A DNA stretch of 64,000 nucleotides from Paeniglutamicibacter cryotolerans (GTDB lineage Bacteria > Actinomycetota > Actinomycetes > Actinomycetales > Micrococcaceae): the NCBI RefSeq assembly GCF_014190875.1, contig NZ_JACHVS010000002.1, positions 1,015,945 through 1,079,944 on the forward strand, in the 5' to 3' direction. Shown piece by piece: positions 1 through 64,000 of this stretch (positions are counted from its first letter, which is position 1; each line of letters begins with the position of its first letter). The notes beneath the pieces are model-generated. The model ran no database searches, was not told the DNA's origin, and worked only from the letters and a program-made list of their open reading frames with translations. The translations under genes were made by a program, and so were the position numbers.

Positions 1-669
1 CGGGATGGAAGAAGAAGGGGAGTTCATACCCCTCATTCTTCCAGCGACCCCTTTGCGGCCCTGGTTAATTCCTCGGCGTTTTAAGAATCATTTGAGCCCG
101 GCCCCCGACTACCGACCCACACACCTAGTGATCGACCCACACCCTTGCATTCATTGGCTAGGTGCGTTCGGGAATCCTGGACGGCTCTTCGGCGCAGTTG
201 CCTGCCAGGGCTTTGGCTCGGCCAACCAGTGCAAAGCGCCTTGCTGGTTCGCCTCTTTGTCCCGCGCTCCCACGCGGCAGGGGTGCCTTGGACCTGCAGG
301 ATCCCGTCACCGCGGAACTGCACCCGGATTCCAGGCATCGGCTGGAAATTCCGCGATGATTCGCACCCGATTACCACGGATACCCAGGACGAAAGCTAGC
401 CCAGACCGGGCAGTTCTCCCCATGCCGCAGTGCGGACGCGAACAGCAAAGTACAAATCCAGCAGCCACGCGGCACACATTGGCTTCGCACCTGAATTTAT
501 GTGACGCATATCTCATTTTCACGTGCCGCCTTTCGAACATTCGGTTGATGATCACTTTTCTCGCCCGTAATGTCTTCCCTTGAACGGAGCACCGACTAAC
601 CGGAAATCCATGAATCATGGCTCCGAAATCGGTCGATCTGCTTTAAAACTCGAAACCCCCAGGGAGACC
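1..669. other. No recognisable gene
   Basis: Open frames run through this stretch on both strands, but they overlap each other, have arginine- and proline-rich low-complexity translations and no convincing ribosome binding site. I see no RNA gene or IS end. The last 150 bases presumably hold the promoter of the secreted-protein gene that starts at 670. Confidence 0.5.
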
Positions 670-1395
670 ATGATGAAAAAATCACTGCTGCAGACGCTTG
701 CAGCAACTGCCATGACCGCGGCGCTGGGCTTGACGCTCATGGGCGCCCCCGCACAGGCTGCAAGTCGTCCGGTCGACGTGACCAAGTACACGATCTCGGA
801 CGTCACCTATACCAAGGGCCAGCTCGGGTGCACACAAACCCCGGTCAAGGCCACCATCAAGAAGTCCTCCGCCTACAAGTACTACAGCGTGCAGGCCCCC
901 GTCACCAGGAACGGCAAACTCCTCACCACCTTGTTCTTCAGCGACCGCACCAAAAAGAACGTGGAGAAACTTCAAACCTGTCCGTTCCAGGGCACCGGAA
1001 AATTCGTGATCGGTAAGTCCAAGATCTCCGCCTACAGCGGTGACTACCGATACTCCTGGATGAACAAGACCGACGGCACCACCAAGACGTTCTACGTCCG
1101 GGGCAAGGGCTACGCCAGCCTCCTGGCCAAGCGGAGCGGCAAAAAGGTAACTTTCCAGTCCGCCGCAAAGTACTACAGCACCAAGAAATACACCAATCTC
1201 GCATACAATCCGAAGTCAGCCAAAATCCAGGTCAAGAAGGGATCCAAGTGGGTCACGTTGAAGACCGTCAAGTTCTCAAAGGGTAAGGCAACCACCACGG
1301 CCACACTGAAGTCCTCGAAGGCGGCTCAGTTCCGCTTGACCTTCCCGAAGACCACAACTGTCACGGGATCAACGTCAAAGGTCGTCAAGAAGTAA
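670..1395 (+). CDS. Secreted lysine-rich protein of unknown function
   Basis: A protein of about 241 residues that begins MMKKSLLQT, followed by a hydrophobic stretch and an AQA-A type signal peptidase I site near residue 31, so it is probably exported. The start is set by the purine-rich AGGGAGA just before the ATG pair at 670/673; a longer frame upstream lacks such a site. The mature part is very rich in lysine, serine, threonine and tyrosine, has two cysteines, and ends in a beta-rich segment (KIQVKKGSKWVTLKTVKFSK) of the type seen in Ig-like or repeat domains of actinobacterial exoproteins. I do not recognise a family or catalytic motif. It stands alone, with a terminator-like hairpin 16 bases after the stop. 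Surface or wall association is plausible from the strong positive charge, but that is inference. Confidence 0.8.
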   Translation: MMKKSLLQTLAATAMTAALGLTLMGAPAQAASRPVDVTKYTISDVTYTKGQLGCTQTPVKATIKKSSAYKYYSVQAPVTRNGKLLTTLFFSDRTKKNVEKLQTCPFQGTGKFVIGKSKISAYSGDYRYSWMNKTDGTTKTFYVRGKGYASLLAKRSGKKVTFQSAAKYYSTKKYTNLAYNPKSAKIQVKKGSKWVTLKTVKFSKGKATTTATLKSSKAAQFRLTFPKTTTVTGSTSKVVKK

Positions 1396-1410
1396 CTCTT
1401 CCATTGGCGC

Positions 1411-1457
1411 GGCCGGTGCTGGATTCCTTCGCAGGGGGGAAGCCACCACCGGCCTTT
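1411..1457 (+). terminator. Terminator-like hairpin after secreted protein
   Basis: GGCCGGTG (1411-1418) pairs with CACCGGCC (1447-1454), followed by TTT. The position just past the stop codon at 1395 fits transcription termination, but the loop is long. Confidence 0.4.
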
Positions 1458-1608
1458 CGCATGTCCTGCGAGTAACGCACCCGGGAATCGGAGACGGCTC
1501 TGCCGATGCCAGACGCCGCTCTGGCCACCACCTTGGTGTGACCTGCCGAAGGATGGCTTGCGGCATGCGGCAACTGGCAGAATAGGCATTCGGCCATCAG
1601 GTTCTTGA

Positions 1609-2046
1609 GTGTTCCGCTTGCGCAATCCGTACCTCGCAAGCATTGGCCGTGGCGCCTCCTGGATGATGGTGACGGCTTCGCTGGCTTTAGCTCTGGTGCT
1701 TGCCGGTCCCACACCCGTTCTCACCACTCCAGCAGCAACTCTTCCAGATTCGCCGCCCAGCATCCAGGCCATTGCACCGCCTGCAGCCCCCCGCCCCCAT
1801 GTCGCGCGCCCCTTCGCCACAGTGGCCCTCGACCTGCATTCTGGCTGTTATGCCGGTAGCAATCGGCTCGCCAGCCCACAAGGCACGGCGCCGCGCCCTG
1901 GCAGCCAGGCAACCAGCTGCCGCTACCGGTTGGTACCGGGTAAAAGACGCCAAACGCACCGGGTGGGTCAGCGATGTGCATGTCGCCACTGTGAAAGCCT
2001 CCTCGGCAAAGAAGTCTTGGAACCACTATCTGCGACCAAGCAAAAG
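1609..2046 (+). pseudogene. Degenerate exported SH3-like domain protein
   Basis: A GTG at 1609 opens a frame with a signal-peptide-like hydrophobic segment (ASLALALVLAG) and a Pro/Ala-rich linker. The frame then loses sense, while the frame beginning at 1700 encodes GWYRVKDAKRTGWVSDVHVA around 1931-1990, which resembles a bacterial SH3 domain (WY-V, GWV-S). The two halves fit one secreted SH3-like protein broken by a frameshift somewhere between about 1800 and 1930. The 3' end runs into an IS3-type terminal repeat at 2047. A short non-coding stretch with chance matches remains possible. Confidence 0.4.
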
Positions 2047-2107
2047 TGAACTGCTCCCCGAAAGTTGGACTGAATAATTCAGGTCCATGCTTTCGGGGAG
2101 CAGTTCA
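2047..2107. mobile_element. 61-bp palindrome of two IS3-type ends (MITE-like)
   Basis: TGAACTGCTCCCCGAAAG at the left is repeated inverted as CTTTCGGGGAGCAGTTCA at the right, with an imperfect inner palindrome between them (TGGACTGAAT / ATTCAGGTCCA). The outer sequence resembles the terminal repeats of IS3/IS150-group elements (TGAACTG-CCCC-AAAGTTGGAC). Nothing but the two ends is present, so this is either an IS excision scar or a minimal MITE. It may also act as a terminator for the minus-strand gene ending at 2159. Confidence 0.6.
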
Positions 2108-2158
2108 GAGGTACAGGAGCCTTACTGATTGGCTCCTTCGTGTGGAAGTGGTCCGATT

Positions 2159-3448
2159 CTAGTCTGCGGACTCCACTGCGTTCGCATAGTAGGGGTGTCC
2201 CACCAGCTGCGCCCGCCGCCCGTCGATAAGCTCACCGATGGCCCTGATGAACTCGGCCGTGGACTCGCCCTTGTCCCGCTGCCCGAAATAGTGCTCGCGC
2301 ATGGCCAGGCGCTGTTCCTTGAACGCGTCCTGGTCGATGAGCTCGATCAGGAGTTCGACGACGTCATTGCCCGGCTGCCCGTCGATGACCGGGCAGGCGC
2401 CACTGATGGGCGCATCGCGGTTCATCGCCTCGCGGTCGTTGCGGCGATCGGTCAGGATCAACGGACGCTCCGGGCGCAGATAAAGGAAGTCGAGGCCAAC
2501 GCTGGAAACATCGGCGACCAGGGCATCGACATCACCGAACAGGGCAAGGATGTCCTCCGTCAGGGCAACCACGTGCTCCCCGCCGTGGGCATTAGCCTCC
2601 TCCAGGGACGCCAGGATCGAGAGGTGGGCGTTCTTGACGCCCGCATCCGTGGAATTCCGGATCCGCGGGTGCGGCTTGTAGATGACGCGCGTTGCGGGCT
2701 CGGCCAGGAGCCGCTCGATGACCTGAGCGCCATAGAGATCCATCGACGTGTAGTTGTTGGCGCTGTTTTCACCCTCCCAGGTCGGCGCGTACATCACGGT
2801 GCGCCCCTCGAAGGCCGGCAGGATCGAGGCGTAGTCGACATCCAGCTGGGGGCGGCCGACGGGCAGCAGCCGACGTTCGTCGAAGTCCATCAGCACGGCA
2901 CGGTGGCGCTCCAATGCCGCGTTTCCCGCGATCATCACGTAGTCATATGCCTTGGCCTGGTTCGAGACCATCGAAAGCTTGTCGCTCTCACCGTGGTTGA
3001 TGTGCACGTGGACGAGCCGCGAGCTGCTCAGCGACTGGAAGTTGGCCACGCCGTTGTTGACGTACAGGCACAGTGAGAAGTCGTTCGCATCGTAGAGGGT
3101 AACGAGGTCTTCGAGCCTGCGGACGTAGATCTTGGGCAGGGTCGTCAGGTCCGCGAAATGACGCATGGTCGCCACCTTGCGGAAAACCAGCAGCACGGGC
3201 CGCTCCTGGTGGAGGCGTTCCAACACGGGCAGCCACTGGCGCAGCTGATAGGCCTTGGTGGAGACGTCGCTGAAGTAGACAACGATCTGCCCGGGGATGG
3301 GCACCGCATCCAATTCGTGGTTTCCGCTCGGGGTCTGCGTCAGACCGAGGGCGTTGCGAACCTTGATCCCGGTCTTGGTACGTACTGCCTTACGAGCTTT
3401 CCCGATCGCCCACGACTTCAGTCGCACTACCGCCTCTTTCCACGCCAA
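2159..3448 (-). CDS. CDP-glycerol glycerophosphotransferase family protein
   Basis: About 429 residues, in the TagB/TagF-like GT-B superfamily that moves polyol phosphate from a CDP-activated donor onto a wall polymer or its primer. Visible motifs are HINHGESDK near residue 155 (equivalent of the TWHG loop), YAPTWEGEN near 225, VIYKPHPR near 260 (histidine in the donor-binding region) and ADVSSVGLDFLYL near 325 (the usual TDYSS position changed to ADVSS). There is no transmembrane segment; the basic N-terminus may associate with the membrane. The start is a TTG behind GGTGG; a GTG seven codons downstream is an alternative. It is a single-domain relative of the three GPT-GT4 fusions further right. 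Family assignment is firm; substrate is unknown. Confidence 0.85.
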   Translation of the reverse strand: MAWKEAVVRLKSWAIGKARKAVRTKTGIKVRNALGLTQTPSGNHELDAVPIPGQIVVYFSDVSTKAYQLRQWLPVLERLHQERPVLLVFRKVATMRHFADLTTLPKIYVRRLEDLVTLYDANDFSLCLYVNNGVANFQSLSSSRLVHVHINHGESDKLSMVSNQAKAYDYVMIAGNAALERHRAVLMDFDERRLLPVGRPQLDVDYASILPAFEGRTVMYAPTWEGENSANNYTSMDLYGAQVIERLLAEPATRVIYKPHPRIRNSTDAGVKNAHLSILASLEEANAHGGEHVVALTEDILALFGDVDALVADVSSVGLDFLYLRPERPLILTDRRNDREAMNRDAPISGACPVIDGQPGNDVVELLIELIDQDAFKEQRLAMREHYFGQRDKGESTAEFIRAIGELIDGRRAQLVGHPYYANAVESAD

Positions 3449-3542
3449 GCCACCGTTCGGTGGCCTTCACCTACGATTTTGCGTACTCTCGCCGAAGCGG
3501 AACGCCGAGCATCCATCGTAGTACGCATTTTCCAGTCACAAG

Positions 3543-3571
3543 AATGGCCCCGAACAATGTCCGGGGCCATT
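3543..3571 (-). terminator. Terminator downstream of ilvE
   Basis: AATGGCCCCG and CGGGGCCATT form a perfect 10-bp stem with a 9-nt loop, 20 bases beyond the ilvE stop on the minus strand. The T-rich tail is weak. Confidence 0.7.
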
Positions 3572-3590
3572 TCTGTGCACGGTGTTGCGG

Positions 3591-4685
3591 TTAGGCCAGT
3601 CGCTCGAGCCAGCCGTGGCGGTCCTCGACCGTGCCGGTCTGGATGCCCAGCAGCTCGGCACGCAGTGCCATGGTGACCTCACCGGCGACGGCGTCGGGAT
3701 CGCCGATGGTCTCCTCGCCGTTCTTCAGCAGCCCAATCGGTGTGATCACGGCGGCAGTGCCGCATGCGAAGACCTCGGCGATGTCCCCGCTGGCAATGCC
3801 TTGGCGCCATTCATCGAGGGTGATGGTGCGTTCCTCGACCTCCATGCCGCGGTCCTTGGCCAGCTGGATGATCGAGGAGCGGGTGACACCCTCAAGGATC
3901 GTGCCGGTCAGCGCAGGGGTCATCAGCTTGCCCGCCGAAGTGACGAAGAAGACATTCATTCCACCTAGTTCCTCGACGGCCTCGTTATTGAACGGGTCAA
4001 GGAAGAGCACCTGCTTGCAGCCGTTTTCCTCCGCCTCGAGCTGGGCGATCAACGATGCAGCATAGTTGCCGCCACATTTAGCTGCCCCGGTACCCCCGCG
4101 CCCGGCACGGGCATAGGCATGGGTAACCCAGATGCCCACCGGCTTCAGCTCGCCGCCGAAATAGTTGCCGGCCGGGGAGGCGATGACGCGGTAGGAGACC
4201 TTGCGGGCGGCCCGCACCCCGAGGAACGCCTCGGTGGCGATCATGAACGGTCGCAGGTACAACGCCTCGCCGTCGCCGGTCGGGACCCACTGCTGGTCGA
4301 TGGCCACGATCCGGCGCAGAGATTCGACGAAGGCGTCCTGGTCCAGCTGCGGAAGCGCCAACCGGGCCGCTGACTTGTTCAGCCGCGCCGCATTGGCGTA
4401 CGGACGAAACGTCCACACCGAGCCGTCGGCGTGGCGGTAGGCCTTGAGCCCCTCGAAAATCTCCTGCCCGTAGTGCAGCACCGAGGCAGCCGGGTCCAGG
4501 GCGATCGGGCCGTAGGGCTCGATCCGCGCATCATGCCATTGCCCACCGACACCGTTTTCACCTGCAGTCCAGTCGATCACCGCCGTGTGGTCGGTGAAGT
4601 AGTCACCGAAGCCCGGATTGGCCAGGATTGCGGCGCGCTCTTCAGCGCTCTTGGGGTGCTGGGACTGCTGCTGATTGAATTCCAT
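3591..4685 (-). CDS. ilvE: Branched-chain amino acid aminotransferase
   Basis: A 364-residue cytosolic PLP enzyme, class IV fold. It catalyses the reversible final transamination of leucine, isoleucine and valine biosynthesis with glutamate. The pattern GGTGAAKCGGNYAASL near residues 197-212 carries the PLP lysine (K203); HYGQEIFEGLKAYR (71-84) and EVFACGTAAVITPIG near 310-325 are also typical of the actinobacterial long form. Length is normal for that group. It lies 89 bases downstream of leuB on the same strand, so the two branched-chain genes may be co-transcribed. A perfect hairpin terminator follows. Both genes are flanked by surface-polymer genes, so this pair is an island of core metabolism. 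Confidence 0.97.
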   Translation of the reverse strand: MEFNQQQSQHPKSAEERAAILANPGFGDYFTDHTAVIDWTAGENGVGGQWHDARIEPYGPIALDPAASVLHYGQEIFEGLKAYRHADGSVWTFRPYANAARLNKSAARLALPQLDQDAFVESLRRIVAIDQQWVPTGDGEALYLRPFMIATEAFLGVRAARKVSYRVIASPAGNYFGGELKPVGIWVTHAYARAGRGGTGAAKCGGNYAASLIAQLEAEENGCKQVLFLDPFNNEAVEELGGMNVFFVTSAGKLMTPALTGTILEGVTRSSIIQLAKDRGMEVEERTITLDEWRQGIASGDIAEVFACGTAAVITPIGLLKNGEETIGDPDAVAGEVTMALRAELLGIQTGTVEDRHGWLERLA

Positions 4686-4774
4686 GATGCCGACAGGCTT
4701 CCTTCTTCGTCGGGTCGGGCCCGGCCTCGTGACGGCAGGACCTCGCGGTGTCCGCCATGCGGACCTTACTTAGC

Positions 4775-5833
4775 TTATGACAGCGCGGCCGCTATCGCAT
4801 CGCCGATCTCCGAGGTGGCGCGCTCATCGGTGAGCTCGTCGCGCGAGGCGATGTCGGTTTCCACCGCCAGTTCCACGCGACGTGCCGCTTTGGAGAGTCC
4901 GACGTGGTCAAGCAGCAGTGCCACGGACAGGATGGCCGCCGTCGGGTCGGCCTTCTGCTGTCCGGCGATATCCGGAGCCGAGCCGTGCACCGGTTCGAAC
5001 ATGGACGGAGCCGTGCGGTCCATGTTGATGTTGCCCGATGCCGCCAGCCCGATGCCGCCGGTAATGGCGCCGGCCTGGTCGGTGAGGATGTCGCCGAACA
5101 GGTTGTCGGTGACGATTACGTCGAAGCGCGACGGGTTGGTGGTCATGAAGATCGTCGCCGCATCGATGTGCAGGTAATCGTGGGTAACCTCCGGGAATTC
5201 GGTGGCGATCTCCTCCACCGTGCGGCGCCACAGGTGGCCGGCGTGGACCAGCACGTTGTGCTTGTGGACCAGCGTGACCTTCTTGCGCGGGCGGTCGTTG
5301 GCCCGACGGAAGGCGTCACGGACGACGCGTCGGACGCCGTGGGCGGTGTTCACCGAGACCTCGGTGGCGATCTCATGCTCGGTTCCCACGCGCAGGGCCC
5401 CGCCGTTGCCGACGTAGGGCCCCTCGGTTCCTTCGCGCACGACAATGAAGTCGATGTCGCCCGGCTCGGCCAGCGGGCTGGGCACTCCCGGGTAGAGGCG
5501 CGAGGGGCGCAGGTTCACGAAGTGGTCCAGCGCGAAGCGCAGCTTGAGCAACATCTCGCGCTCGATCAGGCCGGAAGGAATCCGGGTGTCGCCCGGAGCG
5601 GCTCCGACGGCGCCAAAGAGGATGGCGTCGTGGCTGCGCAGCGCCTCGAGCGTCTCCTCGGGCAGGGTCTCGCCGGTCCGCAGCCAGTGCTCGGCACCGA
5701 GCTTGTAATCGGTGAGGACCAGCTTGACGGGCTCTGCCTCGGTGGCCTTCTTCAGGACCTTGACTGCTTCGGCGATGACTTCGGGACCGATTCCATCGCC
5801 CGGAATAACGGCAATATTCAGGGATTCACTCAT
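4775..5833 (-). CDS. leuB: 3-isopropylmalate dehydrogenase
   Basis: 352 residues, normal length for the actinobacterial enzyme that oxidises and decarboxylates 3-isopropylmalate to 2-oxoisocaproate with NAD in leucine biosynthesis. Seen are the N-terminal [11 protein letters not shown], the substrate loop [22 protein letters not shown] (arginines for malate binding), the active-site KHNVL segment, [20 protein letters not shown] (metal-binding aspartates) and [15 protein letters not shown] near the NAD site. An ATG start at 5833 is clear. An inverted repeat (5855-5888) separates it from the stop of the upstream glycosyltransferase gene, so it probably has its own promoter in the narrow gap or uses read-through. 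Confidence 0.97.
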
Positions 5834-5854
5834 GAGCCGATTCTAATCAATCAT

Positions 5855-5888
5855 CCCAACATGTGAGCAAGGCGTCTCACATGTTGGG
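5855..5888 (-). terminator. 13-bp inverted repeat between leuB and the upstream fusion gene
   Basis: CCCAACATGTGAG and CTCACATGTTGGG form a perfect 13-bp stem with an 8-nt loop. On the minus strand it follows the stop at 5948 and precedes the leuB start at 5833. It fits a terminator for the fusion gene; an operator or leader structure for leuB is the alternative. Confidence 0.55.
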
Positions 5889-5947
5889 AATTAAAGGCAA
5901 ATCTTCAGTCCAGATGGACACCTGAAACCCTGCATTCATTCGATGCG

Positions 5948-8521
5948 TTAGGAATCAATGATTCTCTCAAACTCAGAAATTGCCCGTCGGTTGTAGGCAT
6001 CATCATCGAATTTCACAGTCTCTCCGGAGACCGACATAGCCGCGAGCATGGCGTTGGCCAGGGCCTCCACGCTAGGGTCCACGATGGTGCCGACGTTTGG
6101 TGGAAGTGCGCCAGAGACCGAACCGAATGACGTCGTGATCACCGGAAGCCCTAGAACGAGCGCTTCCAAGAGGACCATGGGCTGTCCTTCATAGTCACTT
6201 GAAAGAACAAAAACATCCGAATGCACCATCAATTTGAAGGGGTTCTTGGTGTGCCCGACCAACTTGACCGAGGACCCGAGCCCGAGGCAATGTATCTGAG
6301 CCTCAAGGTCACCTCGCAACGGACCATTTCCAGCAATAACAAGCCGCGACAATGGCTCCTCCCGGTGGACCTGTGCGAATGCTGCGATCAATCTTGCATG
6401 GTTCTTCTCCGGAGACAGCCTGCCAACTGAAATGAAGTTGAAAAACGTCGGGCTCTCGACTGCTTCGTGGTCTTTCCCGCTGTTCTTGATCGGTCGAATC
6501 CGTTTCTCATCGGGATTCAACATGTTGTGAACCATTCGACCCAATTCATCAAAACTCAGTTCCGACGTTCGGGCAGCGCCTCGCCGGCTTGCTGCTCGCT
6601 CGGGTCCCGCAAGCTTACGGATCTTGCGCGCGTTAATAGTGTTCGATGCCCAGGTAAAGTTAGTCGACGGCGCCCAGCTGCTTAGCGATTCCCGATTAAT
6701 GTCACTAAGGCCCTCCGACACAGACACCAGATTGTCGAAGTGACGATAAATATCAAACGTCGCATGAAGCCCGTGCTTCAGAGGCGTCTCCCCAGCAATA
6801 GAACGGTGAGCATCGGCCGCAAGGTCATTGTGTAACCAGATTGATCTGGTGGCCACCGGACCGCTCAGAAACAGGGTTCCCCAGAATGCTGAATATCCGC
6901 TGAAATCAACCATGTGATCGAATTCTGCGTTTCCGAGACATCTGGTCCATTCCAGATCCCAGAGCCGGCGTACACTCGCCTGGTCGGATACATACGAACG
7001 TTTACCCTTGCTCAGGGCCCTTCTTCTCAGGAGGTTGGCCAGATGACCACCATTGAAAGAACCAAAGCGGAACATCAGTCGTGCATTCGAATTGACCTGA
7101 GCGTGGTTATGTGTCTTTGCCGGCTCAGTTGAATACGGGGTCAAGACGGTGACGTCAAAACGTGTGTAATCAATATTGTCCAACAGGTTCAGCGCCGATG
7201 TCGTGATTCCGTTCGGTGCCATCCCACCCGCATAGAGAAGAATGCGCTTACGTCCGTCCGCAAAACCTCGTCGGACGCGGTGCGCATCTTCGTTCTTCCG
7301 GAAGACAATGTCGGCGATACGTTTACATACCTGGCCATCTTCATACGGCGCGAATGTTTCGCGCGTCGCTTTGTGCTGGGGCGACGCTGTCCAGCTGCCG
7401 GGGAACCCAACACATATCTTTGAAATCTGTTCGCCAAGGTGATCAAGCTCCCTGATAACTGGACCGGGTAACTCCTCCGGCTCAACGTAGAGATCACGGT
7501 ATCGGCGATACTCATCTATGTCGGGAACATAGAACAAAACCGGACGGTCCAGTGCGAGGAAGTCATAGAAAATACTTGAATAATCGGTGATCAAGATACT
7601 GGTTGCACCAAGCAGAACGTTGGTAGGCACGCTGTTTGGCATCAGATGCGCGGCCAGCTCCGCATCTCGATGCAAACCATCCGAAACAATATGGTGCGCT
7701 TTAACTAGGATTCGAAAACGACTAGTGTCCACACTAGCTTCAAGGTGCCTGACCAAATTACTCAGGTTGGCAGCATCATTGAGCGGACTAAAGTAGGTCT
7801 CACCCTTCCAGGTGGGTGCGTAGAGGATGATTTCACGGTCATCAATGCGGAGATCTGTTGAGCTGAGATGCGACTCGAGTTCCTGCCGAGATTCTCGAGT
7901 ACTAAATTGTCGATCGGTCCGTGGGCTACCTTCTTCAACGATCGCACCTTGGAAGATGTTTCGGAGCTTGAACCCGTCTAGATACATGCATTCTGTCATT
8001 GCCTTGGAATTCGACAGGAGATAGTCGGCGCTCAGGAAGTTGCGCATAACATTTCGGGTATCGGCGACGTGACCGGAGACGTCATAACCCATTTTTTTGA
8101 GCGGCACCCCATGCCAGGTGTTCAGATATATCTGCCCGGGTCTCTTGACAAACTCTGCGGGAAAACTCGCATTGTTAACTAAGTACTCCGACGTCGAGAG
8201 CGCTTTGAAGTAGTCGGGAGTTCCATGCTGGACGAAGGTGACATTCGAGTGAGATGCGAACTCAACTATCGTTGCCGCAAACCGATCAAAATCGTTCAGA
8301 ACCCAGATATGACTCAGCTTCAAAAACGTCGGCTCGTTGAGCAGGTATCTAAATAGCGCCTCTGGGTTACAGAGCATGCCCTTGCCCGAAAATGATTCAT
8401 AGAGCACCGTTCCAGGTGCGATTTTGGACTGCAGCCAACGGTTTTTACGTTCTCGGACGAGCGCCCGATTGACCTTTTCCACGAGTTTTGCGCGCGGTTT
8501 AAGTGAATTCAAAGTCGGCAC
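5948..8521 (-). CDS. TagF-like phosphotransferase fused to GT4 glycosyltransferase
   Basis: 857 residues with two catalytic halves. Residues 30-400 are a CDP-glycerol:polyol-phosphate transferase of the TagF type: NTWHGVPLKKMGYDV (134-148), APTWKG (235-240), KAHH (274-277) and TDYSS (312-316). Residues from about 425 are a GT4 retaining glycosyltransferase: GGMAPNGITTSALNLL at its start, VGRLSPEKNH near 695, AGNGPLRGDLE near 730 and SSDYEGQPMVLLEAL near 780, which carries the E-x7-E region that binds the nucleotide sugar. A single chain with both activities could build an alternating glycosyl-polyol-phosphate polymer, as TagF-like capsule polymerases do; the substrates are unknown. The start is GTG. 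It is closely related in layout to the gene ending at 27751. Confidence 0.88.
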   Translation of the reverse strand: MPTLNSLKPRAKLVEKVNRALVRERKNRWLQSKIAPGTVLYESFSGKGMLCNPEALFRYLLNEPTFLKLSHIWVLNDFDRFAATIVEFASHSNVTFVQHGTPDYFKALSTSEYLVNNASFPAEFVKRPGQIYLNTWHGVPLKKMGYDVSGHVADTRNVMRNFLSADYLLSNSKAMTECMYLDGFKLRNIFQGAIVEEGSPRTDRQFSTRESRQELESHLSSTDLRIDDREIILYAPTWKGETYFSPLNDAANLSNLVRHLEASVDTSRFRILVKAHHIVSDGLHRDAELAAHLMPNSVPTNVLLGATSILITDYSSIFYDFLALDRPVLFYVPDIDEYRRYRDLYVEPEELPGPVIRELDHLGEQISKICVGFPGSWTASPQHKATRETFAPYEDGQVCKRIADIVFRKNEDAHRVRRGFADGRKRILLYAGGMAPNGITTSALNLLDNIDYTRFDVTVLTPYSTEPAKTHNHAQVNSNARLMFRFGSFNGGHLANLLRRRALSKGKRSYVSDQASVRRLWDLEWTRCLGNAEFDHMVDFSGYSAFWGTLFLSGPVATRSIWLHNDLAADAHRSIAGETPLKHGLHATFDIYRHFDNLVSVSEGLSDINRESLSSWAPSTNFTWASNTINARKIRKLAGPERAASRRGAARTSELSFDELGRMVHNMLNPDEKRIRPIKNSGKDHEAVESPTFFNFISVGRLSPEKNHARLIAAFAQVHREEPLSRLVIAGNGPLRGDLEAQIHCLGLGSSVKLVGHTKNPFKLMVHSDVFVLSSDYEGQPMVLLEALVLGLPVITTSFGSVSGALPPNVGTIVDPSVEALANAMLAAMSVSGETVKFDDDAYNRRAISEFERIIDS

Positions 8522-8769
8522 CTAGTCGCCCCTATGGCCTGACGGCTTGTTCATTAGTCCCCCTGGTGAGGGCGCTGGTGGCACGCTCACATGACCGCTT
8601 TTTGAATGACAGTGAGTTACCAGATTACGCCAAATCAGTTGAAGTATCACACGCTGAAAACGAAGAGCGCAGAGTGATCCTGCTTATCTAATTCCCGGCT
8701 TCAATCAATCATTAGCTCATGCTGTGCTTGAAGAGTCGGAAGCTGACCAACTATTTGAGGAGAAACATT

Positions 8770-9487
8770 GGGTTCTCCTGACGTGAATGTGGGTCCCGCT
8801 ATTTCTGATACGGGAGCCTGACCTCCACCGGCCCGCAGGCGAGCATGATCAAGGCCAGTGCCGCCTCCGGGCTATGGAATCCATAGGAGCGGCGGGTCAT
8901 GGTGCGGATCTTATTGTTCAGCCCCTCGTGCTTGCCATTGGATAGTCCCCGGCTCACCGCGGCATGGATCCCGTTGATGTGCCCGCGCAGGGTTGCCCCG
9001 GCCTTCATGAACGGACCCAGCCCGCTGTCGGAGGCCGCATCGCACCAGTCCTGGATCATCGCCATGACCTCAGCGGAGCTCAGGTCCCCGGCAAAGATCT
9101 CACGCAGGGATTCCTTGAGCAGGTACCCCCGCCAAAGTGTCCCGCCGTCCTCGCGCAGGTGATCCAGGGTGGCTGACTGTTTTTCGGTGAGGGTTCCGGG
9201 GTTTTTCAACAGGGCGAACCGGTGGCCCTTGTATTTCTTGGCGAAGGACTGGTCCGGCAGTGCCCTGGCCCGTTGCCACTGGTCCCGGCGCACCACTTCG
9301 AGCGCGTTGGTACCGAGCTGGACGACGTGGAACGGGTCGATGCAGATCACCGCGTCCGGTGCGTTGGTCCGCACCGATTTGCTGAACGCTGCTCCCATGT
9401 CCATGCTCACGGCCTCGATCGAGGCCGTGTTTTCGGGACCGATTTCGATGAAGAAGCGATCCAGGGTGGCGGCGCTCTTCCCTGCCC
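8770..9487 (-). mobile_element. ISL3-family element remnant A
   Basis: An ISL3-type left end (GGGTTCTCC...GTGAATGTGGG, 8770-8793) followed by the 3' two-fifths of an ISL3 transposase, cut off exactly where an ISAs1 end (CAGGGCTAATGC) begins at 9488. The 5' half is not found on the other side of the ISAs1 complex, so it has been lost. Confidence 0.75.
8799..9487 (-). pseudogene. ISL3-family transposase, C-terminal fragment
   Basis: The frame is open from the ISAs1 junction to a stop at 8799 and gives about 230 residues, including VSMDMGAAFSKSV, ICIDPFHVVQLG (catalytic aspartate region), and ...GLSNGKHEGLNNKIRTMTRRSYGFHS near the end (catalytic glutamate region). ISL3 transposases are usually 400-550 residues, so the zinc-finger and HTH N-terminus is missing. 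It cannot be active. Confidence 0.85.
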
Positions 9488-9492
9488 CAGGG

Positions 9493-10659
9493 CTAATGCA
9501 AAGTCGCTGACGGGGCGATGAACCCGATGCGTTCCAGCGGTCGTGCGGGGTGCTTGGACAGGTAGCGGCTTGATTTGGCGATGTTGCTGCTGTGGTTCAG
9601 GCGGTGCAGGCTGATGGCCAGGTTTCGCAGGCTGGCCGTCACCCGTGGCGCCACCCCGGTCCTGGCGTGGCTCGCGTCCTCCTGGAACGTGACGTCCCGG
9701 CACCAATGGAGGGAATTCTCTATTCGCCAATGGCCCCGGATCCAGGTGTTCAACTGCTTCGGGCTTGCCTGGTGGGCCGGCAGCGAGGTGATGAGGTAAA
9801 CGACCTCGACGGACCACTTCGTTCCCTTCAGCGGTCGTGTTTTCCGGGTCAGTTGGGCAGCTTGAAGGGCGTGGGGGAACGTGATTCCCCCGGTGAGCGT
9901 GGCGACCTTGATCCGCCGGATGCTCCTGCGCCCGTGCCCGGTGTCTCGTTGCTGGTTCCCTTGCGGGACCTCTTTCCATGGCAGGGCTTGAAGTTGCCTG
10001 AGCAGCTTGGGTTGGTTGCCTTTCACCGTCAGCAGGAAGTGCGCCCCTCGTGCATGCAGGAACTCCGCGTGTCGTCCCAGGGTGTGTAGTGCGTCGATGG
10101 TGATGATCCTTCCCTGCAGGTCGCCGAGGCTTTCCAGGAGCGAATCGAGCCGGGTGATCTCGTTGGTCTTCACGCCCACGTCCACCTGCCCGATCACGGT
10201 GCCGGTTTCGTGGTCCAGCGCCGCCATGAGGTGCACACGGTCCGCCCCACCGTTTTTCGCTCCGCGGACTTCCTTACCGTCAACGGCGATGACCTGCGCC
10301 TGGACCTGGGTTTGCATCCATGCGCCCAAGGCCTGGTCGAAGGGTTCGGCATCCACGTGGGCCAGAACGCGTTGGAAGGTGGTCACGTGCGGTGCCGTGA
10401 ATCCGGTGTTGCGCAGGGAGGTTGAGGCTGCGTACGTTGACCAGTCCGCGATGGCTGCAAAGGACTTCGCCCCGGCCAGCACGGCGCAGAGGGCTACGGC
10501 CAGGATCCAGCCCAGCCGGTGGCGGATGCCGCGGCGTTTGCGGTGGTCCGGGAATGAGGCGAGTGCCTGGAAGATGGATTGCGGTGTCACGAAGTGGTGG
10601 AGGTCTTCGGGGATGTCTTCCAGTTGGCCGTGGAGGATGCTGATGGGGGAAGATGGCAT
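9493..10659 (-). CDS. ISAs1-family transposase (intact)
   Basis: 388 residues, full length for ISAs1 transposases (DDE type). Recognisable features are the N-terminal FQALASFPDHRKRRGIRHRL, the VIAVDGKEVRGAKNGG segment with the first aspartate (near residue 175), ITIDALHTLGRHAEFLHARGAHFLLTVKGNQ with the second, and RGHWRIENSLHWCRDVTFQEDAS with the catalytic glutamate region. Its stop codon lies inside the left terminal repeat. The reading frame is intact, but its promoter region is separated from the right end by the IS481 insertion, so the element may no longer move by itself. Confidence 0.93.
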   Translation of the reverse strand: MPSSPISILHGQLEDIPEDLHHFVTPQSIFQALASFPDHRKRRGIRHRLGWILAVALCAVLAGAKSFAAIADWSTYAASTSLRNTGFTAPHVTTFQRVLAHVDAEPFDQALGAWMQTQVQAQVIAVDGKEVRGAKNGGADRVHLMAALDHETGTVIGQVDVGVKTNEITRLDSLLESLGDLQGRIITIDALHTLGRHAEFLHARGAHFLLTVKGNQPKLLRQLQALPWKEVPQGNQQRDTGHGRRSIRRIKVATLTGGITFPHALQAAQLTRKTRPLKGTKWSVEVVYLITSLPAHQASPKQLNTWIRGHWRIENSLHWCRDVTFQEDASHARTGVAPRVTASLRNLAISLHRLNHSSNIAKSSRYLSKHPARPLERIGFIAPSATLH

Positions 10660-10715
10660 GGAGGAACTCCTGTTGGAACGATGATCTAGACAATCACCAG
10701 TTTTAACAGGGGTTC

Positions 10716-10728
10716 TTCGTCATCAAAA
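10716..10728. repeat. Target duplication of IS481, left copy
   Basis: TTCGTCATCAAAA occurs here and at 14270-14282, directly abutting the two IS481 ends inside ISAs1 element A. Confidence 0.9.
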
Positions 10729-10847
10729 GTGTTTTCTCTCGGGACATCGGTAACAGTTCTGCCTCACGACATCGGTGACACTTCCACGATTAAAGCGGTA
10801 ACACTTCACCCCACCTTTAACCGCGTAAAGCACGCAGCCCTTGAGTT

Positions 10848-12783
10848 CTAGTGATCGTTGCAACACCCCCGAATCCCTCGGGAGATGCAACAACCATGAA
10901 CACCGCACCCTCACCATCAAATAATGCTTCCTTAAGGGGAAAAACAGCCGCCACACCCCCGGCCCCGGCTAAGCGCCCCAACCGGCGCCACACACCCCAA
11001 GATAAGACCGCGTTCTTCGAGGCGCTGGACCGTCTGGGCACCATCGCGGCCGCAGCCCGGGAACTGGGCTTCAACCGTGCCACTTGCACCATGTGGTCCC
11101 GCACCACTGCCCAGCCCCCGGGACAGGAATACACCCCCGCGCAGCGCGAGGAGTTCTTCGTCCTGCACGACCGCCTGAACAACGTCGCCAATGCTGCACG
11201 GCAGCTGGGGATCAACGTCCAAACTGCATTCAACTGGGCCTATTCCATCAAGGCGGTCACCCGCAGGCCCCAGCGCGCCCTGAGCGCCAGAGAACAGGAA
11301 CTCAAACCCTTGCGCGAGGGGTTCCTCACCACACTGGCGCGCGTGGGAAGCGTCACCGTCGCCGCCCGGGAGGTGGGCGTGGAACCCAGCCAAGGCGCCA
11401 GTTGGGCCAGGGCCGCCGGGATCCGCAACATCCCCCGGCTCTCGGGTCAACGCGATCAATACTTGGCACTACGCCGTGAGGGCATGCCCCAGAAGACAGC
11501 CGTAGCCGCCACGGGCGCAAAGCGGAAGAATGCAGCCCGCTGGGAACAGGCACTGATGCCGGTCATAGATCGTCTTGATACCCCAAACCTTTCATCAGAC
11601 GCGTATAAACAGGAGGTGACCACACTCGTCTGCGAAACACCTGCGCTCGAAACCTGCTTGCCCGTTTTAGAGGTTCGGGTGCCCGATTCACCGGCCAGCC
11701 TCGACCCCGGGAACCTGGAACCTGCGCTGATCCCCGAGATTCCATTGGAGGTCCTCGAAGCCACGAACAGCACCCGCTACCTGTCGCTGCCCGAGCGCGA
11801 AACGATTCGGGACATGCTCCAAGCCGGTGCCTCGCAGCGGGCCATCGCCCGGGAGCTGGGGCGTAGCCCCAGCTCGATTGGCCGGGAGATCAAGCGCAAC
11901 TCCCACCCTGTGTTGGGATACCGCCCCTACACCGCCCAGCGAACCTCCACCGCCCAGCGCCAGCGGCCCAAGCCCAGTAAGCTGGCAGCGCCGGGAGAAC
12001 TGCGTGATTACGTGCTTGCCAAGCTACGTAAGCACTGGTCCCCGGAGCAGATTTCGAACTTGTTGATCAAGGAGTTCCCCGATGACCCCTCTATGCGCGT
12101 GAGCCACGAAACGATCTATCAGGCCCTCTATCTTCAGGCCCGTGGTGGGCTAAGCCTGGAGGTGAAATCGGCCCTGCGTACCGGGCGCACCCGACGCAAA
12201 AAGCACAAGAATCCCCGGGAGCGTACGGAGCGTTTCCGGGATCCCATGGTCAATATTTCTGAGCGCCCGGCAGAGGTTGAGGACCGTGCCGTGCCCGGGC
12301 ATTGGGAAGGGGACCTGATCATCGGGGCGCACAGTGGCTCGGCGATCGGGACCCTGGTGGAACGCACCACCCGCTACGTGATGCTGATACATCTACCGGT
12401 GGATCACACGGCCGCATCGGTGCGTGACGGGCTCATCGAAGCAATGCTCACCCTGCCCGAACACTTGCGTGGTTCGCTGACGTGGGATCAGGGGTCGGAG
12501 ATGGCCAAACACCTGGCTTTCAGCGACGCGACCGACATGGATGTCTACTTCTGCGATCCACATAGCCCCTGGCAGCGCGGGTCCACCGAGAACACCAACG
12601 GGCTGCTGCGTCAGTACTTCCCCAAGAGCACCGATTTAGGTGTTTATGGGCTGGAGGATCTGGAGCATGTCGCCCAGGAGCTCAACAGCCGGCCACGTAA
12701 AACGTTGGATTGGGACACCCCGGCCGAGCGTCTACGTGATTTACTGGTCACGACATAACCACGGGTGTTGCATCGACCCCTAG
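10848..12783 (+). mobile_element. IS30-family element
   Basis: Imperfect inverted repeats CTAGTGATCGTTGCAACACC and (inverted) CTAGGGGTCGATGCAACACC bound the element. It carries one long transposase gene and lies within the 5' region of the IS481 element. No target duplication is obvious (IS30 makes only 2-3 bp). Confidence 0.85.
10896..12758 (+). CDS. IS30-family transposase with extended HTH-rich N-terminus
   Basis: 620 residues from an ATG at 10896 preceded by GGGAG; a GTG at 10851 lies in the terminal repeat and is less likely. The C-terminal half is a classic IS30 transposase: TRYLSLPERETIRDML, ASQRAIARELGRSPSSIGREI (HTH), HWSPEQISNLL, then a DDE core with HWEGDLIIG, LTWDQGSEM and STENTNGLLRQYFPK. 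The first 300 residues are unusual: four segments each look like a short HTH unit (LGTIAAAARELGFNRATCTMW, LNNVANAARQLGINVQTAFNW, VGSVTVAAREVGVEPSQGASW and a weaker fourth). Ordinary IS30 transposases are 320-460 residues. Confidence 0.92.
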   Translation: MNTAPSPSNNASLRGKTAATPPAPAKRPNRRHTPQDKTAFFEALDRLGTIAAAARELGFNRATCTMWSRTTAQPPGQEYTPAQREEFFVLHDRLNNVANAARQLGINVQTAFNWAYSIKAVTRRPQRALSAREQELKPLREGFLTTLARVGSVTVAAREVGVEPSQGASWARAAGIRNIPRLSGQRDQYLALRREGMPQKTAVAATGAKRKNAARWEQALMPVIDRLDTPNLSSDAYKQEVTTLVCETPALETCLPVLEVRVPDSPASLDPGNLEPALIPEIPLEVLEATNSTRYLSLPERETIRDMLQAGASQRAIARELGRSPSSIGREIKRNSHPVLGYRPYTAQRTSTAQRQRPKPSKLAAPGELRDYVLAKLRKHWSPEQISNLLIKEFPDDPSMRVSHETIYQALYLQARGGLSLEVKSALRTGRTRRKKHKNPRERTERFRDPMVNISERPAEVEDRAVPGHWEGDLIIGAHSGSAIGTLVERTTRYVMLIHLPVDHTAASVRDGLIEAMLTLPEHLRGSLTWDQGSEMAKHLAFSDATDMDVYFCDPHSPWQRGSTENTNGLLRQYFPKSTDLGVYGLEDLEHVAQELNSRPRKTLDWDTPAERLRDLLVTT

Positions 12784-12840
12784 AATTCGCCGCCCGCCGC
12801 CGGCACGAAGGCCAGCAGGCGGGCTGATGAACTGGAAAGT

Positions 12841-14190
12841 GTGAAAAATGATCCAGTTGACCCGACGATACGCCTCGCCATCGCCCGATGGCCACAAGAC
12901 GCACCCAGAGGAGCTGTCACCGCGTTCTGTACCGAGCACCACCTCAGCCGCAAAACGTTCTACCAAATCCTCAAACGAGCCCGCACCGAAGGACAGGTAG
13001 CCGCACTCGAACCCCGCTCGCGCCGCCCGAAAACCTCGCCCAGCTCCACCAGCGAAACCCTCAACGACCAAGCCGTCGCCATGCGCAAGTCCATGGAAGC
13101 CGCTGGCTGGGACCATGGACCGATCAGCGTGCACGACCAGATGCGCAAGCTGGGCATGCAAACCCCTTCAATTGCTTCCCTGGCCAGGATCTTCAGCGAA
13201 CGTGGCCTGGTCATCCCGGCCCCGCAGAAGCGTCCCCGCTCCTCGTACCGCTCCTTCCGCTATCCGATGCCCAACGCCTGCTGGCAGCTGGATGCTACCG
13301 AATACGTGTTGGAAGGCGGTCGCAAATGCGTGATCTTCCAGCTGCTGGATGACCATTCCCGCGTGGCCGTGGCTTCTTTAGCGGCCAGGACGGAGAACGG
13401 TCCGGATGCGGTGAAGGTTTTCCGCATGGGTGTCGCCGCCCGCGGGATGCCACAGCGCTTGCTCAGCGACAATGGCGATGCCCTGAACCCCATCCGTCGG
13501 GGCGTGATCAGCGAATTGGTCGCGTACGCCAACAGTCTGGGAGTGGCCACGATGACCGGCAAGCCGTATAAGCCCACGACTCAGGGGAAGAATGAGCGGT
13601 TTCATTCGACGTTGTTCAAGTGGTTGAAGAAGCAGCCTTTCGCCAAGGACCTCGCTGAATTGCAAGCGCAGGTTGAGGTCTTTGACCAGGCCTACAACAC
13701 GCAGCGTGGTCATCAGTCCTTGGAGGATCGGATGACACCGCAGGAGGCTTGGGATGCCACACCGGTCGCTGAGCATCTCGCGCCTGGGGAATGGGTGAAG
13801 CTCAGCACCAAGCCCGCTCCGGGCGTCGGCGAGGCTGTCCTGGCCGTACCGCCGGGTGAAGAGCAATCACCAACGCCACAGAACGGTTCAACCCCGGAGC
13901 CGGCCAAGCTCACTGCCACGCTGCGGACCGAGCACATGGCGGCAACGGGCAGTCAGTTGATGCGGGTCAATAAGAACAGGTGCCTGCGGGTTGCTGGCGT
14001 GGAGCTCTATTTGGGCAAACTGCTCCGCAGCACCATGGTGAAGGTCCTCTGGGATCAGGCGGATTTGATGGTGATCTCAATGGACGGTGAATTGATCACG
14101 AAATACGATTATCCATTCCCAGACGGCGTCACGTATCTGAGCTTGAAGCATGCCACAGCGAAATTCCAGAACCCACCAGAAATGGGGTGA
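12841..14190 (+). CDS. IS481-family transposase
   Basis: 449 residues from a GTG at 12841. The N-terminus is an HTH (GAVTAFCTEHHLSRKTFYQILKR). An integrase core follows: CWQLDATEYVLEGG (first Asp), RLLSDNGDALNP (second Asp) and TTQGKNERFHSTLFKWLKKQ (Glu). A C-terminal beta-rich domain ends the protein. It is intact, but IS30 has been inserted upstream and probably separates it from its promoter. It reads toward the right end of the element. Confidence 0.93.
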   Translation: MKNDPVDPTIRLAIARWPQDAPRGAVTAFCTEHHLSRKTFYQILKRARTEGQVAALEPRSRRPKTSPSSTSETLNDQAVAMRKSMEAAGWDHGPISVHDQMRKLGMQTPSIASLARIFSERGLVIPAPQKRPRSSYRSFRYPMPNACWQLDATEYVLEGGRKCVIFQLLDDHSRVAVASLAARTENGPDAVKVFRMGVAARGMPQRLLSDNGDALNPIRRGVISELVAYANSLGVATMTGKPYKPTTQGKNERFHSTLFKWLKKQPFAKDLAELQAQVEVFDQAYNTQRGHQSLEDRMTPQEAWDATPVAEHLAPGEWVKLSTKPAPGVGEAVLAVPPGEEQSPTPQNGSTPEPAKLTATLRTEHMAATGSQLMRVNKNRCLRVAGVELYLGKLLRSTMVKVLWDQADLMVISMDGELITKYDYPFPDGVTYLSLKHATAKFQNPPEMG

Positions 14191-14347
14191 GTGTTACCGA
14201 TGTCTTGAGACACCGAGTGTCACCGATGTGTTGGTACAGAACTGTCACCGGTGTCTTGAGACATCACACTTCGTCATCAAAAGGACCGTTGGGTCGTGTC
14301 GGAAGAATCGTTCGTGGCAGGCCGCCCACGACTTTGCATCAGCCCTG

Positions 14348-14400
14348 CCGCTGGAACGCATCGGGTTCATCGCCCCGTCAGCGACTTTGCATTAGCCCTG
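14348..14400 (+). mobile_element. ISAs1 3' end remnant in opposite orientation
   Basis: 53 bases encode LERIGFIAPSATLH, the last residues of the ISAs1 transposase, and end in CGACTTTGCATTAGCCCTG at 14400. This is the transposase-distal end of a second ISAs1 copy on the plus strand; the rest is missing. It abuts ISAs1 element A directly. Confidence 0.85.
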
Positions 14401-14431
14401 GGTCACCACAGCGTGGTGAAGAGGTTGAGAA

Positions 14432-14504
14432 GAGCCCGGTGACGGGAGACTGTCACGCCGGGATCTGTGGGAGCCGGAGGGTGAAATCCCCTCCAGCCAC
14501 CCGG
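14432..14504 (+). ncRNA. Group II intron 3' end remnant (domains V and VI)
   Basis: Bases 14432-14465 form a 34-nt hairpin with the geometry of domain V: an 8-bp lower helix (GAGCCCGG with CCGGGATC, the third pair being G-A), a 2-nt bulge (CG), a 6-bp upper helix (TGACGG with CTGTCA) and a GAGA tetraloop. A domain-VI-like hairpin follows (GGAGGG / CCCTCC with outer GGG / CCC). No reverse transcriptase or 5' domains are present; the ISAs1 fragment ends 31 bases upstream. The call rests on the fold; the G-A pair in the catalytic triad region would weaken or abolish splicing. Confidence 0.6.
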
Positions 14505-14584
14505 CCCTGGGACTGCGCTAAGAGTAGCATCGAATAGATCTATCACAACGATTTGATGTGTTGGCGATGGTAAGTGAGATAGAA

Positions 14585-14611
14585 TTGACACGATTTGAAC
14601 GGCCTCATAAT
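14585..14611 (+). promoter_or_regulatory. Candidate promoter of the TPR fusion gene
   Basis: TTGACA at 14585-14590, then CATAAT at 14606-14611 (15-nt spacing) or TAATGC two bases further (17-nt spacing). It lies about 150 bases before the start codon at 14759. Confidence 0.4.
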
Positions 14612-14758
14612 GCATAGTGACCGGTTGTCAACTGTTGCATATACGACAGCGAATCTATCGGTATTGCGTTTCTTCGGGAGGGAAATCGCGCCGACAAATC
14701 GGGTATAGGCTCGCTGTATTGATGGTGAGTAGGGAACACGATAGGAAAAAACATTTCA

Positions 14759-17700
14759 ATGAATAAACGCTCACTCAAATCTGACGCCAACCTACAAACC
14801 GGTAGATTGCTTGCCCGCAGTGGGAATTGGGTGGATGCAGAGAAAGCGTTTCGGCGTGCCGTGGACTTTACTGAAGCACGAAATGCCCGGGCGCTTTATC
14901 TTTTGGGCAACGCGCAATTTCAGCTTGGTAACTATGCAAAGTCGCTGAAATCTACCGAGGCTGCGGTGGGACTTGATGGCTCGAATCCGGAGTGGCATAT
15001 ACGGCTTGGTTCGCTATACGAGCGTCTAAATCGGGATGATGCCGCAATTCAGTGCTATGAATTTGCTATTGCCAAAGGGTCACGTAACGCGGACTGGTTG
15101 AAGCGCTTAGCGAGTGCTCAGGTTCGGAATAAGAAACACCAGGATGCAAGTCGGACTCTTCGGGCCCTACTTGAATATGATGACAATAGTTCTGAAATTC
15201 TGGCTGATTACGTTGACGCAGTTCTTAAGTCGGCACCAACATGGCAGAGAATTGAAGTTCTTAACTTTGCGATAGCAAAAAATAGTCAGAAAAGCACTTG
15301 GTACACAGCTTTAGGAAACGCGTATACGGAACTTGGTCAATTTAACGATGCTGCAAAATCATACAATTATGCACATAAAATTGATAAAAACAATCCAGAA
15401 ATTGCTTTTAAACTTGGTCTTTCTTTGAGGCTTGCTGGAAGCCAAATAAAAGAAGCAAAGGAAGCTCTTGAGGCGGGTGTCGAAGTTGACGTCAAATTCC
15501 GCACAAAGGAGCTGGGCCCCGGAGCATATTTTCAAAGCCGTGGTCAGTGGCAGCCAGCAGCATATTCTTACCAGGAGTCATTAGGCGAAAACCCATTTTC
15601 GGCCGAGCTTCGGTACCGAGCAGGATTGGCATGTGATCGTACCTACGATTGGCCATCCGCCGAACGTTACTTGAGGCAAGCGGTTATTGCACGACCTGAA
15701 GCTGCTTCATGGCACTACCGTCTCGGGCTAGCCAGAGAGCGCCAGGGGCTCTATGAATCTGCGGCAGACTCATACGGCGTCGCTGTACGCCGTTCGGATA
15801 AGCCACAACAGAATTGGGTGTACCGTTGGGGATTTTGCTTACAGAAAGCGAACAAAGTCGAACTTGCGTTGCAAGTGTTTCGCCAGCTGTTTCCGAATGA
15901 TGATTCGCTTAAATGGGTGGAACAATCTGGTGACGAACACCTAACCCCATACGAATCAGAACTTCTTCGGGAAAACCTTGAATATGCATGCCAGATGCAA
16001 GATGCAAGCCTGCTGTTCGAACGGGCATCTGCTCTACTAAAGCTCGGCCAGTTTGAGCTAGCTCTCTGCGGATTTGAAACCGCTGTGGTTCGCGATAGTC
16101 GCCAACGCCCTCTGGGATTCTTCCGTTTGGCCGTGACATATATGGCATTGGGCAGGAACGAAGATGCGATTCGTGCATTCCTCAGCACAAGTTCCTTCCC
16201 CCGTCCAGATGGGATCACAACAGATCAGTACTTTAAGCATAAATGGCAGTATGAATCGATGGAATATGTGGAGTTCTTAGAAACGCTTCCGGTACGTTCC
16301 AATGTCGTCCTCTACGAGAGCTATTTTGGAACAAAAATTGATTGCAACCCGGCTGCGATCTATCGTGAAATGAGAAATAATCCAAAATATGTAGATTTCT
16401 TGCATGTTTGGGTGATTACGCCTGGAACAAGTGTGCCAAGTGACGTCGCGAATGACCCTCGTGTCGCCTTAGTCCTCCGAGGATCAACGTTATATCGAAA
16501 GTACCTTGCGACTGCAAAGTATTTGATCAATAACGTGACCTTCCCTAGCTTCTTCACTCGTAGAGATGGCCAAAACTATCTTAATACGTGGCACGGCACT
16601 CCGCTCAAGACCCTTGGCCGAGATATCCAAACTGGATTCATGGAACACGCAAATGTCAGTCGTAATTTCTTACAGGCGACTCACATGCTTGCACCTAATC
16701 AACACACACAAGACACTCTTATTTCTAGGTATGAAATAGAAGGCCTTTACACTGGAACTGTGGCGCGAGTGGGGTCACCCAGGCTGGACAAGACCCTGAA
16801 TGCCTCGCCGGAGTCCTGCGGCAAGCTTCGAGCCACCTTGGGCATTCCCGATGATGGAAAAGCTGTAGTTTTTTATGCGCCCACGTGGAGGGGTTCTCAT
16901 CGAGAGAAGTCTTTTGATAAGAAGCGTCTAGTGGATGATCTAGCACGATTGGAGGCTTTGGATGCTCATGTGCTTTTCAGAGCCCATCACCTCACAGAGG
17001 CCTTACTCTATAACCTGAAGCTTGGCGTAAAGGTAGTTCCCGCGGAAATCGACACGTATGACGTTCTGGCAATTGCTGATGTCTTGATCACCGACTACTC
17101 TAGTCTTCTATTTGACTTCTTAGCCACCGGAAAACCTATGGTCTTTTACGCTTATGACCTAGACGCATACACCCAGGAACGCGGGCTCTATTTTGAAATG
17201 GAAAGCTTGCCTGGAGCGCTTGCTTTGTCAATTGATGAACTTATTGGGTGTGTGTCTACTGCGCTCGTATCTGGGGTTACTGATGCAGAAAAGTATGAGG
17301 TAGCGAAGATTGAATTCACGCCGATGGAGGATGGTAAGGCGGCCGATCGTGCTGTCAGGTATTTTTTCTCAGAGGCACATGATCACAGAAAAGACCTGAT
17401 CGTGGATCAGAAATGTATACTCCTTATTCATCAAAGCCTGATGCCAAATGGAATAACTAGCTCTTTTCTAAATTTATTAAATAATTTAGACCCATTACAA
17501 TTTCGTATTATATTTCTTTTTGATTCTCAATCATTAATTAATGACAATGATCGGATGAATAAGTTCAATCTTTTACCAAATTATGTTCAAAGAATTTCTC
17601 GCATTGGTTCACAACTTGTTTCACTCGAGGAGCGGTGGGTGATTGATAAATTTAACACTCAAGGCGAGTGGTCGAGTGGCGAGCAAGAAGATATCTATCG

Positions 17701-18595
17701 CAAAGGTTTTCAGCGAGAATTTAAAAGAATTTTTGGGTGTAGCAAATTTGATTCAGTTATTGAATTTGATGGTTATGCACCGTTTTGGGTCGCACTTTTA
17801 GGGGCAGGAGATAAGTTAGTTAACAATAGAATAATTTACATGCATAATAGAATGAAGCAAGAATGGTCAACAAAATATGGCGAACTTAAGAATACATTTT
17901 CACTTATTTCCTGGTATGATAAATTTGTTTCGGTCTCAAAGACAACTTCAGATCTTAATATGAATGAATTGTCAGGTAACTTTGATCTCGATTCGTCGCG
18001 TTTTGTCCACGCTGACAACCTTCTCCAACCAAATGATATTATTGAGATGTCTAAAGATGTAATTGACGCAGATATCTTGGAATTTATTAAAGATAGCGAT
18101 GAGATATGGCTGACGATAGGTCGCCTATCTCCGGAGAAATCACATCTAAAATTATTCACGGCATTTAAAGAACATATTAAGATCCAAACTAATGCTAAAT
18201 TATTGTTGTTGGGCGACGGTCCGCTGCGACAAGAATTGGATTACTTCGTTCAAAAAAATAATCTACAAAAAAATATTTTCATTGCAGGACGCAGATCTAA
18301 TCCATTTTCAATCATGACTATAGCTGATGCTTTTATTCTGGCATCAGATCATGAGGGGCAGCCGATGGTACTTCTTGAAGCACTTGTGATGGGGCTCCCG
18401 ACGGTGGCAACAGACATTGTTGGGAGTCGTGGTGTTCTTGGTTCCGGACTTGGTTCGTTGGTCGAAAATTCCGTTAATGGCCTGATTGACGGACTCAAGC
18501 TTGGTCGGTCGCATCAACGCTCTGTGGAGTTTAATGTTGATGACTATCAGGCGACGGCTTTGGCTCAGTTCATTTCTCATGTACAGGGCTCTTGA
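14759..18595 (+). CDS. TPR-TagF-like phosphotransferase-GT4 giant fusion
   Basis: 1278 residues. Residues 1 to about 500 are a TPR solenoid (repeats such as NWVDAEKAFRRAVDF, ALYLLGNAQFQLGNYAKSLKS, DAAIQCYEFAIAKG, WYTALGNAYTELGQFNDAAKSYNYA). Residues 515-880 are a TagF-like polyol-phosphate transferase: NTWHGTPLKTLGRDI from N609, APTWRG from 707, FRAHH near 742 and ITDYSS from 777. From about 884 a GT4 glycosyltransferase follows: LMPNGITSSFLNLLNNL, TIGRLSPEKSH from 1119 and DHEGQPMVLLEAL from 1197. The ATG at 14759 is preceded by AGGA. The chain may polymerise a glycosyl-polyol-phosphate polymer, with the TPR part aligning chain or partners. Its GT4 half (about 17400-18340) is much richer in A and T than the rest, suggesting a separately acquired module. 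Confidence 0.9.
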   Translation: MNKRSLKSDANLQTGRLLARSGNWVDAEKAFRRAVDFTEARNARALYLLGNAQFQLGNYAKSLKSTEAAVGLDGSNPEWHIRLGSLYERLNRDDAAIQCYEFAIAKGSRNADWLKRLASAQVRNKKHQDASRTLRALLEYDDNSSEILADYVDAVLKSAPTWQRIEVLNFAIAKNSQKSTWYTALGNAYTELGQFNDAAKSYNYAHKIDKNNPEIAFKLGLSLRLAGSQIKEAKEALEAGVEVDVKFRTKELGPGAYFQSRGQWQPAAYSYQESLGENPFSAELRYRAGLACDRTYDWPSAERYLRQAVIARPEAASWHYRLGLARERQGLYESAADSYGVAVRRSDKPQQNWVYRWGFCLQKANKVELALQVFRQLFPNDDSLKWVEQSGDEHLTPYESELLRENLEYACQMQDASLLFERASALLKLGQFELALCGFETAVVRDSRQRPLGFFRLAVTYMALGRNEDAIRAFLSTSSFPRPDGITTDQYFKHKWQYESMEYVEFLETLPVRSNVVLYESYFGTKIDCNPAAIYREMRNNPKYVDFLHVWVITPGTSVPSDVANDPRVALVLRGSTLYRKYLATAKYLINNVTFPSFFTRRDGQNYLNTWHGTPLKTLGRDIQTGFMEHANVSRNFLQATHMLAPNQHTQDTLISRYEIEGLYTGTVARVGSPRLDKTLNASPESCGKLRATLGIPDDGKAVVFYAPTWRGSHREKSFDKKRLVDDLARLEALDAHVLFRAHHLTEALLYNLKLGVKVVPAEIDTYDVLAIADVLITDYSSLLFDFLATGKPMVFYAYDLDAYTQERGLYFEMESLPGALALSIDELIGCVSTALVSGVTDAEKYEVAKIEFTPMEDGKAADRAVRYFFSEAHDHRKDLIVDQKCILLIHQSLMPNGITSSFLNLLNNLDPLQFRIIFLFDSQSLINDNDRMNKFNLLPNYVQRISRIGSQLVSLEERWVIDKFNTQGEWSSGEQEDIYRKGFQREFKRIFGCSKFDSVIEFDGYAPFWVALLGAGDKLVNNRIIYMHNRMKQEWSTKYGELKNTFSLISWYDKFVSVSKTTSDLNMNELSGNFDLDSSRFVHADNLLQPNDIIEMSKDVIDADILEFIKDSDEIWLTIGRLSPEKSHLKLFTAFKEHIKIQTNAKLLLLGDGPLRQELDYFVQKNNLQKNIFIAGRRSNPFSIMTIADAFILASDHEGQPMVLLEALVMGLPTVATDIVGSRGVLGSGLGSLVENSVNGLIDGLKLGRSHQRSVEFNVDDYQATALAQFISHVQGS

Positions 18596-18598
18596 CCT

Positions 18599-18617
18599 CA
18601 GGGCTTCTGCAAAGTCG
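18599..18617. repeat. ISAs1-end-like sequence
   Basis: CAGGGCTTCTGCAAAGTCG differs from the ISAs1 element A terminus at two of 19 positions. No transposase gene adjoins it. A second, weaker copy (15 of 19) lies at 18728-18746. Confidence 0.5.
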
Positions 18618-18673
18618 GGCCATGGCCACGAATCTTAAAATGTGAGACGAATTCCAGGGCTCCGGTCCTATGC

Positions 18674-18727
18674 ACTTCGCACCAAAAGAAAACCCCGGAA
18701 AGCCGGGGTTTTCTTTTGGTGCGAAGT
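18674..18727. terminator. Perfect 25-bp hairpin terminator
   Basis: A perfect 25-bp inverted repeat with a 4-nt loop (AAAG); the core is AAAACCCCGG-AAAG-CCGGGGTTTT and the arms extend to ACTTCGC/GCGAAGT. It lies 79 bases after the stop of the fusion gene and can act on both strands. The outer 15 bp exceed what a terminator needs. Confidence 0.75.
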
Positions 18728-19020
18728 CAGGGCTGTTGCGTAGTCGCTGAAACCATGACCTGACCAGGTCGTCTTAAGATATGGACACGACTTGTTAAAG
18801 ACGAACGGCCTCTGCTTGATTCTTAGTTGTCAAGACTCAGAACCAAACAGAAGCCGTTCGCATGCCATCTTCAGGACTCCTGAGGTACCCAAGTTCCAGC
18901 TCAGAGAAACCGCGGAAACCCGTGGTTTCTCTGAGCCCGATATCTGTCAGGTCGGCCCGGATCCAACATAATTAATGCAAAGTCAGCTGCAGTGCTGATC
19001 ATGCAACACTCCTGATATTC
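18728..19020. other. IS debris between hairpin and ISL3 element B
   Basis: This begins with an ISAs1-end-like sequence (18728-18746). It then has a short inverted pair (GAACGGCCTCTG / CAGAAGCCGTTC, about 18804-18859), and an ATG-headed start MPSSGLLRYP that soon loses sense, resembling the 5' end of an unidentified IS. Near 18972 TAATGCAAAGTC again echoes an ISAs1 terminus. No gene is supported. Confidence 0.4.
18899..18936. terminator. 17-bp hairpin, terminator-like
   Basis: GCTCAGAGAAACC(G)CGG pairs with CCG(T)GGTTTCTCTGAGC around an AAAC loop (one G-T pair). It has the same style as the 18674 hairpin. No gene ends just before it, so it probably came with a lost element. Confidence 0.5.
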
Positions 19021-19051
19021 GGCTCTTGAACTTTGGACGTGGTGCGGGTGT

Positions 19052-19710
19052 TCAGCACGGCCGGAGGCCCGCCGTGGACAACAGTATACGAAGCCGATAG
19101 TTCCGGTGATTCCGGTAGCCCCGACCGATCCGTTTCATGTTCTTCGCTGTCAGGTTCGCCGCCTCACTACGGGCATTGGTCAACCGGGTCACGCAGAACA
19201 CCTGAAGCTCCGCCTTCCACGACTTCAGGGTCCGCAGCAGCGATTTTGCCTCCGGCATCGTGGTCGCCTGCACGCCGGCTTCCAGCGCCTCCCAAGCCGT
19301 TCCGAACGCCTCCAAATCGGTGGTTTTTAGCAGCTCGCGGACCTTCTCCTTCACCGCATACACGACACCGAGCTCAATATCGGCGGCGATGATTTCCTCC
19401 AACCGCACCTGCTGTCTGGAGCTCATGTTCTCCACGTTGCAGGTCAGCAGCTTCCGGTACTTGTATGACGGTTCGGTCATCCGTCCGCGGCGGCCTACCG
19501 TCTCGTGGGAACGGCGCAAACGCACCGCGGTGACCATCCGATTACTCAAGGCAACAACGTGGAAATGGTCCACCGTGATCTCCGCTTCAGGCAGCGCCTC
19601 GCACACCGCCTTGCGGAACTCGGCTGACATGTCCATCGCCACGATCCTCACCCGGTCCCTCCAGGCTCGGGGCCGTTTCGCGATCCAGGAGAGCACGGTG
19701 GGTCCGCGCC
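19052..19710 (-). pseudogene. ISL3 transposase, C-terminal half (disrupted)
   Basis: It continues the frame of 23601-24232: ...GPTVLSWIAKRPRAWRDRVRIVAMDMSAEF, VDHFHVVALSN, and near the end NARSEAANLTAKNMKRIGRGYRNHRNYRLRIL, with the stop at 19052. Catalytic aspartate and glutamate regions are present, but the N-terminal zinc-binding and HTH parts are 3.9 kb away. Confidence 0.88.
19701..19710. repeat. Target duplication of ISAs1 element B, left copy
   Basis: GGTCCGCGCC here and again at 23601-23610, exactly abutting the ISAs1 termini CACGGCTAATGC and GCATTGCCCGTG. Confidence 0.93.
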
Positions 19711-19715
19711 CACGG

Positions 19716-20064
19716 CTAATGCATAGTCGTTGAGAAGCCCGTAAATCCAATGGTTTTCAGCGGCCGAAGCGGGTCAAAGGACATCAACCGGTTCCCCCGG
19801 GCAATGTTCGTGGACCCCTCCAAACGCAGCAAACCGATCGCCAGGCTACGCATCGAGGCCATGACCCGGGGCGCAGCCCCGGTACGCACCTGCGATTTGT
19901 CCTCCAAATACGTCACGTCCCGGGTCCAATGCAACGAATTCTCGATGGCCCAATGCCCGCGCACCCAGGTATTCAGCTGCCGCGGGCTTCCCCGGTGAAC
20001 CGGCACCGAGGTGATCAGGTAAACGGTTTCGGTGGACCAGGTGGTTTCGCTGAATATTCGTAGG
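19716..20064 (-). pseudogene. ISAs1 transposase B, C-terminal part (disrupted)
   Basis: It encodes ...[20 protein letters not shown], then [24 protein letters not shown] (catalytic glutamate region) and ends [14 protein letters not shown]. It lines up with residues from about 265 of the intact copy at 9493-10659. The upstream part is beyond the IS21 insertion. Confidence 0.88.
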
Positions 20065-20162
20065 TTTGGGAGCCACCGGATATCGCCGTTCAGAGCCAGC
20101 AATATTGCCGTTGAGAGCCGGTACCTCCCCGGACGGGAGCCACCGGCTCTCAGCAACATCTC

Positions 20163-20912
20163 TTAGCTCATCCCCAGCGCGGTCTTCTCCCTCATGTTGT
20201 AGCTACCGGTCTCGACCCAGATCGTGTTGTGAACGATCCGATCCATGATCGCGTCCGCGTGAACCCCGGACCCGAGCCTGGCATGCCAGTCCGACTGCTT
20301 GTACTGGGTGCAGAACACCGTTGCCGTCGATCCGTACCGACGCTCCATCAACTCCAACAACATCCGCAAGAACGCTCCCTTCGGAGGATCCAACAACCAC
20401 TCATCGACGACCAGCATGCTGAAGGACCCATACTTTTTCAGGAACTTGTTCTGCCCCAGGGGTTTGTCTTCGGCTTGCCGCCATTCCTCTTCCAGATCCG
20501 GCATGCGCACGTAATGCGTGCGGATCAGCTTCAAACATGCCTGCTTCGCCAGGGCGCAGCCCAGGTACGACTTCCCCGATCCGGTGAATCCCTGAAAGAC
20601 GACATTGTGGAACTGGTCAACGAAGGCGCAGCTCGACAGCTCAGTAAGTGTCATCCTGTTCAGCCCACGTTCCTCCAACAGATCCACCTGCCTCAGATCG
20701 GCGTTGGGGTAACGCAACCCAGCACGCCTGATCAGACCGCTGACCTTCGAATGGGTGAAGGACGCGTACGCATGGTCCACGGCTAGCCGCAAACGCTCCT
20801 CAAACGTCAGCCCCATGCTGAGGACCTCGTCCTGGGACTCCACGGCCTCGAGCAAGGCGCCGGCGGACATTTCCCGCAATTTCCTTTTGGTTTCCGTATC
20901 CATCGAGGTCAT
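20163..20912 (-). CDS. istB: IS21-family helper ATPase IstB
   Basis: 249 residues, the normal length. This AAA+ ATPase assembles on target DNA and activates the IstA transposase. Walker A is GFTGSGKSYLGCALA near residue 112; the Walker B region is SMLVVDEWLLDPP; the N-terminal part (MSAGALLEAVESQDEVLSMGLTFEERLRLAVDH) is the IstB-type helical domain. Its start overlaps the end of istA by four bases, indicating translational coupling. Frame intact. Confidence 0.95.
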   Translation of the reverse strand: MTSMDTETKRKLREMSAGALLEAVESQDEVLSMGLTFEERLRLAVDHAYASFTHSKVSGLIRRAGLRYPNADLRQVDLLEERGLNRMTLTELSSCAFVDQFHNVVFQGFTGSGKSYLGCALAKQACLKLIRTHYVRMPDLEEEWRQAEDKPLGQNKFLKKYGSFSMLVVDEWLLDPPKGAFLRMLLELMERRYGSTATVFCTQYKQSDWHARLGSGVHADAIMDRIVHNTIWVETGSYNMREKTALGMS

Positions 20913-22489
20913 CGGGCACCGCCAGAATAGTAATCGCTGCCGCGCACGTATCCGCCCGGTTCAGGCTCTGGAAGGGAATCATTCCAGGTATTGGCCCGGT
21001 CTTGACCGGTGTCCAAGATCGGCCGGATATGCGCATACCGCGGCGAACGTACCTGGCTCTGCAGCGCCAGGAGGCACGCCGCTTCCAGCCGTTCCGGGCC
21101 GAACCTCTTCGACAGCCTCAACACCGCCAGTGCTGCGTTCAGGCCCTGCTCAGCGAGCGGAACCGACGCGAAGATCCGATCCACGACTTCCACCGCGTTT
21201 GGTCCGATGCGACTCGCCCAGCCCCTGACCCTTTTCGGTTCCCACTGCTTCCACTGCTGTTCGGCCGGGATATCCGAATCATTGGTGCGATACTGATTGA
21301 TCGCGGAGGCGGGAAGTAACTGATGGCTGGTCAGCCGCTCCTGGTTCCGGTAGACCTCAAGCATTGTTTCCGTGATGCGCAGGTCAACGCTTGCCCCGAC
21401 ATTGACCAGCGGAACCGAGTAGAAGTTCCGCTTCCACGTCACGTAGCTGTTCTTCGCGACCTTACGCCGATAGACCCACTCGCTGATTTCATACGGCACC
21501 GCCGGCAAGGGGCGAAGCAACGGCTGCTCTTCTTCCCGAAAAACGCTCAACCGGGAGCCCGCCCGCTTCTGGAATGGCTCATCGTTATACGCCTGGACCC
21601 GTTCACGGATCGCCGTACGAAGCTGAGGCAACGAGGTGAACTGGGTATCGCGCAGTCCGGCAATGATCCAGGTCGCCACGTGGCCCACCGTATTTTCTAC
21701 ACTAGATTTATCTTTTGGCTTCCGGACACGGCCAGGCAACACTGCTGCCACATAGTGGCCAGCCAGATGCCGGTAAGAATCATTGAGCACGATCTCGCCC
21801 TCGGCAGGATGTTTGATGACCCCGGTTTTGAGGTTGTCCGGGATGATGCGTGGAACAGAACCACCCAAGGCCTCAAACATGGAAACGTGGGCACGCAGCC
21901 AACTGGCTTGCTTCATATCCAGACAGGCCTCGACAAAGCCCAGCCGGCTAAAGGGCAGGCACGCCACAAACAGATAGACCGTCTGCTTCGTGCCGGTGTT
22001 TGGATCATGCAAGGTCATGGTTGGACCGGACCAGTCGACCTCGACGCTCATCCCGGCCTTGTGCTCGACCCTGGACGTTGCGCTGTGTTCCAGGACGTAG
22101 CGGTGATATGTCTTGCAGAACCTGTCGTAGCCCATGGTGGCCTGGCCTTTGACGGATTCTTCGTCAACGTATTCGCCGTGCAGGAGCTTGAGCGTCACTC
22201 CGACTTTCGCCAGTTGCTTATGGACAACGCCCCAGTCTGGCTGGGCGAAAACGCTTTGGTGGTCCCCGCGACCGGGGAACACCAAAGCATAAACAGCATT
22301 CTCTGTTTTGTCTTGGATATCCGTCCAGCTGATTCCGGCGTTTGATGCAGCATCAAGGACGTTGGAAACGCTGTTCCTGGAGATGCTTTGCGTGGTGGCA
22401 ATATTGCGCCCGGACATTCCCTCGGCACGAAGCTGGAGTATCAGCTTCGCATTGATTTTTCGTACCATTGGTCTTGCTCCTTCTACCAT
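20909..22489 (-). CDS. istA: IS21-family transposase IstA
   Basis: Up to 526 residues; a start at MVRKINAKLILQLRAEGMSGRNIA (22468) is also reasonable because it begins directly with the HTH. It has a DDE core: SVEVDWSGPTMTL (first Asp), PRIIPDNLKTGVIKH (second Asp), KDKSSVENTVGHVATWI (Glu). The C-terminal beta-domain (YEISEWVYRRKVAKNSYVTWKRNFYSVP) is typical. Frame intact and next to istB, so this IS21 may still be mobile. Confidence 0.95.
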   Translation of the reverse strand: MVEGARPMVRKINAKLILQLRAEGMSGRNIATTQSISRNSVSNVLDAASNAGISWTDIQDKTENAVYALVFPGRGDHQSVFAQPDWGVVHKQLAKVGVTLKLLHGEYVDEESVKGQATMGYDRFCKTYHRYVLEHSATSRVEHKAGMSVEVDWSGPTMTLHDPNTGTKQTVYLFVACLPFSRLGFVEACLDMKQASWLRAHVSMFEALGGSVPRIIPDNLKTGVIKHPAEGEIVLNDSYRHLAGHYVAAVLPGRVRKPKDKSSVENTVGHVATWIIAGLRDTQFTSLPQLRTAIRERVQAYNDEPFQKRAGSRLSVFREEEQPLLRPLPAVPYEISEWVYRRKVAKNSYVTWKRNFYSVPLVNVGASVDLRITETMLEVYRNQERLTSHQLLPASAINQYRTNDSDIPAEQQWKQWEPKRVRGWASRIGPNAVEVVDRIFASVPLAEQGLNAALAVLRLSKRFGPERLEAACLLALQSQVRSPRYAHIRPILDTGQDRANTWNDSLPEPEPGGYVRGSDYYSGGAR

Positions 22490-22611
22490 GTTCTGTCACA
22501 TGGTGGGAGGAGCTTATTTGATGGCTCTCAAGCGCACTATGGGTGGCTCTGAAAGAGAATATTCGTCTTTTGGCGGGGTGGCTCTGAACGGCAATATTGG
22601 TGGCTCTCAAA

Positions 22612-23464
22612 GAGTCAAATACTCAGTTTCGCCTTGTTTCCGGGTTTTCCTGGTCAATTGGGCCACCTGCTCCACATGTGGAAACCGCACCCCGGTCGGG
22701 ATGCTGGCGACCTTGATCCGCCGAATGCTCCGGCGTCCGTGCCCGGTATCGCGCTGGTCGTTGCCCACGGGAACCGCGTCCCAGGGCAGGGCCGCCAGAT
22801 GTTTGAGCAGCTTGGGCTGGTTTCCCTTCACGGTCATCACGAAATGGGCGCCTCGCTTGTGCAGGAACACCGCATGGCGCCCCAACGTATGCAGGGCATC
22901 AACGGTAATCACCTTGCCTTTCAACGGTCCCAGGGTCTTCAGCAGGGAGTCGAGCTGGGTGATCTCATGGGTCTTAATGCCGACCTCGACCTGCCCCAGG
23001 ACGGTCCGGCTCTCGTGGTCCAGGGCCGCCATGAGGTGCACGCGGTCCCCGCCACCGTTCTTGGCTCCGCGGACTTCCTTCCCATCGATGGCAATGACCG
23101 GGGCTTCCACCTGGGTTTGCATCCACATTCCCAGGACCCGGTCAAACGCGTCGGCATCCACCCGGGCCAGCACGCGTTGGAACGTGGTCACGTGCGGGGC
23201 TTTGAACCCGGTTCCGGGCAGGGATGTTTCGGCCGCGTGCGCGGCCCAGTCGGCAATCGCGGCAAAGGTTTTCGCGCCGGTGAGCACCGCACACAAGGTG
23301 GCGGCCATGATCCAGGCCAGCGGGTGGCGGATGCCGCGGGGCTTGCGGGGATCCGGGAAGGATGCCAGTGCTGCGAAGACGGTTTCCGGTGTCACCAGGG
23401 GGCGCAGTGTCTCGGGGATCTCTTCCAGTTGGCCATGGAGGATATTGATGGGGGAAGATGGCAA
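22612..23464 (-). pseudogene. ISAs1 transposase B, N-terminal part (disrupted)
   Basis: It starts MPSSPINILHGQLEEIPE and reads through FAALASFPDPRKPRGIRHPL, VIAIDGKEVRGAKNGGGDR and VDALHTLGRHAVFLHKRGAHFVMTVKGNQ. It breaks after TRKTRKQGETEY at the IS21 end. It is closely similar to the intact copy at 9493-10659 but clearly a different variant. Confidence 0.9.
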
Positions 23465-23600
23465 GGAAGCGCTCCTGTGTGTTGCATGACGATCTAGACA
23501 ATCACCATGTGTAACAGGAGCGTTTCGTCTTTAAAAGCACCGGCGGCCCGTGTCGGAAAATCATTCAGGGACGGCTACCGACGACTTTGCATTGCCCGTG

Positions 23601-24232
23601 GGTCCGCGCCGGCCATCGACAACGTCCAGGATCGTGCCCGTTTCCAGATCCGTGAACACAATCGACCACGGCTCGACCCGCATCACCTTGCCCGTGGTTC
23701 CCAGCACGTAGCGGACCTTACGAAACCGATGCTCGTCCACCCCCAGCCAGCGCACGTGTCTCCCGTCCACGTCCCCGACGGTCTTCTCCGTCGCGGTCAG
23801 TTTGCGCATCACCGTGGGCCAGGAGACACCGGTGGCACGGGCGATCCCGGTCACTGCCCGCAGCTCGTTCATACCGGCGTCCACGATCTCCCCGACCAGG
23901 CGCGTGGTCAGACGGGAGCGTAGGGGCAGCTGCTCGGTGCACTGCACAAAGGAGCGCCGCTTGCAGGCGTCCTCCAGACAGGCCAGTCGGCGCTTGCGCA
24001 CCCAGACCTGCAGGTCCTTCCCTCCGCACGCGACGTCCTTGACCCGGTGCACAGGTCTGGCCTGGATGCGCGAGGAAAGAACCCCGCAGGAAGGGCACCC
24101 GGCCTCGGTGGAAATGGGCTCGACGACAACGGTGCGCCCGGCCGTGGAAGAGGCCTCCACGGACAGCACCCGGTAGTCATCGAGATTGAACAAAATCGAC
24201 GCGGCATCAACAGCGCCGGTATCCTTGATCAC
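23601..24232 (-). pseudogene. ISL3 transposase, N-terminal half (disrupted)
   Basis: It begins near MIKDTGAVDAASILFNLDDYRVLSVEAS, then has the zinc-binding CPSCG...C...C cluster (GCPSCGVLSSR, LACLEDACKRRSF) and the HTH (ELRAVTGIARATGVSWPTVMRKL), then WLGVDEHRFRK with the first catalytic aspartate. It stops making sense at the ISAs1 end; the sequence continues in frame at 19710. Confidence 0.9.
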
Positions 24233-24332
24233 AGCTCGTAGTCCTCGGTTATGAATGTCTCGACAACACCCATAATCGTAGGGCTACGAGCCCTATCTAT
24301 ATTTGGGACACCACGCTAAAAGTCCGAGAGCC

Positions 24333-25780
24333 CGTTTAACTCCTTGTCCCTCCAGCACCACCAGCGTCCAGCTGAAAACTGCGTGAAGGATAAGGAGATG
24401 GGAACAATGGATATCGTGCATAAGCGTGCTGCGGGAATCGATATCTCCAAACGCGACGCCAAAGTCGCGGTAAGGAAACCCGGCAGCCGGAAAGGAACCT
24501 ACCGAACGCAGGTCAAGACCTTTGGAGCTACCACGGCACAAATTCGTGAACTGATCAGCCATTTGAAAACCGAAGGTGTCACCGTGATCGTCATGGAAGC
24601 CACCAGCGATTATTGGAAACCGTTCTATTTCTTGATGGAAGAAGAACACCTGCCCGTCATGTTGGTCAATGCCAAACAGGCCCGCAATATCCCGGGCCGT
24701 AAGAGTGACGTCAACGATGCCACCTGGCTAGCTGATCTGGCCGCCCACAACCTCTTGGCAGCGTCCTTCATCCCGCCCGAACCGATACGGCACCTACGCG
24801 ACCTGACTCGAGCCCGTTCGGCACTGGTCCATGATCGAACCAGGGTATATCAGCGGTTGGAGAAGTTCCTGGAATCATCCGGGATCAAGCTCTCCAGCGT
24901 CGCGTCGAACCTGACCAGCGTTTCCTCACGCGCGATGTTGGAGGCTCTGGTCGGCGGTGAACGAGATCCGCTGGTCTTGGCCGACCTCTCGTTGCGTTCC
25001 ATGCGCCGGAAAATTCCGGAACTCATCGAAGCACTCGAAGGACGCTTCACCGAGCACCATGCGTTCATGGTGAAACTGCACCTGCAACACATCGATCTGC
25101 TTTCCGGGCAGATCAACACCCTCAATGGCCAGATTGACGAAGCGATGGAACCGTTTGATGCGGCCTGCCAGGCCCTGATCACGATTCCGGGGATCAGTGC
25201 GAACACCGCCCAGGTGGCCATTGCGGAAATCGGCGTTGACATGACGGTGTTTGCCGATGCCGCGCATCTGGCGTCCTGGGCCGGCGTCTGCCCTGGGCAG
25301 AATGAGTCGGCCGGACGTCAAAGGTCCTCGCATACCCGTGGAGGCAACGTCTATCTCAGAGCGGCCTTGGGCACAGCTGCGCTGGCGGCCATCAAGCACA
25401 AGGATTCATTCCTTGCCGCTAGGTACCGGCGGCTTTATCCGCGCCGCGGCGGAAACAGAGCCCTGGTCGCCATTGAACACAGCATCATCATTGCCGTCTG
25501 GCATATGCTCGCCCATGGTGAGGTCTTCAAGGAGTTGGGCGCGGACTACTACGACGAACGTAATAAGGACCGTGCACGGCTCAGGGCAGTCAATGAGCTG
25601 GAACGCCTCGGCTTTGACGTCCAAATCAGCCCGGCTGCATGAACAACGAGCAGCACTAAGGCCTCCACCTTCATATCGCACATTGCCTCCCAGCAGGGCG
25701 TCTACGAGCGGCTGGGTCTATTTGGTGCGGGATCAAGCCGTGGAACGTTGGGCATGCACACTTCAGTATTCACGTACTAG
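24333..25780 (+). mobile_element. IS110-family element
   Basis: A single DEDD transposase with 74 bases of non-coding DNA before it and about 140 after it. It is bounded on both sides by near-identical ISL3-type end sequences (24313-24332 and 25781-25800), which are probably not its own termini. IS110 elements lack clear terminal repeats, so the ends are approximate. Confidence 0.7.
24407..25642 (+). CDS. IS110-family DEDD transposase
   Basis: 411 residues from the ATG at 24407, placed about 9 bases behind AAGGAG; the ATG at 24398 directly touches that site. The N-terminal RuvC-like DEDD domain shows GIDISKRDAKVAV (first Asp), MEATSDYWKPF (Glu) and GRKSDVNDATWLADL (Asp pair). The C-terminal Tnp_20 domain shows ITIPGISANTAQVAIAEIG and SWAGVCPGQNESAGRQRSSHTRGGN with the catalytic serine region. 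Family members recombine DNA guided by an element-encoded bridge RNA from a non-coding end. Frame intact, so probably functional. Confidence 0.95.
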   Translation: MDIVHKRAAGIDISKRDAKVAVRKPGSRKGTYRTQVKTFGATTAQIRELISHLKTEGVTVIVMEATSDYWKPFYFLMEEEHLPVMLVNAKQARNIPGRKSDVNDATWLADLAAHNLLAASFIPPEPIRHLRDLTRARSALVHDRTRVYQRLEKFLESSGIKLSSVASNLTSVSSRAMLEALVGGERDPLVLADLSLRSMRRKIPELIEALEGRFTEHHAFMVKLHLQHIDLLSGQINTLNGQIDEAMEPFDAACQALITIPGISANTAQVAIAEIGVDMTVFADAAHLASWAGVCPGQNESAGRQRSSHTRGGNVYLRAALGTAALAAIKHKDSFLAARYRRLYPRRGGNRALVAIEHSIIIAVWHMLAHGEVFKELGADYYDERNKDRARLRAVNELERLGFDVQISPAA

Positions 25781-25800
25781 GGTCTAAAAGTCCAAGAGCC
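25781..25800. repeat. Second ISL3-type terminal repeat
   Basis: GGTCTAAAAGTCCAAGAGCC closely matches the right end of ISL3 element B (ACGCTAAAAGTCCGAGAGCC, 24313-24332) in the same orientation. The DNA just left of it does not resemble the ISL3 interior. Confidence 0.6.
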
Positions 25801-25890
25801 CCATAAAGTTGACGCCTGATTCGTCACACATTCTCGACTGGTGGCCGCGACCCGACTCTGCAAACGCACTGACGCTCCGGCACTCTAATC

Positions 25891-26949
25891 TCATACAACG
25901 GTGGTCAGTCCTGATTTTATATCAATTCCATAGAGCAAAGAATTGATAATCATAGTGGTAATGGGCAGTGATTTTGGTCCAACATCTGGATGATCTAAAA
26001 TTCCAGGATGATCCACATTGAAAAAAGATAGTCTAGAAATCAATGGATCAATTAATATTTGTTCAATATATTTATATTGCGGAGATCGCTTAGAACAAAT
26101 CACAACATTTCGAACTTCAGGTTCAATATTTTTACAGTTTTCCAAATATTCGGAGACAGTTCTTCTGAATAGTGATTCTTTTGTTTCTATAAAAATACTA
26201 TTTACTGTAAAATGTGAATCCGACCAAAGCTCTACGTAGTGATGATCCGAAACTACAGGATCTACGGAAATAGACTTATAATCACCAATTAAACCGTGAT
26301 AGAGTGCGGCCGTCCCCCCTTTGGATGTTCCATATAAAACAATATTTAAACTCATTATGTTTTTACTTATGCTTATTTTTTTAATAAGTTTTTGAATATT
26401 TTCAACATTGTTCAGGTGATAGGAAGTGTTCATATAGAAATTTCCTACCACACCCCCGACGTCAGAAATTCGAAGAATTGCAGTCTCAGGGGTTATGTAT
26501 TTTTGAGCAGTCGAAAAGTTTTGGGCAAAATATCTCATTAAACTAGATGAATAAATAGGGGCGTTCATTGCTGAAAAAATAACAAGCAGCTTTGTATTTC
26601 CTAGATCGACAGTAGGAGCGGTATAGCTATAAACAACCCCTTCTGCGCTCATAGAATACTCCCCAGACTTAAGTGGGTTCCATAGGGCATTAAGTCGGCG
26701 TTCGTGGACATAGCGCGTTATGTAGTCGTCTGTAACATACCCATAAAAACCTCGTGCGGCTAGGCCAACAAGTAGATCACGCCGGTCTGGATTGTGCCGT
26801 GCCACTTGAGTAAGGTTTACTCGCTCAGAGCTACCTTCTCTGTGCTGAACATGGATGAAGGAGGTGGCCCCGTTCGAGGCATCGATAGCATCCAATGCGC
26901 CGGCACCTTCAGACGCTTCCACATGCAAAACTGATGGATTAGAATTCAT
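25891..26949 (-). CDS. XcbB/CpsF-like alpha/beta-hydrolase-fold protein
   Basis: 352 residues from an ATG at 26949, chosen because the product then aligns end to end with the paralogue at 32160-33209. It has an alpha/beta-hydrolase nucleophile elbow, LYGTSKGGTAALYHG, with serine 209, a preceding VIFSAMN strand, ILRISDVGGVVGNFY, and a C-terminal VDHPGILDHPD that could supply the histidine. The family is found in capsule loci (XcbB of meningococcal serogroup X, CpsF); its reaction is not firmly known, and esterase or acyl-transfer roles have been considered. It is visibly AT-rich (about 40% GC by eye), especially 25900-26600, suggesting transfer from another host. A decayed IS3 copy lies directly upstream. 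Confidence 0.75.
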   Translation of the reverse strand: MNSNPSVLHVEASEGAGALDAIDASNGATSFIHVQHREGSSERVNLTQVARHNPDRRDLLVGLAARGFYGYVTDDYITRYVHERRLNALWNPLKSGEYSMSAEGVVYSYTAPTVDLGNTKLLVIFSAMNAPIYSSSLMRYFAQNFSTAQKYITPETAILRISDVGGVVGNFYMNTSYHLNNVENIQKLIKKISISKNIMSLNIVLYGTSKGGTAALYHGLIGDYKSISVDPVVSDHHYVELWSDSHFTVNSIFIETKESLFRRTVSEYLENCKNIEPEVRNVVICSKRSPQYKYIEQILIDPLISRLSFFNVDHPGILDHPDVGPKSLPITTMIINSLLYGIDIKSGLTTVV

Positions 26950-27049
26950 GAAATTTCTTTCCGTCTCGTTAGTCTTCATGGAAATATCATCCATGAATTG
27001 ACCAAGGGTATCCGCTGGATATGCGTTTACATCAAGAATCAATGGTGGC

Positions 27050-27560
27050 ACAATCCCTCGTCACCTTCAAAGCTTTTGGAGAACGGCGGTCTCAGAATTG
27101 TCGGGTAGCAGCCCGGGTCCTCCCCCCAGGGCACGGTCGGGTGGCCGGTGGGGTTCGACCACCGGTAATATGAGGCCCTGGAAATGCCGAGTCTCTGGCA
27201 CATCCAGGTGATGGGGAAGAACGCCTTCTGTTGCTCGATGAACGCATAGAAATCTTCTACAGGTGCTTCGCGGCAAAGAAGGCGCTGGCTTTTCCCAAAA
27301 ATTCGTTCTCCCGTTTCAACGCGGCGTTCTCCGCCTGCAGGGCCTTGTCCTTGGCCCATTCGACCGGACCTGCTTCATCGGCGCCGGCATCCGGGTGTTC
27401 GGCCTTCCAGGCCCTCACCCAGTTACCCAACGTGCCTTCTTTGACACCTACGTCGGTAGCCACGTCGTTGGTGGAACGTCCCGAGGAAATGACGAGTTCA
27501 ACGGCCCCTGCTTTGAACTCCTCGGTAAATTTACAGAGATTCGACATGGAACTAATTCTC
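27050..27560 (-). mobile_element. IS3-family element remnant
   Basis: It contains orfA and the first 40 or so codons of orfB (PVEDFYAFIEQQKAFFPITWMCQRLGISRASYYRW). OrfB is cut after that, and the catalytic core is missing. The junction with the hydrolase-like gene lies near 27050-27130. Confidence 0.8.
27257..27547 (-). pseudogene. IS3-family OrfA (orphaned)
   Basis: 96 residues starting MSNLCKFTEEFKAGAVELVISSG behind AGGAGAA, with an HTH (STNDVATDVGVKEGTLGNWVRAWK) and a C-terminal leucine zipper (KALQAENAALKRENEFLGKASAFFA), the usual OrfA layout. The coding frame is intact, but the partner OrfB is truncated, so no functional OrfAB transposase can be made from it. Confidence 0.85.
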
Positions 27561-27608
27561 CTAAACCCTGTCTCAAACCACCATACGGGCTCAGTTGGTA
27601 GGAGCCCT

Positions 27609-27710
27609 GGGGCTATCGGAATCACCGGAACTATCGGCTTCGTATATTGTTGTCCACGGCGGGCCTCCGGCCGTGCTGAACACCAGCGCCACGCTCAAAG
27701 TTCAAGAACC
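27609..27710 (+). mobile_element. ISL3 3' end remnant
   Basis: About 100 bases encode NHRNYRLRILLSTAGLRPC and end in CAAAGTTCAAGAACC, nearly identical to the 3' end of ISL3 element B but on the plus strand. The rest of that copy is absent. Confidence 0.85.
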
Positions 27711-27750
27711 CCATAGCCGAATTAGCGTGGTCGTCGTTCATCAATTCAAA

Positions 27751-30450
27751 CTAATTTTGCACAACAGCAACGTCTTCTGCCCTGATAAATGATTTCATAC
27801 CAATTGCATGATCCGCCGGTTCCGAGACCCGGTACTCAGAACCAATCGCAGCATAGAACTCGTTCATGACAGCTCGGTTGTATTCGCTGGCATCGAAGTG
27901 GTTGCTTGTGACTTCGCCGTTCAAGAAGCTGCGCATTCCGTTAGCCAGCGCCGAAACAGTTTGTTCCACTACGAGCCCTTCGCCCTCTGGCAACGCCGCA
28001 CGGACTGAACCGAACGCCGTAGTCACCACAGGAAGTCCTAACGTGAGGGCCTCCAAAATCACCATGGGCTGTCCCTCGTAATCGCTGGACATGACGAAAC
28101 AATCTGAATTCGCCATGATGAGGTACGGGTTCTCCTGCTGACCAGCCATTGTCACAACATGGTCCAGACCCAGGCTCGAAATCAACGCATCTAGGTCTCC
28201 ACGCAACGGTCCGTTGCCGATAATCACCAGACGAGTGTCGGGGTGCGTCTCTTGAACCAGTTCAAAGGCCTGTACAAGCCGCTCATGATTCTTTTCTGGG
28301 GATAACCGGCCAACTGCAACAAAAGTCTTGACTTCTGATGTGGTGTCGAAAAACTTATTCAGGTGCTGTCGACGGCCGATTTCTCGTCGAATACTCGCCA
28401 AAGAAAATAGTTTCGACAGTCTGTCGACGGCATCAACCACCGATGAACTCTTGCCAATTTGAATCTCGCCATTTTCAATGATTAGACTTTCTTCTGGGGT
28501 ATCCAGGTCACCCTTGGCCAAGAGATTAATCTTCTCCACGTTGATGGAGTTACGGCAGGACACGAATTTGTCCTTTGAAACGTATTCGGCCAGAGATTCG
28601 CGGTTGATCTCGCTCAACGGAGCCGAAACGGAAACGAGTGCGCCAAATTTTTCATAGGTGGTGAATACTGCTCGGAGACCAGACTTGAGGGTTTTCTGCC
28701 CTTCGACCTCGCGATCAGCGTCAGCCGCCAGGTCGTTGTGCAGCCAAACCGAATGCCTTTTGGCTTTGCCTTGCAAGAAGAGGTAATCCCAGAATGGGGA
28801 GTAGCCACAGAAGTCTGCGATGTAATCGAATTCTGCATCACCGAAACAGCGATTCCACTCATCTTTCCAGATGGCCTCAACTTTCGGTTCGTGCTTACGT
28901 CGTCCGTCCCATCCTTGGGCTTGTCCCATTAGCCTTCCACGGTTCGCAAAATGACCTCCGTTAAATGTTCCATCCCTTACCAAGATCCGGGCATTCGAGT
29001 TAATGGATCGGGTATTGCGCACCTTGTCTGCGTCACGAGAGTGCGGGAATAGGACCGACACGTCGAAGCGTTCATAGTCGATGTTGTCGAGAAGGTTTAG
29101 CGCAGAAGTAGTGATCCCGTTGGAAGCCATCCCTCCTACGTAGATAAGAACCGATTCACGACCATCGGTAAAGTCACGCTTTACCTGATAACCCTCTTCA
29201 ATTCCACGGAAGACGATGTCTATGATTCGGCTGCTTGCTGCGCCGTCATCGCGTCTGCAGTGATTCTCCGTATCCCTGTCGTAGCGCGCACGAACACCTT
29301 CAGCCATCATTCTGGATTCTAGGCTTTCAGAAATCACGGTCCAGAGTTCGCTCAGTGAACGGGCGAGCTCACCTGGGTGGTCTTCGGGTTCCGTATAAAC
29401 GTCGCGATAGGTCCGATAGGTTTCAAGGTCCGGTACATAAAATGCCACGGGCTTCCCGGTCGCCAGGAAGTCGTAGAAGATGCTGGAATAGTCGGTTACC
29501 AGTAAGGAAGTCGCACCCAACACAAGATTGGTCGGCACCTCATTGGGGACCAGGAAATCCTTCATCGCCGGTATGCGCGCTATACGATCCGAGACGACTT
29601 GGTGCGCCTTGAGCAGGACCCGGTATTTCTTGGAATCGACCTTAGACGAGAGGTATTCGACGACAGCTTGCAACGCAGTCGCATCGGTATCTGGTTTTGC
29701 GTACGAGGCACCCTTCCACGTTGGTGCATAAAGAATGACCTCGCGATCGTCCCAGCCGAGGCCTAGCCGTTCGAACCACGTTTTAAGTTCGGCGGCACCA
29801 CTAGCCCCCAAAAACTGGCGATCAATGCGGGGGTTGCCCTCTTCTATGATGGCACCCTTGAAGATGTTATTCAGCTTGAAGGCACCCAAATACATCTGCT
29901 CGGTCATACGTTCACCAGCAGACAACAGGAAGTCAGCGGCGAAAAAGTTCCTGACGATATTTTTAGCGTCAGATGCCTTGCCAGCAACGTCATATCCCAT
30001 TTTCTTCAGCGGGACGCCATGCCACGTTTCTAGGTAGATCTGGCCATCGCGCTTTGAAAACTGCTGAGGAAAGGAAACATTGTTGACGAGATACTTGGCT
30101 GTTCGCAATGCTCGGTAGTACTCAATTGAGAGATATTTGACGAACTTGACCTTGGGATTATCCCGATAGATCTCAATGGTGGAAGCATATCGATCGAAAT
30201 CTTTGAGGACCCAAACGTGTTCCAGGTGAGCCATATCCGGCTCCTTTAGGAGTTGCTGGAAAATCGCCTCAGGGTGGCAGAGCATGCCGTTTCCTGAATA
30301 TGCCTCATAGAAAACCAAGTCCTTCCTGATGGGCATAGTTTCGGTCAATGCCATTAACTGCTGGCGTCGAAACCGCTTCAGTCGTTTTGCCCGTCGTTCA
30401 ATGGACCGGACGCTCTTCCGGGCAAGATCGATTGCTTTCACTCTTGACAT
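27751..30450 (-). CDS. TagF-like phosphotransferase fused to GT4 glycosyltransferase
   Basis: 899 residues, paralogue of 5948-8521 with the same layout. A basic N-terminus (RRAKRLKRFRRQQ) may hold it to the membrane. The TagF-like half shows YEAYSGNGMLCHPEAIF, ETWHGVPLKKMGYDV near 135, YAPTWKGASY near 237, LKAHQ near 276 and VTDYSSIFYDFLA near 312. The GT4 half begins near 425 (IYVGGMASNGITTSALNLL) and contains VAVGRLSPEKNHERLVQAFE near 695, IGNGPLRGDLDAL and SSDYEGQPMVILEALTLG near 785. It probably adds both a polyol phosphate and a sugar to one growing wall or capsule chain. The stop of a short overlapping frame precedes the ATG (TTGAATG). Substrates unknown. Confidence 0.88.
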   Translation of the reverse strand: MSRVKAIDLARKSVRSIERRAKRLKRFRRQQLMALTETMPIRKDLVFYEAYSGNGMLCHPEAIFQQLLKEPDMAHLEHVWVLKDFDRYASTIEIYRDNPKVKFVKYLSIEYYRALRTAKYLVNNVSFPQQFSKRDGQIYLETWHGVPLKKMGYDVAGKASDAKNIVRNFFAADFLLSAGERMTEQMYLGAFKLNNIFKGAIIEEGNPRIDRQFLGASGAAELKTWFERLGLGWDDREVILYAPTWKGASYAKPDTDATALQAVVEYLSSKVDSKKYRVLLKAHQVVSDRIARIPAMKDFLVPNEVPTNLVLGATSLLVTDYSSIFYDFLATGKPVAFYVPDLETYRTYRDVYTEPEDHPGELARSLSELWTVISESLESRMMAEGVRARYDRDTENHCRRDDGAASSRIIDIVFRGIEEGYQVKRDFTDGRESVLIYVGGMASNGITTSALNLLDNIDYERFDVSVLFPHSRDADKVRNTRSINSNARILVRDGTFNGGHFANRGRLMGQAQGWDGRRKHEPKVEAIWKDEWNRCFGDAEFDYIADFCGYSPFWDYLFLQGKAKRHSVWLHNDLAADADREVEGQKTLKSGLRAVFTTYEKFGALVSVSAPLSEINRESLAEYVSKDKFVSCRNSINVEKINLLAKGDLDTPEESLIIENGEIQIGKSSSVVDAVDRLSKLFSLASIRREIGRRQHLNKFFDTTSEVKTFVAVGRLSPEKNHERLVQAFELVQETHPDTRLVIIGNGPLRGDLDALISSLGLDHVVTMAGQQENPYLIMANSDCFVMSSDYEGQPMVILEALTLGLPVVTTAFGSVRAALPEGEGLVVEQTVSALANGMRSFLNGEVTSNHFDASEYNRAVMNEFYAAIGSEYRVSEPADHAIGMKSFIRAEDVAVVQN

Positions 30451-30601
30451 TCAACTTTCGCTCATAGCCATCACTCCGGAGGAAGACCACAAAAGGACGT
30501 GCCGTAATCACTTCGGCTGCGAGGCCAAATGGCCCTGAATAATCCTCGATGACAATACTTGGCGCAGGCAACGGCATTAGCCGGAGCGCACTTTTTCTCA
30601 T
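30398..30601 (-). CDS. Possible small upstream open frame
   Basis: 67 residues (MRKSALRLMPLPAPSIVIEDYSGPFGLAAEV...). It overlaps the first 53 bases of the 899-residue fusion gene in another frame. The middle (PSIVIEDYSGPFGLAAEVITARPFVVFLRSDG) is less random than most shadow frames and could be a separate small protein or the remains of an N-terminal domain split off by a frameshift. I do not recognise it; there is no clear ribosome binding site. Confidence 0.25.
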   Translation of the reverse strand: MRKSALRLMPLPAPSIVIEDYSGPFGLAAEVITARPFVVFLRSDGYERKLNVKSESNRSCPEERPVH

Positions 30602-30632
30602 TTTATCCTATTTGATGAGCTAGCATATCGAT

Positions 30633-30686
30633 GATCCTCATTCAGCAACGTTGTCAGCGGATCCTCATTCAGCAACGTTGTCAGCG
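30633..30686. repeat. 27-bp tandem duplication
   Basis: GATCCTCATTCAGCAACG... (27 bases ending GTCAGCG) occurs twice head to tail, about 180 bases upstream of the 899-residue fusion gene and 80 bases from the IS630 end. The motif contains AACGTT. The rest of 30602-30766 shows nothing else recognisable. Confidence 0.9.
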
Positions 30687-30766
30687 GATAGAGGTGAGAT
30701 GCGATTTACTCGTTTTAGTCAGTCATTCAAGGGTGATTATCAGCTTCTCCGCGGCCATCGCTAAGC

Positions 30767-32067
30767 TAGTACCGCGGCTTGCAATGTTTGCTTTCCTAGT
30801 CTGATGGCCGGGGCCGGGGCCGGTTCCCGTTGCGGGCACGGTGTTTTCAGCGCACGCTGGTGGTGCGGGTTTCCGCCCTTCCCAGGAGGCTGCGATGACA
30901 CAGCGTGTGACGGTTCGAGACATCGAGGACCACGAAGAGGCCCTGCTGCTGCAGATCGTGCGGCGCGGCGGGTCCGGCCCGGTGGTGACCTGGCGCCGGG
31001 CCCAGAGGGTGCTGCTCTCGGCCCGGGGCATGGACGTGGCCAGCCTCGCCGAGGTCGCCTTCACCAGCCCCGACGCCGGTCCGCGACGTCCTGCACCATT
31101 TCAACGACGACGGCTTCGATTCCCTGCATCCCCACTACGCCGGAGGACGCCCGGCGAAGTTCACCGACGCCCAACGCGAACAGATCAAAAGGATCGCCCT
31201 GGACCGCCCCGGGGACCACGACCTGCCGTTCTCCACCTGGAGCCTGTCCAAACTGGCCGACTACCTGGTGGAGAAGGAGGTGGTGGAGGACATTTCCCAT
31301 GAGGAACTGCGCATGCTGTTGCGCCAACAAAATGTCTCCTTTCCCATCCATCAAAACCTGGAAGGGCAGCACCGACCCGGACTACGAAGCGAAGAAGGCC
31401 CGTGTCCTGCACCTCTATGAGATCGCCGACGGCAAGGCCGAGCCCGGGAAAGACGACCCGGACGTGGTCATCTGCTACGACGAATTCGGACCGTTGAACC
31501 TCCAACCCCACCCGGGACACCAGTGGGCCCCGAAAGCCACCGGCCCCGGGGACCCAGCCAACCCGCGCCGCCGCCGACGGCGGGCGACCTACCAGCGACC
31601 GAACGGGGTGCGGCACCTGCTGGCCGGCTACGACCTGTCCACCAACAGGCTCTACGGGCACGTCAAGACCCGCAAGCGCCGGACCGAGTTCCTGGTCTTC
31701 GCCCGCTACCTGCGCACCCTGCACCCGCGGCCCAGCGGACCGCGATCATCATGGACAACTACTCCCCGCACCGCTCCACCAAGGTGGACACCCGGGTCGG
31801 GGACTGGGCCGCGGTGAACAACGTCGAACTGGCCTACATCCCGTATTACAGCTCGTGGCTGAACCAGATCGAACCCCAGTTCACCGCGCTGCGCTATTTC
31901 GCCTTGGACGGCACGGACCATCCCAGCCACAAGGCCCAAGGCCCAAGCCAGCATGATCCGCCGCTTCATCATTTGGCGCAATCACCACACCACCGACCCG
32001 AAACTGCGCAAGGTCATCCGCCGCGCCTCACTGATCAAGCGGGCAAAGGTTGCCTGACGCGGTACTA
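30767..32067 (+). mobile_element. IS630-family element (decayed)
   Basis: Inverted ends TAGTACCGCGGCTTGCAA at the left and (inverted) TAGTACCGCGTCAGGCAA at the right, each beginning with the TA expected for IS630 insertion at TA. About 1.3 kb, normal size. The transposase gene has several frameshifts. Confidence 0.85.
30895..32057 (+). pseudogene. IS630-family transposase with about four frameshifts
   Basis: The product can be followed through successive frames: MTQRVTVRDIEDHEEALLLQ...VASLAEVAFTSPDA to about 31075; VRDVLHHFNDDGFDSLHPHYAGGRPAKF...EELRMLLRQQNVSFP to about 31350; KTWKGSTDPDYEAKKARVLHLYEI...VVICYDEFGPLNLQPHPG (first Asp region)...RYLRTLHP to about 31725; TAIIMDNYSPHRSTKVDTRV (second Asp)...YYSSWLNQIEPQFTALRYF (Glu) to about 31940; then MIRRFIIWRNHHTTDPKLRK to the stop at 32055. 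All DDE residues remain, but the frame is broken repeatedly. Confidence 0.88.
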
Positions 32068-32159
32068 GTTATATGCCTTCAATCGCTATCGTGATGCTCA
32101 GTTTCCCTCACAGTGGCAATTGTCCGACTGCTCACGAGGGATTCCCCGGGGCTCGCCAG

Positions 32160-33209
32160 CTACGGAATCAGAACTGTCTCCCCAGGTCCTACCGGAACCT
32201 TTGCGAGAGTCAGATTCATGAGTCCCATGGCAAGGGCCGCTGTTTTGGGTGCCACGTCTGCGTGGGACTTGATTCTGGGGTTGTCAGAGACGAAGAGGTT
32301 GGCAAAATCACCCAGCTCGGAGCCAACCAATGCAGCAACGCTCAGGTATTCGGCGCTGTTGGTAGACGTGATGACGCTAAAGACACAAGATGGCTTCTCA
32401 TCGTTTCCGTCAACGAAGGATTTGACGGCTTCCTTGAAAATTTCATCACGGGTTTTAGGGAAAATTCGTGTGTTAATAAAATAGGAATCCTTGCGTGGCG
32501 TTTCTCGCCGATCGTTCGTCACGATGGGATCGACCGAGACACAGGAATAGCGCCCGTGAAGTGCATGCAACAATGCTCCGGTTCCACCCTTGGATGCCCC
32601 ATAAAGGACAACATCCTCACGGCCCAGACCTAGTTGCTGACGTATCTTGGTTATCAGATTTTGCACCAAGGAAATGTTTTCTTCTTTGAACACGGTTGGC
32701 AGATAAAAACTGCCAACGATCCCACCTAAATCTGATACGCGCAGAACGGCGGCATGATCGACGATCGACTTTTCCAGCCCCGGCCAGTTCTGCGTAAAGT
32801 GCCGGTTCAACGACTGGGTGAAGGGCACTGGATTAACCGCACTAAACACTACGAGTAATGCGTGGGGCGTTCCACCTCGACGAGGCTCGGTCAGGGAATA
32901 GACCACTCCCCCTTCGGCAACCGAGTAGCGACCGTCTTTGAGCTCCGGCCAGTACATGCCCAGAGAGGATTCGTGGACCAGTCGGGTTCCCTTAGCTGGC
33001 GCGCCAAAGATCGAGTATCCCCTGCACGACAATTCAACGAGCAGTTCCCTGGCAGCCGGATTCTTCTTTGCAACATGGATGAGCGATGTCCACGCGTGGT
33101 CGTACTTTTCGTGACGACAAGAAATGGTTTCGGGAAGCATCTCGAGGGAATCTAGTGCAGCTAACTGCTCCGCATTTCCAGTGGAGGTTGACAGTTCAAA
33201 CGCATACAT
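32160..33209 (-). CDS. XcbB/CpsF-like alpha/beta-hydrolase-fold protein
   Basis: 349 residues. Paralogue of 25891-26949, with matching blocks throughout: AARELLVELSCRGYSIFG, VVYSLTEPRRGG, LLVVFSAVNP, VLRVSDLGGIVGSFYLP and the nucleophile elbow LYGASKGGTGALLHA with serine 206. SVDPIV follows; the C-terminal SHADVAPKTAAL holds a candidate histidine. GC content is normal for the genome, unlike the AT-rich paralogue. The ATG at 33209 overlaps a short upstream frame by 14 bases. It probably serves the same surface-polymer pathway as the GPT-GT4 fusions; the reaction is not established. Confidence 0.75.
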   Translation of the reverse strand: MYAFELSTSTGNAEQLAALDSLEMLPETISCRHEKYDHAWTSLIHVAKKNPAARELLVELSCRGYSIFGAPAKGTRLVHESSLGMYWPELKDGRYSVAEGGVVYSLTEPRRGGTPHALLVVFSAVNPVPFTQSLNRHFTQNWPGLEKSIVDHAAVLRVSDLGGIVGSFYLPTVFKEENISLVQNLITKIRQQLGLGREDVVLYGASKGGTGALLHALHGRYSCVSVDPIVTNDRRETPRKDSYFINTRIFPKTRDEIFKEAVKSFVDGNDEKPSCVFSVITSTNSAEYLSVAALVGSELGDFANLFVSDNPRIKSHADVAPKTAALAMGLMNLTLAKVPVGPGETVLIP

Positions 33210-33333
33210 GTTCAGTAATCACCATAAAGTCATCTTCTAGCAGCGGGCAGCAGGGCAAATGATGGGTGATCTCATCCAACGACCCCACAAACGGCATCTG
33301 CCCTGTGAGAATATCAAAAATCGGATGTCTCAT
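33196..33333 (-). CDS. Possible small protein overlapping the XcbB/CpsF-like gene
   Basis: 45 residues starting MRHPIFDILTGQMPFVGSLDEITHHLP and ending VITEHVCV. The stop lies 14 bases inside the next gene, an arrangement that favours translational coupling. The sequence is non-repetitive and plausible as protein, but I do not recognise it. It may be a real leader peptide or the end of a lost larger gene. Confidence 0.35.
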   Translation of the reverse strand: MRHPIFDILTGQMPFVGSLDEITHHLPCCPLLEDDFMVITEHVCV

Positions 33334-33430
33334 GCCAACGTTCGAACTCCACCCCTGGCATGAGGACCCCGTGGATCCAACGCCGTAGGCTGGTAACCAT
33401 GGCACGCTGCACGACACGCGGAAACCGCGG

Positions 33431-34627
33431 ATGACCCCGCACCGCACGCTGGATCGATGGATCCGCGAACACCCCAAGACCATCGACCTGCTGCTGGCAC
33501 TCGGGCTTCTGGCCATCGCCCTACCCGCTACCCTGTCGATGGGCGGCACGACGGTGAACGGGTCCTCGGCAACCCTGCTGGCCGTGCCCGTCACGATCCT
33601 GCAGATCCTGCCGCTGGCGTGGCGCCGCAGCCGACCCGCCACGGCTGCCGCGATCATCACCGCAGCGCACCTGATCCAGGTGATCGACCTGCACGAGTAC
33701 CTGTTTTCACAGGTCTCGGTACCGATCGTCATCTATTCGCTCGCCGTCTACGGCAAGCGCTGGCAGTCCTTTGCCGGCCTCATCACCGGGTTCATCGGTG
33801 CGATCCTCGCCACGGCGGCTTTCAGCGGCGGCGGCGGGTGGGCCACCGAATTGCTCATCAGTTTCGCCGGACTGGCACTGATCGTGCTGGTCGCCTGGAC
33901 GTTCGGGGACCTGGCCCGCACCAGGCGGCTGGCCATGCAGACGCTCGAGGACCGCGCCCGGCGCCTGGAGGTCGAACGCCAGCAGGAACGGGACCTCGCT
34001 GCCGCCGATGAACGCAGCCACATTGCCCGCGAGATGCACGACATCGTTGCCCACTCGCTCTCGGTGATCATCACCCAGGCTGACGGTGCCCGCTACGCCA
34101 GCGAGCACGACCCGGGGATCGCCCGCGAGACCCTCGCCACCATCTCCGCGACAGGGCGCGGATCGCTGCGCGAAATGCGCCGGCTGCTGGGCGTGCTGCG
34201 CGGGGACGAGGTGGCATCAACCCGGCCGCTGCCCTCGTTGGGCGATGTGCCGGACCTCATCGAGGCCTCCCGCAAGGCGGGGCTGGCCATCGACTACACC
34301 GCCACGGGTTCCCCGCGCCGCTCGCTTCCGGCGGGCGCCGAGCTCACCGCCTACCGGGCCGTGCAGGAATCACTGACCAACGTGATCAAGCACGGCGGAC
34401 CGGCGGCTGCTGCCGGCGTGGCGCTGGCCTGGACCGGACGCGGGCTGGAACTGCTGATCACCGACGACGGGCGCGGGGCCGGGGCTTTAGGCGACCCGGC
34501 CGATTCCGGCCAGGGCCTGAACGGCATGATCGAACGCGTCGGGCTCTATGACGGGTTCGTCGAGGCCGGGCCCGCCGAGGCCGGCGGATTCCGCGTCCAC
34601 GTCGCCATCCCCTATACCGAGGACTGA
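33431..34627 (+). CDS. Two-component sensor histidine kinase (NarL-type partner)
   Basis: 398 residues. The N-terminal 160 residues hold about four or five hydrophobic membrane segments without a large outer domain, so it may sense the membrane or lipid state, as DesK/LiaS-like kinases do. A coiled linker (TLEDRARRLEVERQQERDLAAADERS) leads to the HisKA_3 box SHIAREMHDIVAHSLSVII, phospho-accepting H203. The HATPase_c domain follows (YRAVQESLTNVIKHGG, LLITDDGRGAG, GQGLNGMIERV). The response regulator gene starts 5 bases after its stop. Both stand next to an LCP gene and an ABC exporter, which may be targets or signals. Confidence 0.93.
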   Translation: MTPHRTLDRWIREHPKTIDLLLALGLLAIALPATLSMGGTTVNGSSATLLAVPVTILQILPLAWRRSRPATAAAIITAAHLIQVIDLHEYLFSQVSVPIVIYSLAVYGKRWQSFAGLITGFIGAILATAAFSGGGGWATELLISFAGLALIVLVAWTFGDLARTRRLAMQTLEDRARRLEVERQQERDLAAADERSHIAREMHDIVAHSLSVIITQADGARYASEHDPGIARETLATISATGRGSLREMRRLLGVLRGDEVASTRPLPSLGDVPDLIEASRKAGLAIDYTATGSPRRSLPAGAELTAYRAVQESLTNVIKHGGPAAAAGVALAWTGRGLELLITDDGRGAGALGDPADSGQGLNGMIERVGLYDGFVEAGPAEAGGFRVHVAIPYTED

Positions 34628-34632
34628 GAACC

Positions 34633-35322
34633 ATGGCAGAACCCACACCCATCCGCGTCGCACTGGTGGATGACCAGCTGCTGGTGCGCAGCGGATTCAG
34701 GATGCTGATCAATTCGCAGGCGGACCTCGAGGTCATCGCCGAGGCCTCCAACGGGCGCGAGGCGCTGGCCTCCCCCGCACTGGCCGGGGCGGACGTCGTG
34801 CTGATGGACGTGCGCATGCCCGTGCTCGATGGCATCGCCACGACCCAGGCCCTGCTCGCCGGTTCCACGGCCCGTGAAAACGGCCCCAAGGTCATCGTGC
34901 TGACCACCTTCGACCTGGACGAGTACGCGCTCTCGGCGATCCAGGCCGGGGCCTCGGGGTTCCTGCTCAAGGACGCCCCGCCGGAGGAACTGCTCGAATC
35001 GATCCGGACGGTGCACCGCGGCGATGCAGTCATCGCGCCCTCGACCACCCGGCGGCTCCTGGACCACGTGGCCCCGATGCTGCGCCGCGCCGCAGCCACC
35101 AACACCACCCACGCCGACGCCGTGGCGTCCCTGACGGCCCGGGAGTCCGAGGTCTTCGAGCTGATAGCCCTGGGCCGCTCCAACCCGGAGATCGCCGCCG
35201 GGCTCTTCCTCTCCGAGGCGACGGTGAAGACCCACGTCGGACACATCCTGTCCAAGCTGAACGCCCGGGACAGGGTCCAGGCAGTAGTCATCGCCTACGA
35301 GACCGGCGTCGTCACCCCGTAG
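34633..35322 (+). CDS. LuxR/NarL-family response regulator
   Basis: 229 residues. Receiver domain 1-125: acidic pair D13-D14, phospho-accepting D59 in VVLMDVRMP, conserved threonine in VIVLTTFDLDEYAL and lysine in FLLKDAPPEEL. The C-terminal LuxR-type HTH is LTARESEVFELIALGRSNPEIAAGLFLSEATVKTHVGHILSKL. It is co-transcribed with the histidine kinase. A near-perfect palindrome upstream of the ABC exporter (36812-36829) is a candidate binding site. Confidence 0.95.
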   Translation: MAEPTPIRVALVDDQLLVRSGFRMLINSQADLEVIAEASNGREALASPALAGADVVLMDVRMPVLDGIATTQALLAGSTARENGPKVIVLTTFDLDEYALSAIQAGASGFLLKDAPPEELLESIRTVHRGDAVIAPSTTRRLLDHVAPMLRRAAATNTTHADAVASLTARESEVFELIALGRSNPEIAAGLFLSEATVKTHVGHILSKLNARDRVQAVVIAYETGVVTP

Positions 35323-35332
35323 CCTCGGTACG

Positions 35333-36484
35333 CTACTTCGCCGGGGTGATGTTCCCGTCGGCGAAATCCTCGAACAATGCCCGGGTGAGCTGGTTGGGCA
35401 CCAGGATGGACTGCCCGTCGGCGCTGGTTCCGTAGTCGGCCGGTGCCACCTGGTGCCCCACCTTCTTCGGGTCGATCCGCAGGGCCCAGGCCGCCAGGGT
35501 CAGCGCCGCCTCGGCATCCAGGTTCGTCTGCACGTGCTTGTCCGCAACCCCCAAAATGACCGGCAGTCCGGCCGGCCCCTCGAGCATGGCCTTGGCGCCG
35601 ATCCCGGCCAGCACCGTACCCTGGTTGAACGAGCGGTCGAAGTCGCCGTTGGGCAGCGTCTTGCGCTCGCGGGAGAACCAGAACGCGTCGTAGCCATCGA
35701 CCTTGACCACGCCCTGGGGGACCTTGCGCACCGGCATCGTCGCATCGACGGTGATGCCGCCGAGCTCGTTGATGATGTCCTGGAATCCGGTGAAACCGGT
35801 CAGTACGTAGCCCTCGATGTCCAGCCCGGTGGTGGCGGCGACCGCCTGCTGCTGGGCTTCGGGGCCGTGCAGGGCCAGTGCCGCGTTGATCTTCGCCATC
35901 TGCCCGCCGCCGACATCGGTCCAGATGTCCCGCGGCACGCCCATGATCCCGCCGCCGCCCTTCCCGTCGACGCCGATGACCTGGATGGCATCGGCCCTGG
36001 AAGCATCGACCTTCTCCCCGGTCGCCTCGCGCGCATCAGACCCCAGCAGCACCACGTGCCGGCTCGGGCCCAGCACGGTGTCCGGAACCCCGAGCCCCGG
36101 CCACCAGCCGCCGACGGCCTTCCAGCTTCCACCGCGCTCCACGGCGAGGGTGGCGTCCTTGCCGGAGACCAGCACGGCGATCTTCTCCCCGTTCCACGTT
36201 CCGGTGCCGGCGGTGACCTTCACCGGGGAGGTGGGAACGGTGGTATCGGCGAGCGCGGCTTTCACCGGTTCGGTGGCCCGCGGCGCCTTCCCGGTGTAGA
36301 TGGCCGTGGCCAGGACGGCGAGCGGTGCATCAAGGGTCGAGACATCGACGGCCGGCCGGCTGGGAGCCGGTGCGCTGGTGCTGGGCGGCAGTGGCGTCGG
36401 TTCGGGGGCCGGCTTGGAACAGCCGGTGGCCGCCAGGGCGAGACTGAGCGTCAGGGCGGGGAACAGGTATCGTGATCGGGGCAT
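35333..36484 (-). CDS. LytR-CpsA-Psr (LCP) family lipoprotein
   Basis: 383 residues. The signal peptide has a lipobox (LALAATGC), so it is anchored outside the membrane. A proline/serine linker and a less conserved domain (40-130) come first. The LCP domain follows: HVVLLGSDAREATGEKVDASRADAIQVI (near 143-170), IMGVPRDIW with the conserved arginine, MAKINAALALHG, GYVLTGFTGFQDIINELGGITVD and WFSRERKTLPNGDFDRSFNQGTVL. LCP enzymes transfer undecaprenyl-linked wall polymers onto peptidoglycan, so this may attach the product of the TagF-like enzymes to the left. The stop is 10 bases from that of the convergent response regulator. Confidence 0.88.
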   Translation of the reverse strand: MPRSRYLFPALTLSLALAATGCSKPAPEPTPLPPSTSAPAPSRPAVDVSTLDAPLAVLATAIYTGKAPRATEPVKAALADTTVPTSPVKVTAGTGTWNGEKIAVLVSGKDATLAVERGGSWKAVGGWWPGLGVPDTVLGPSRHVVLLGSDAREATGEKVDASRADAIQVIGVDGKGGGGIMGVPRDIWTDVGGGQMAKINAALALHGPEAQQQAVAATTGLDIEGYVLTGFTGFQDIINELGGITVDATMPVRKVPQGVVKVDGYDAFWFSRERKTLPNGDFDRSFNQGTVLAGIGAKAMLEGPAGLPVILGVADKHVQTNLDAEAALTLAAWALRIDPKKVGHQVAPADYGTSADGQSILVPNQLTRALFEDFADGNITPAK

Positions 36485-36493
36485 GAGGGCACG

Positions 36494-36781
36494 CTAACAT
36501 CCGGGAGGGTCCGGATCACCTTCAGGTTCCACATTGTTATCTTCGTGCGCGGGTACCGGATCCTTGTCCTGGCCGCTGGCCGCCTCGATGATCTGGCGCT
36601 TTCGTTCCTCCAGTGCGATCCGCGCCTCCAGGGCTGCCGGCTGGTAGAGCTGGTCCATGACCCCGAAGGCGCCGTCCAGCCCGCCACCCGAGTGATTGCC
36701 GGTGAAGCGGGCCCGCGATGCGGCCCAGAGCACGAGCAGGACCACTGCCGGTGTTCCGAGGATCCATGCCAGCGCCTCCAT
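36494..36781 (-). CDS. Small single-pass membrane protein
   Basis: 95 residues from the ATG at 36781. One N-terminal membrane segment (ALAWILGTPAVVLLVLWAA), then a cytoplasmic tail with a helical, charged region (LEARIALEERKRQIIEAASGQDK) and an acidic C-terminus. The stop is 10 bases from the start of the LCP gene on the same strand, so the two probably form an operon with this gene first. Function unknown; a role with the LCP protein is a guess from context. Confidence 0.7.
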   Translation of the reverse strand: MEALAWILGTPAVVLLVLWAASRARFTGNHSGGGLDGAFGVMDQLYQPAALEARIALEERKRQIIEAASGQDKDPVPAHEDNNVEPEGDPDPPGC

Positions 36782-36811
36782 GCCCGGAGCGTAGCACCGC
36801 GCACCCCTGCA

Positions 36812-36829
36812 CTCATACCCCGGTATGAG
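36812..36829. promoter_or_regulatory. Palindrome between divergent genes, likely operator
   Basis: CTCATACC-CC-GGTATGAG: perfect 8-bp arms around a CC centre, in the divergent region between the small membrane protein gene and the ABC exporter. It could be bound by the NarL-type regulator encoded at 34633-35322 or by another dimeric repressor. Confidence 0.55.
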
Positions 36830-36896
36830 AGGTACAGCCGTGAATCTCCACCTAGAGTTGCTGCCCCGGCATACACGGGCGCAATACGGTTGAATC

Positions 36897-37649
36897 ATGA
36901 CGATTACTCGCGAACACACTTCAACCTCGGCCGCCGTCTCGGCGATCGGGCTCACCAAGGTCTACGGCGAGGGCGGAACACGCGTCGAGGCCCTGCGCGG
37001 CGTCGATGTGGCTTTCGCCCGTGCCCGCTTCACGGCCATCATGGGCCCCTCGGGCTCGGGCAAGTCAACACTCATGCACTGCCTGGCCGGGCTCGATACC
37101 GCCACCTCCGGTTCAATCAGCATCGGGGACCGCGACATTTCCACGCTGAACGACGACCAGCTGACCCGGCTGCGCCGCGATTCGATCGGCTTCGTCTTCC
37201 AGGCGTTCAACCTGGTCCCCACGCTGAGCGCCAAGGCGAACATCTTGCTGCCGCTGCAGCTTGCCGGACGCAAGCACGATCCGGCGTGGATGGCGACCGT
37301 CGTGTCCACACTGGGCCTGGGCGACCGCCTGACCCATAAGCCGCACGAACTCTCCGGCGGGCAGCAGCAGCGCGTGGCGGTTGCCCGCGCCCTGTTGACC
37401 CGCCCCGAGGTGGTCTTCGGCGACGAGCCCACCGGCAACCTGGATTCACGTTCGGGTGCCGAGGTGCTCTCGCTGCTGCGCAGCTCCACCCGCGAAATGG
37501 GCCAGACCATCATCATGGTCACCCACGACCCGGTGGCGGCCAGCTACGCCGATCAGGTGCTGCTGATGAAGGACGGGCAGATCGTGGGCACGCTGGATAA
37601 CCCGACGGTCGAGTCGGTCACCGCGGCACTCTCGGGCCTGGGGGCCTAG
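36897..37649 (+). CDS. ABC exporter ATPase (MacB/LolD type)
   Basis: 250 residues. Walker A is [18 protein letters not shown] (near 51-68), Q-loop [10 protein letters not shown], signature [16 protein letters not shown] and Walker [14 protein letters not shown], then the switch histidine in IIMVTHD. The [12 protein letters not shown] motif and the FtsX-like partner mark the LolD/MacB group, which drives peptide, antibiotic or lipoprotein export from the membrane. Its stop is 5 bases before the permease start, so they are one operon. The palindrome at 36812 lies in its promoter region. Confidence 0.95.
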
Positions 37650-37654
37650 GCGCC

Positions 37655-40170
37655 ATGCTCCAGCTCGCACTGGCAAACCTGAAAACACATTCACGGCGCT
37701 TCATCGCCGTGTCGCTGGCCGTGATGATCGGTACCGCCTTCCTGGCGGCCACGCTCATGGTCAATTCCAGCACCACCGCCTCGTTGCAACGCAGCATCGG
37801 CGAGGCCTACGAAACGGCGGACCTGGTCGCCACACCGGACTGGAACATCGCCGGGGAAGAGGGCATCGAAGCCATCGGCGACAAGGCGCTCAAAGCCGTT
37901 GCCGCCGTACCCGGAGTTGCTGCCGTCCACGGATTGTCCCAATCCGCGGTCCGGGTCAAGGCCGGCAACGACGTCTACAACGCCGGCGTCGTCGAATACG
38001 CCGCCGACCCGTCGCTGCGCACGGTCAAGCTCGATGCCGGGGTGCTGCCCACCGCCGGGGACCAGATCGCCGTGGATTCGAACTTGCGAAGGAGTTCGGC
38101 ATTTCACTCGGCGACTTCGTCGTCCTGCAAACCCAGACCCCCGAGGGCAAGGAGCTGAACTTCAATGCCTCGGTGGTGGGGCTGAGCAAACCCAGCAACG
38201 ACCCCTCGATGGGCGCGGCCATGCTGCTGACCACCAACCACTCGCTGTTCGAACGCCTGGCCGGCGGGGCACCGAGCTACTCGGGCGTGCTGATCCGCAC
38301 CGACGGGACAGACCCCATCGCGATCAAGGACGGTGTCGGTGCCGCGCTGAAGGCCACCGGCATCTCCCCCACCGAGGTGCTCACCGCCGATGAACGCATC
38401 ATCGCCGATGTCGCCTCGATGTCCGGTGGCGAGGACGAGCTCACGATGGTCCTGCTCGTGTTCGCCCTGGTCGCGTTCGTGGTCACCGGGTTGGTGGTCA
38501 TGAACACCTTCTCCGTGCTCATTGCCCAGCGCACCCGTGAACTGGCACTGCTGCGCACCCTGGGTGCCGTGCGGGCGCAGATTCGCCGCTCGGTGCTCCT
38601 CGAAGCACTGGTCATCGGCCTGTTGGCCTCCACCCTGGGCGTCCTGCTGGCGACCGGCGTGATGGCCGCCCTCATCGGCATCCTTGCCGCAAACGTCGAC
38701 GGTGCCTCCTTCGCGGTCTTGTCGGTCTCGCCGATGTCGGTGATCGTCGGTATCGGTGCCGGCACGCTGATGACGCTCATTGCCGCCTGGGTGCCGGCCC
38801 GCCACGCGATGGGCGTCGCTCCGCTGGCCGCACTGCGCCCGGCCGACGACGCCACCTTGAAGAACAAGGCCGGGCTCGTGCGGATCATCCTCGGTTTCGT
38901 GCTGTTGCTTCTCGGCGGCGGGTTGCTGGCCATGGGAGCATTCACCAACAACCTGGTCATTGCCTTCGGTGGCGGGTTGCTGTCCTTCCCCGGCGTGCTG
39001 CTGCTCGCCTCGCTCTTCCTGCCCAAGTCCGTCTCGGCCGTCGGTGCCCTGTTCCGGGGAACCGGTGTCCCGGCACGGCTGGCCTCGCTGAACGCCGTGC
39101 GCAATCCGGGGCGTACCACCGCCACGGCCACCGCCCTGCTGATCGGCGTCACGCTGGTTTCGATGATGATGGTCGGCGCACAGACGGCCAAGGTCTCGTT
39201 GAACGGCACCTTGGCCGAGAACTATCTGGTTGACCTGACGGTCACCGACTACGACCCCCAGAACCCGTTCACGCAGGCCGATGCCGGCAAGGCACGTTCC
39301 ATCGAGGGCGTCCAGGACGTCGCCGTACTCAACCCGGTGGCCCTGAGCGGCGGCGGACAGACGGTCTACGCCACGGATGCCGCGGATCTGCGCTCGGTGC
39401 TCAACGACGTATCCAGGATCCCCGGCCCGGGCGAGGTCCTGGCGGCCCAGGGTAACCCCGGTACCACCATGAAGGTCTATGTGCAGGGCAACAAGCAGGT
39501 CACCGACCTCAAGATGATCCTCAGCGAGGCGACCTCTGTGGCCCCGGTGATGAGCACCGAGACGGCGGCAACGCTGCCTGCGGCCGATCCGAGCGCTGAG
39601 GCTCAGGCAGCGATGGATGGAAGCTTCCTGTGGATCAAGGTCGCTCCCGGCACCTCGTCGGCACAGGTCCAGGCGATCTCCAAGGACCTGTCCAAGGAAT
39701 TGAACGTCCAGGATTACCAGGTCGGCGGCTCCGTGCTGGAGCGCCAGATGTTCTCGCAGGTCATCGACATGATGCTGATGATCGTCAGCGGGTTGCTGGC
39801 GGTGGCGGTGTTCATCGCGCTGATCGGCGTGGCCAACACGCTCAGCCTCTCGGTGCTCGAACGCACCCGGGAGAACTCGCTGCTGCGGGCCCTGGGCCTG
39901 ACCCGGGGCCAACTACGCGGCATGCTCGCCCTCGAGGCGGTACTCATCGGCGGTGTTGCCGCACTGCTCGGCGTCATCCTCGGTTCGCTCTACGGGGCGC
40001 TGGGTGCCCAGTCGGCACTTGGCGAGTTCTCCGGGGTCATCGTCTCACTGCCCTGGCTGCAGCTGGCATCGGTGATCGGGATCAGCGTACTGGCCGCGCT
40101 GATCGCCTCGGTGGCACCGGCCCGGCGTGCGGCGCGCCTGTCCCCCGTCGAGGGGCTGGCCGCCGAATAG
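37655..40170 (+). pseudogene. FtsX-like ABC permease broken by a frameshift
   Basis: The gene would encode about 838 residues: an N-terminal membrane segment and MacB-like outer domain, three membrane segments (MVLLVFALVAFVVTGLVVMNTF...), a central pair, a second outer domain, and a C-terminal FtsX domain (VFIALIGVANTLSLSVLERTRENSLLRALGLTRGQL). The first frame (37655-38158) reads AGDQIAVDSN and then leaves the family; the next frame continues LAKEFGISLGDFVVLQ to the stop at 40170. One base missing near 38087 explains it. It may be a real recent null mutation, a phase-variable site or a sequencing error; the rest of the gene shows no decay. Confidence 0.85.
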
Positions 40171-40196
40171 CGGGGGCCACTGGCTCAACAGGCAAT

Positions 40197-40284
40197 GCGT
40201 CAGGCCCCCGCTGTTCCCTCCCCGGGGGACGCGATGAGGGCCTGACGCTTGTGGGGGCCGGGACCCCGGCGAGTCCCGGCCCCC
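40197..40284. terminator. Double hairpin, bidirectional terminator
   Basis: GCGTCAGGCCC (40197) pairs with GGGCCTGACGC (ending 40248), and GGGGGCCGGGAC (40253) pairs with GTCCCGGCCCCC (ending 40284). They lie between the convergent permease and the gene ending at 40300. Confidence 0.7.
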
Positions 40285-40299
40285 AGCAATGGGCAAATC

Positions 40300-40938
40300 C
40301 TAGGGAGCCTGCAACTCCCGCAGCTGGAAGTCGCCCTCGCCCAGCCCCTGATCGGCACACCAGGCTTCCGCCTGCTCCTTGCTCTCGAAGCCCTTGCCGC
40401 TAAAAACCACCCAGAACTTGTCACCCGTTTCGCGCCGGTTATCGAAGTGCTCGGTCGTGGTCAGGAACACCTTGCGCTCCTTGCCCAGTGATTCGTACTT
40501 GGACAGGAACGCCTTGTCATCGGCTCCGATCTTGGCGGAAGCGAGTTGGACGCCCCAGCGGTCCATGAGTGATCCGAAGGCACCGGCTTCCTCGCTGCGC
40601 AGCTTCCGCAGCTTCTTCAAAGCTTCGGCCTGCGGGTCCATGGTTTCCGTGGCGGCCGACGGAGTCGGCTCGGGGGCCGCCGTCGAGGGCGCTACCGGCT
40701 CAACGGTCTTCGGAGCCTGGGACATCGGCGCCACGGCCATCGGCCCCGGGTCCTTCGAACCGAAGGGGTCAAGCAGGACCATCAGCGATACGACCAGACC
40801 GCCCACGACCAGCACGCCGAGCAGCACGAAGACCCATGGCTTCCCGGACGTCCGGCGCTCGCCCGGTGGCGGAGGAGGCGGGGGCGGTTCAGGCCAGCCA
40901 CCCGTATTTCCATAGCTCGATTCCAAGGTCCCACCCAT
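40300..40938 (-). CDS. Single-pass membrane protein with proline-rich head
   Basis: 212 residues from the ATG at 40938; a GTG at 40971 is the alternative. The head has a run of eight prolines (WPEPPPPPPPPGERR), followed by one membrane segment (WVFVLLGVLVVGGLVVSLMVLL). A Pro/Ala/Thr linker leads to a coiled region (QAEALKKLRKLRSEEAGAFG) and a C-terminal fold ending FWVVFSGKGFESKEQAEAWCADQGL, which has the look of a SPOR-like peptidoglycan-binding domain. Predicted orientation: head inside, tail outside. No family name can be given with confidence. Confidence 0.65.
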   Translation of the reverse strand: MGGTLESSYGNTGGWPEPPPPPPPPGERRTSGKPWVFVLLGVLVVGGLVVSLMVLLDPFGSKDPGPMAVAPMSQAPKTVEPVAPSTAAPEPTPSAATETMDPQAEALKKLRKLRSEEAGAFGSLMDRWGVQLASAKIGADDKAFLSKYESLGKERKVFLTTTEHFDNRRETGDKFWVVFSGKGFESKEQAEAWCADQGLGEGDFQLRELQAP

Positions 40939-41249
40939 CAGGTCGTTCGGTTGCCAACGGCACGTACGCACCCGAGATTACCCGAAACGCGGTACACCAA
41001 GCGAAGCCGCGGGCGCCCCCGCCTTGGAAGAAAACCGCCGGCCGGCACCCAGCCGGTCCATTCTTCCCCCATCAACCCACTGCCGATGCCAGCAAGGAAA
41101 TTCCTGCCGGGGCTGCTCATCCAGGACCGGGTCCATGTCCTGATGAGCAGCCAGCACGGAGGCCTCGGCGAAGAGCAGCGAAGCGGCTTTCATCCGGGGC
41201 TCCCACAGCAGTAAATCGCCCATGCCCGCAGGCGATCAACGGCCAAAAA
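40939..41249. other. No gene recognised
   Basis: Only short arginine-, proline- and glycine-rich frames. On the minus strand this is downstream of the metG terminator and holds the promoter of the 40300-40938 gene. Confidence 0.5.
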
Positions 41250-41300
41250 GGCGGCGCCCGCTTCCGCTCCCCGAGCACGGGTTGGAATGCGGGCGCCGCC
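41250..41300 (-). terminator. metG terminator
   Basis: GGCGGCGCCCGC and GCGGGCGCCGCC form a perfect 12-bp stem. On the minus strand the stem is followed by CTTTTTGG, a short T run, 20 bases after the metG stop. Confidence 0.8.
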
Positions 41301-41320
41301 CATGTGGTGCGGTGGTCCTG

Positions 41321-42880
41321 CTACTCGGCCGGTTCCTCATACTTCGGGAAGATCGGGGTCGGCGCCGGCAACTGCGTACCGGGAACGATCGCCGTATCGA
41401 AGGCGGAGAAGGACCGGGCCGAGCCCTCGGGCTGGCCCAGCACCTCAAGCAGCTGTGCCGAGGAGGCCGGCATGACCGGCTGGGTCAGCAGCGCCACGCG
41501 GCGCACCACCTCGAGGGTCACATACAGCACCGTTTCCATGCGCGGCACGTCGGTCTTGCGCAGCACCCACGGGGCCTGATCGGCGAAGTAGGCGTTGGTG
41601 TCCCCCAACACATGCCAGATTGCTTCAAGCGACTTGTTGAACTCCTGGCGCGAGTAGGCGTCGCGGGAGAGGTCCAGCAGCTGCGCCGCGGCGGCGAGCA
41701 GCTCCGTGTCGGCGTCGGTGAATTCACCGGGTGTCGGAACGATGCCCTCCAGGTTCTTCGCGACCATGGACAGCGAGCGCTGGGCCAAGTTGCCCAGGTT
41801 GTTGGCCAGGTCCGAGTTCATCCGGCCCACGATGGATTCGTGGCTGTAGGAACCGTCGGCGCCGAAGGGCACCTCACGCAGGAAGAAGTAGCGGACCTGG
41901 TCCAGGCCGTACTGGGCGACGAAATCCGCCGGAGCCACCACGTTCCCCAGGGACTTGGACATCTTCACGCCGTTGTTGTTCAGGAAGCCGTGGATCATCA
42001 CGCGCTTGGGCAACGGGAGCCCGGCGGACATCAGGAACGCGGGCCAGTAAATGGCATGGAAGCGGGAGATGTCCTTGCCGATCACGTGCACATCGGCCGG
42101 CCAGAACTTCTTGTAGGTCTCGGACTCGGTGTCGGGGAAGCCGGTGCCGGTGAGGTAGTTGGTCAGCGCGTCGACCCACACGTACATCACGTGGTCCTTG
42201 TTGCCCGGGACCGGTACTCCCCAGTCGAACGTGGTGCGGGAGACCGAGAGGTCTTCCAGGCCGCGCTCGACGAAGCGGATGACTTCGTTGAAGCGGGTAT
42301 GCGGAGCGCCGAAGTCCGGCTGCTCGTTATAGAGCGCAAGCAGGCGGTCCTGGTAGGCCGAGAGCCTGAAGAAGTAGGACTCCTCCTCGGTCCAGGTCAC
42401 CTCGGTGTCGGTTTCCTTGGAGTAGCGCACGCCGTCCTCGCGCACCTCGGTGTCGTCCTCGGCGTGGAACGCCTCGTCGCGGACCGAATACCAGCCGGCG
42501 TACTTGTCCAGGTAGATGTCCCCGGCGGCTTCCATGCGCTTCCAGATGGCCTGGGCCGCCTCGTAGTGGTCGGCATCCGTGGTGCGGATGAAGCGGTCGT
42601 AGCTGATGCCCAACTCGTCGTTCATGCCCTGGAAGGCATCCGAGTTGCGCTGTGCGAGCTCCCGCGGGGTGATGCCCTGGGCCTGGGCCGTCTGCAGCAT
42701 CTTCTGTCCGTGTTCGTCGGTGCCGGTCATGAAGAATACGTCGTACCCGTCGAGGCGCTTGAAGCGGGCCATCGTGTCGGTGGCGATGACCTCGTAGGCA
42801 TGCCCGATGTGCGGCACGCCGTTCGGGTACGAAATCGCTGTGGTGATGAAAAACGGGGTCTGGTCCTGGGTCGAAGTCAC
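41321..42880 (-). CDS. metG: Methionyl-tRNA synthetase
   Basis: 519 residues; charges tRNA-Met with methionine. Class I signature HIGH at residues 24-27 ([11 protein letters not shown]) and KMSKS at 306-310 ([13 protein letters not shown]). The [10 protein letters not shown] block (51-60) and WVDALTNY near 235 bind methionine. The connective domain has no zinc-binding cysteines, the short-type MetRS. The anticodon-binding helical domain fills the C-terminus, and no EMAP-like tRNA-binding tail is present. It is a single gene with its own terminator; ATG start. Confidence 0.98.
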
Positions 42881-42958
42881 CCTAGGAATCTACCGTATCC
42901 CGGCGGATATCGGCCCATTTGACGAATCTGAAGACACCCCTCGGGGCACGGACCGGAC

Positions 42959-42988
42959 GGCCCGGGAGTGTTGTTGCCCCGCCGGGCC
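42959..42988 (-). terminator. Possible terminator of the sugar ABC operon
   Basis: GGCCCGG and CCGGGCC with a 16-nt loop, directly after the permease stop on the minus strand; no T run. Confidence 0.35.
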
Positions 42989-42989
42989 G

Positions 42990-44249
42990 CTAAGCACGGC
43001 CCGCTGCGACCCGTGAACGCCGCGAGAGCGAGTCGATGATCACGGCCAGCAGCAGCACGGCTCCGGTGATCATGTAGCGTACCGAGGAGTCCAGGTTCAC
43101 CAGGGTCAGCCCCGAGGAAATCGACTGGATGACCAGGATGCCCAGCAGCGCGGAGAACGCCGATCCGCGCCCGCCGAAGAGGCTGGTTCCGCCGATGACG
43201 GCAGCGGCTATCGCATTGAGGTTCGTATCCCCGCCGCCGGAGGACTGGTTGGCAGCGGCCAGGCGCCCGGCTGCCATGAGCCCGCCGACGGCGGCGAAGG
43301 TCGAACAGAGCACGAACACCGAGATGTAGACCCGGCGTACCTTGATTCCCGCCCGACGGGCCGCCTCCACATTGCCGCCCACGGCGTAGACGGCCCGGCC
43401 CCATCGGGTGCGCGAAAGGCAGAAGTGAACCACCAGGACCAGCACGATGAACAGCAAGAACATCAGCCCGACCCCGCGTGTCTGGTTCAGGTACCAAATG
43501 GGTACGACAAGCACGATCAGGAGCGCCACGGAACGGACGATCACCGCACCGAATGACATTCCGGACAGGTCCGCCGCACGGCGCCGGCGTGAAGCAGCGA
43601 GCTTCGTCCAGGCGTAGGCCAGTACGGCGAGAACGGCCAGCACGTACGCCAGCCAGCGCGGCAGGAACAGCTGCTGGGCGAAGTTCACCAGCCAGGAATC
43701 GAAGGGGATGTTAATGGATCCGGCGCTACCCAGGACCCACAGCTGTACGCCGAGGAATCCGAGCAGCCCGGCCAACGTGATCACGAAGCTGGGCACCCCG
43801 AACCGGGTATAGAGCAACCCATAGACCAGTCCCACCAACGCGCCGGTGGCCAGCGCCGCCAGCACGGCGAGCCACAGCGGCCATCCCGTCTGCACGTAGC
43901 CGACGGCCACCACCGCGGAGGCCAGTCCCGATACCGAGCCGATGGACAGGTCGATTTCTGCCAGCAACAACACCAGCACCACGCCGATGGCGATGGTTCC
44001 CACTGCCGCGCACTGCATGGTCAGGTTCACGAGGTTCGTGCTGGAGAGGAACTTCGGGTTCAGGATCTGGAAGGCCACCCAGATCACCACCAGGCCCACC
44101 ACCACCGGCAGCGAGCCCAGGTCCCCGCCCCGCACCCGGTGCGCAAATGCCTTCACGGCGCCGGAGAAACCCTGGTTTTGAATCAGGCGTTCATCCTGCA
44201 GGTCGGCCGCCACCGAAGGTGTGCCAGTGGTCGGGCTCGGTGTGCTCAT
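42990..44249 (-). CDS. Sugar ABC transporter permease (XylH-like)
   Basis: 419 residues with about ten or eleven hydrophobic segments, from LPVVVGLVVIWVAFQIL near 50 onwards. The BPD_transp_2 family signature GTIAIGVVLVLLLAEIDLSIGSVSGLASAVVAV lies in the N-terminal half, and NAIAAAVIGGTSLFGGRGSAFSALLGILVIQSI near the C-terminus is typical of xylose/ribose-type permeases. A short cytosolic N-terminus precedes. Its start overlaps the ATPase stop by four bases (ATGA), so they are translated together. The substrate is a sugar, xylose being the best guess from the binding protein. Confidence 0.92.
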   Translation of the reverse strand: MSTPSPTTGTPSVAADLQDERLIQNQGFSGAVKAFAHRVRGGDLGSLPVVVGLVVIWVAFQILNPKFLSSTNLVNLTMQCAAVGTIAIGVVLVLLLAEIDLSIGSVSGLASAVVAVGYVQTGWPLWLAVLAALATGALVGLVYGLLYTRFGVPSFVITLAGLLGFLGVQLWVLGSAGSINIPFDSWLVNFAQQLFLPRWLAYVLAVLAVLAYAWTKLAASRRRRAADLSGMSFGAVIVRSVALLIVLVVPIWYLNQTRGVGLMFLLFIVLVLVVHFCLSRTRWGRAVYAVGGNVEAARRAGIKVRRVYISVFVLCSTFAAVGGLMAAGRLAAANQSSGGGDTNLNAIAAAVIGGTSLFGGRGSAFSALLGILVIQSISSGLTLVNLDSSVRYMITGAVLLLAVIIDSLSRRSRVAAGRA

Positions 44250-45067
44250 GATCTCTCCTGGTCCGTGCTGGGCCGCTGCGCGGCGCGGCGGGTCACTGCA
44301 TTATCACTCGCACCGGTGATGGCGGCGACGATGATTTCACTGGTGGTATCCGCTGTCCGGAATTCGCCGTTGTTCCGGCCCAGACGCAGCACCACGATCC
44401 GATCGGCCACCGCCATCACGTCGGTCATGCTGTGGCTGATCAGCACCACCGCGTAGTTGCGTTCGCGCAACCGCTCGATGAGGTTCAGCACCTCGGCCGT
44501 CTGCGCGACGCCTAATGCTGCTGTGGGTTCATCGAGGATGACGATGCGCGGGGAACCGATCAGCGAACGGGCAATGGCCACGGTCTGCCGCTGCCCGCCG
44601 GAAAGCGAGGCCACCGGGATGCGCACCGAGGGAATCCGGGCGCTGAGTTCGTGCAGCAGCTTCCAGGACTGTTGCTCCATGGTCACCTCATCCAACCGGC
44701 CGTGATCGACGAGCTCGTGACCGAGCCAGAGGTTGGAGACCACGTCGAGGTTGTCGCAGAGCGCCAGGTCCTGGTAGACGGTCGCGATGCCCAAGTCCCG
44801 CGCGACCGCTGGGGACGGGATGGACACCGCGGATCCGTCGATCTCGATGCTCCCGCCGTCGAAGGGATGTACACCGGAGAGCACCTTGACCAGTGTTGAC
44901 TTGCCGGCGCCGTTATCCCCCACGATGGCAACGACACGGCCCGCATGCAGGTCAAGGTCGATCCCGCTCAGGGCCTGCACGGCGCCGAAGCGCTTGCCGA
45001 TGCCCCGCATGCTCAGGATTGGATCTCCGACAACGGCCACGGAGCGAGCTCCTGTGGTTTCACTCAT
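44246..45067 (-). CDS. Sugar ABC transporter ATPase (single-domain, XylG-like)
   Basis: 273 residues with one nucleotide-binding domain, about half of E. coli XylG, which has two. Walker A GDNGAGKSTLVKVLSGV (near 51-67), signature VASLSGGQRQTVAIARSL, Walker B RIVILDEPTAALGV and the switch histidine in VVLISHSM. Actinobacterial xylose-type importers commonly use this short form as a homodimer. It is the middle gene of the binding protein-ATPase-permease operon. A strong hairpin separates it from the binding-protein gene. Confidence 0.93.
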   Translation of the reverse strand: MSETTGARSVAVVGDPILSMRGIGKRFGAVQALSGIDLDLHAGRVVAIVGDNGAGKSTLVKVLSGVHPFDGGSIEIDGSAVSIPSPAVARDLGIATVYQDLALCDNLDVVSNLWLGHELVDHGRLDEVTMEQQSWKLLHELSARIPSVRIPVASLSGGQRQTVAIARSLIGSPRIVILDEPTAALGVAQTAEVLNLIERLRERNYAVVLISHSMTDVMAVADRIVVLRLGRNNGEFRTADTTSEIIVAAITGASDNAVTRRAAQRPSTDQERS

Positions 45068-45121
45068 GCTTCACCTTCTCCACGACACGGCTTCCGGTGG
45101 CCCCTCCGGTCCCGGTGGGCA

Positions 45122-45153
45122 TCGGGCGCCCGCCGTTTCCGGCGGACGCCCGA
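45122..45153 (-). terminator. Intra-operon hairpin between binding protein and ATPase genes
   Basis: TCGGGCG-C-CCGCCG / CGGCGG-A-CGCCCGA with a TTTC loop and one C-A mismatch. In ABC importers such a stem allows more binding protein than transporter to be made by partial termination or 3' mRNA protection. Confidence 0.7.
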
Positions 45154-45171
45154 CGATCGGCCCTCCGGCTT

Positions 45172-46263
45172 TTATTTGATGTTTGCCGCCGTGCATGCTA
45201 CGGCATACTGGGCGGTGCAGATCTGGGCGACGGTGTAGAAGCCGTCCTTCACCACGGTGTCCATGATGTTCGCCTTTGTCACGACCACCGGGGTCAGCAG
45301 CTCGGTCTGGACTCCCCCGACATCGGAAGTTCCGGTGGGAGATTCGCCCCGGGCCAGCATGTCCGCGATGTCCGCTGCCCGCTCGGCCTCGGTCTTGATG
45401 GCCTTGTAGATCGTCATGTACTGGTCCCCGGCGACGATCCGCTGGATGCCGGCGAGTTCGGCGTCCTGGCCGGTGATCATCGGCCAGGGTGAGACGTTCG
45501 CCGCCTTCAGTGCGGCCACGGCGCCACCCGCGGTGCCGTCATTGGCCGCGTAGACTCCGTCGATCTTGTCTCCAAACTGAGTGATCTGACCGGCGACCCA
45601 GGTCTGGGCCTTGTCCGGGCTCCAGTCCGGGGTATCAAACTCGGCCAGCACCTTGACCCCGCTCTTGTCCAGCACGGAGTGGGCGCCCTTCTTGAACAGC
45701 ACGGCGTTGCCGTCGGTCGGGGCGCCGTTGACCATCAGTATCGAGGGGTTCGGCGTCTTGTCCGCCGTGAGCTTTTCGACCAGCGAAGTGGCCTGCAGCT
45801 TGCCGACCTTCTCGTTGTCGAAGGAGATGTAGTAGGCCAGGTCGCTGGTACCCGCCACGAGACGGTCGTAGGAGACCACCGGGACGTTCTGGGCCTTGGC
45901 CGAGGCCACGATGCTGGCCGCCGCCGCGGCGTCCACCGGGTCGAGCACCAGTACCTTGATGCCGTCGGTCAGCGCCGACTCGGCCTGTTGCTGCTGCTTG
46001 GCGGCATCCTGGTCGGCGTTGGAATAGACCACTTGGTAATTGCCCAGAGAGGTCATCTTGGCTTCGAAGAGCGGACGGTCGAAGGCCTCGTAACGGGCCG
46101 TCTTCGACTCGGGCAGTAGCAGGCCGATCTTGACGGGGGCTCCCGCCACGGAGGAATCGGTGCTTGTCGTCGTCGAAGTGCTATTGGCGCAGCCGCTGAG
46201 CGACGTCGCAGCAATCAGTGCGCCTACTGCAAGGGTGGCAAATTTGTATCCTAGGGGTTTCAC
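45172..46263 (-). CDS. Sugar ABC transporter substrate-binding lipoprotein (XylF-like)
   Basis: 363 residues from a GTG start behind GGAAAGG. The signal peptide has a lipobox (TSLSGC), so it is lipid-anchored outside. Periplasmic-binding fold type I: KIGLLLPESKTARYEAFDRPLFEAKM, VLVLDPVDAAAAASIVASAK, VPVVSYDRLVAGTSDLAYYISFDNEKVGKLQA, NGAPTDGNAVLFKKGA, GVYAANDGTAGGAVAALK and ITGQDAELAGIQRIVAGDQYMTIYK. These match the xylose-binding family better than ribose or galactose proteins. It is the first gene of the operon; expression is presumably induced by the sugar, but no regulator gene is in view. Confidence 0.92.
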   Translation of the reverse strand: MKPLGYKFATLAVGALIAATSLSGCANSTSTTTSTDSSVAGAPVKIGLLLPESKTARYEAFDRPLFEAKMTSLGNYQVVYSNADQDAAKQQQQAESALTDGIKVLVLDPVDAAAAASIVASAKAQNVPVVSYDRLVAGTSDLAYYISFDNEKVGKLQATSLVEKLTADKTPNPSILMVNGAPTDGNAVLFKKGAHSVLDKSGVKVLAEFDTPDWSPDKAQTWVAGQITQFGDKIDGVYAANDGTAGGAVAALKAANVSPWPMITGQDAELAGIQRIVAGDQYMTIYKAIKTEAERAADIADMLARGESPTGTSDVGGVQTELLTPVVVTKANIMDTVVKDGFYTVAQICTAQYAVACTAANIK

Positions 46264-46442
46264 TGGGACGCCTTTCCATGAACCGCCTGATGACGGTGCC
46301 TATATCGTGGCCCCGCGGCCCGGAGGGGTCAACAGTTGTTCGGCGGGAACCCAACAGATACCAAATCGCAACCGCGTATCGAAGGAGTCGACTAATTTTC
46401 CTCCAATTTGAGCATCGCCTCCGGGCCGCTGGCCCGAAGCCG

Positions 46443-48758
46443 TCAGCGGCTGGCGGCAAAGTCGGGCGCGAGCGCATGCTCCAGCCGGACAATCACCGAC
46501 TTGGAGACCGGCGTATTGCTGTCCTCGGCCGTATCGGCGAGCGCGACCAACACGTTCGCCTCGGGGAAGTACGCTGCTGCACAGCCGCGAGCCGTCGGGT
46601 AGGTCACGAGGCGCAGTTGGCGCATCACCCGGTCGTGCCCGTCGGCGGACTCGCTGTGCACGTCGACGTAGCCGCCATCGGCGAAGCCGAGCTCGCGCAA
46701 ATCATCGGGGTTCACGAAGATGACGTTTCGACCTTTTTTGATGCCTCGGTACCTGTCGTTAAGGCTGTAGGTGGTCGTATTGAACTGGTCGTGCGAGCGC
46801 AGCGACTGCAGGATCAGTCGTCCGGGCGGCAGCTCAAGCGCCTCCAGCTCGTTGACGGTGATCACCGCCTTGCCGCTCGGGGTGGGGAAGCGGCGTTCAT
46901 CACGCGGCGGGTGGGCGAGAATGAAGCCCCCGAGCCGGCGCACCTTCACGTTGTAGCCCTCACAGCCCTCCGCCACGTGGGAGATATGCTCCCGGATCAC
47001 ATCGTAGTCATCCCTGAAACCCTCCCAGTCGATCGGGTGCCCGTCCCCCAGTACCGCCCGGGCCATGTCGGAGATGATGGCCACCTCGGAACGCATGTCC
47101 TGCGATACCGGCTGCACCCGGCCCTGTGATGCATGCACTGCACAGAGCGTGTCCTCAACGGTGACGAATTGGGGGCCCGAGGCCTGCACGTCGATGTCGC
47201 TGCGGCCCAGCGTCGGCAGGATGATCGCTGCCTCTCCCACGTGGGCGTGGGACAGGTTGAGTTTCGTGGAGATCTGGACCGAGAGCCGGGTGGCCGCCAT
47301 CGCTTGTTGTGCCACTGCGGTGTCGGATATTGCCGAGACCAGATTGCCGCCCAGCGCGACGAAGACCTTGACCTTTCCCTCGTGCATTGCCTGGATGCTT
47401 TGCACCGCATCCAGCCCATGCTTGCGCGGCGGGTTGAAGTCGAATTCGGCGGCGAGGCGGTCCATGAAATCCTCTGGCATCTGCTCCCAGATGCCCATGG
47501 TCCGATCCCCTTGCACGTTGGAGTGGCCGCGGATCGGACACGGGCCGGCACCGGGTTTGCCGATGTTACCGCGCAGCAGGAGCAGGTTCATGATCTCCTT
47601 GATCGTGGGCACCGCCTTCTTGTGCTGGGTCAGGCCCATCGCCCACGTGATGATCACGTTCTCCGCCGCCAGATAGCGTCGGGTGAGCTCGTCGATCTGT
47701 GCGCTTTCCAAACCCGTCGCAGCGAGCACGTCGGCTTCCTTCAGGGTGGAGAGGTGCTCCCGGTATTCCTGAAGCCCGATGCAGTGCTCGCGCAGGAACT
47801 TGTGGTCCAGCACGGATCCAGGTGCAGCATCCTCTGCCTCGAAGACGCGCTTGGACACGGCCTGCAGCAGCGCCATGTCACCGGCGAGCCGCACCTGCAG
47901 ATACTGGTCCGCCATGTCGACCCCCCGGCCAATGAGGCCGCGCGGACGCTGCGGGTTCTTGAAGTTGATCAGTCCGGCCTCGAGCAGCGGATTGACGGCA
48001 ACGATCTGCGTCCCGGCAAGCTTCGCCTCTTCCAATGCGGTGAGCATGCGCGGGTGGTTGGTGCCAGGGTTCTGTCCCATGATGATGATCAGGTCGGCCT
48101 TGGCAAAATCCTCGTAGTGGATGGCCGCCTTGCCCACGCCGATGCTTTCGGCCATGGCCTTGCCCGTTGATTCATGGCACATGTTCGAGCAGTCCGGGAG
48201 GTTGTTCGTGCCGTAGGCCCGGGCAAAGAGCTGATAGGCGAAGGCCGCCTCGTTGCTGGCCCGCCCGCTGGTGTAAAAGGTTGCCTCGTCGGGGGAATCC
48301 AGTGCGTTCAGCTCCCGGGCGATGATGCCGAAGGCATTGTCCCAGGAGATCGGCCGGTAGTGATCGAAACCGGCAGGCTTGTAGACCGGCTCGATGAGCC
48401 GACCCTGCTGTCCCAGCCAGTATTCGGAACGCTCACGCAGAGCGGAGACCGGGTGCTCGGCCCAGAACGTTGTCGGGACGGTCAAGGTGTCCGCTTCCCA
48501 GCTCACCGCCTTGGCACCGTTTTCACAGAATTCGGCGACCTTGCGGTCCGGCGGGTCCGGCCAGGCGCAGCTCATGCAGTCGAACCCGTCCTTCTGGTTC
48601 ATGTGCAGCAGCGTTTTGAGCCCTCGTTGCGGGCCCATCTCCTCCCACGCCAGCGGCATCGAATGGATCAGGCTGGGTAGGCCGACGGCGCTTCGCTTCG
48701 GCGGACCGACCACCAGGTCCTTGTCCGTCGGATCCTCTTTCAGTGGCTTGCTGGCCAT
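46443..48758 (-). CDS. FdhF/YdeP-like molybdopterin oxidoreductase
   Basis: 771 residues, in the formate-dehydrogenase-like family of YdeP proteins. Seen are CMSCAWPDPPDRK near residue 58 (remains of an Fe-S site), YTSGRASNEAAFAYQLFARAYGTNNLPDCSNMCHESTG near 160-200 (cysteine at the molybdenum position), IIIMGQNPGTNHPRML, LLLRGNIGKPGAGPCPIRGHSNVQGDRTMGI and the C-terminal domain RSHDQFNTTTYSLNDRYRGI...DDLRELGFADGGYVDVHS that binds the cofactor. It is a cytosolic enzyme without a twin-arginine signal. The physiological substrate of this group is not certain. No fdhD or cofactor gene is nearby. Confidence 0.9.
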   Translation of the reverse strand: MASKPLKEDPTDKDLVVGPPKRSAVGLPSLIHSMPLAWEEMGPQRGLKTLLHMNQKDGFDCMSCAWPDPPDRKVAEFCENGAKAVSWEADTLTVPTTFWAEHPVSALRERSEYWLGQQGRLIEPVYKPAGFDHYRPISWDNAFGIIARELNALDSPDEATFYTSGRASNEAAFAYQLFARAYGTNNLPDCSNMCHESTGKAMAESIGVGKAAIHYEDFAKADLIIIMGQNPGTNHPRMLTALEEAKLAGTQIVAVNPLLEAGLINFKNPQRPRGLIGRGVDMADQYLQVRLAGDMALLQAVSKRVFEAEDAAPGSVLDHKFLREHCIGLQEYREHLSTLKEADVLAATGLESAQIDELTRRYLAAENVIITWAMGLTQHKKAVPTIKEIMNLLLLRGNIGKPGAGPCPIRGHSNVQGDRTMGIWEQMPEDFMDRLAAEFDFNPPRKHGLDAVQSIQAMHEGKVKVFVALGGNLVSAISDTAVAQQAMAATRLSVQISTKLNLSHAHVGEAAIILPTLGRSDIDVQASGPQFVTVEDTLCAVHASQGRVQPVSQDMRSEVAIISDMARAVLGDGHPIDWEGFRDDYDVIREHISHVAEGCEGYNVKVRRLGGFILAHPPRDERRFPTPSGKAVITVNELEALELPPGRLILQSLRSHDQFNTTTYSLNDRYRGIKKGRNVIFVNPDDLRELGFADGGYVDVHSESADGHDRVMRQLRLVTYPTARGCAAAYFPEANVLVALADTAEDSNTPVSKSVIVRLEHALAPDFAASR

Positions 48759-48992
48759 GGCCGCCGCCCCCTTCTCCGGGACGCGCGGGACCCGTTAGAG
48801 ATCTTCGCCGCTACGGAAGGACCACTCACGCAGAAAGTCCGTTACCGCCGGTGTCGTATGGGATCCTGTTTAGCACCGGCGCCACTTGCAAGCAAGGCCT
48901 CGGGCCAGAAGTTTGGGCTCCGCACTCCCCTGGGAGCGCTACTTGAAAGCACGGGGAACCCAATTTGCACACTCGCAGGTAGACGAGATTCC

Positions 48993-49324
48993 GAGCTCGT
49001 CCCCGCAGGCGCGGGGAACATGCCAACCGCGCTTCGTGCTCTGTCGTGGCCCGGGCTCATATACGCAGGCGCGGGGAACACCCGGTGCGGCCCGGACACG
49101 GTGCCATCGGACAAGGCTCATACCCGCAGGCGCGGGGAAGACGCAGGTGGTTACAGTTCATCTTCCGTGATGGTGGGCTCATACCCGCAGGCGCGGGGAA
49201 GACGATGCCACATAGTGGGCACTGGTGTTGGCAGTGGCTCATACCCGCAGGCGCGGGGAAGACCGGTCTTTGATATGGTCGATGCGCTCACGTTCGGGCT
49301 CATACCCGCAGGCGCGGGGAAGAC
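48993..49324 (-). CRISPR. CRISPR array 1 (six repeats, divergent, type I-E)
   Basis: Repeats of 28-29 bases start at 48993, 49053, 49114, 49175, 49235 and 49296; spacers are 31-32 bases. The core is CCCGCAGGCGCGGGG. The last four end GGGGAAGAC, the second GGGGAACAC and the first GGGGAACAT. By comparison with E. coli the transcript runs on the minus strand, so the leader side is at 49325 next to cas2, and 48993 is the old end. Only 50 bases lie between the array and the cas2 stop. Confidence 0.95.
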
Positions 49325-49374
49325 ACATGCCCACTTGAATCGTTGCAATCATCCATGCCTATTCCGAGTCAGTT

Positions 49375-49791
49375 TCAGCGACGATTCCCTCTCCGGTATT
49401 TGCTCATATTGCTCCACCCGACCCGTAGGCCCATGTCGTCCGCTACGGCAGCCGGTTGCGATTCCAGGTCAGCATGCTCGGTTGACTCCAGCACCAGTGG
49501 CTTCGGAGAAATAGAATCAGCACGCGGACGCGCAATCAACTTGACCCCGTCAAAATCCTTCACTCCCCATTTATGCCGGTGCACCTTGAATTCGAGTCGC
49601 TGTTCGTTACGCGCGGGATGGATCAGGATTGCTCGTCCGTCTTTGCAAAGGACCTTGACTTCGGCCCAAATGGAGTCCCTTATTCTCGCCGAGACGGTGC
49701 CCGCGAACACGCCGGCACTGACTTCAAGTAGCCAACGGCTGAGGAAACCCCTCAAGCCCGGCGGACACGAGGAAAGGACCAGCACCATCAT
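49375..49791 (-). CDS. cas2: CRISPR-associated endonuclease Cas2 (type I-E)
   Basis: 138 residues. Cas2e binds two Cas1 dimers and acts as the scaffold for inserting new spacers. It begins MMVLVLSSCPPGLRGFLSRWLLEVSAGVFAGTVSARIRDSIW, the type I-E form. The core ends near residue 95 (FDGVKLIARP); the remaining 43 residues (ESTEHADLESQPAAVADDMGLRVGW...) form an extra tail absent from the 94-residue E. coli protein. Its start overlaps the cas1 stop by four bases. It is the last gene of the operon, with array 1 directly downstream. Confidence 0.93.
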   Translation of the reverse strand: MMVLVLSSCPPGLRGFLSRWLLEVSAGVFAGTVSARIRDSIWAEVKVLCKDGRAILIHPARNEQRLEFKVHRHKWGVKDFDGVKLIARPRADSISPKPLVLESTEHADLESQPAAVADDMGLRVGWSNMSKYRRGNRR

Positions 49792-50744
49792 GAGGTCTCA
49801 CCCACCTCGGAGTAGTTGCTACCGCTGGCAAGCATTCCCTGCTGGTAGTCCCAGATGCTGACCACGTCCTGGGACAAGTCGTTCTCTTCCACCTCGAAGT
49901 CCGGAAGCAACAGCTTTTGGATATCGACCGAACACCGCGTGAGCAACCTGGATTCAAACACGGCATCCCGCACCGCCTGGCGCACACTTGAGGCGATATC
50001 CGCCGGCATCGAGGCGGTAACCTCGAACGCCAGCGGAATGGAGATCTCAGCTTTGTAGAGGTCCGCAATGTCGTAGACGAACGACTTGTCGTGGCCGCTG
50101 TGGACAAACCCAAGTCCGGGAGAACAACCCAAGGAGACAATGACCGTATGTACGATGCCATAGAGGCAGGTGTGAGCCGCCGTGAGTGCCTGGTTGATGT
50201 CGTCGCTGGCATTGAAGTCGTCCGGACGGTAGTCCCGGCGCTCCCAGTTGACTTTCCATTTTTCTGATTGTTCGCGGTAGACCCGCTTGACCCTGGCACC
50301 TTCCCTACCACGGAGCTGTTGCATGGTGGTGCCTTCAAGATCCTCGCCGGGAAATCGCATCTCATACATTAGCCGGGCCACTGCAACCCGGGATTGCCGG
50401 TTCGAGACAAGCCGCGCCTGCGCCTCGAGCAGCCGTGAAGACCGGGCGAGAGAGCGGCCATGCGCGTAGTACCGCACACCCTTCTCCCCCACCCAGACCG
50501 CCGTTGCCCCGCAATCCGCCAGCAACGACATCGCCTGATGTGTCACTCTCGTACCCGGGCCGAAGAGTAGTGTGCCGATGGACGCGGCAGGCACGTGGAC
50601 AACGGAGTCCTTATCCGTCACAGTCAGCGCATTCTGATCACGATGCACAGTGCATCTCTCCAGATAGAGAAATGAAATCCGGTCGGAAACACGGGTCAGT
50701 GCGGGAAGCTCTACGGGCCGCTTGGAGGGCGTGGGACCGGCCAT
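49788..50744 (-). CDS. cas1: CRISPR integrase Cas1 (type I-E)
   Basis: 318 residues; integrates prespacers at the leader end of the array. The metal ligands lie in REGARVKRVYREQ (Glu), GFVHSGHDKSFVYDIADLYKAEI (His and Asp), in the usual order. ISFLYLERCTVHRDQNALTV at the N-terminus is typical of Cas1e. Length is normal. One base separates it from cas6e; cas2 overlaps its end. It has no fusion partner. Confidence 0.97.
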   Translation of the reverse strand: MAGPTPSKRPVELPALTRVSDRISFLYLERCTVHRDQNALTVTDKDSVVHVPAASIGTLLFGPGTRVTHQAMSLLADCGATAVWVGEKGVRYYAHGRSLARSSRLLEAQARLVSNRQSRVAVARLMYEMRFPGEDLEGTTMQQLRGREGARVKRVYREQSEKWKVNWERRDYRPDDFNASDDINQALTAAHTCLYGIVHTVIVSLGCSPGLGFVHSGHDKSFVYDIADLYKAEISIPLAFEVTASMPADIASSVRQAVRDAVFESRLLTRCSVDIQKLLLPDFEVEENDLSQDVVSIWDYQQGMLASGSNYSEVGETS

Positions 50745-50745
50745 G

Positions 50746-51432
50746 TCAGCGGTTCAGCGCCGATATGGTCATTAGACCCACCCCATAGGCTTTGCCGCGC
50801 CCAATCCCTGAAACCAGGGCGCTGCGAAACTTCTCCGGGTCATCAACCCTCAATCCACCGGCAAATACCGTACCGGCGATCGTCAATGTCGATTTCTCGC
50901 GCTTGAATCGGGCGTTACCGGAAGCAACGATCTTCACCAATGGGGTGCCATCAGTCTCAACCAGGGGTGAAAACCCGTGAGCGTTACCCTGCCTGGCCAG
51001 CCAGTCGAGCTGGTCGGCTTCCCGGATCAGGGCTACCCGTTTTCCCCTGGTCAGTTCGGGCCGTTTCCCATTCGGTGTACCCACATCGACTGCCGCTTTG
51101 ACGGTGTTGCCCAATAGCCGGAAGTTGTATTTGTTCCCAGGCGCCACGTGGTCCAGATTCGGCCCGTACTCCCTGCTCAGTGGTTCAGTTCCAGCCACTC
51201 CTGCCTCGGCATGGAATGCCGAGGCATCTGGTCGGTCGTTGCTGACAATGTAGAGCCAAGTGTTGCTGGGAAACGTGTCCATCCTCCAGATCACGCGTTT
51301 GTCCCCGGAGTGGCCGTGCGGCGCTGGGGCAAACATCTTCATGATGGCCCCATGTGTCCGATGTGGATTTGTCAGGTACGGCATGGCACCGCGCGAAGTC
51401 GGATCGATCGAAATCCTGGTCAGATAGGTCAT
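50746..51432 (-). CDS. cas6e: CRISPR pre-crRNA endonuclease Cas6e
   Basis: 228 residues. Cleaves the repeat hairpin to give mature crRNA and stays bound in Cascade. It begins MTYLTRISIDPTSRGAMPYLTNPHRTHGAIMKMF, with the catalytic histidine expected around HRTHG (as H20/H26 in relatives). The C-terminal glycine-rich loop is VSGIGRGKAYGVGLMTI, diagnostic for the RAMP fold. Its start overlaps cas5e by four bases. Confidence 0.96.
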   Translation of the reverse strand: MTYLTRISIDPTSRGAMPYLTNPHRTHGAIMKMFAPAPHGHSGDKRVIWRMDTFPSNTWLYIVSNDRPDASAFHAEAGVAGTEPLSREYGPNLDHVAPGNKYNFRLLGNTVKAAVDVGTPNGKRPELTRGKRVALIREADQLDWLARQGNAHGFSPLVETDGTPLVKIVASGNARFKREKSTLTIAGTVFAGGLRVDDPEKFRSALVSGIGRGKAYGVGLMTISALNR

Positions 51433-52199
51433 GAGGCTGGCTCCATAGGAATCATGGGATCGTGGTCACCGAGGATGCCCCCCAGATCGGGTTTTGATGC
51501 TCCTTGGCCATGGGGGTTTGGAATGACGACGTCACCGAGTCGGACAGTGGCCCTCGGCAGGTATTGCCGGTGCCTCGGGTCGAACGAAACCGGCAGGTCA
51601 CGTAATAGTTCGGCACCAGGCGCACCGGGTTTGGCATCGGCATGCAGCTCAAGTCGGAACTTCTGTTCCTTGCCGTGGCGTCGTTGATAGGTCTCCGAAC
51701 TTCGTAGCGGCAGATTGTTCAGGGCTTCGACCGCAGTGCCAGCGAGCAGCCCGGTTGGTGAATCATCGGTGCCGCGTTGCCCGATGGGACGGTCAGGCAG
51801 GCATGACCGTCGCCCGAGAAACAGCGGGTATTTGGGAACCATAAGTGCATCGGCTATCGCCACGAGTAGTTCCGGATCCCCCGAAAGCGCCGCGGTGAAG
51901 TGTGCATCGGCCAGGTAGTATCGGCGGCTCAACGGCATCCGCTTCGATTTGTCCTGGGATAGCGACACCTGGAAGTCTTCGAGCAAGGTTCCGGGTTGCT
52001 CGGTACGTACTGCGAATACCAATCCCACCAGATCATCTACGGGCTCCTGCCGCGAGCGGCCCAGTGCACTGGCGACAAGTCCGATGACGCCGCTCTTGGT
52101 CGGCTGCGGCCTGGTGAATCGCACCGTGAACCGGCTATCGGCTCCCCAGGACTGCAGGGGACCCGAAAGGGTGAGCAGAACAGACGACGTGCCGGTCAC
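51429..52199 (-). CDS. cas5e: Cascade subunit Cas5e
   Basis: 256 residues; binds the 5' handle of crRNA in Cascade. It begins TSSVLLTLSGPLQSWGADSRFTVRFTRPQPTKSGVIGLVASALGRSR, the classic Cas5 start. YYLADAHFTAALSG and PKYPLFLGRRSCLPDRPI follow in the typical order. Length is a little over the 224 of E. coli CasD. It overlaps cas7e by four bases and cas6e by four. Confidence 0.96.
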   Translation of the reverse strand: MTGTSSVLLTLSGPLQSWGADSRFTVRFTRPQPTKSGVIGLVASALGRSRQEPVDDLVGLVFAVRTEQPGTLLEDFQVSLSQDKSKRMPLSRRYYLADAHFTAALSGDPELLVAIADALMVPKYPLFLGRRSCLPDRPIGQRGTDDSPTGLLAGTAVEALNNLPLRSSETYQRRHGKEQKFRLELHADAKPGAPGAELLRDLPVSFDPRHRQYLPRATVRLGDVVIPNPHGQGASKPDLGGILGDHDPMIPMEPAS

Positions 52200-53350
52200 T
52201 TTGCGGCCTCGAGGTGTTCCCGGACCATCCTGTCCACTTCCCCAATGGCATCATCAATGGAACCTGTCGATCCCAATGCCGCCAGCGCCGCTGCGGCCTG
52301 GTTCGGAGTCGAGACGAAGCGCGTGGTCTTCAGCCCATAGGACCCGTCGAACCCCTTTACATGCTGAACGAGCACTTCAGAGGCAACGCGCATGCGAGAC
52401 TTGCCGTCAGTCGCATGCACTTCCTCCTCGAAGGCCCCGACCCAGCTCAGCGGCTGGTCATGGCTGATGCTGATCACCACGGCATCAGGAAGGGTGCGGT
52501 TGGCAAAGCTGTTCTGCTTGCCCGTAGGCATCGACCTGATGAAGCTGCCGACGAATCCTGCCGTCGCCTTTGCCACAAGATCGGCATCGCCCAAGGTGCC
52601 GTGCAGTGAATTGATGTTCACCGTTGCATAGCGGTAAAGCGTTGATGATGTGAACTCGACCGTGCCAATCATGTCGGCGCCGGCCTCCTCTCCCTTATCC
52701 CGCTTGAGGTCATCCATCGCCGTGTAATAGTCGAACTCCGGGGTGGCTTCATGGATGCTGATCGCGTGGGCCACCTGGGCAGATGCGTCAACTGACAGGT
52801 CCTGTGCGTCGGCGATCATCCGGCCGAACAGGGCAACGTCGACCGCGTGGTCTGCCTTCAGGACCTTGGTGGCGTCCTTGGCCGCAACCGTGCCATTTCC
52901 CGAGATGATCAGATCCGCCAACTTATTGGCCTGTGCAACCCCGAGGAACAGCAAGTACCCGCTTACGGGCATCTGCTCGGCTTCGGGTTCGGGCGCCATT
53001 TCTCCCTTTTTTGGCTTCGCGACGCGTTTCTTAGGCGCGTCGGTTTTGATCTTCGCTGCCAGAAGCGCGGCTTGCGCCCATACCTGCGCTTCGTCCGCGT
53101 GCTCCGGCGCCTTCGCCGTAATGGCGTTTGCCAGCATGGTTACCACGTTCTTCGTCCGCTTGCCCAGCACCTCGGCATCGAAGGATTCCTCGAAGTCGGA
53201 TCGGATGGCACGCTTCCAGGCTTGGCTGGAAACACGCTGCCGCACGATGCCGCCGTAGATTGCCGTCTTCGGCGATCCTGATTCGTCCCTGTTGATGTTA
53301 TTGGGGGGCAGAGTCTGCAAGGCGTGGATATCGATATAGAGGTTTTTCAT
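52196..53350 (-). CDS. cas7e: Cascade backbone subunit Cas7e
   Basis: 384 residues; six copies coat the crRNA spacer. It begins NLYIDIHALQTLPPNNINRDESGSPKTAIYGGIVRQRVSSQAWKRAIR, the CasC family signature. FGRMIADAQDLSVDASAQVAHAISIH and FTSSTLYRYATVNINSLH follow. A short lysine-rich insert (KKRVAKPKKGEMAPEPEAEQ) is seen near residue 110. 48 bases separate it from cse2, the only real gap in the operon after cas3. Confidence 0.97.
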   Translation of the reverse strand: MKNLYIDIHALQTLPPNNINRDESGSPKTAIYGGIVRQRVSSQAWKRAIRSDFEESFDAEVLGKRTKNVVTMLANAITAKAPEHADEAQVWAQAALLAAKIKTDAPKKRVAKPKKGEMAPEPEAEQMPVSGYLLFLGVAQANKLADLIISGNGTVAAKDATKVLKADHAVDVALFGRMIADAQDLSVDASAQVAHAISIHEATPEFDYYTAMDDLKRDKGEEAGADMIGTVEFTSSTLYRYATVNINSLHGTLGDADLVAKATAGFVGSFIRSMPTGKQNSFANRTLPDAVVISISHDQPLSWVGAFEEEVHATDGKSRMRVASEVLVQHVKGFDGSYGLKTTRFVSTPNQAAAALAALGSTGSIDDAIGEVDRMVREHLEAAK

Positions 53351-53398
53351 GGTTCTTCCCTTCGGTGGGTGAAACTAACAGCGTCTGGAATTTGGAAG

Positions 53399-54004
53399 CT
53401 AAACGGTGGCTTCCGGGGATTCGACTTCGAGTTCAGACTCCGAGTTTCGCTTGAAGCATGCGAAGTCGCGGCCCCATCGCAGCAGGACAGCCTTCCGGTC
53501 CTTCGGTGTCATCAGCCCACGAAGATCCACGGCGAACATGGCGTAATCGAAGGCAATGCCGGAAGTCCGTAGGAGTCTAATGATCGATCCGACATGATGC
53601 TGGATTTCCTGCGGTGAGGTCGAAGTGGCGAGCGCGTCGAACCGACGCTTTACTGATTCCGGTGAGCGGTCCCCGGAGGTGGCAAGCTCGCGGATGGAAG
53701 ATGCGAACGGCCGGACAGCCGAGTGCATAGATCGATCACGGGTGGACTGCTGATGCACCGCGTATAGGCACAAGGCCAGATGCGACGCCCACTCCGAGGG
53801 GCTTGGGTTTTTTCCCTTGCCTTGAAGCCTCTCCGGTAGGCCCATCAGAGTGAACTCCCAGATGGCTGGGTTTGAGCCGGGAGGCTGGCCCACCGCTTGG
53901 CGCAAATGCGCCATGGCTTTCACCTCGTTTGCTGCATTCGCCGCATAACCTCGGAATAGTTGATTGACCCGAGCATTCATATGTCCGAACAATTCACTGG
54001 ACAT
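53399..54004 (-). CDS. cse2: Cascade small subunit Cse2 (Cas11)
   Basis: 201 residues, mostly helical; two copies stabilise the Cascade R-loop. It contains AMAHLRQAVGQPPGSNPAIWEFTLMGLPERLQ, LALCLYAVHQQSTRD and RRFDALATSTSPQEIQHHVGSIIRLLRTSGIAFDYAMFAVDLRGL, matching CasB. It overlaps the end of cse1 by 11 bases. Length is a little longer than E. coli CasB (160). Confidence 0.95.
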   Translation of the reverse strand: MSSELFGHMNARVNQLFRGYAANAANEVKAMAHLRQAVGQPPGSNPAIWEFTLMGLPERLQGKGKNPSPSEWASHLALCLYAVHQQSTRDRSMHSAVRPFASSIRELATSGDRSPESVKRRFDALATSTSPQEIQHHVGSIIRLLRTSGIAFDYAMFAVDLRGLMTPKDRKAVLLRWGRDFACFKRNSESELEVESPEATV

Positions 54005-55685
54005 GTGTTTCCTCCGTTGTTGGGTTGTTGGTGTGTTCCGGCGATTCGGTGGCTACCGGGAATTCCTCGAACACATGCTTGGCAAAAGCATTTGTGGCGG
54101 TATGCGCCGTTCGCAAATGGCCATCCGCGTCGAAGCGCCCCTGAATGCTGCGAGGGCTGGCCTTGCGCAGCAAGGCATCGGAGTGCTTGAACAGGATCCC
54201 GCGGGCTGCCACGTTCCACGCGATGGCGAATTCCGTGGCCTCCTGATCGACGGAGATCCCCTTGAGCCAGTTCCGAAACAACGTGTCGAATTCAAAGTAG
54301 ACAGCCGACAAAACCATGCCCTGATCAGTGGGCCGGTCATTTCCCCCGGCTACGAGTATCTGTTCGGCCAGCTTTCCCAACCTGTAGACGGCCGTCTCCG
54401 TTCGCTTGACCGCATCGATCGCCATTCCTCGGTGTCGAACGCCCTGTGGAGTCAGCAGTGATGCCTCAAGGGATAGTTGGTCGCAGTACAGGTTCTGGAA
54501 TGAGGAGTCCTGAGTTCCATAGGAGAATCCGACCAGAACCGTGTTCATGTGATAGCCAGGTGGCAACATGCCGGCGGTCATCAGCACCGACAGGCGGTGG
54601 ACCACTGCAGGGCGGCCGGCGTCGGCGGCGCCCGAGGCCGAAACCTCCCCGGAGCCGATCAGAGCGCCCAGTCCTCGCCATGCCGATCGATCCGGGTCAT
54701 GCCGTTTGGGCATCCATACCTGATCGAGCTTCAGGGCCTTCGCCTGAGTCAGGCTGTCCCGCCACAGGCTCATTGGTTCGAACACATGCGAATTCTGTGG
54801 GATCAGGCGGTCCCCGTTAGTCACGAGTGCGCTAATGATTCCGTCGGCATCCGCTTTGAGCCGGACCCTGCGTGAGGACCAAGTGAAAATGTCTGAATCA
54901 CCGATCGGGAAAACCTGGGTACCGTCCGGGTCCTTCTCCGTCGCGTTATCGCCCCTTGCCGAAGCCCCCGTCAGAGCAGACCGCTCCCAGACGGCAGAAT
55001 CGGCATCGTCTCGCCCACGCTCATTGAAGTGAAGGTTCAGCAACAGTGTTTCTTTCAGGGTGGCACCTTGCAGATAGAGTCCGCCGAGCTGTCCCGCCCA
55101 GCCGGCTCCAATCGGATAGCCTTTCCCGCCGCTCACCCTGCGGTCATCGGTGGCACCAGGTTTGATTCCGGAATAATCGAACGCCTGCACATGGACCAGC
55201 CAACGTGCCGCTTCGGCGAACCCAAGGCGATCCAGCGCACTGCCGCTCCGCGTCGTAAAGTAATGCGCACCGGCCGGCACATCGGCAATCAATCGGGCGG
55301 GAGAGTCACTATCTCCCTTGGCCGTCTGCAGCCCAGGAACCTGCATGAAGGGCCTGACCGGATCCAACAGATTGAAGCTGCCCGAAATTCCCTCCTTGTC
55401 CAGATACTTCGCGATGCGGGTGACATCGAGGGTATACGCGGCCCACGCTTCGGCCCATGTCTCATCGGCATCCTGGACTTGGCCATGTGCCTGGCGTAGG
55501 ACCGCAAGAAGCACCCGAATAATGGCGAAGTCGATGGTTGGCAGCTCATTGGACATGCAACCGATTTGGTGTGCCCTGGCAAAGAGCTCAACAATACCGA
55601 CGTCGCCAATGGATCCGTCCAGGTTTTGGACGGTTATCCACGCATCATGCCGTAGGTCGAATACCGGCACCGTTTCCTCGTTCAT
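53994..55685 (-). CDS. cse1: Cascade large subunit Cse1 (Cas8e)
   Basis: 563 residues from the ATG at 55685, which overlaps the cas3 stop by four bases; the open frame runs further upstream without support. Recognises the PAM and recruits Cas3. It starts VFDLRHDAWITVQNLDGSIGDVGIVELFARAHQI, the standard Cse1 opening, then FAIIRVLLAVLRQAHG, GISGSFNLLDPVRPFMQVPGL and YFTTRSGSALDRLGFAEAARWLVHVQAFD. The C-terminal helical bundle is present. Confidence 0.96.
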   Translation of the reverse strand: MNEETVPVFDLRHDAWITVQNLDGSIGDVGIVELFARAHQIGCMSNELPTIDFAIIRVLLAVLRQAHGQVQDADETWAEAWAAYTLDVTRIAKYLDKEGISGSFNLLDPVRPFMQVPGLQTAKGDSDSPARLIADVPAGAHYFTTRSGSALDRLGFAEAARWLVHVQAFDYSGIKPGATDDRRVSGGKGYPIGAGWAGQLGGLYLQGATLKETLLLNLHFNERGRDDADSAVWERSALTGASARGDNATEKDPDGTQVFPIGDSDIFTWSSRRVRLKADADGIISALVTNGDRLIPQNSHVFEPMSLWRDSLTQAKALKLDQVWMPKRHDPDRSAWRGLGALIGSGEVSASGAADAGRPAVVHRLSVLMTAGMLPPGYHMNTVLVGFSYGTQDSSFQNLYCDQLSLEASLLTPQGVRHRGMAIDAVKRTETAVYRLGKLAEQILVAGGNDRPTDQGMVLSAVYFEFDTLFRNWLKGISVDQEATEFAIAWNVAARGILFKHSDALLRKASPRSIQGRFDADGHLRTAHTATNAFAKHVFEEFPVATESPEHTNNPTTEETHVQ

Positions 55686-58618
55686 AGTGTGTGCTCTTTC
55701 GTTGGATTGACGACGATGAGACCGAGATGCTTGTCGTAGCTCAGGTCGCGGCCGGCCAGTGTGCCGCGGGAATGTTCGTCTAGGAAGAGGACGAGCTGAC
55801 CCTTGAGTAGCTTTTCCTCCTGCCATGAGGCGACTCCCTGTTGCTCCAGCTCGGTAAGCGTCCTATCGAAGTCCTCGAAACTCCGTGAGAATTCCAGTGG
55901 TAGCCGAATACTGTTGCGCATGATGTCCCGGGCCATGGTCGGATCGTCAATTCGGGCCTGATCGGTCAGGTTCACATTCGCCAGTTTTTCCTGCCACTCG
56001 AATCCGCTGATTCCGTCGGGCGTACGCCGCATCAGTATGACCTCGAAGGAATCCTCAATGTCCCTGACGCTGCTGACCGCTGCTGCTTCTTCCCGGGCTG
56101 CTGCGGCAAGCCCGGTGGTGACTTGACCCAACATGGGTTTGATACCGGCCGAGTCCAGCAGCAGATTGAGCTTGGTGCCAGGCCGTGGAATAAGCCCGGT
56201 CAATGCACGCTGGCGTTTTTTGGCATCTGCTAAATGAGCCTTCTGGGCTAATTCGTCCTTGTTGTGTGTCCACTCTGCTGGAAAGACAACGTCATCTCCG
56301 TATGCCTGCTGAACAAGGGTTGCCGCCTGATGAGGCAGCTGGACACCTTTCTCCCAGGCGGATTCCCTTTCCAGGATGGCCAGAGTGCTGAACAGCGCAT
56401 ATTCCTGATAGATGGCAGCAGCACTTCGTTCTAGCGTTGGATTGGAATCGTTCCATGATGACAGGCCCCGAACCCAAACCTCGGGTGTTCCCATGGCAGC
56501 CGGGCGCCTGTCACGGCGATGCCTATGGAGGCGCCCTACCCGTTGGATCAACAGATCCATCGGGGCGATATCTGTCACCAGCAAGTCGAAATCTATGTCA
56601 AGGGACTGCTCCAGAACCGAGGTTCCCACAACGACCCTCAAGCTCGGCCGGTTGACACCATTTCGCGGCGGACCCAAGAATGAAAGGAGGTCCTCCTCGA
56701 GCCGTAGGCGGTCAGCCGTCAGGAAACGCGAGTGCAGCAACGAGGCCGCACCTCCGGTCTTGTCGTTGAAGAACGCGTATGCGTCTTGCGCCCTACGAAT
56801 CGTGTTGCACACGATTCCCACGATTCCCCCGCTGGCAAGCCGCGGTTCCATTGCCTCCCATAGGCGTTCCAGGTCATCTTCTACCTTGACCAGACGGTAG
56901 CCCTTCGGATCGGATTCCAGCGGGATGTCTATGCTCTGGATTCCGTCCTCGCCGGCAACAGTGATCCGAGGGTACCCTCCGTCTTGAGGCAGGGCTTTGA
57001 CAACGACTTCGACATCGGCGACGCCCTCTAGACCGGCTTTCTCTTGCCTCATGCGGATAGGACCGTAGTATGCCTCGATGAGCGCGTGCTTCTGCGCCCA
57101 GGGTAGTGTCGCCGTCATGAGGATGACTGGCACTTCGTAGAGCGCCAGCCATTCTAGGGACCGCTTCAAGAACTCCGCCATATGGCTATCCGCCGCATGC
57201 ACCTCGTCGATGATCACAATCTTGGAGGCAAGTCCAAGATGCCGCAGACAATAGTGCTTTGTGTTCAGAGCAGCCATCAGGATCTGGTCAATGGTCACAA
57301 CTGCGATGTTCGGCTGCAGCACACGTTTTCGATCTGAATAGAAGTGGTGGACGATGGCGTCATGCCCACCGTTTCCATCGTCATCGTCGTGGATCAGCGG
57401 GGCATTCATGCGTTGAATAGGCAGGGCTGCATACGACTCGTTGTACTGGGACTTGCTATGTCCCAGGGAGAAAGTGGGGGTCCCGGTTCCGTCTGCGATG
57501 GTCTTCTGGAGCCATCCCAGGCAGCGGTTCATGATGGCATCCGTGGTGGCCATCGTTGGCAAGGCAAAGACCATCCCGTCCAGTCCCATTTTCCCTGCGA
57601 TGGCTTCCGCAGCCGCCAGGGCCATCTCGGTCTTGCCGCTTCCGGTAGGTGCCTCGACTACATAAAGGGACGCTGTATCACGATGTTGAACCAGCTCGTA
57701 GAGCGCATTTTGGACGGCGTTGGGTACGGCTCCGCTTGGCAGCTCGAAGCGCTTTTCGAAATAGTCCATTACCGTGTCCGGCGCTTTTCCAAAAGCCCAC
57801 GCCTCCGGAAGGCCCAATGACTTGAAGGCGCGGCGTAATCGACTGCTGCGATCCCGTGGCATGCCGTCGGTTTCCAAATCGAAGATGCCGGCGTTACTCG
57901 ATGCCCAGTCGGCCAGAATGACGATTCCGGTCAGAAGAACCTGGCTTCGCGGTTTGATTCCAATATTCCTCAGCTTGTCCAAGACCGCCTCTGCATCTGA
58001 ATCTTCAAGCCAAGCATTGAGCAAATCAAACTGGGCGTCGGACCACCCAGAGATGCTCGGGGCACAAGCCAGACCGCTGACAGTTGATGCGTCAGGGAAC
58101 CTTCCATGATGGCCCCCAGAGACCATGGACAGGGACAACGAGATCCGCATGGAATATCCTTGCTGTTCTTGAAGCCACCGCGAAATATTGGCCATTCCAA
58201 GAACCGAATGCGGCAGAAGGTCGTAATCGCCCCACCGGTCATTTCGCGAATAGACTTCACTGTCTATTCGTGCATACAAACTTGGAACCTGCTCTTGAAA
58301 ATGTGGAGAGGCTTTACCGACGTCATGTGATGCGGCCAGGAAAGCCACCAGCTTTTCAGCGTCTTCAGGTGTCGATGACAAATCGGATGAAATCCTCGCC
58401 CGCAACCCCGGGGCCAGATGCTGCCAAATTTGTCGAGCTGAGGCCGCCGCGTCCAGTCCATGGGCATGCAGTGAAAGATGTAGCAGTTCGTCCGGCATAT
58501 CTTTCCGGTTGGTCTTCGCCCAAAGTTCCGGGCGTATGTGTCCACTGACCTTGTCCCTCATGTTCCCCCAAACACATCCCATCGACTTATTTGTGAGCTT
58601 AGCGACCGTTGCCGACAA
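55682..58618 (-). CDS. cas3: CRISPR helicase-nuclease Cas3 (type I-E)
   Basis: 978 residues from an ATG at 58618; ATGs at 58582 and 58561 are possible. It unwinds and degrades target DNA after Cascade binding. The N-terminal HD nuclease domain shows LHLSLHAHG, LAASHDVGKASPHFQ and MVSGGHHGRFPD. The helicase has Walker A VEAPTGSGKTEMALAAAEAIA, motif II KIVIIDEVHAADSHM, motif III LMTATLPW, and motifs V-VI VVGTSVLEQSLDIDFDLLVTDIAPMDLLIQRVGRLHRH. The C-terminal domain ends the protein. It is the first gene of the cas operon; large array 2 begins 350 bases upstream. Confidence 0.97.
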   Translation of the reverse strand: MSATVAKLTNKSMGCVWGNMRDKVSGHIRPELWAKTNRKDMPDELLHLSLHAHGLDAAASARQIWQHLAPGLRARISSDLSSTPEDAEKLVAFLAASHDVGKASPHFQEQVPSLYARIDSEVYSRNDRWGDYDLLPHSVLGMANISRWLQEQQGYSMRISLSLSMVSGGHHGRFPDASTVSGLACAPSISGWSDAQFDLLNAWLEDSDAEAVLDKLRNIGIKPRSQVLLTGIVILADWASSNAGIFDLETDGMPRDRSSRLRRAFKSLGLPEAWAFGKAPDTVMDYFEKRFELPSGAVPNAVQNALYELVQHRDTASLYVVEAPTGSGKTEMALAAAEAIAGKMGLDGMVFALPTMATTDAIMNRCLGWLQKTIADGTGTPTFSLGHSKSQYNESYAALPIQRMNAPLIHDDDDGNGGHDAIVHHFYSDRKRVLQPNIAVVTIDQILMAALNTKHYCLRHLGLASKIVIIDEVHAADSHMAEFLKRSLEWLALYEVPVILMTATLPWAQKHALIEAYYGPIRMRQEKAGLEGVADVEVVVKALPQDGGYPRITVAGEDGIQSIDIPLESDPKGYRLVKVEDDLERLWEAMEPRLASGGIVGIVCNTIRRAQDAYAFFNDKTGGAASLLHSRFLTADRLRLEEDLLSFLGPPRNGVNRPSLRVVVGTSVLEQSLDIDFDLLVTDIAPMDLLIQRVGRLHRHRRDRRPAAMGTPEVWVRGLSSWNDSNPTLERSAAAIYQEYALFSTLAILERESAWEKGVQLPHQAATLVQQAYGDDVVFPAEWTHNKDELAQKAHLADAKKRQRALTGLIPRPGTKLNLLLDSAGIKPMLGQVTTGLAAAAREEAAAVSSVRDIEDSFEVILMRRTPDGISGFEWQEKLANVNLTDQARIDDPTMARDIMRNSIRLPLEFSRSFEDFDRTLTELEQQGVASWQEEKLLKGQLVLFLDEHSRGTLAGRDLSYDKHLGLIVVNPTKEHTL

Positions 58619-58969
58619 AATGGGTGACTGACTTCACCGTGTCCTATGGGCTACTCGGACAAACCAAGAGGAACCCCTGCTGATCCACTACCAAAAAGTA
58701 TCAACAGGACAACCAGCGCTTTCCAGAGATGCGGTAATTCCAATGAAATCTCCCACGATGAACTACACGTCGTTGAAGCGATTCCCCGGATGAGTTCATG
58801 CGCAGAAACAAGCCGTGGATTCTGCATAGTCGCAATCGTTGCCCAAACCGATCTTGAGCGCTGATCAAGAAGGCTGGCGTGGTCGTCGGGCTGACGCCGC
58901 TGATGAGACCTGAACCGCGGCGGCAGCATCGTCACCCACCATGGCCAATCCATTGCCAGACCACCCGAC
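58619..58969. other. Region between array 2 and cas3
   Basis: No gene or typical promoter is obvious; it must contain the cas operon promoter if array read-through is not used. Translations on both strands are short and unconvincing. Confidence 0.5.
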
Positions 58970-61900
58970 GCGCAACGCCCCGTAGGCGTGGGGAACATGG
59001 CTGGTAGACCAAGCCGCAGGCCTCGATCTTGGGCTCCTCCCCGCAGGCGCGGGGAACATAGCACCACACGTCTCCTAATGCCTTGTGTGGCGGGCTCATC
59101 CCCGCAGGCGCGGGGAACATTTGCCCGCGACGTGCCGACGTCGGCGGCGGTCGGGCTCATCCCCGCAGGCGCGGGGAACATGCGTCGGCCACGTCATCGG
59201 ACTCCTCGAACTTGGGCTCATCCCCGCAGGCGCGGGGAACATGCAGGGCGCGCCCGCTGGGGCCGTCGCGTACCGGGCTCATCCCCGCAGGCGCGGGGAA
59301 CATCTCGTCCCGGACACCGACGGGAGCCCGCTCGTGGGCTCATCCCCGCAGGCGCGGGGAACATCCCGTCGCCGGTGGAGAATCGGCGCCCGTCTCAGGC
59401 TCATCCCCGCAGGCGCGGGGAACATGTGTGGCATGACGTGGAGCGCATGGGGCAACCGGGCTCATCCCCGCAGGCGCGGGGAACATTGGGGGGATGTTGC
59501 GCAACCACCACCCATGGTGGGCTCATCCCCGCAGGCGCGGGGAATATTCTGTGCCGGCGAAGCCGCTGTTGCCGTATGTGGGCTCATCCCCGCAGTCGCG
59601 GGGAACATTCCGTCCCTGTTTCGGAGACTTGGATCTTCCCGGGCTCATCCCCGCAGGCGCGGGGAACATCGCTGCACCCACTGCTGCGTCTCCCGGGCAA
59701 AGGGCTCATCCCCGCAGGCGCGGGGAACATCGGCGCACTTCAAGGGGATGGCTGGTTCGATCAGGGCTCATCCCCGCAGGCGCGGGGAACATATGCGGCG
59801 GTGGCCCCGATTGTCAGGGTGCCAGGGCTCATCCCCGCAGGCGCGGGGAACATCCTAATCCGGCATCGACTGCGGATCTTGACGTGGGCTCATCCCCGCA
59901 GGCGCGGGGAACATAATGGCCAAACTACAGAGCTGGGGGCAGCGATGGGCTCATCCCCGCAGGCGCGGGGAACATGCAACCTTGTTGAAGGTGCCGACGA
60001 TGCCCTTGGGCTCATCCCCGCAGGCGCGGGGAACATGGCCATGCTCGAGCAGCGCGCCCGCAACGGGGGGCTCATCCCCGCAGGCGCGGGGAACATCCGA
60101 CCGCCACGATTTTTGACACCGTCGAGCTGGGCTCATCCCCGCAGGCGCGGGGAACATGCCACCCCGCCCTCGGGGTTCACGCTGCGGGAGGGCTCATCCC
60201 CGCAGGCGCGGGGAACATGCGGCCGCGGCCTCCCGGGACGCGAGGAGCTCGGGCTCATCCCCGCAGGCGCGGGGAACATTGGCTGACCACCAAGCCGCTC
60301 GCCGGCTTCCTGGGCTCATCCCCGCAGGCGCGGGGAACATGCGAATGGTTCCGAGACGTTCCCATGCTGGCCGGGCTCATCCCCGCAGGCGCGGGGAACA
60401 TAGCTCGGCGAAACCCTCTGGGGCGTCACGGCCGGGCTCATCCCCGCAGGCGCGGGGAACATATCGACGGAAGGCCGAAGCTGGTGAGCAGTGCGGGCTC
60501 ATCCCCGCAGGCGCGGGGAACATATCGACGGAAGGCCGAAGCTGGTGAGCAGTGCGGGCTCATCCCCGCAGGCGCGGGGAACATGCGGTTGCCCCGCCGC
60601 CGCTGGTGGTCCGCCAGGGCTCATCCCCGCAGGCGCGGGGAACATCAGCCGACACGACGCGCGTCATGATCGGCGCGGGGCTCATCCCCGCAGGCGCGGG
60701 GAACATTCCGTCCCGGTGATCACGGACCCCAAGGCCATGGGCTCATCCCCGCAGGCGCGGGGAACATGTGAATGGAGAAAAATAATGGCACCCGTTGGTG
60801 GGCTCATCCCCGCAGGCGCGGGGAACATTCGATGGCTGTAGGCGTGGGCGCCGCGCTCACGGGCTCATCCCCGCAGGCGCGGGGAACATACTTTGACTGG
60901 CCCACTGTCACCCTGGCGGGGGGGGGCTCATCCCCGCAGGCGCGGGGAACATGACGTTTGCTGTTGCATGGCACTGATCGAATTGGGCTCATCCCCGCAG
61001 GCGCGGGGAACATGGGCGCTGGGATCAGGGAGACACTCTGGATCGGGGCTCATCCCCGCAGGCGCGGGGAACATAGTCATTGTATTTTCGTTTCCTTTAG
61101 TTAGTGGGGCTCATCCCCGCAGGCGCGGGGAACATTCCATCCCGATGAAGTTCGGCAAGGGCGAGTCGGCTCATCCCCGCAGGCGCGGGGAACATAAACG
61201 CGCTTAGAAAACGTTTATGGGCCTAGCGGGCTCATCCCCGCAGGCGCGGGGAACATTTCTGGAGTGGGGGTCAAAATTTTGGTTTCCTGGGCTCATCCCC
61301 GCAGGCGCGGGGAACATGGCACAGGTGCCAGAGTCGCGCACCGTTTCCTGGGCTCATCCCCGCAGGCGCGGGGAACATGCATTGAACCAATCGACTAGCA
61401 GCACTTCAGCGGGCTCATCCCCGCAGGCGCGGGGAACATATGACCGAGTTGGCTGCCCCCGTCTCGAGGGTGGGCTCATCCCCGCAGGCGCGGGGAACAT
61501 GCCTCAAGATCACGGTCTACAGCAAGACGTTCGGGCTCATCCCCGCAGGCGCGGGGAACATCCGCCTTGACGATGCCATTGAGCGCGGCATACGGGCTCA
61601 TCCCCGCAGGCGCGGGGAACATGTTTTTTTTATCAAAAAGATACTCGGCCCGGCGGGCTCATCCCCGCAGGCGCGGGGAACATGGACGTTTCAGCCCGAA
61701 AGGTTGGCTAGTCATGGGCTCATCCCCGCAGGCGCGGAGAACATAATGGCCAAACTACAGAGCTGGGGGCAGCGATGGGCTCATCCCCGCAGGCGCGGGG
61801 AACATCGTGGTGAACACCACCGCTGAAAGGGACGCGATGGGCTCATCCCCGCAGGCGCAGGGAACATTGCCACCGCTGCGGCAGAGGCTGAGCTGAACCG

Positions 61901-64000
61901 GGCTCATCCCCGCAGGCGCGGGGAACATAGCTCGGAGAATGTGGCGTGAATTTCGTATTTGGGCTCATCCCCGCAGGCGCGGGGAACATTCACGCACGAG
62001 TATGTCGGCATTCCCGGCCTCGGGCTCATCCCCGCAGGCGCGGGGAACATTCCTTGGTCATGTAGATGAACGAGTAGCCGCCGGGCTCATCCCCGCAGGC
62101 GCGGGGAACATGCAACCCGTAGTAAGGCTCCAAAGCCTCAGAAGGGCTCATCCCCGCAGGCGCGGGGAACATCACTCCTCCGACATGCTCGCCGCCGCCG
62201 GGTCGGGCTCATCCCCGCAGGCGCGGGGAACATCGTGATGTTGAAATCATCGCGCCCGGTGGAGAGGGCTCATCCCCGCAGGCGCGGGGAACATATTTCC
62301 CGCCGGGCGGCGACACCCACGGCGAAGGGCTCATCCCCGCAGGCGCGGGGAACATCATGTGCAATTGTTTCTGACAGTTCCCGCGCCGGGCTCATCCCCG
62401 CAGGCGCGGGGAACATGGTGGTGGTACGGGTGATCTTGAGGGGCCGTTGGGCTCATCCCCGCAGGCGCGGGGAACATGGGGGTGGGTGCCGGTAACGACT
62501 TACACGCACGGGCTCATCCCCGCAGGCGCGGGGAACATTAACGGTCGGTAGCGGTGGCGCGGATATCCCCGGGCTCATCCCCGCAGGCGCGGGGAACATG
62601 GTCTGGTCATGACCCTCGAACACTGCCAGGTGGGCTCATCCCCGCAGGCGCGGGGAACATAGGCTAGGGCGCTGGCTCCAGACTCAAGACGCGGGCTCAT
62701 CCCCGCAGGCGCGGGGAACATTTGACGCTGCCGCCCCAACTGAAGAACGCGAAGGGCTCATCCCCGCAGGCGCGGGGAACATGCGCTGGCGTTAGATGAA
62801 GTATCGACCGCAGCGGGCTCATCCCCGCAGGCGCGGGGAACATAGGCTGATGCGGGCATGAAGATCATCACGGCCGGGCTCATCCCCGCAGGCGCGGGGA
62901 ACATCTCTTCACTCCCAGTGCCCAGCAGGCCCGAAAGGGCTCATCCCCGCAGGCGCGGGGAACATGCTTGGATTGCACGACCGTCCATCCGGGCGGGGGG
63001 CTCATCCCCGCAGGCGCGGGGAACATTTGAAAGGTGTGTCACCCGCATCGAAAGAAACGGGGCTCATCCCCGCAGGCGCGGGGAACATGTGGAGAACCGT
63101 TCCATTCAGAACCCGGATGGGGGCTCATCCCCGCAGGCGCGGGGAACATATCACCTGTTGAACCGTGTCGGTTCGATGATTGGGCTCATCCCCGCAGGCG
63201 CGGGGAACATGTGGTGGGGTTGTGGAAGAACGGACCACCCATGGGCTCATCCCCGCAGGCGCGGGGAACATTCAGCCGTAGTCACACCGGAAGAAACACC
63301 CATGGGCTCATCCCCGCAGGCGCGGGGAACATGTGCACACCACCATAACGCGGTAGGCGTTATCGGGCTCATCCCCGCAGGCGCGGGGAACATTTGTTCA
63401 GCAGTCCGTCCAGCGCGGCGGTGGCGGGCTCATCCCCACAGGCGCGGGGAACATTCTGCGTGCCATGATTGCCTCCGTTTGTGGTTGGGCTCATCCCCGC
63501 AGGCGCGGGGAACATGGGGCCGGGGCCGTGACCCCGCCCTTGGCGACGGGCTCATCCCCGCAGGCGCGGGGAACATCTACTTACCCGATGAACACACCGC
63601 ACTCATTCGGGCTCATCCCCGCAGGCGCGGGGAACATGGCCAGCAGGCGGCCCAAGGGCTTGAATATGCGGGCTCATCCCCGCAGGCGCGGGGAACATGT
63701 AAGGGCCGTCGGCGACGCGATCGCCGAGGTGGGCTCATCCCCGCAGGCGCGGGGAACATGTCACCGGCACGGCCATAATGCGGCCCGTTCGGGGCTCATC
63801 CCCGCAGGCGCGGGGAACATCGCGCCGCAGCAGCCATCAAGGTCGGCGACGCGGGCTCATCCCCGCAGGCGCGGGGAACATAAGTAGGCTGGCCTGATGA
63901 CTCTCATGAATCAGGGCTCATCCCCGCAGACGCGGGGAACATCATCGCGCGCCTGTTCAGCTCCCGTGCGTGCCGGGCTCATCCCCGCAGGCGCGGGAAC
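58970..64000 (-). CRISPR. CRISPR array 2 (about 83 repeats, continues past the window)
   Basis: 29-base repeats at a 61-62 base period, starting GGGCTCAT, with core CCCCGCAGGCGCGGGG and ending AACAT; spacers are mostly 32 bases. From 59031 to 63975 there are about 82 copies, with an older, mutated copy at 58970-58998 (CCCCGTAGGCGTGGGG core). By repeat orientation it is transcribed on the minus strand toward cas3, so its leader lies right of 64000. A few copies have single changes, e.g. at 59590, 61735, 61857, 63434 and 63925. Two spacers are duplicated (60463/60524 and 59915/61745). Confidence 0.98.

Follow-up and report, generated by a model that had tools for sequence, protein, structure and literature searches.

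The gene at 14759..18595 (+) of the window, a 64,000-nucleotide stretch of Paeniglutamicibacter cryotolerans DNA, encodes a 1278-residue TPR-TagF-GT-B polymerase that quite probably makes poly(glycosylglycerol phosphate), likely as type II wall teichoic acid. It was identified from its open reading frame, Pfam matches, homologs and predicted structure. The frame is intact, with an ATG start, a purine-rich stretch immediately 5' of the ATG, and room for an in-frame 5' extension of at most 10 codons. Pfam profile search bore out the first-pass annotation, which had read this single frame as TPR, TagF-like and GT4 parts. TPR families match from residue 13 onward (solenoid at about residues 13–480, 14795..16198 (+), where the model shows paired helices from residue 79 on), PF04464 (Glyphos_transf) matches the TagF-like glycerol-phosphate transferase domain at residues 509–870 (16283..17368 (+), E 1.9e-80), and PF00534 matches residues 1110–1238 (E 3.2e-23) of a GT4 domain of GT-B type at about residues 886–1273 (17414..18577 (+)). 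The five motifs quoted in that annotation were all found: NTWHG (with H612), APTWRG at 707, TDYSS at 778, GRLSPEK at 1121 and EGQPMVLLEA at 1199; RAHH (with H743) is also present. Structure prediction, with 1200 residues (79–1278) and 46 aligned sequences as input, gave a solenoid of helices and, after it, a region in which strands and helices alternate, at a mean pLDDT of 91.5 and a pTM of 0.90.

Domain order and the N-terminal TPR had been taken as different from known capsule polymerases, but Cps3D and Cps7D of Actinobacillus pleuropneumoniae share both, running from TPR through glycerol-phosphate transferase to GT-B (PMC11666461). Novelty of the fusion order was ruled out, the order in PDB 8QOY being identical. 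Judged by sequence, the architecture is not new and the enzyme is an actinobacterial member of the Cps3D/Cps7D-type family: it carries the TagF motifs WHG (H612), APTWRG, RAHH (H743) and TDYSS, a C-terminal GT-B with R1122, K1127 and the EX7E pair E1199/E1207, and the TPR typical of most members, seen both by Pfam and in the model. Cps3D of A. pleuropneumoniae serotype 3 (8QOY) likewise consists of TPR, glycerol-phosphate transferase and GT-B/GT4 with the same catalytic residues, and is 35% identical to the window polymerase over 948 structurally aligned residues; it differs in having a shorter TPR, forming a dimer and belonging to a group 2 capsule locus of a Gram-negative, where CpsA/CpsC are also encoded (PMC11666461). 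Cps7D of serotype 7 has 1,277 residues to our 1,278, with a long TPR in both, and H612, H743 and R1123/R1122 bear the same or adjacent numbers, a comparison of published numbers (PMC5974469, PMC11666461); unlike the window polymerase, it is a Gram-negative capsule enzyme. TagF of S. epidermidis (3L7I–3L7M) makes a glycerol-phosphate homopolymer and lacks a counterpart of the GT4 part. Bcs3 of Haemophilus influenzae type b (8A0C, 8A0M) also fuses a TagF-like transferase to a sugar-transferring domain, but is built as CroT-CrpP (phosphatase)-CriT-SH3b, has no TPR and uses ribitol-phosphate (PMC10299916, PMC11666461).

Cps7D mutants H612A, H743A, R1123A and K1132A made no polymer (PMC5974469). 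By numbering, the window polymerase has counterparts in its WHG histidine 612, second histidine 743 and GT4 arginine 1122, and Cps7D K1132 would equal its K1131, going by the agreement with published Cps7D positions; R982/K987 and the EX7E pair of Cps3D correspond to R1122/K1127 and E1199/E1207. H612, P615, H743, R1122, K1127, E1199 and E1207 are invariant in a 19-row alignment (A1) and in a 46-row alignment (A2, numbered from polymerase residue 79) that includes Pasteurellaceae members. Residue by residue, neither active site is degenerate, and homology supports the earlier reading of both as complete. Ten of the 120 homologs failed a 'GR' pattern; degeneracy of their GT4 was ruled out by an alignment holding all 10, in which the consensus is ARLSPEK, and R1122 and K1127 are invariant. 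As for the donor, a proline after WHGT has been tied to glycerol-phosphate and a glycine to ribitol-phosphate (PMC10299916). TWHGTP occurs in all 120 of the best 120 of 1,951 homologs, and ribitol-phosphate was dropped as first guess because the WHGTP proline is present. A second IspD-like match lies at C1:2282964 in the same genome, so a CDP-ribitol supply may exist.

Scoring of 7,985 candidates gave 1,951 proteins at E<=1e-30, and among the best 120 of these the named ones are mostly Micrococcaceae; the WHG motif lies behind residue 450 in 118 of the 120, indicating an N-terminal extension of TPR size, a recurrence far beyond chance. We collected 77 loci in named genomes from the best 80 of 494, distributed over Actinomycetota (29), Pseudomonadota (26), Bacillota (12), Campylobacterota (6), Myxococcota (2), Bacteroidota (1) and Thermodesulfobacteriota (1). 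Architecture was scored for 76 of the 77 (L050 gave no row): TPR-TagF-GT4 was found in 59 and TPR was absent in 17. Because each frame was opened at its earliest available start codon, N-termini in these loci may run too long; some contigs are also truncated. A FastTree phylogeny of 98 catalytic regions, subject to warnings about long branches and composition, separates 72 rows, 68 of which have TPR, as one clade from a TPR-less clade of 26, and the window polymerase clusters with Micrococcaceae. The TPR-less clade comprises Bacillota and actinobacteria, including both TPR-less paralogs of the window (5948..8521 (-), 857 aa, and 27751..30450 (-), 899 aa; Pfam, motifs and tree), which, like their Bacillota relatives, have TagF then GT4 in one chain and differ from the polymerase in lacking TPR. 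Two neighboring TPR-TagF-GT4 copies were noted in single genomes, namely L013 with L017, which lie about 30 kb or less apart on one contig of Arthrobacter sp. EPSL27, and also at L021, L025 and L033; such pairs may make two different polymers per genome.

Closer to home, occurrence is patchy. A match spanning at least 1,000 residues was found in 6 of 59 genomes, the own genome included, and in 4 of the 14 other same-genus genomes. In the catalytic region, the polymerase of same-genus genome G012 matches Paeniglutamicibacter antarcticus W2 exactly, and that of G003 matches Arthrobacter sp. C2 exactly, identities that point to a Paeniglutamicibacter-like host. Two of the four same-genus long matches are shortened: in G003 and G013 the frames, 1073 and 1092 aa long, end ahead of the donor-binding half of GT4. 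The same early end of GT4, behind TPR and TagF domains, is seen in the relatives L049:9968–13177, L070:1377–4643, L090:1471–4680 and L092:1498–4728. The donor-binding half was not found in the ~1.4 kb past the frames of L090 and L092, nor in ~10 kb downstream in L070; in ~10 kb downstream in L049, the record matching G003, it was likewise missing, with a weak hit elsewhere only. The two-site polymerase is thus not retained by all relatives.

The intact gene has 45% GC and sits amid transposases, ~48 kb from the export/GCT cluster, with no biosynthetic partner gene directly adjacent in its own genome. Pfam places transposase genes at 8799..14190 on the left (ISL3-type, two with rve integrase cores) and at 19052..25642 on the right (ISL3-type, an IS21 pair, IS110-type). 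Beside the GCT gene is a broken polymerase paralog (L010:614–1974, C2:980.6–982.0 kb) in two frames; its catalytic part is 57% identical to the polymerase over residues 605–822, the remainder being in another frame, and by eye it looks to sit behind a putative transposon remnant. The transposases on both sides, the base composition, this broken paralog and the shortened copies in two same-genus genomes would all suit a recently acquired polymerase gene that is decaying and functionless in this strain. We regard this as very unlikely, against an uninterrupted 1278-codon frame, catalytic residues that are all kept and a confident predicted fold. Elsewhere in the window are a type I-E-like cas cluster (49788–58618 (-): Cas1, CRISPR_assoc, Cas5, CT1975, Cse1, Cas3) and a 337-aa frame (30804–31817 (+)) that has no Pfam hit and matches no frame of the 77 loci at E<=1e-5.

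Distant from the polymerase, the own genome has a TagGH-like ABC exporter and an LCP gene beside GCT, as in a wall glycopolymer locus. The TagD-like GCT (C2:982 kb) scores 161.6 bits versus a curated cut-off of 165.4 and is 54% identical over 129 residues to the GCT of Actinobacillus vicugnae; its neighbors on C2 are GT2, CDP-alcohol transferase, GT2, TagH-like, TagG-like, LCP and GalU genes. The TagH-like and TagG-like proteins score well below the NCBIfam exporter cut-offs, with the permease above that of PF01061. A further LCP-family glycopolymer transferase is encoded in the window (35333..36484 (-)); in other bacteria, enzymes of this family attach peptidoglycan to wall polymers. No match was found in the genome to TagA/TarA (PF03808) of type I wall teichoic acid, the B. 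subtilis control being positive.

Partner genes were counted in the relatives at E<=1e-15, up to ~10 kb on each side and less at contig ends. The 29 actinobacterial loci have GCT in 7, TagH in 8, TagG in 8, LCP in 5 and XcbB/CpsF in 7; all five are missing at this threshold in 15 loci, of which 9 cover 23 kb or more. Corresponding counts are GCT 17, TagH-like ATPase 11, TagG 0, LCP 0 and XcbB/CpsF 11 for the 26 Pseudomonadota loci, and GCT 7, TagH 8, TagG 1 and LCP 4 for the 12 of Bacillota. In L052, L071, L038 and L059 the polymerase locus also contains a TagGH-like exporter and LCP, and GCT is directly upstream of the polymerase in L052, L054, L059, L062 and L077. In P. antarcticus (L052) the order is LCP-TagG-TagH-three genes-GCT, and the next gene is an intact TPR-TagF-GT4.

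Alternatively, the product of the same enzyme could be held only loosely, as capsule or exopolysaccharide, instead of being bound to the wall as a teichoic acid. Its closest characterised relatives do make group 2 capsules (PMC11666461), and XcbB/CpsF-like genes, which capsule loci also carry, occur at 22 of the 77 loci. Other gene searches argue otherwise. The KpsC/KpsS family of glycolipid synthases (PF05159) gave 0 matches in the own genome, with a positive E. coli control. Three A. vicugnae capsule export genes served as further queries: a PF01061 permease, a Poly_export protein, and the 379-aa gene between them, which has no Pfam hit. They matched in 8, 4 and 10 of the 26 Pseudomonadota loci, respectively (either of the last two in 10), and in none of the 29 actinobacterial loci at E<=1e-15, where TagG- and LCP-type genes do occur. 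The exporter ATPase query matches both exporter kinds and is therefore not discriminating; it was the only capsule export gene matched when A. vicugnae queries were compared with seven window frames and the proteins of C2:960–1016.5 kb, a set in which CpsC had no match and CpsA weak matches only. We consider the loosely held product improbable.

Two XcbB/CpsF-like proteins with an alpha/beta-hydrolase fold are encoded in the window, at 25891..27051 (-), with a homolog that lies downstream of the polymerase in A. vicugnae, and at 32160..33209 (-). Both are predicted to be probable polymer O-acetyltransferases, and the relative found beside capsule polymerases probably occupies the Cps7E position. 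For the XcbB/CpsF-like model, Foldseek ranks general alpha/beta hydrolases first; 9HVZ, a sequence match of the protein, is absent among the 50 Foldseek matches listed, and VIA-align puts the meningococcal capsule O-acetyltransferase 6YUO first, tied with others.

Other TagF-like proteins raise the question of division of labor. At C2:972–977 kb lie a protein in which PF04464 matches two stretches and which also has TarS_C1 (L009:12423–16034 (-)), and a Stealth-family neighbor (16039–17472 (-)), and PF04464-type matches occur in ~1176–1227 aa frames of several same-family genomes; the double-PF04464 protein is perhaps the main wall polymer synthase. Were it so, the window polymerase might make no long chain and only modify that protein's teichoic acid, adding a linker or side branches of glycosylglycerol-phosphate, which would be in keeping with its patchy, partly shortened occurrence in the genus and with the presence, in several relatives, of another large TagF-like gene close to the polymerase. 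We hold this role unlikely, since the enzyme resembles over its whole length capsule polymerases whose polymer synthesis in vitro needs no partner enzymes (PMC5974469, PMC8262930). The same homology lends support to the first-pass proposal of an actinobacterial one-chain, two-site enzyme akin to the in vitro makers of poly(glycosylglycerol phosphate). The 429-aa protein at 2159..3448 (-), with a weak PF04464 match (44.5 bits), is a possible accessory phosphotransferase.

Our preferred reading is a long-chain polymerase, which probably builds a sugar-glycerol-phosphate chain for the Gram-positive cell wall; we observed its domains, residues, predicted fold and, in relatives, gene linkage, and infer its activities, donor, sugar and polymer destination. 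CDP-glycerol from GCT would feed the TagF-like site, which would transfer sn-glycerol-3-phosphate to the terminal sugar, and the retaining GT4 site would use a nucleotide-sugar to extend the terminal glycerol by the next sugar. Alternating on one chain end, both sites would yield poly(glycosylglycerol phosphate). By analogy with Cps7D, the TPR solenoid may hold or admit the nascent chain and so confer processivity, a role to which TPR truncations of Cps3D and Cps7D point (PMC11666461). Gene linkage suggests that a TagGH-type ABC transporter would most likely carry the product out of the cell and that an LCP enzyme would attach it to the wall, as type II wall teichoic acid; XcbB/CpsF-like enzymes may sometimes O-acetylate it.

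Synthesis of type II wall teichoic acid is described as little known, with the role of TagF-like polymerase homologs left open (PMC5974469), and the pathways for types II–IV as uncharacterised (PMC11666461); among the matches listed in the open-access literature we found no description of a Gram-positive wall context or of an actinobacterial enzyme. A Gram-positive homolog that has all catalytic residues, and that is linked in relatives to GCT, a TagGH-like exporter and LCP, makes the question testable, and assays already existing for Cps7D are applicable to it. That TPR-TagF-GT4 enzymes like this one are the type II wall teichoic acid polymerases of Actinobacteria we give even chances. If true, one single-chain machine would be common to Gram-negative capsules with Kps-type export and Gram-positive walls with TagGH and LCP.
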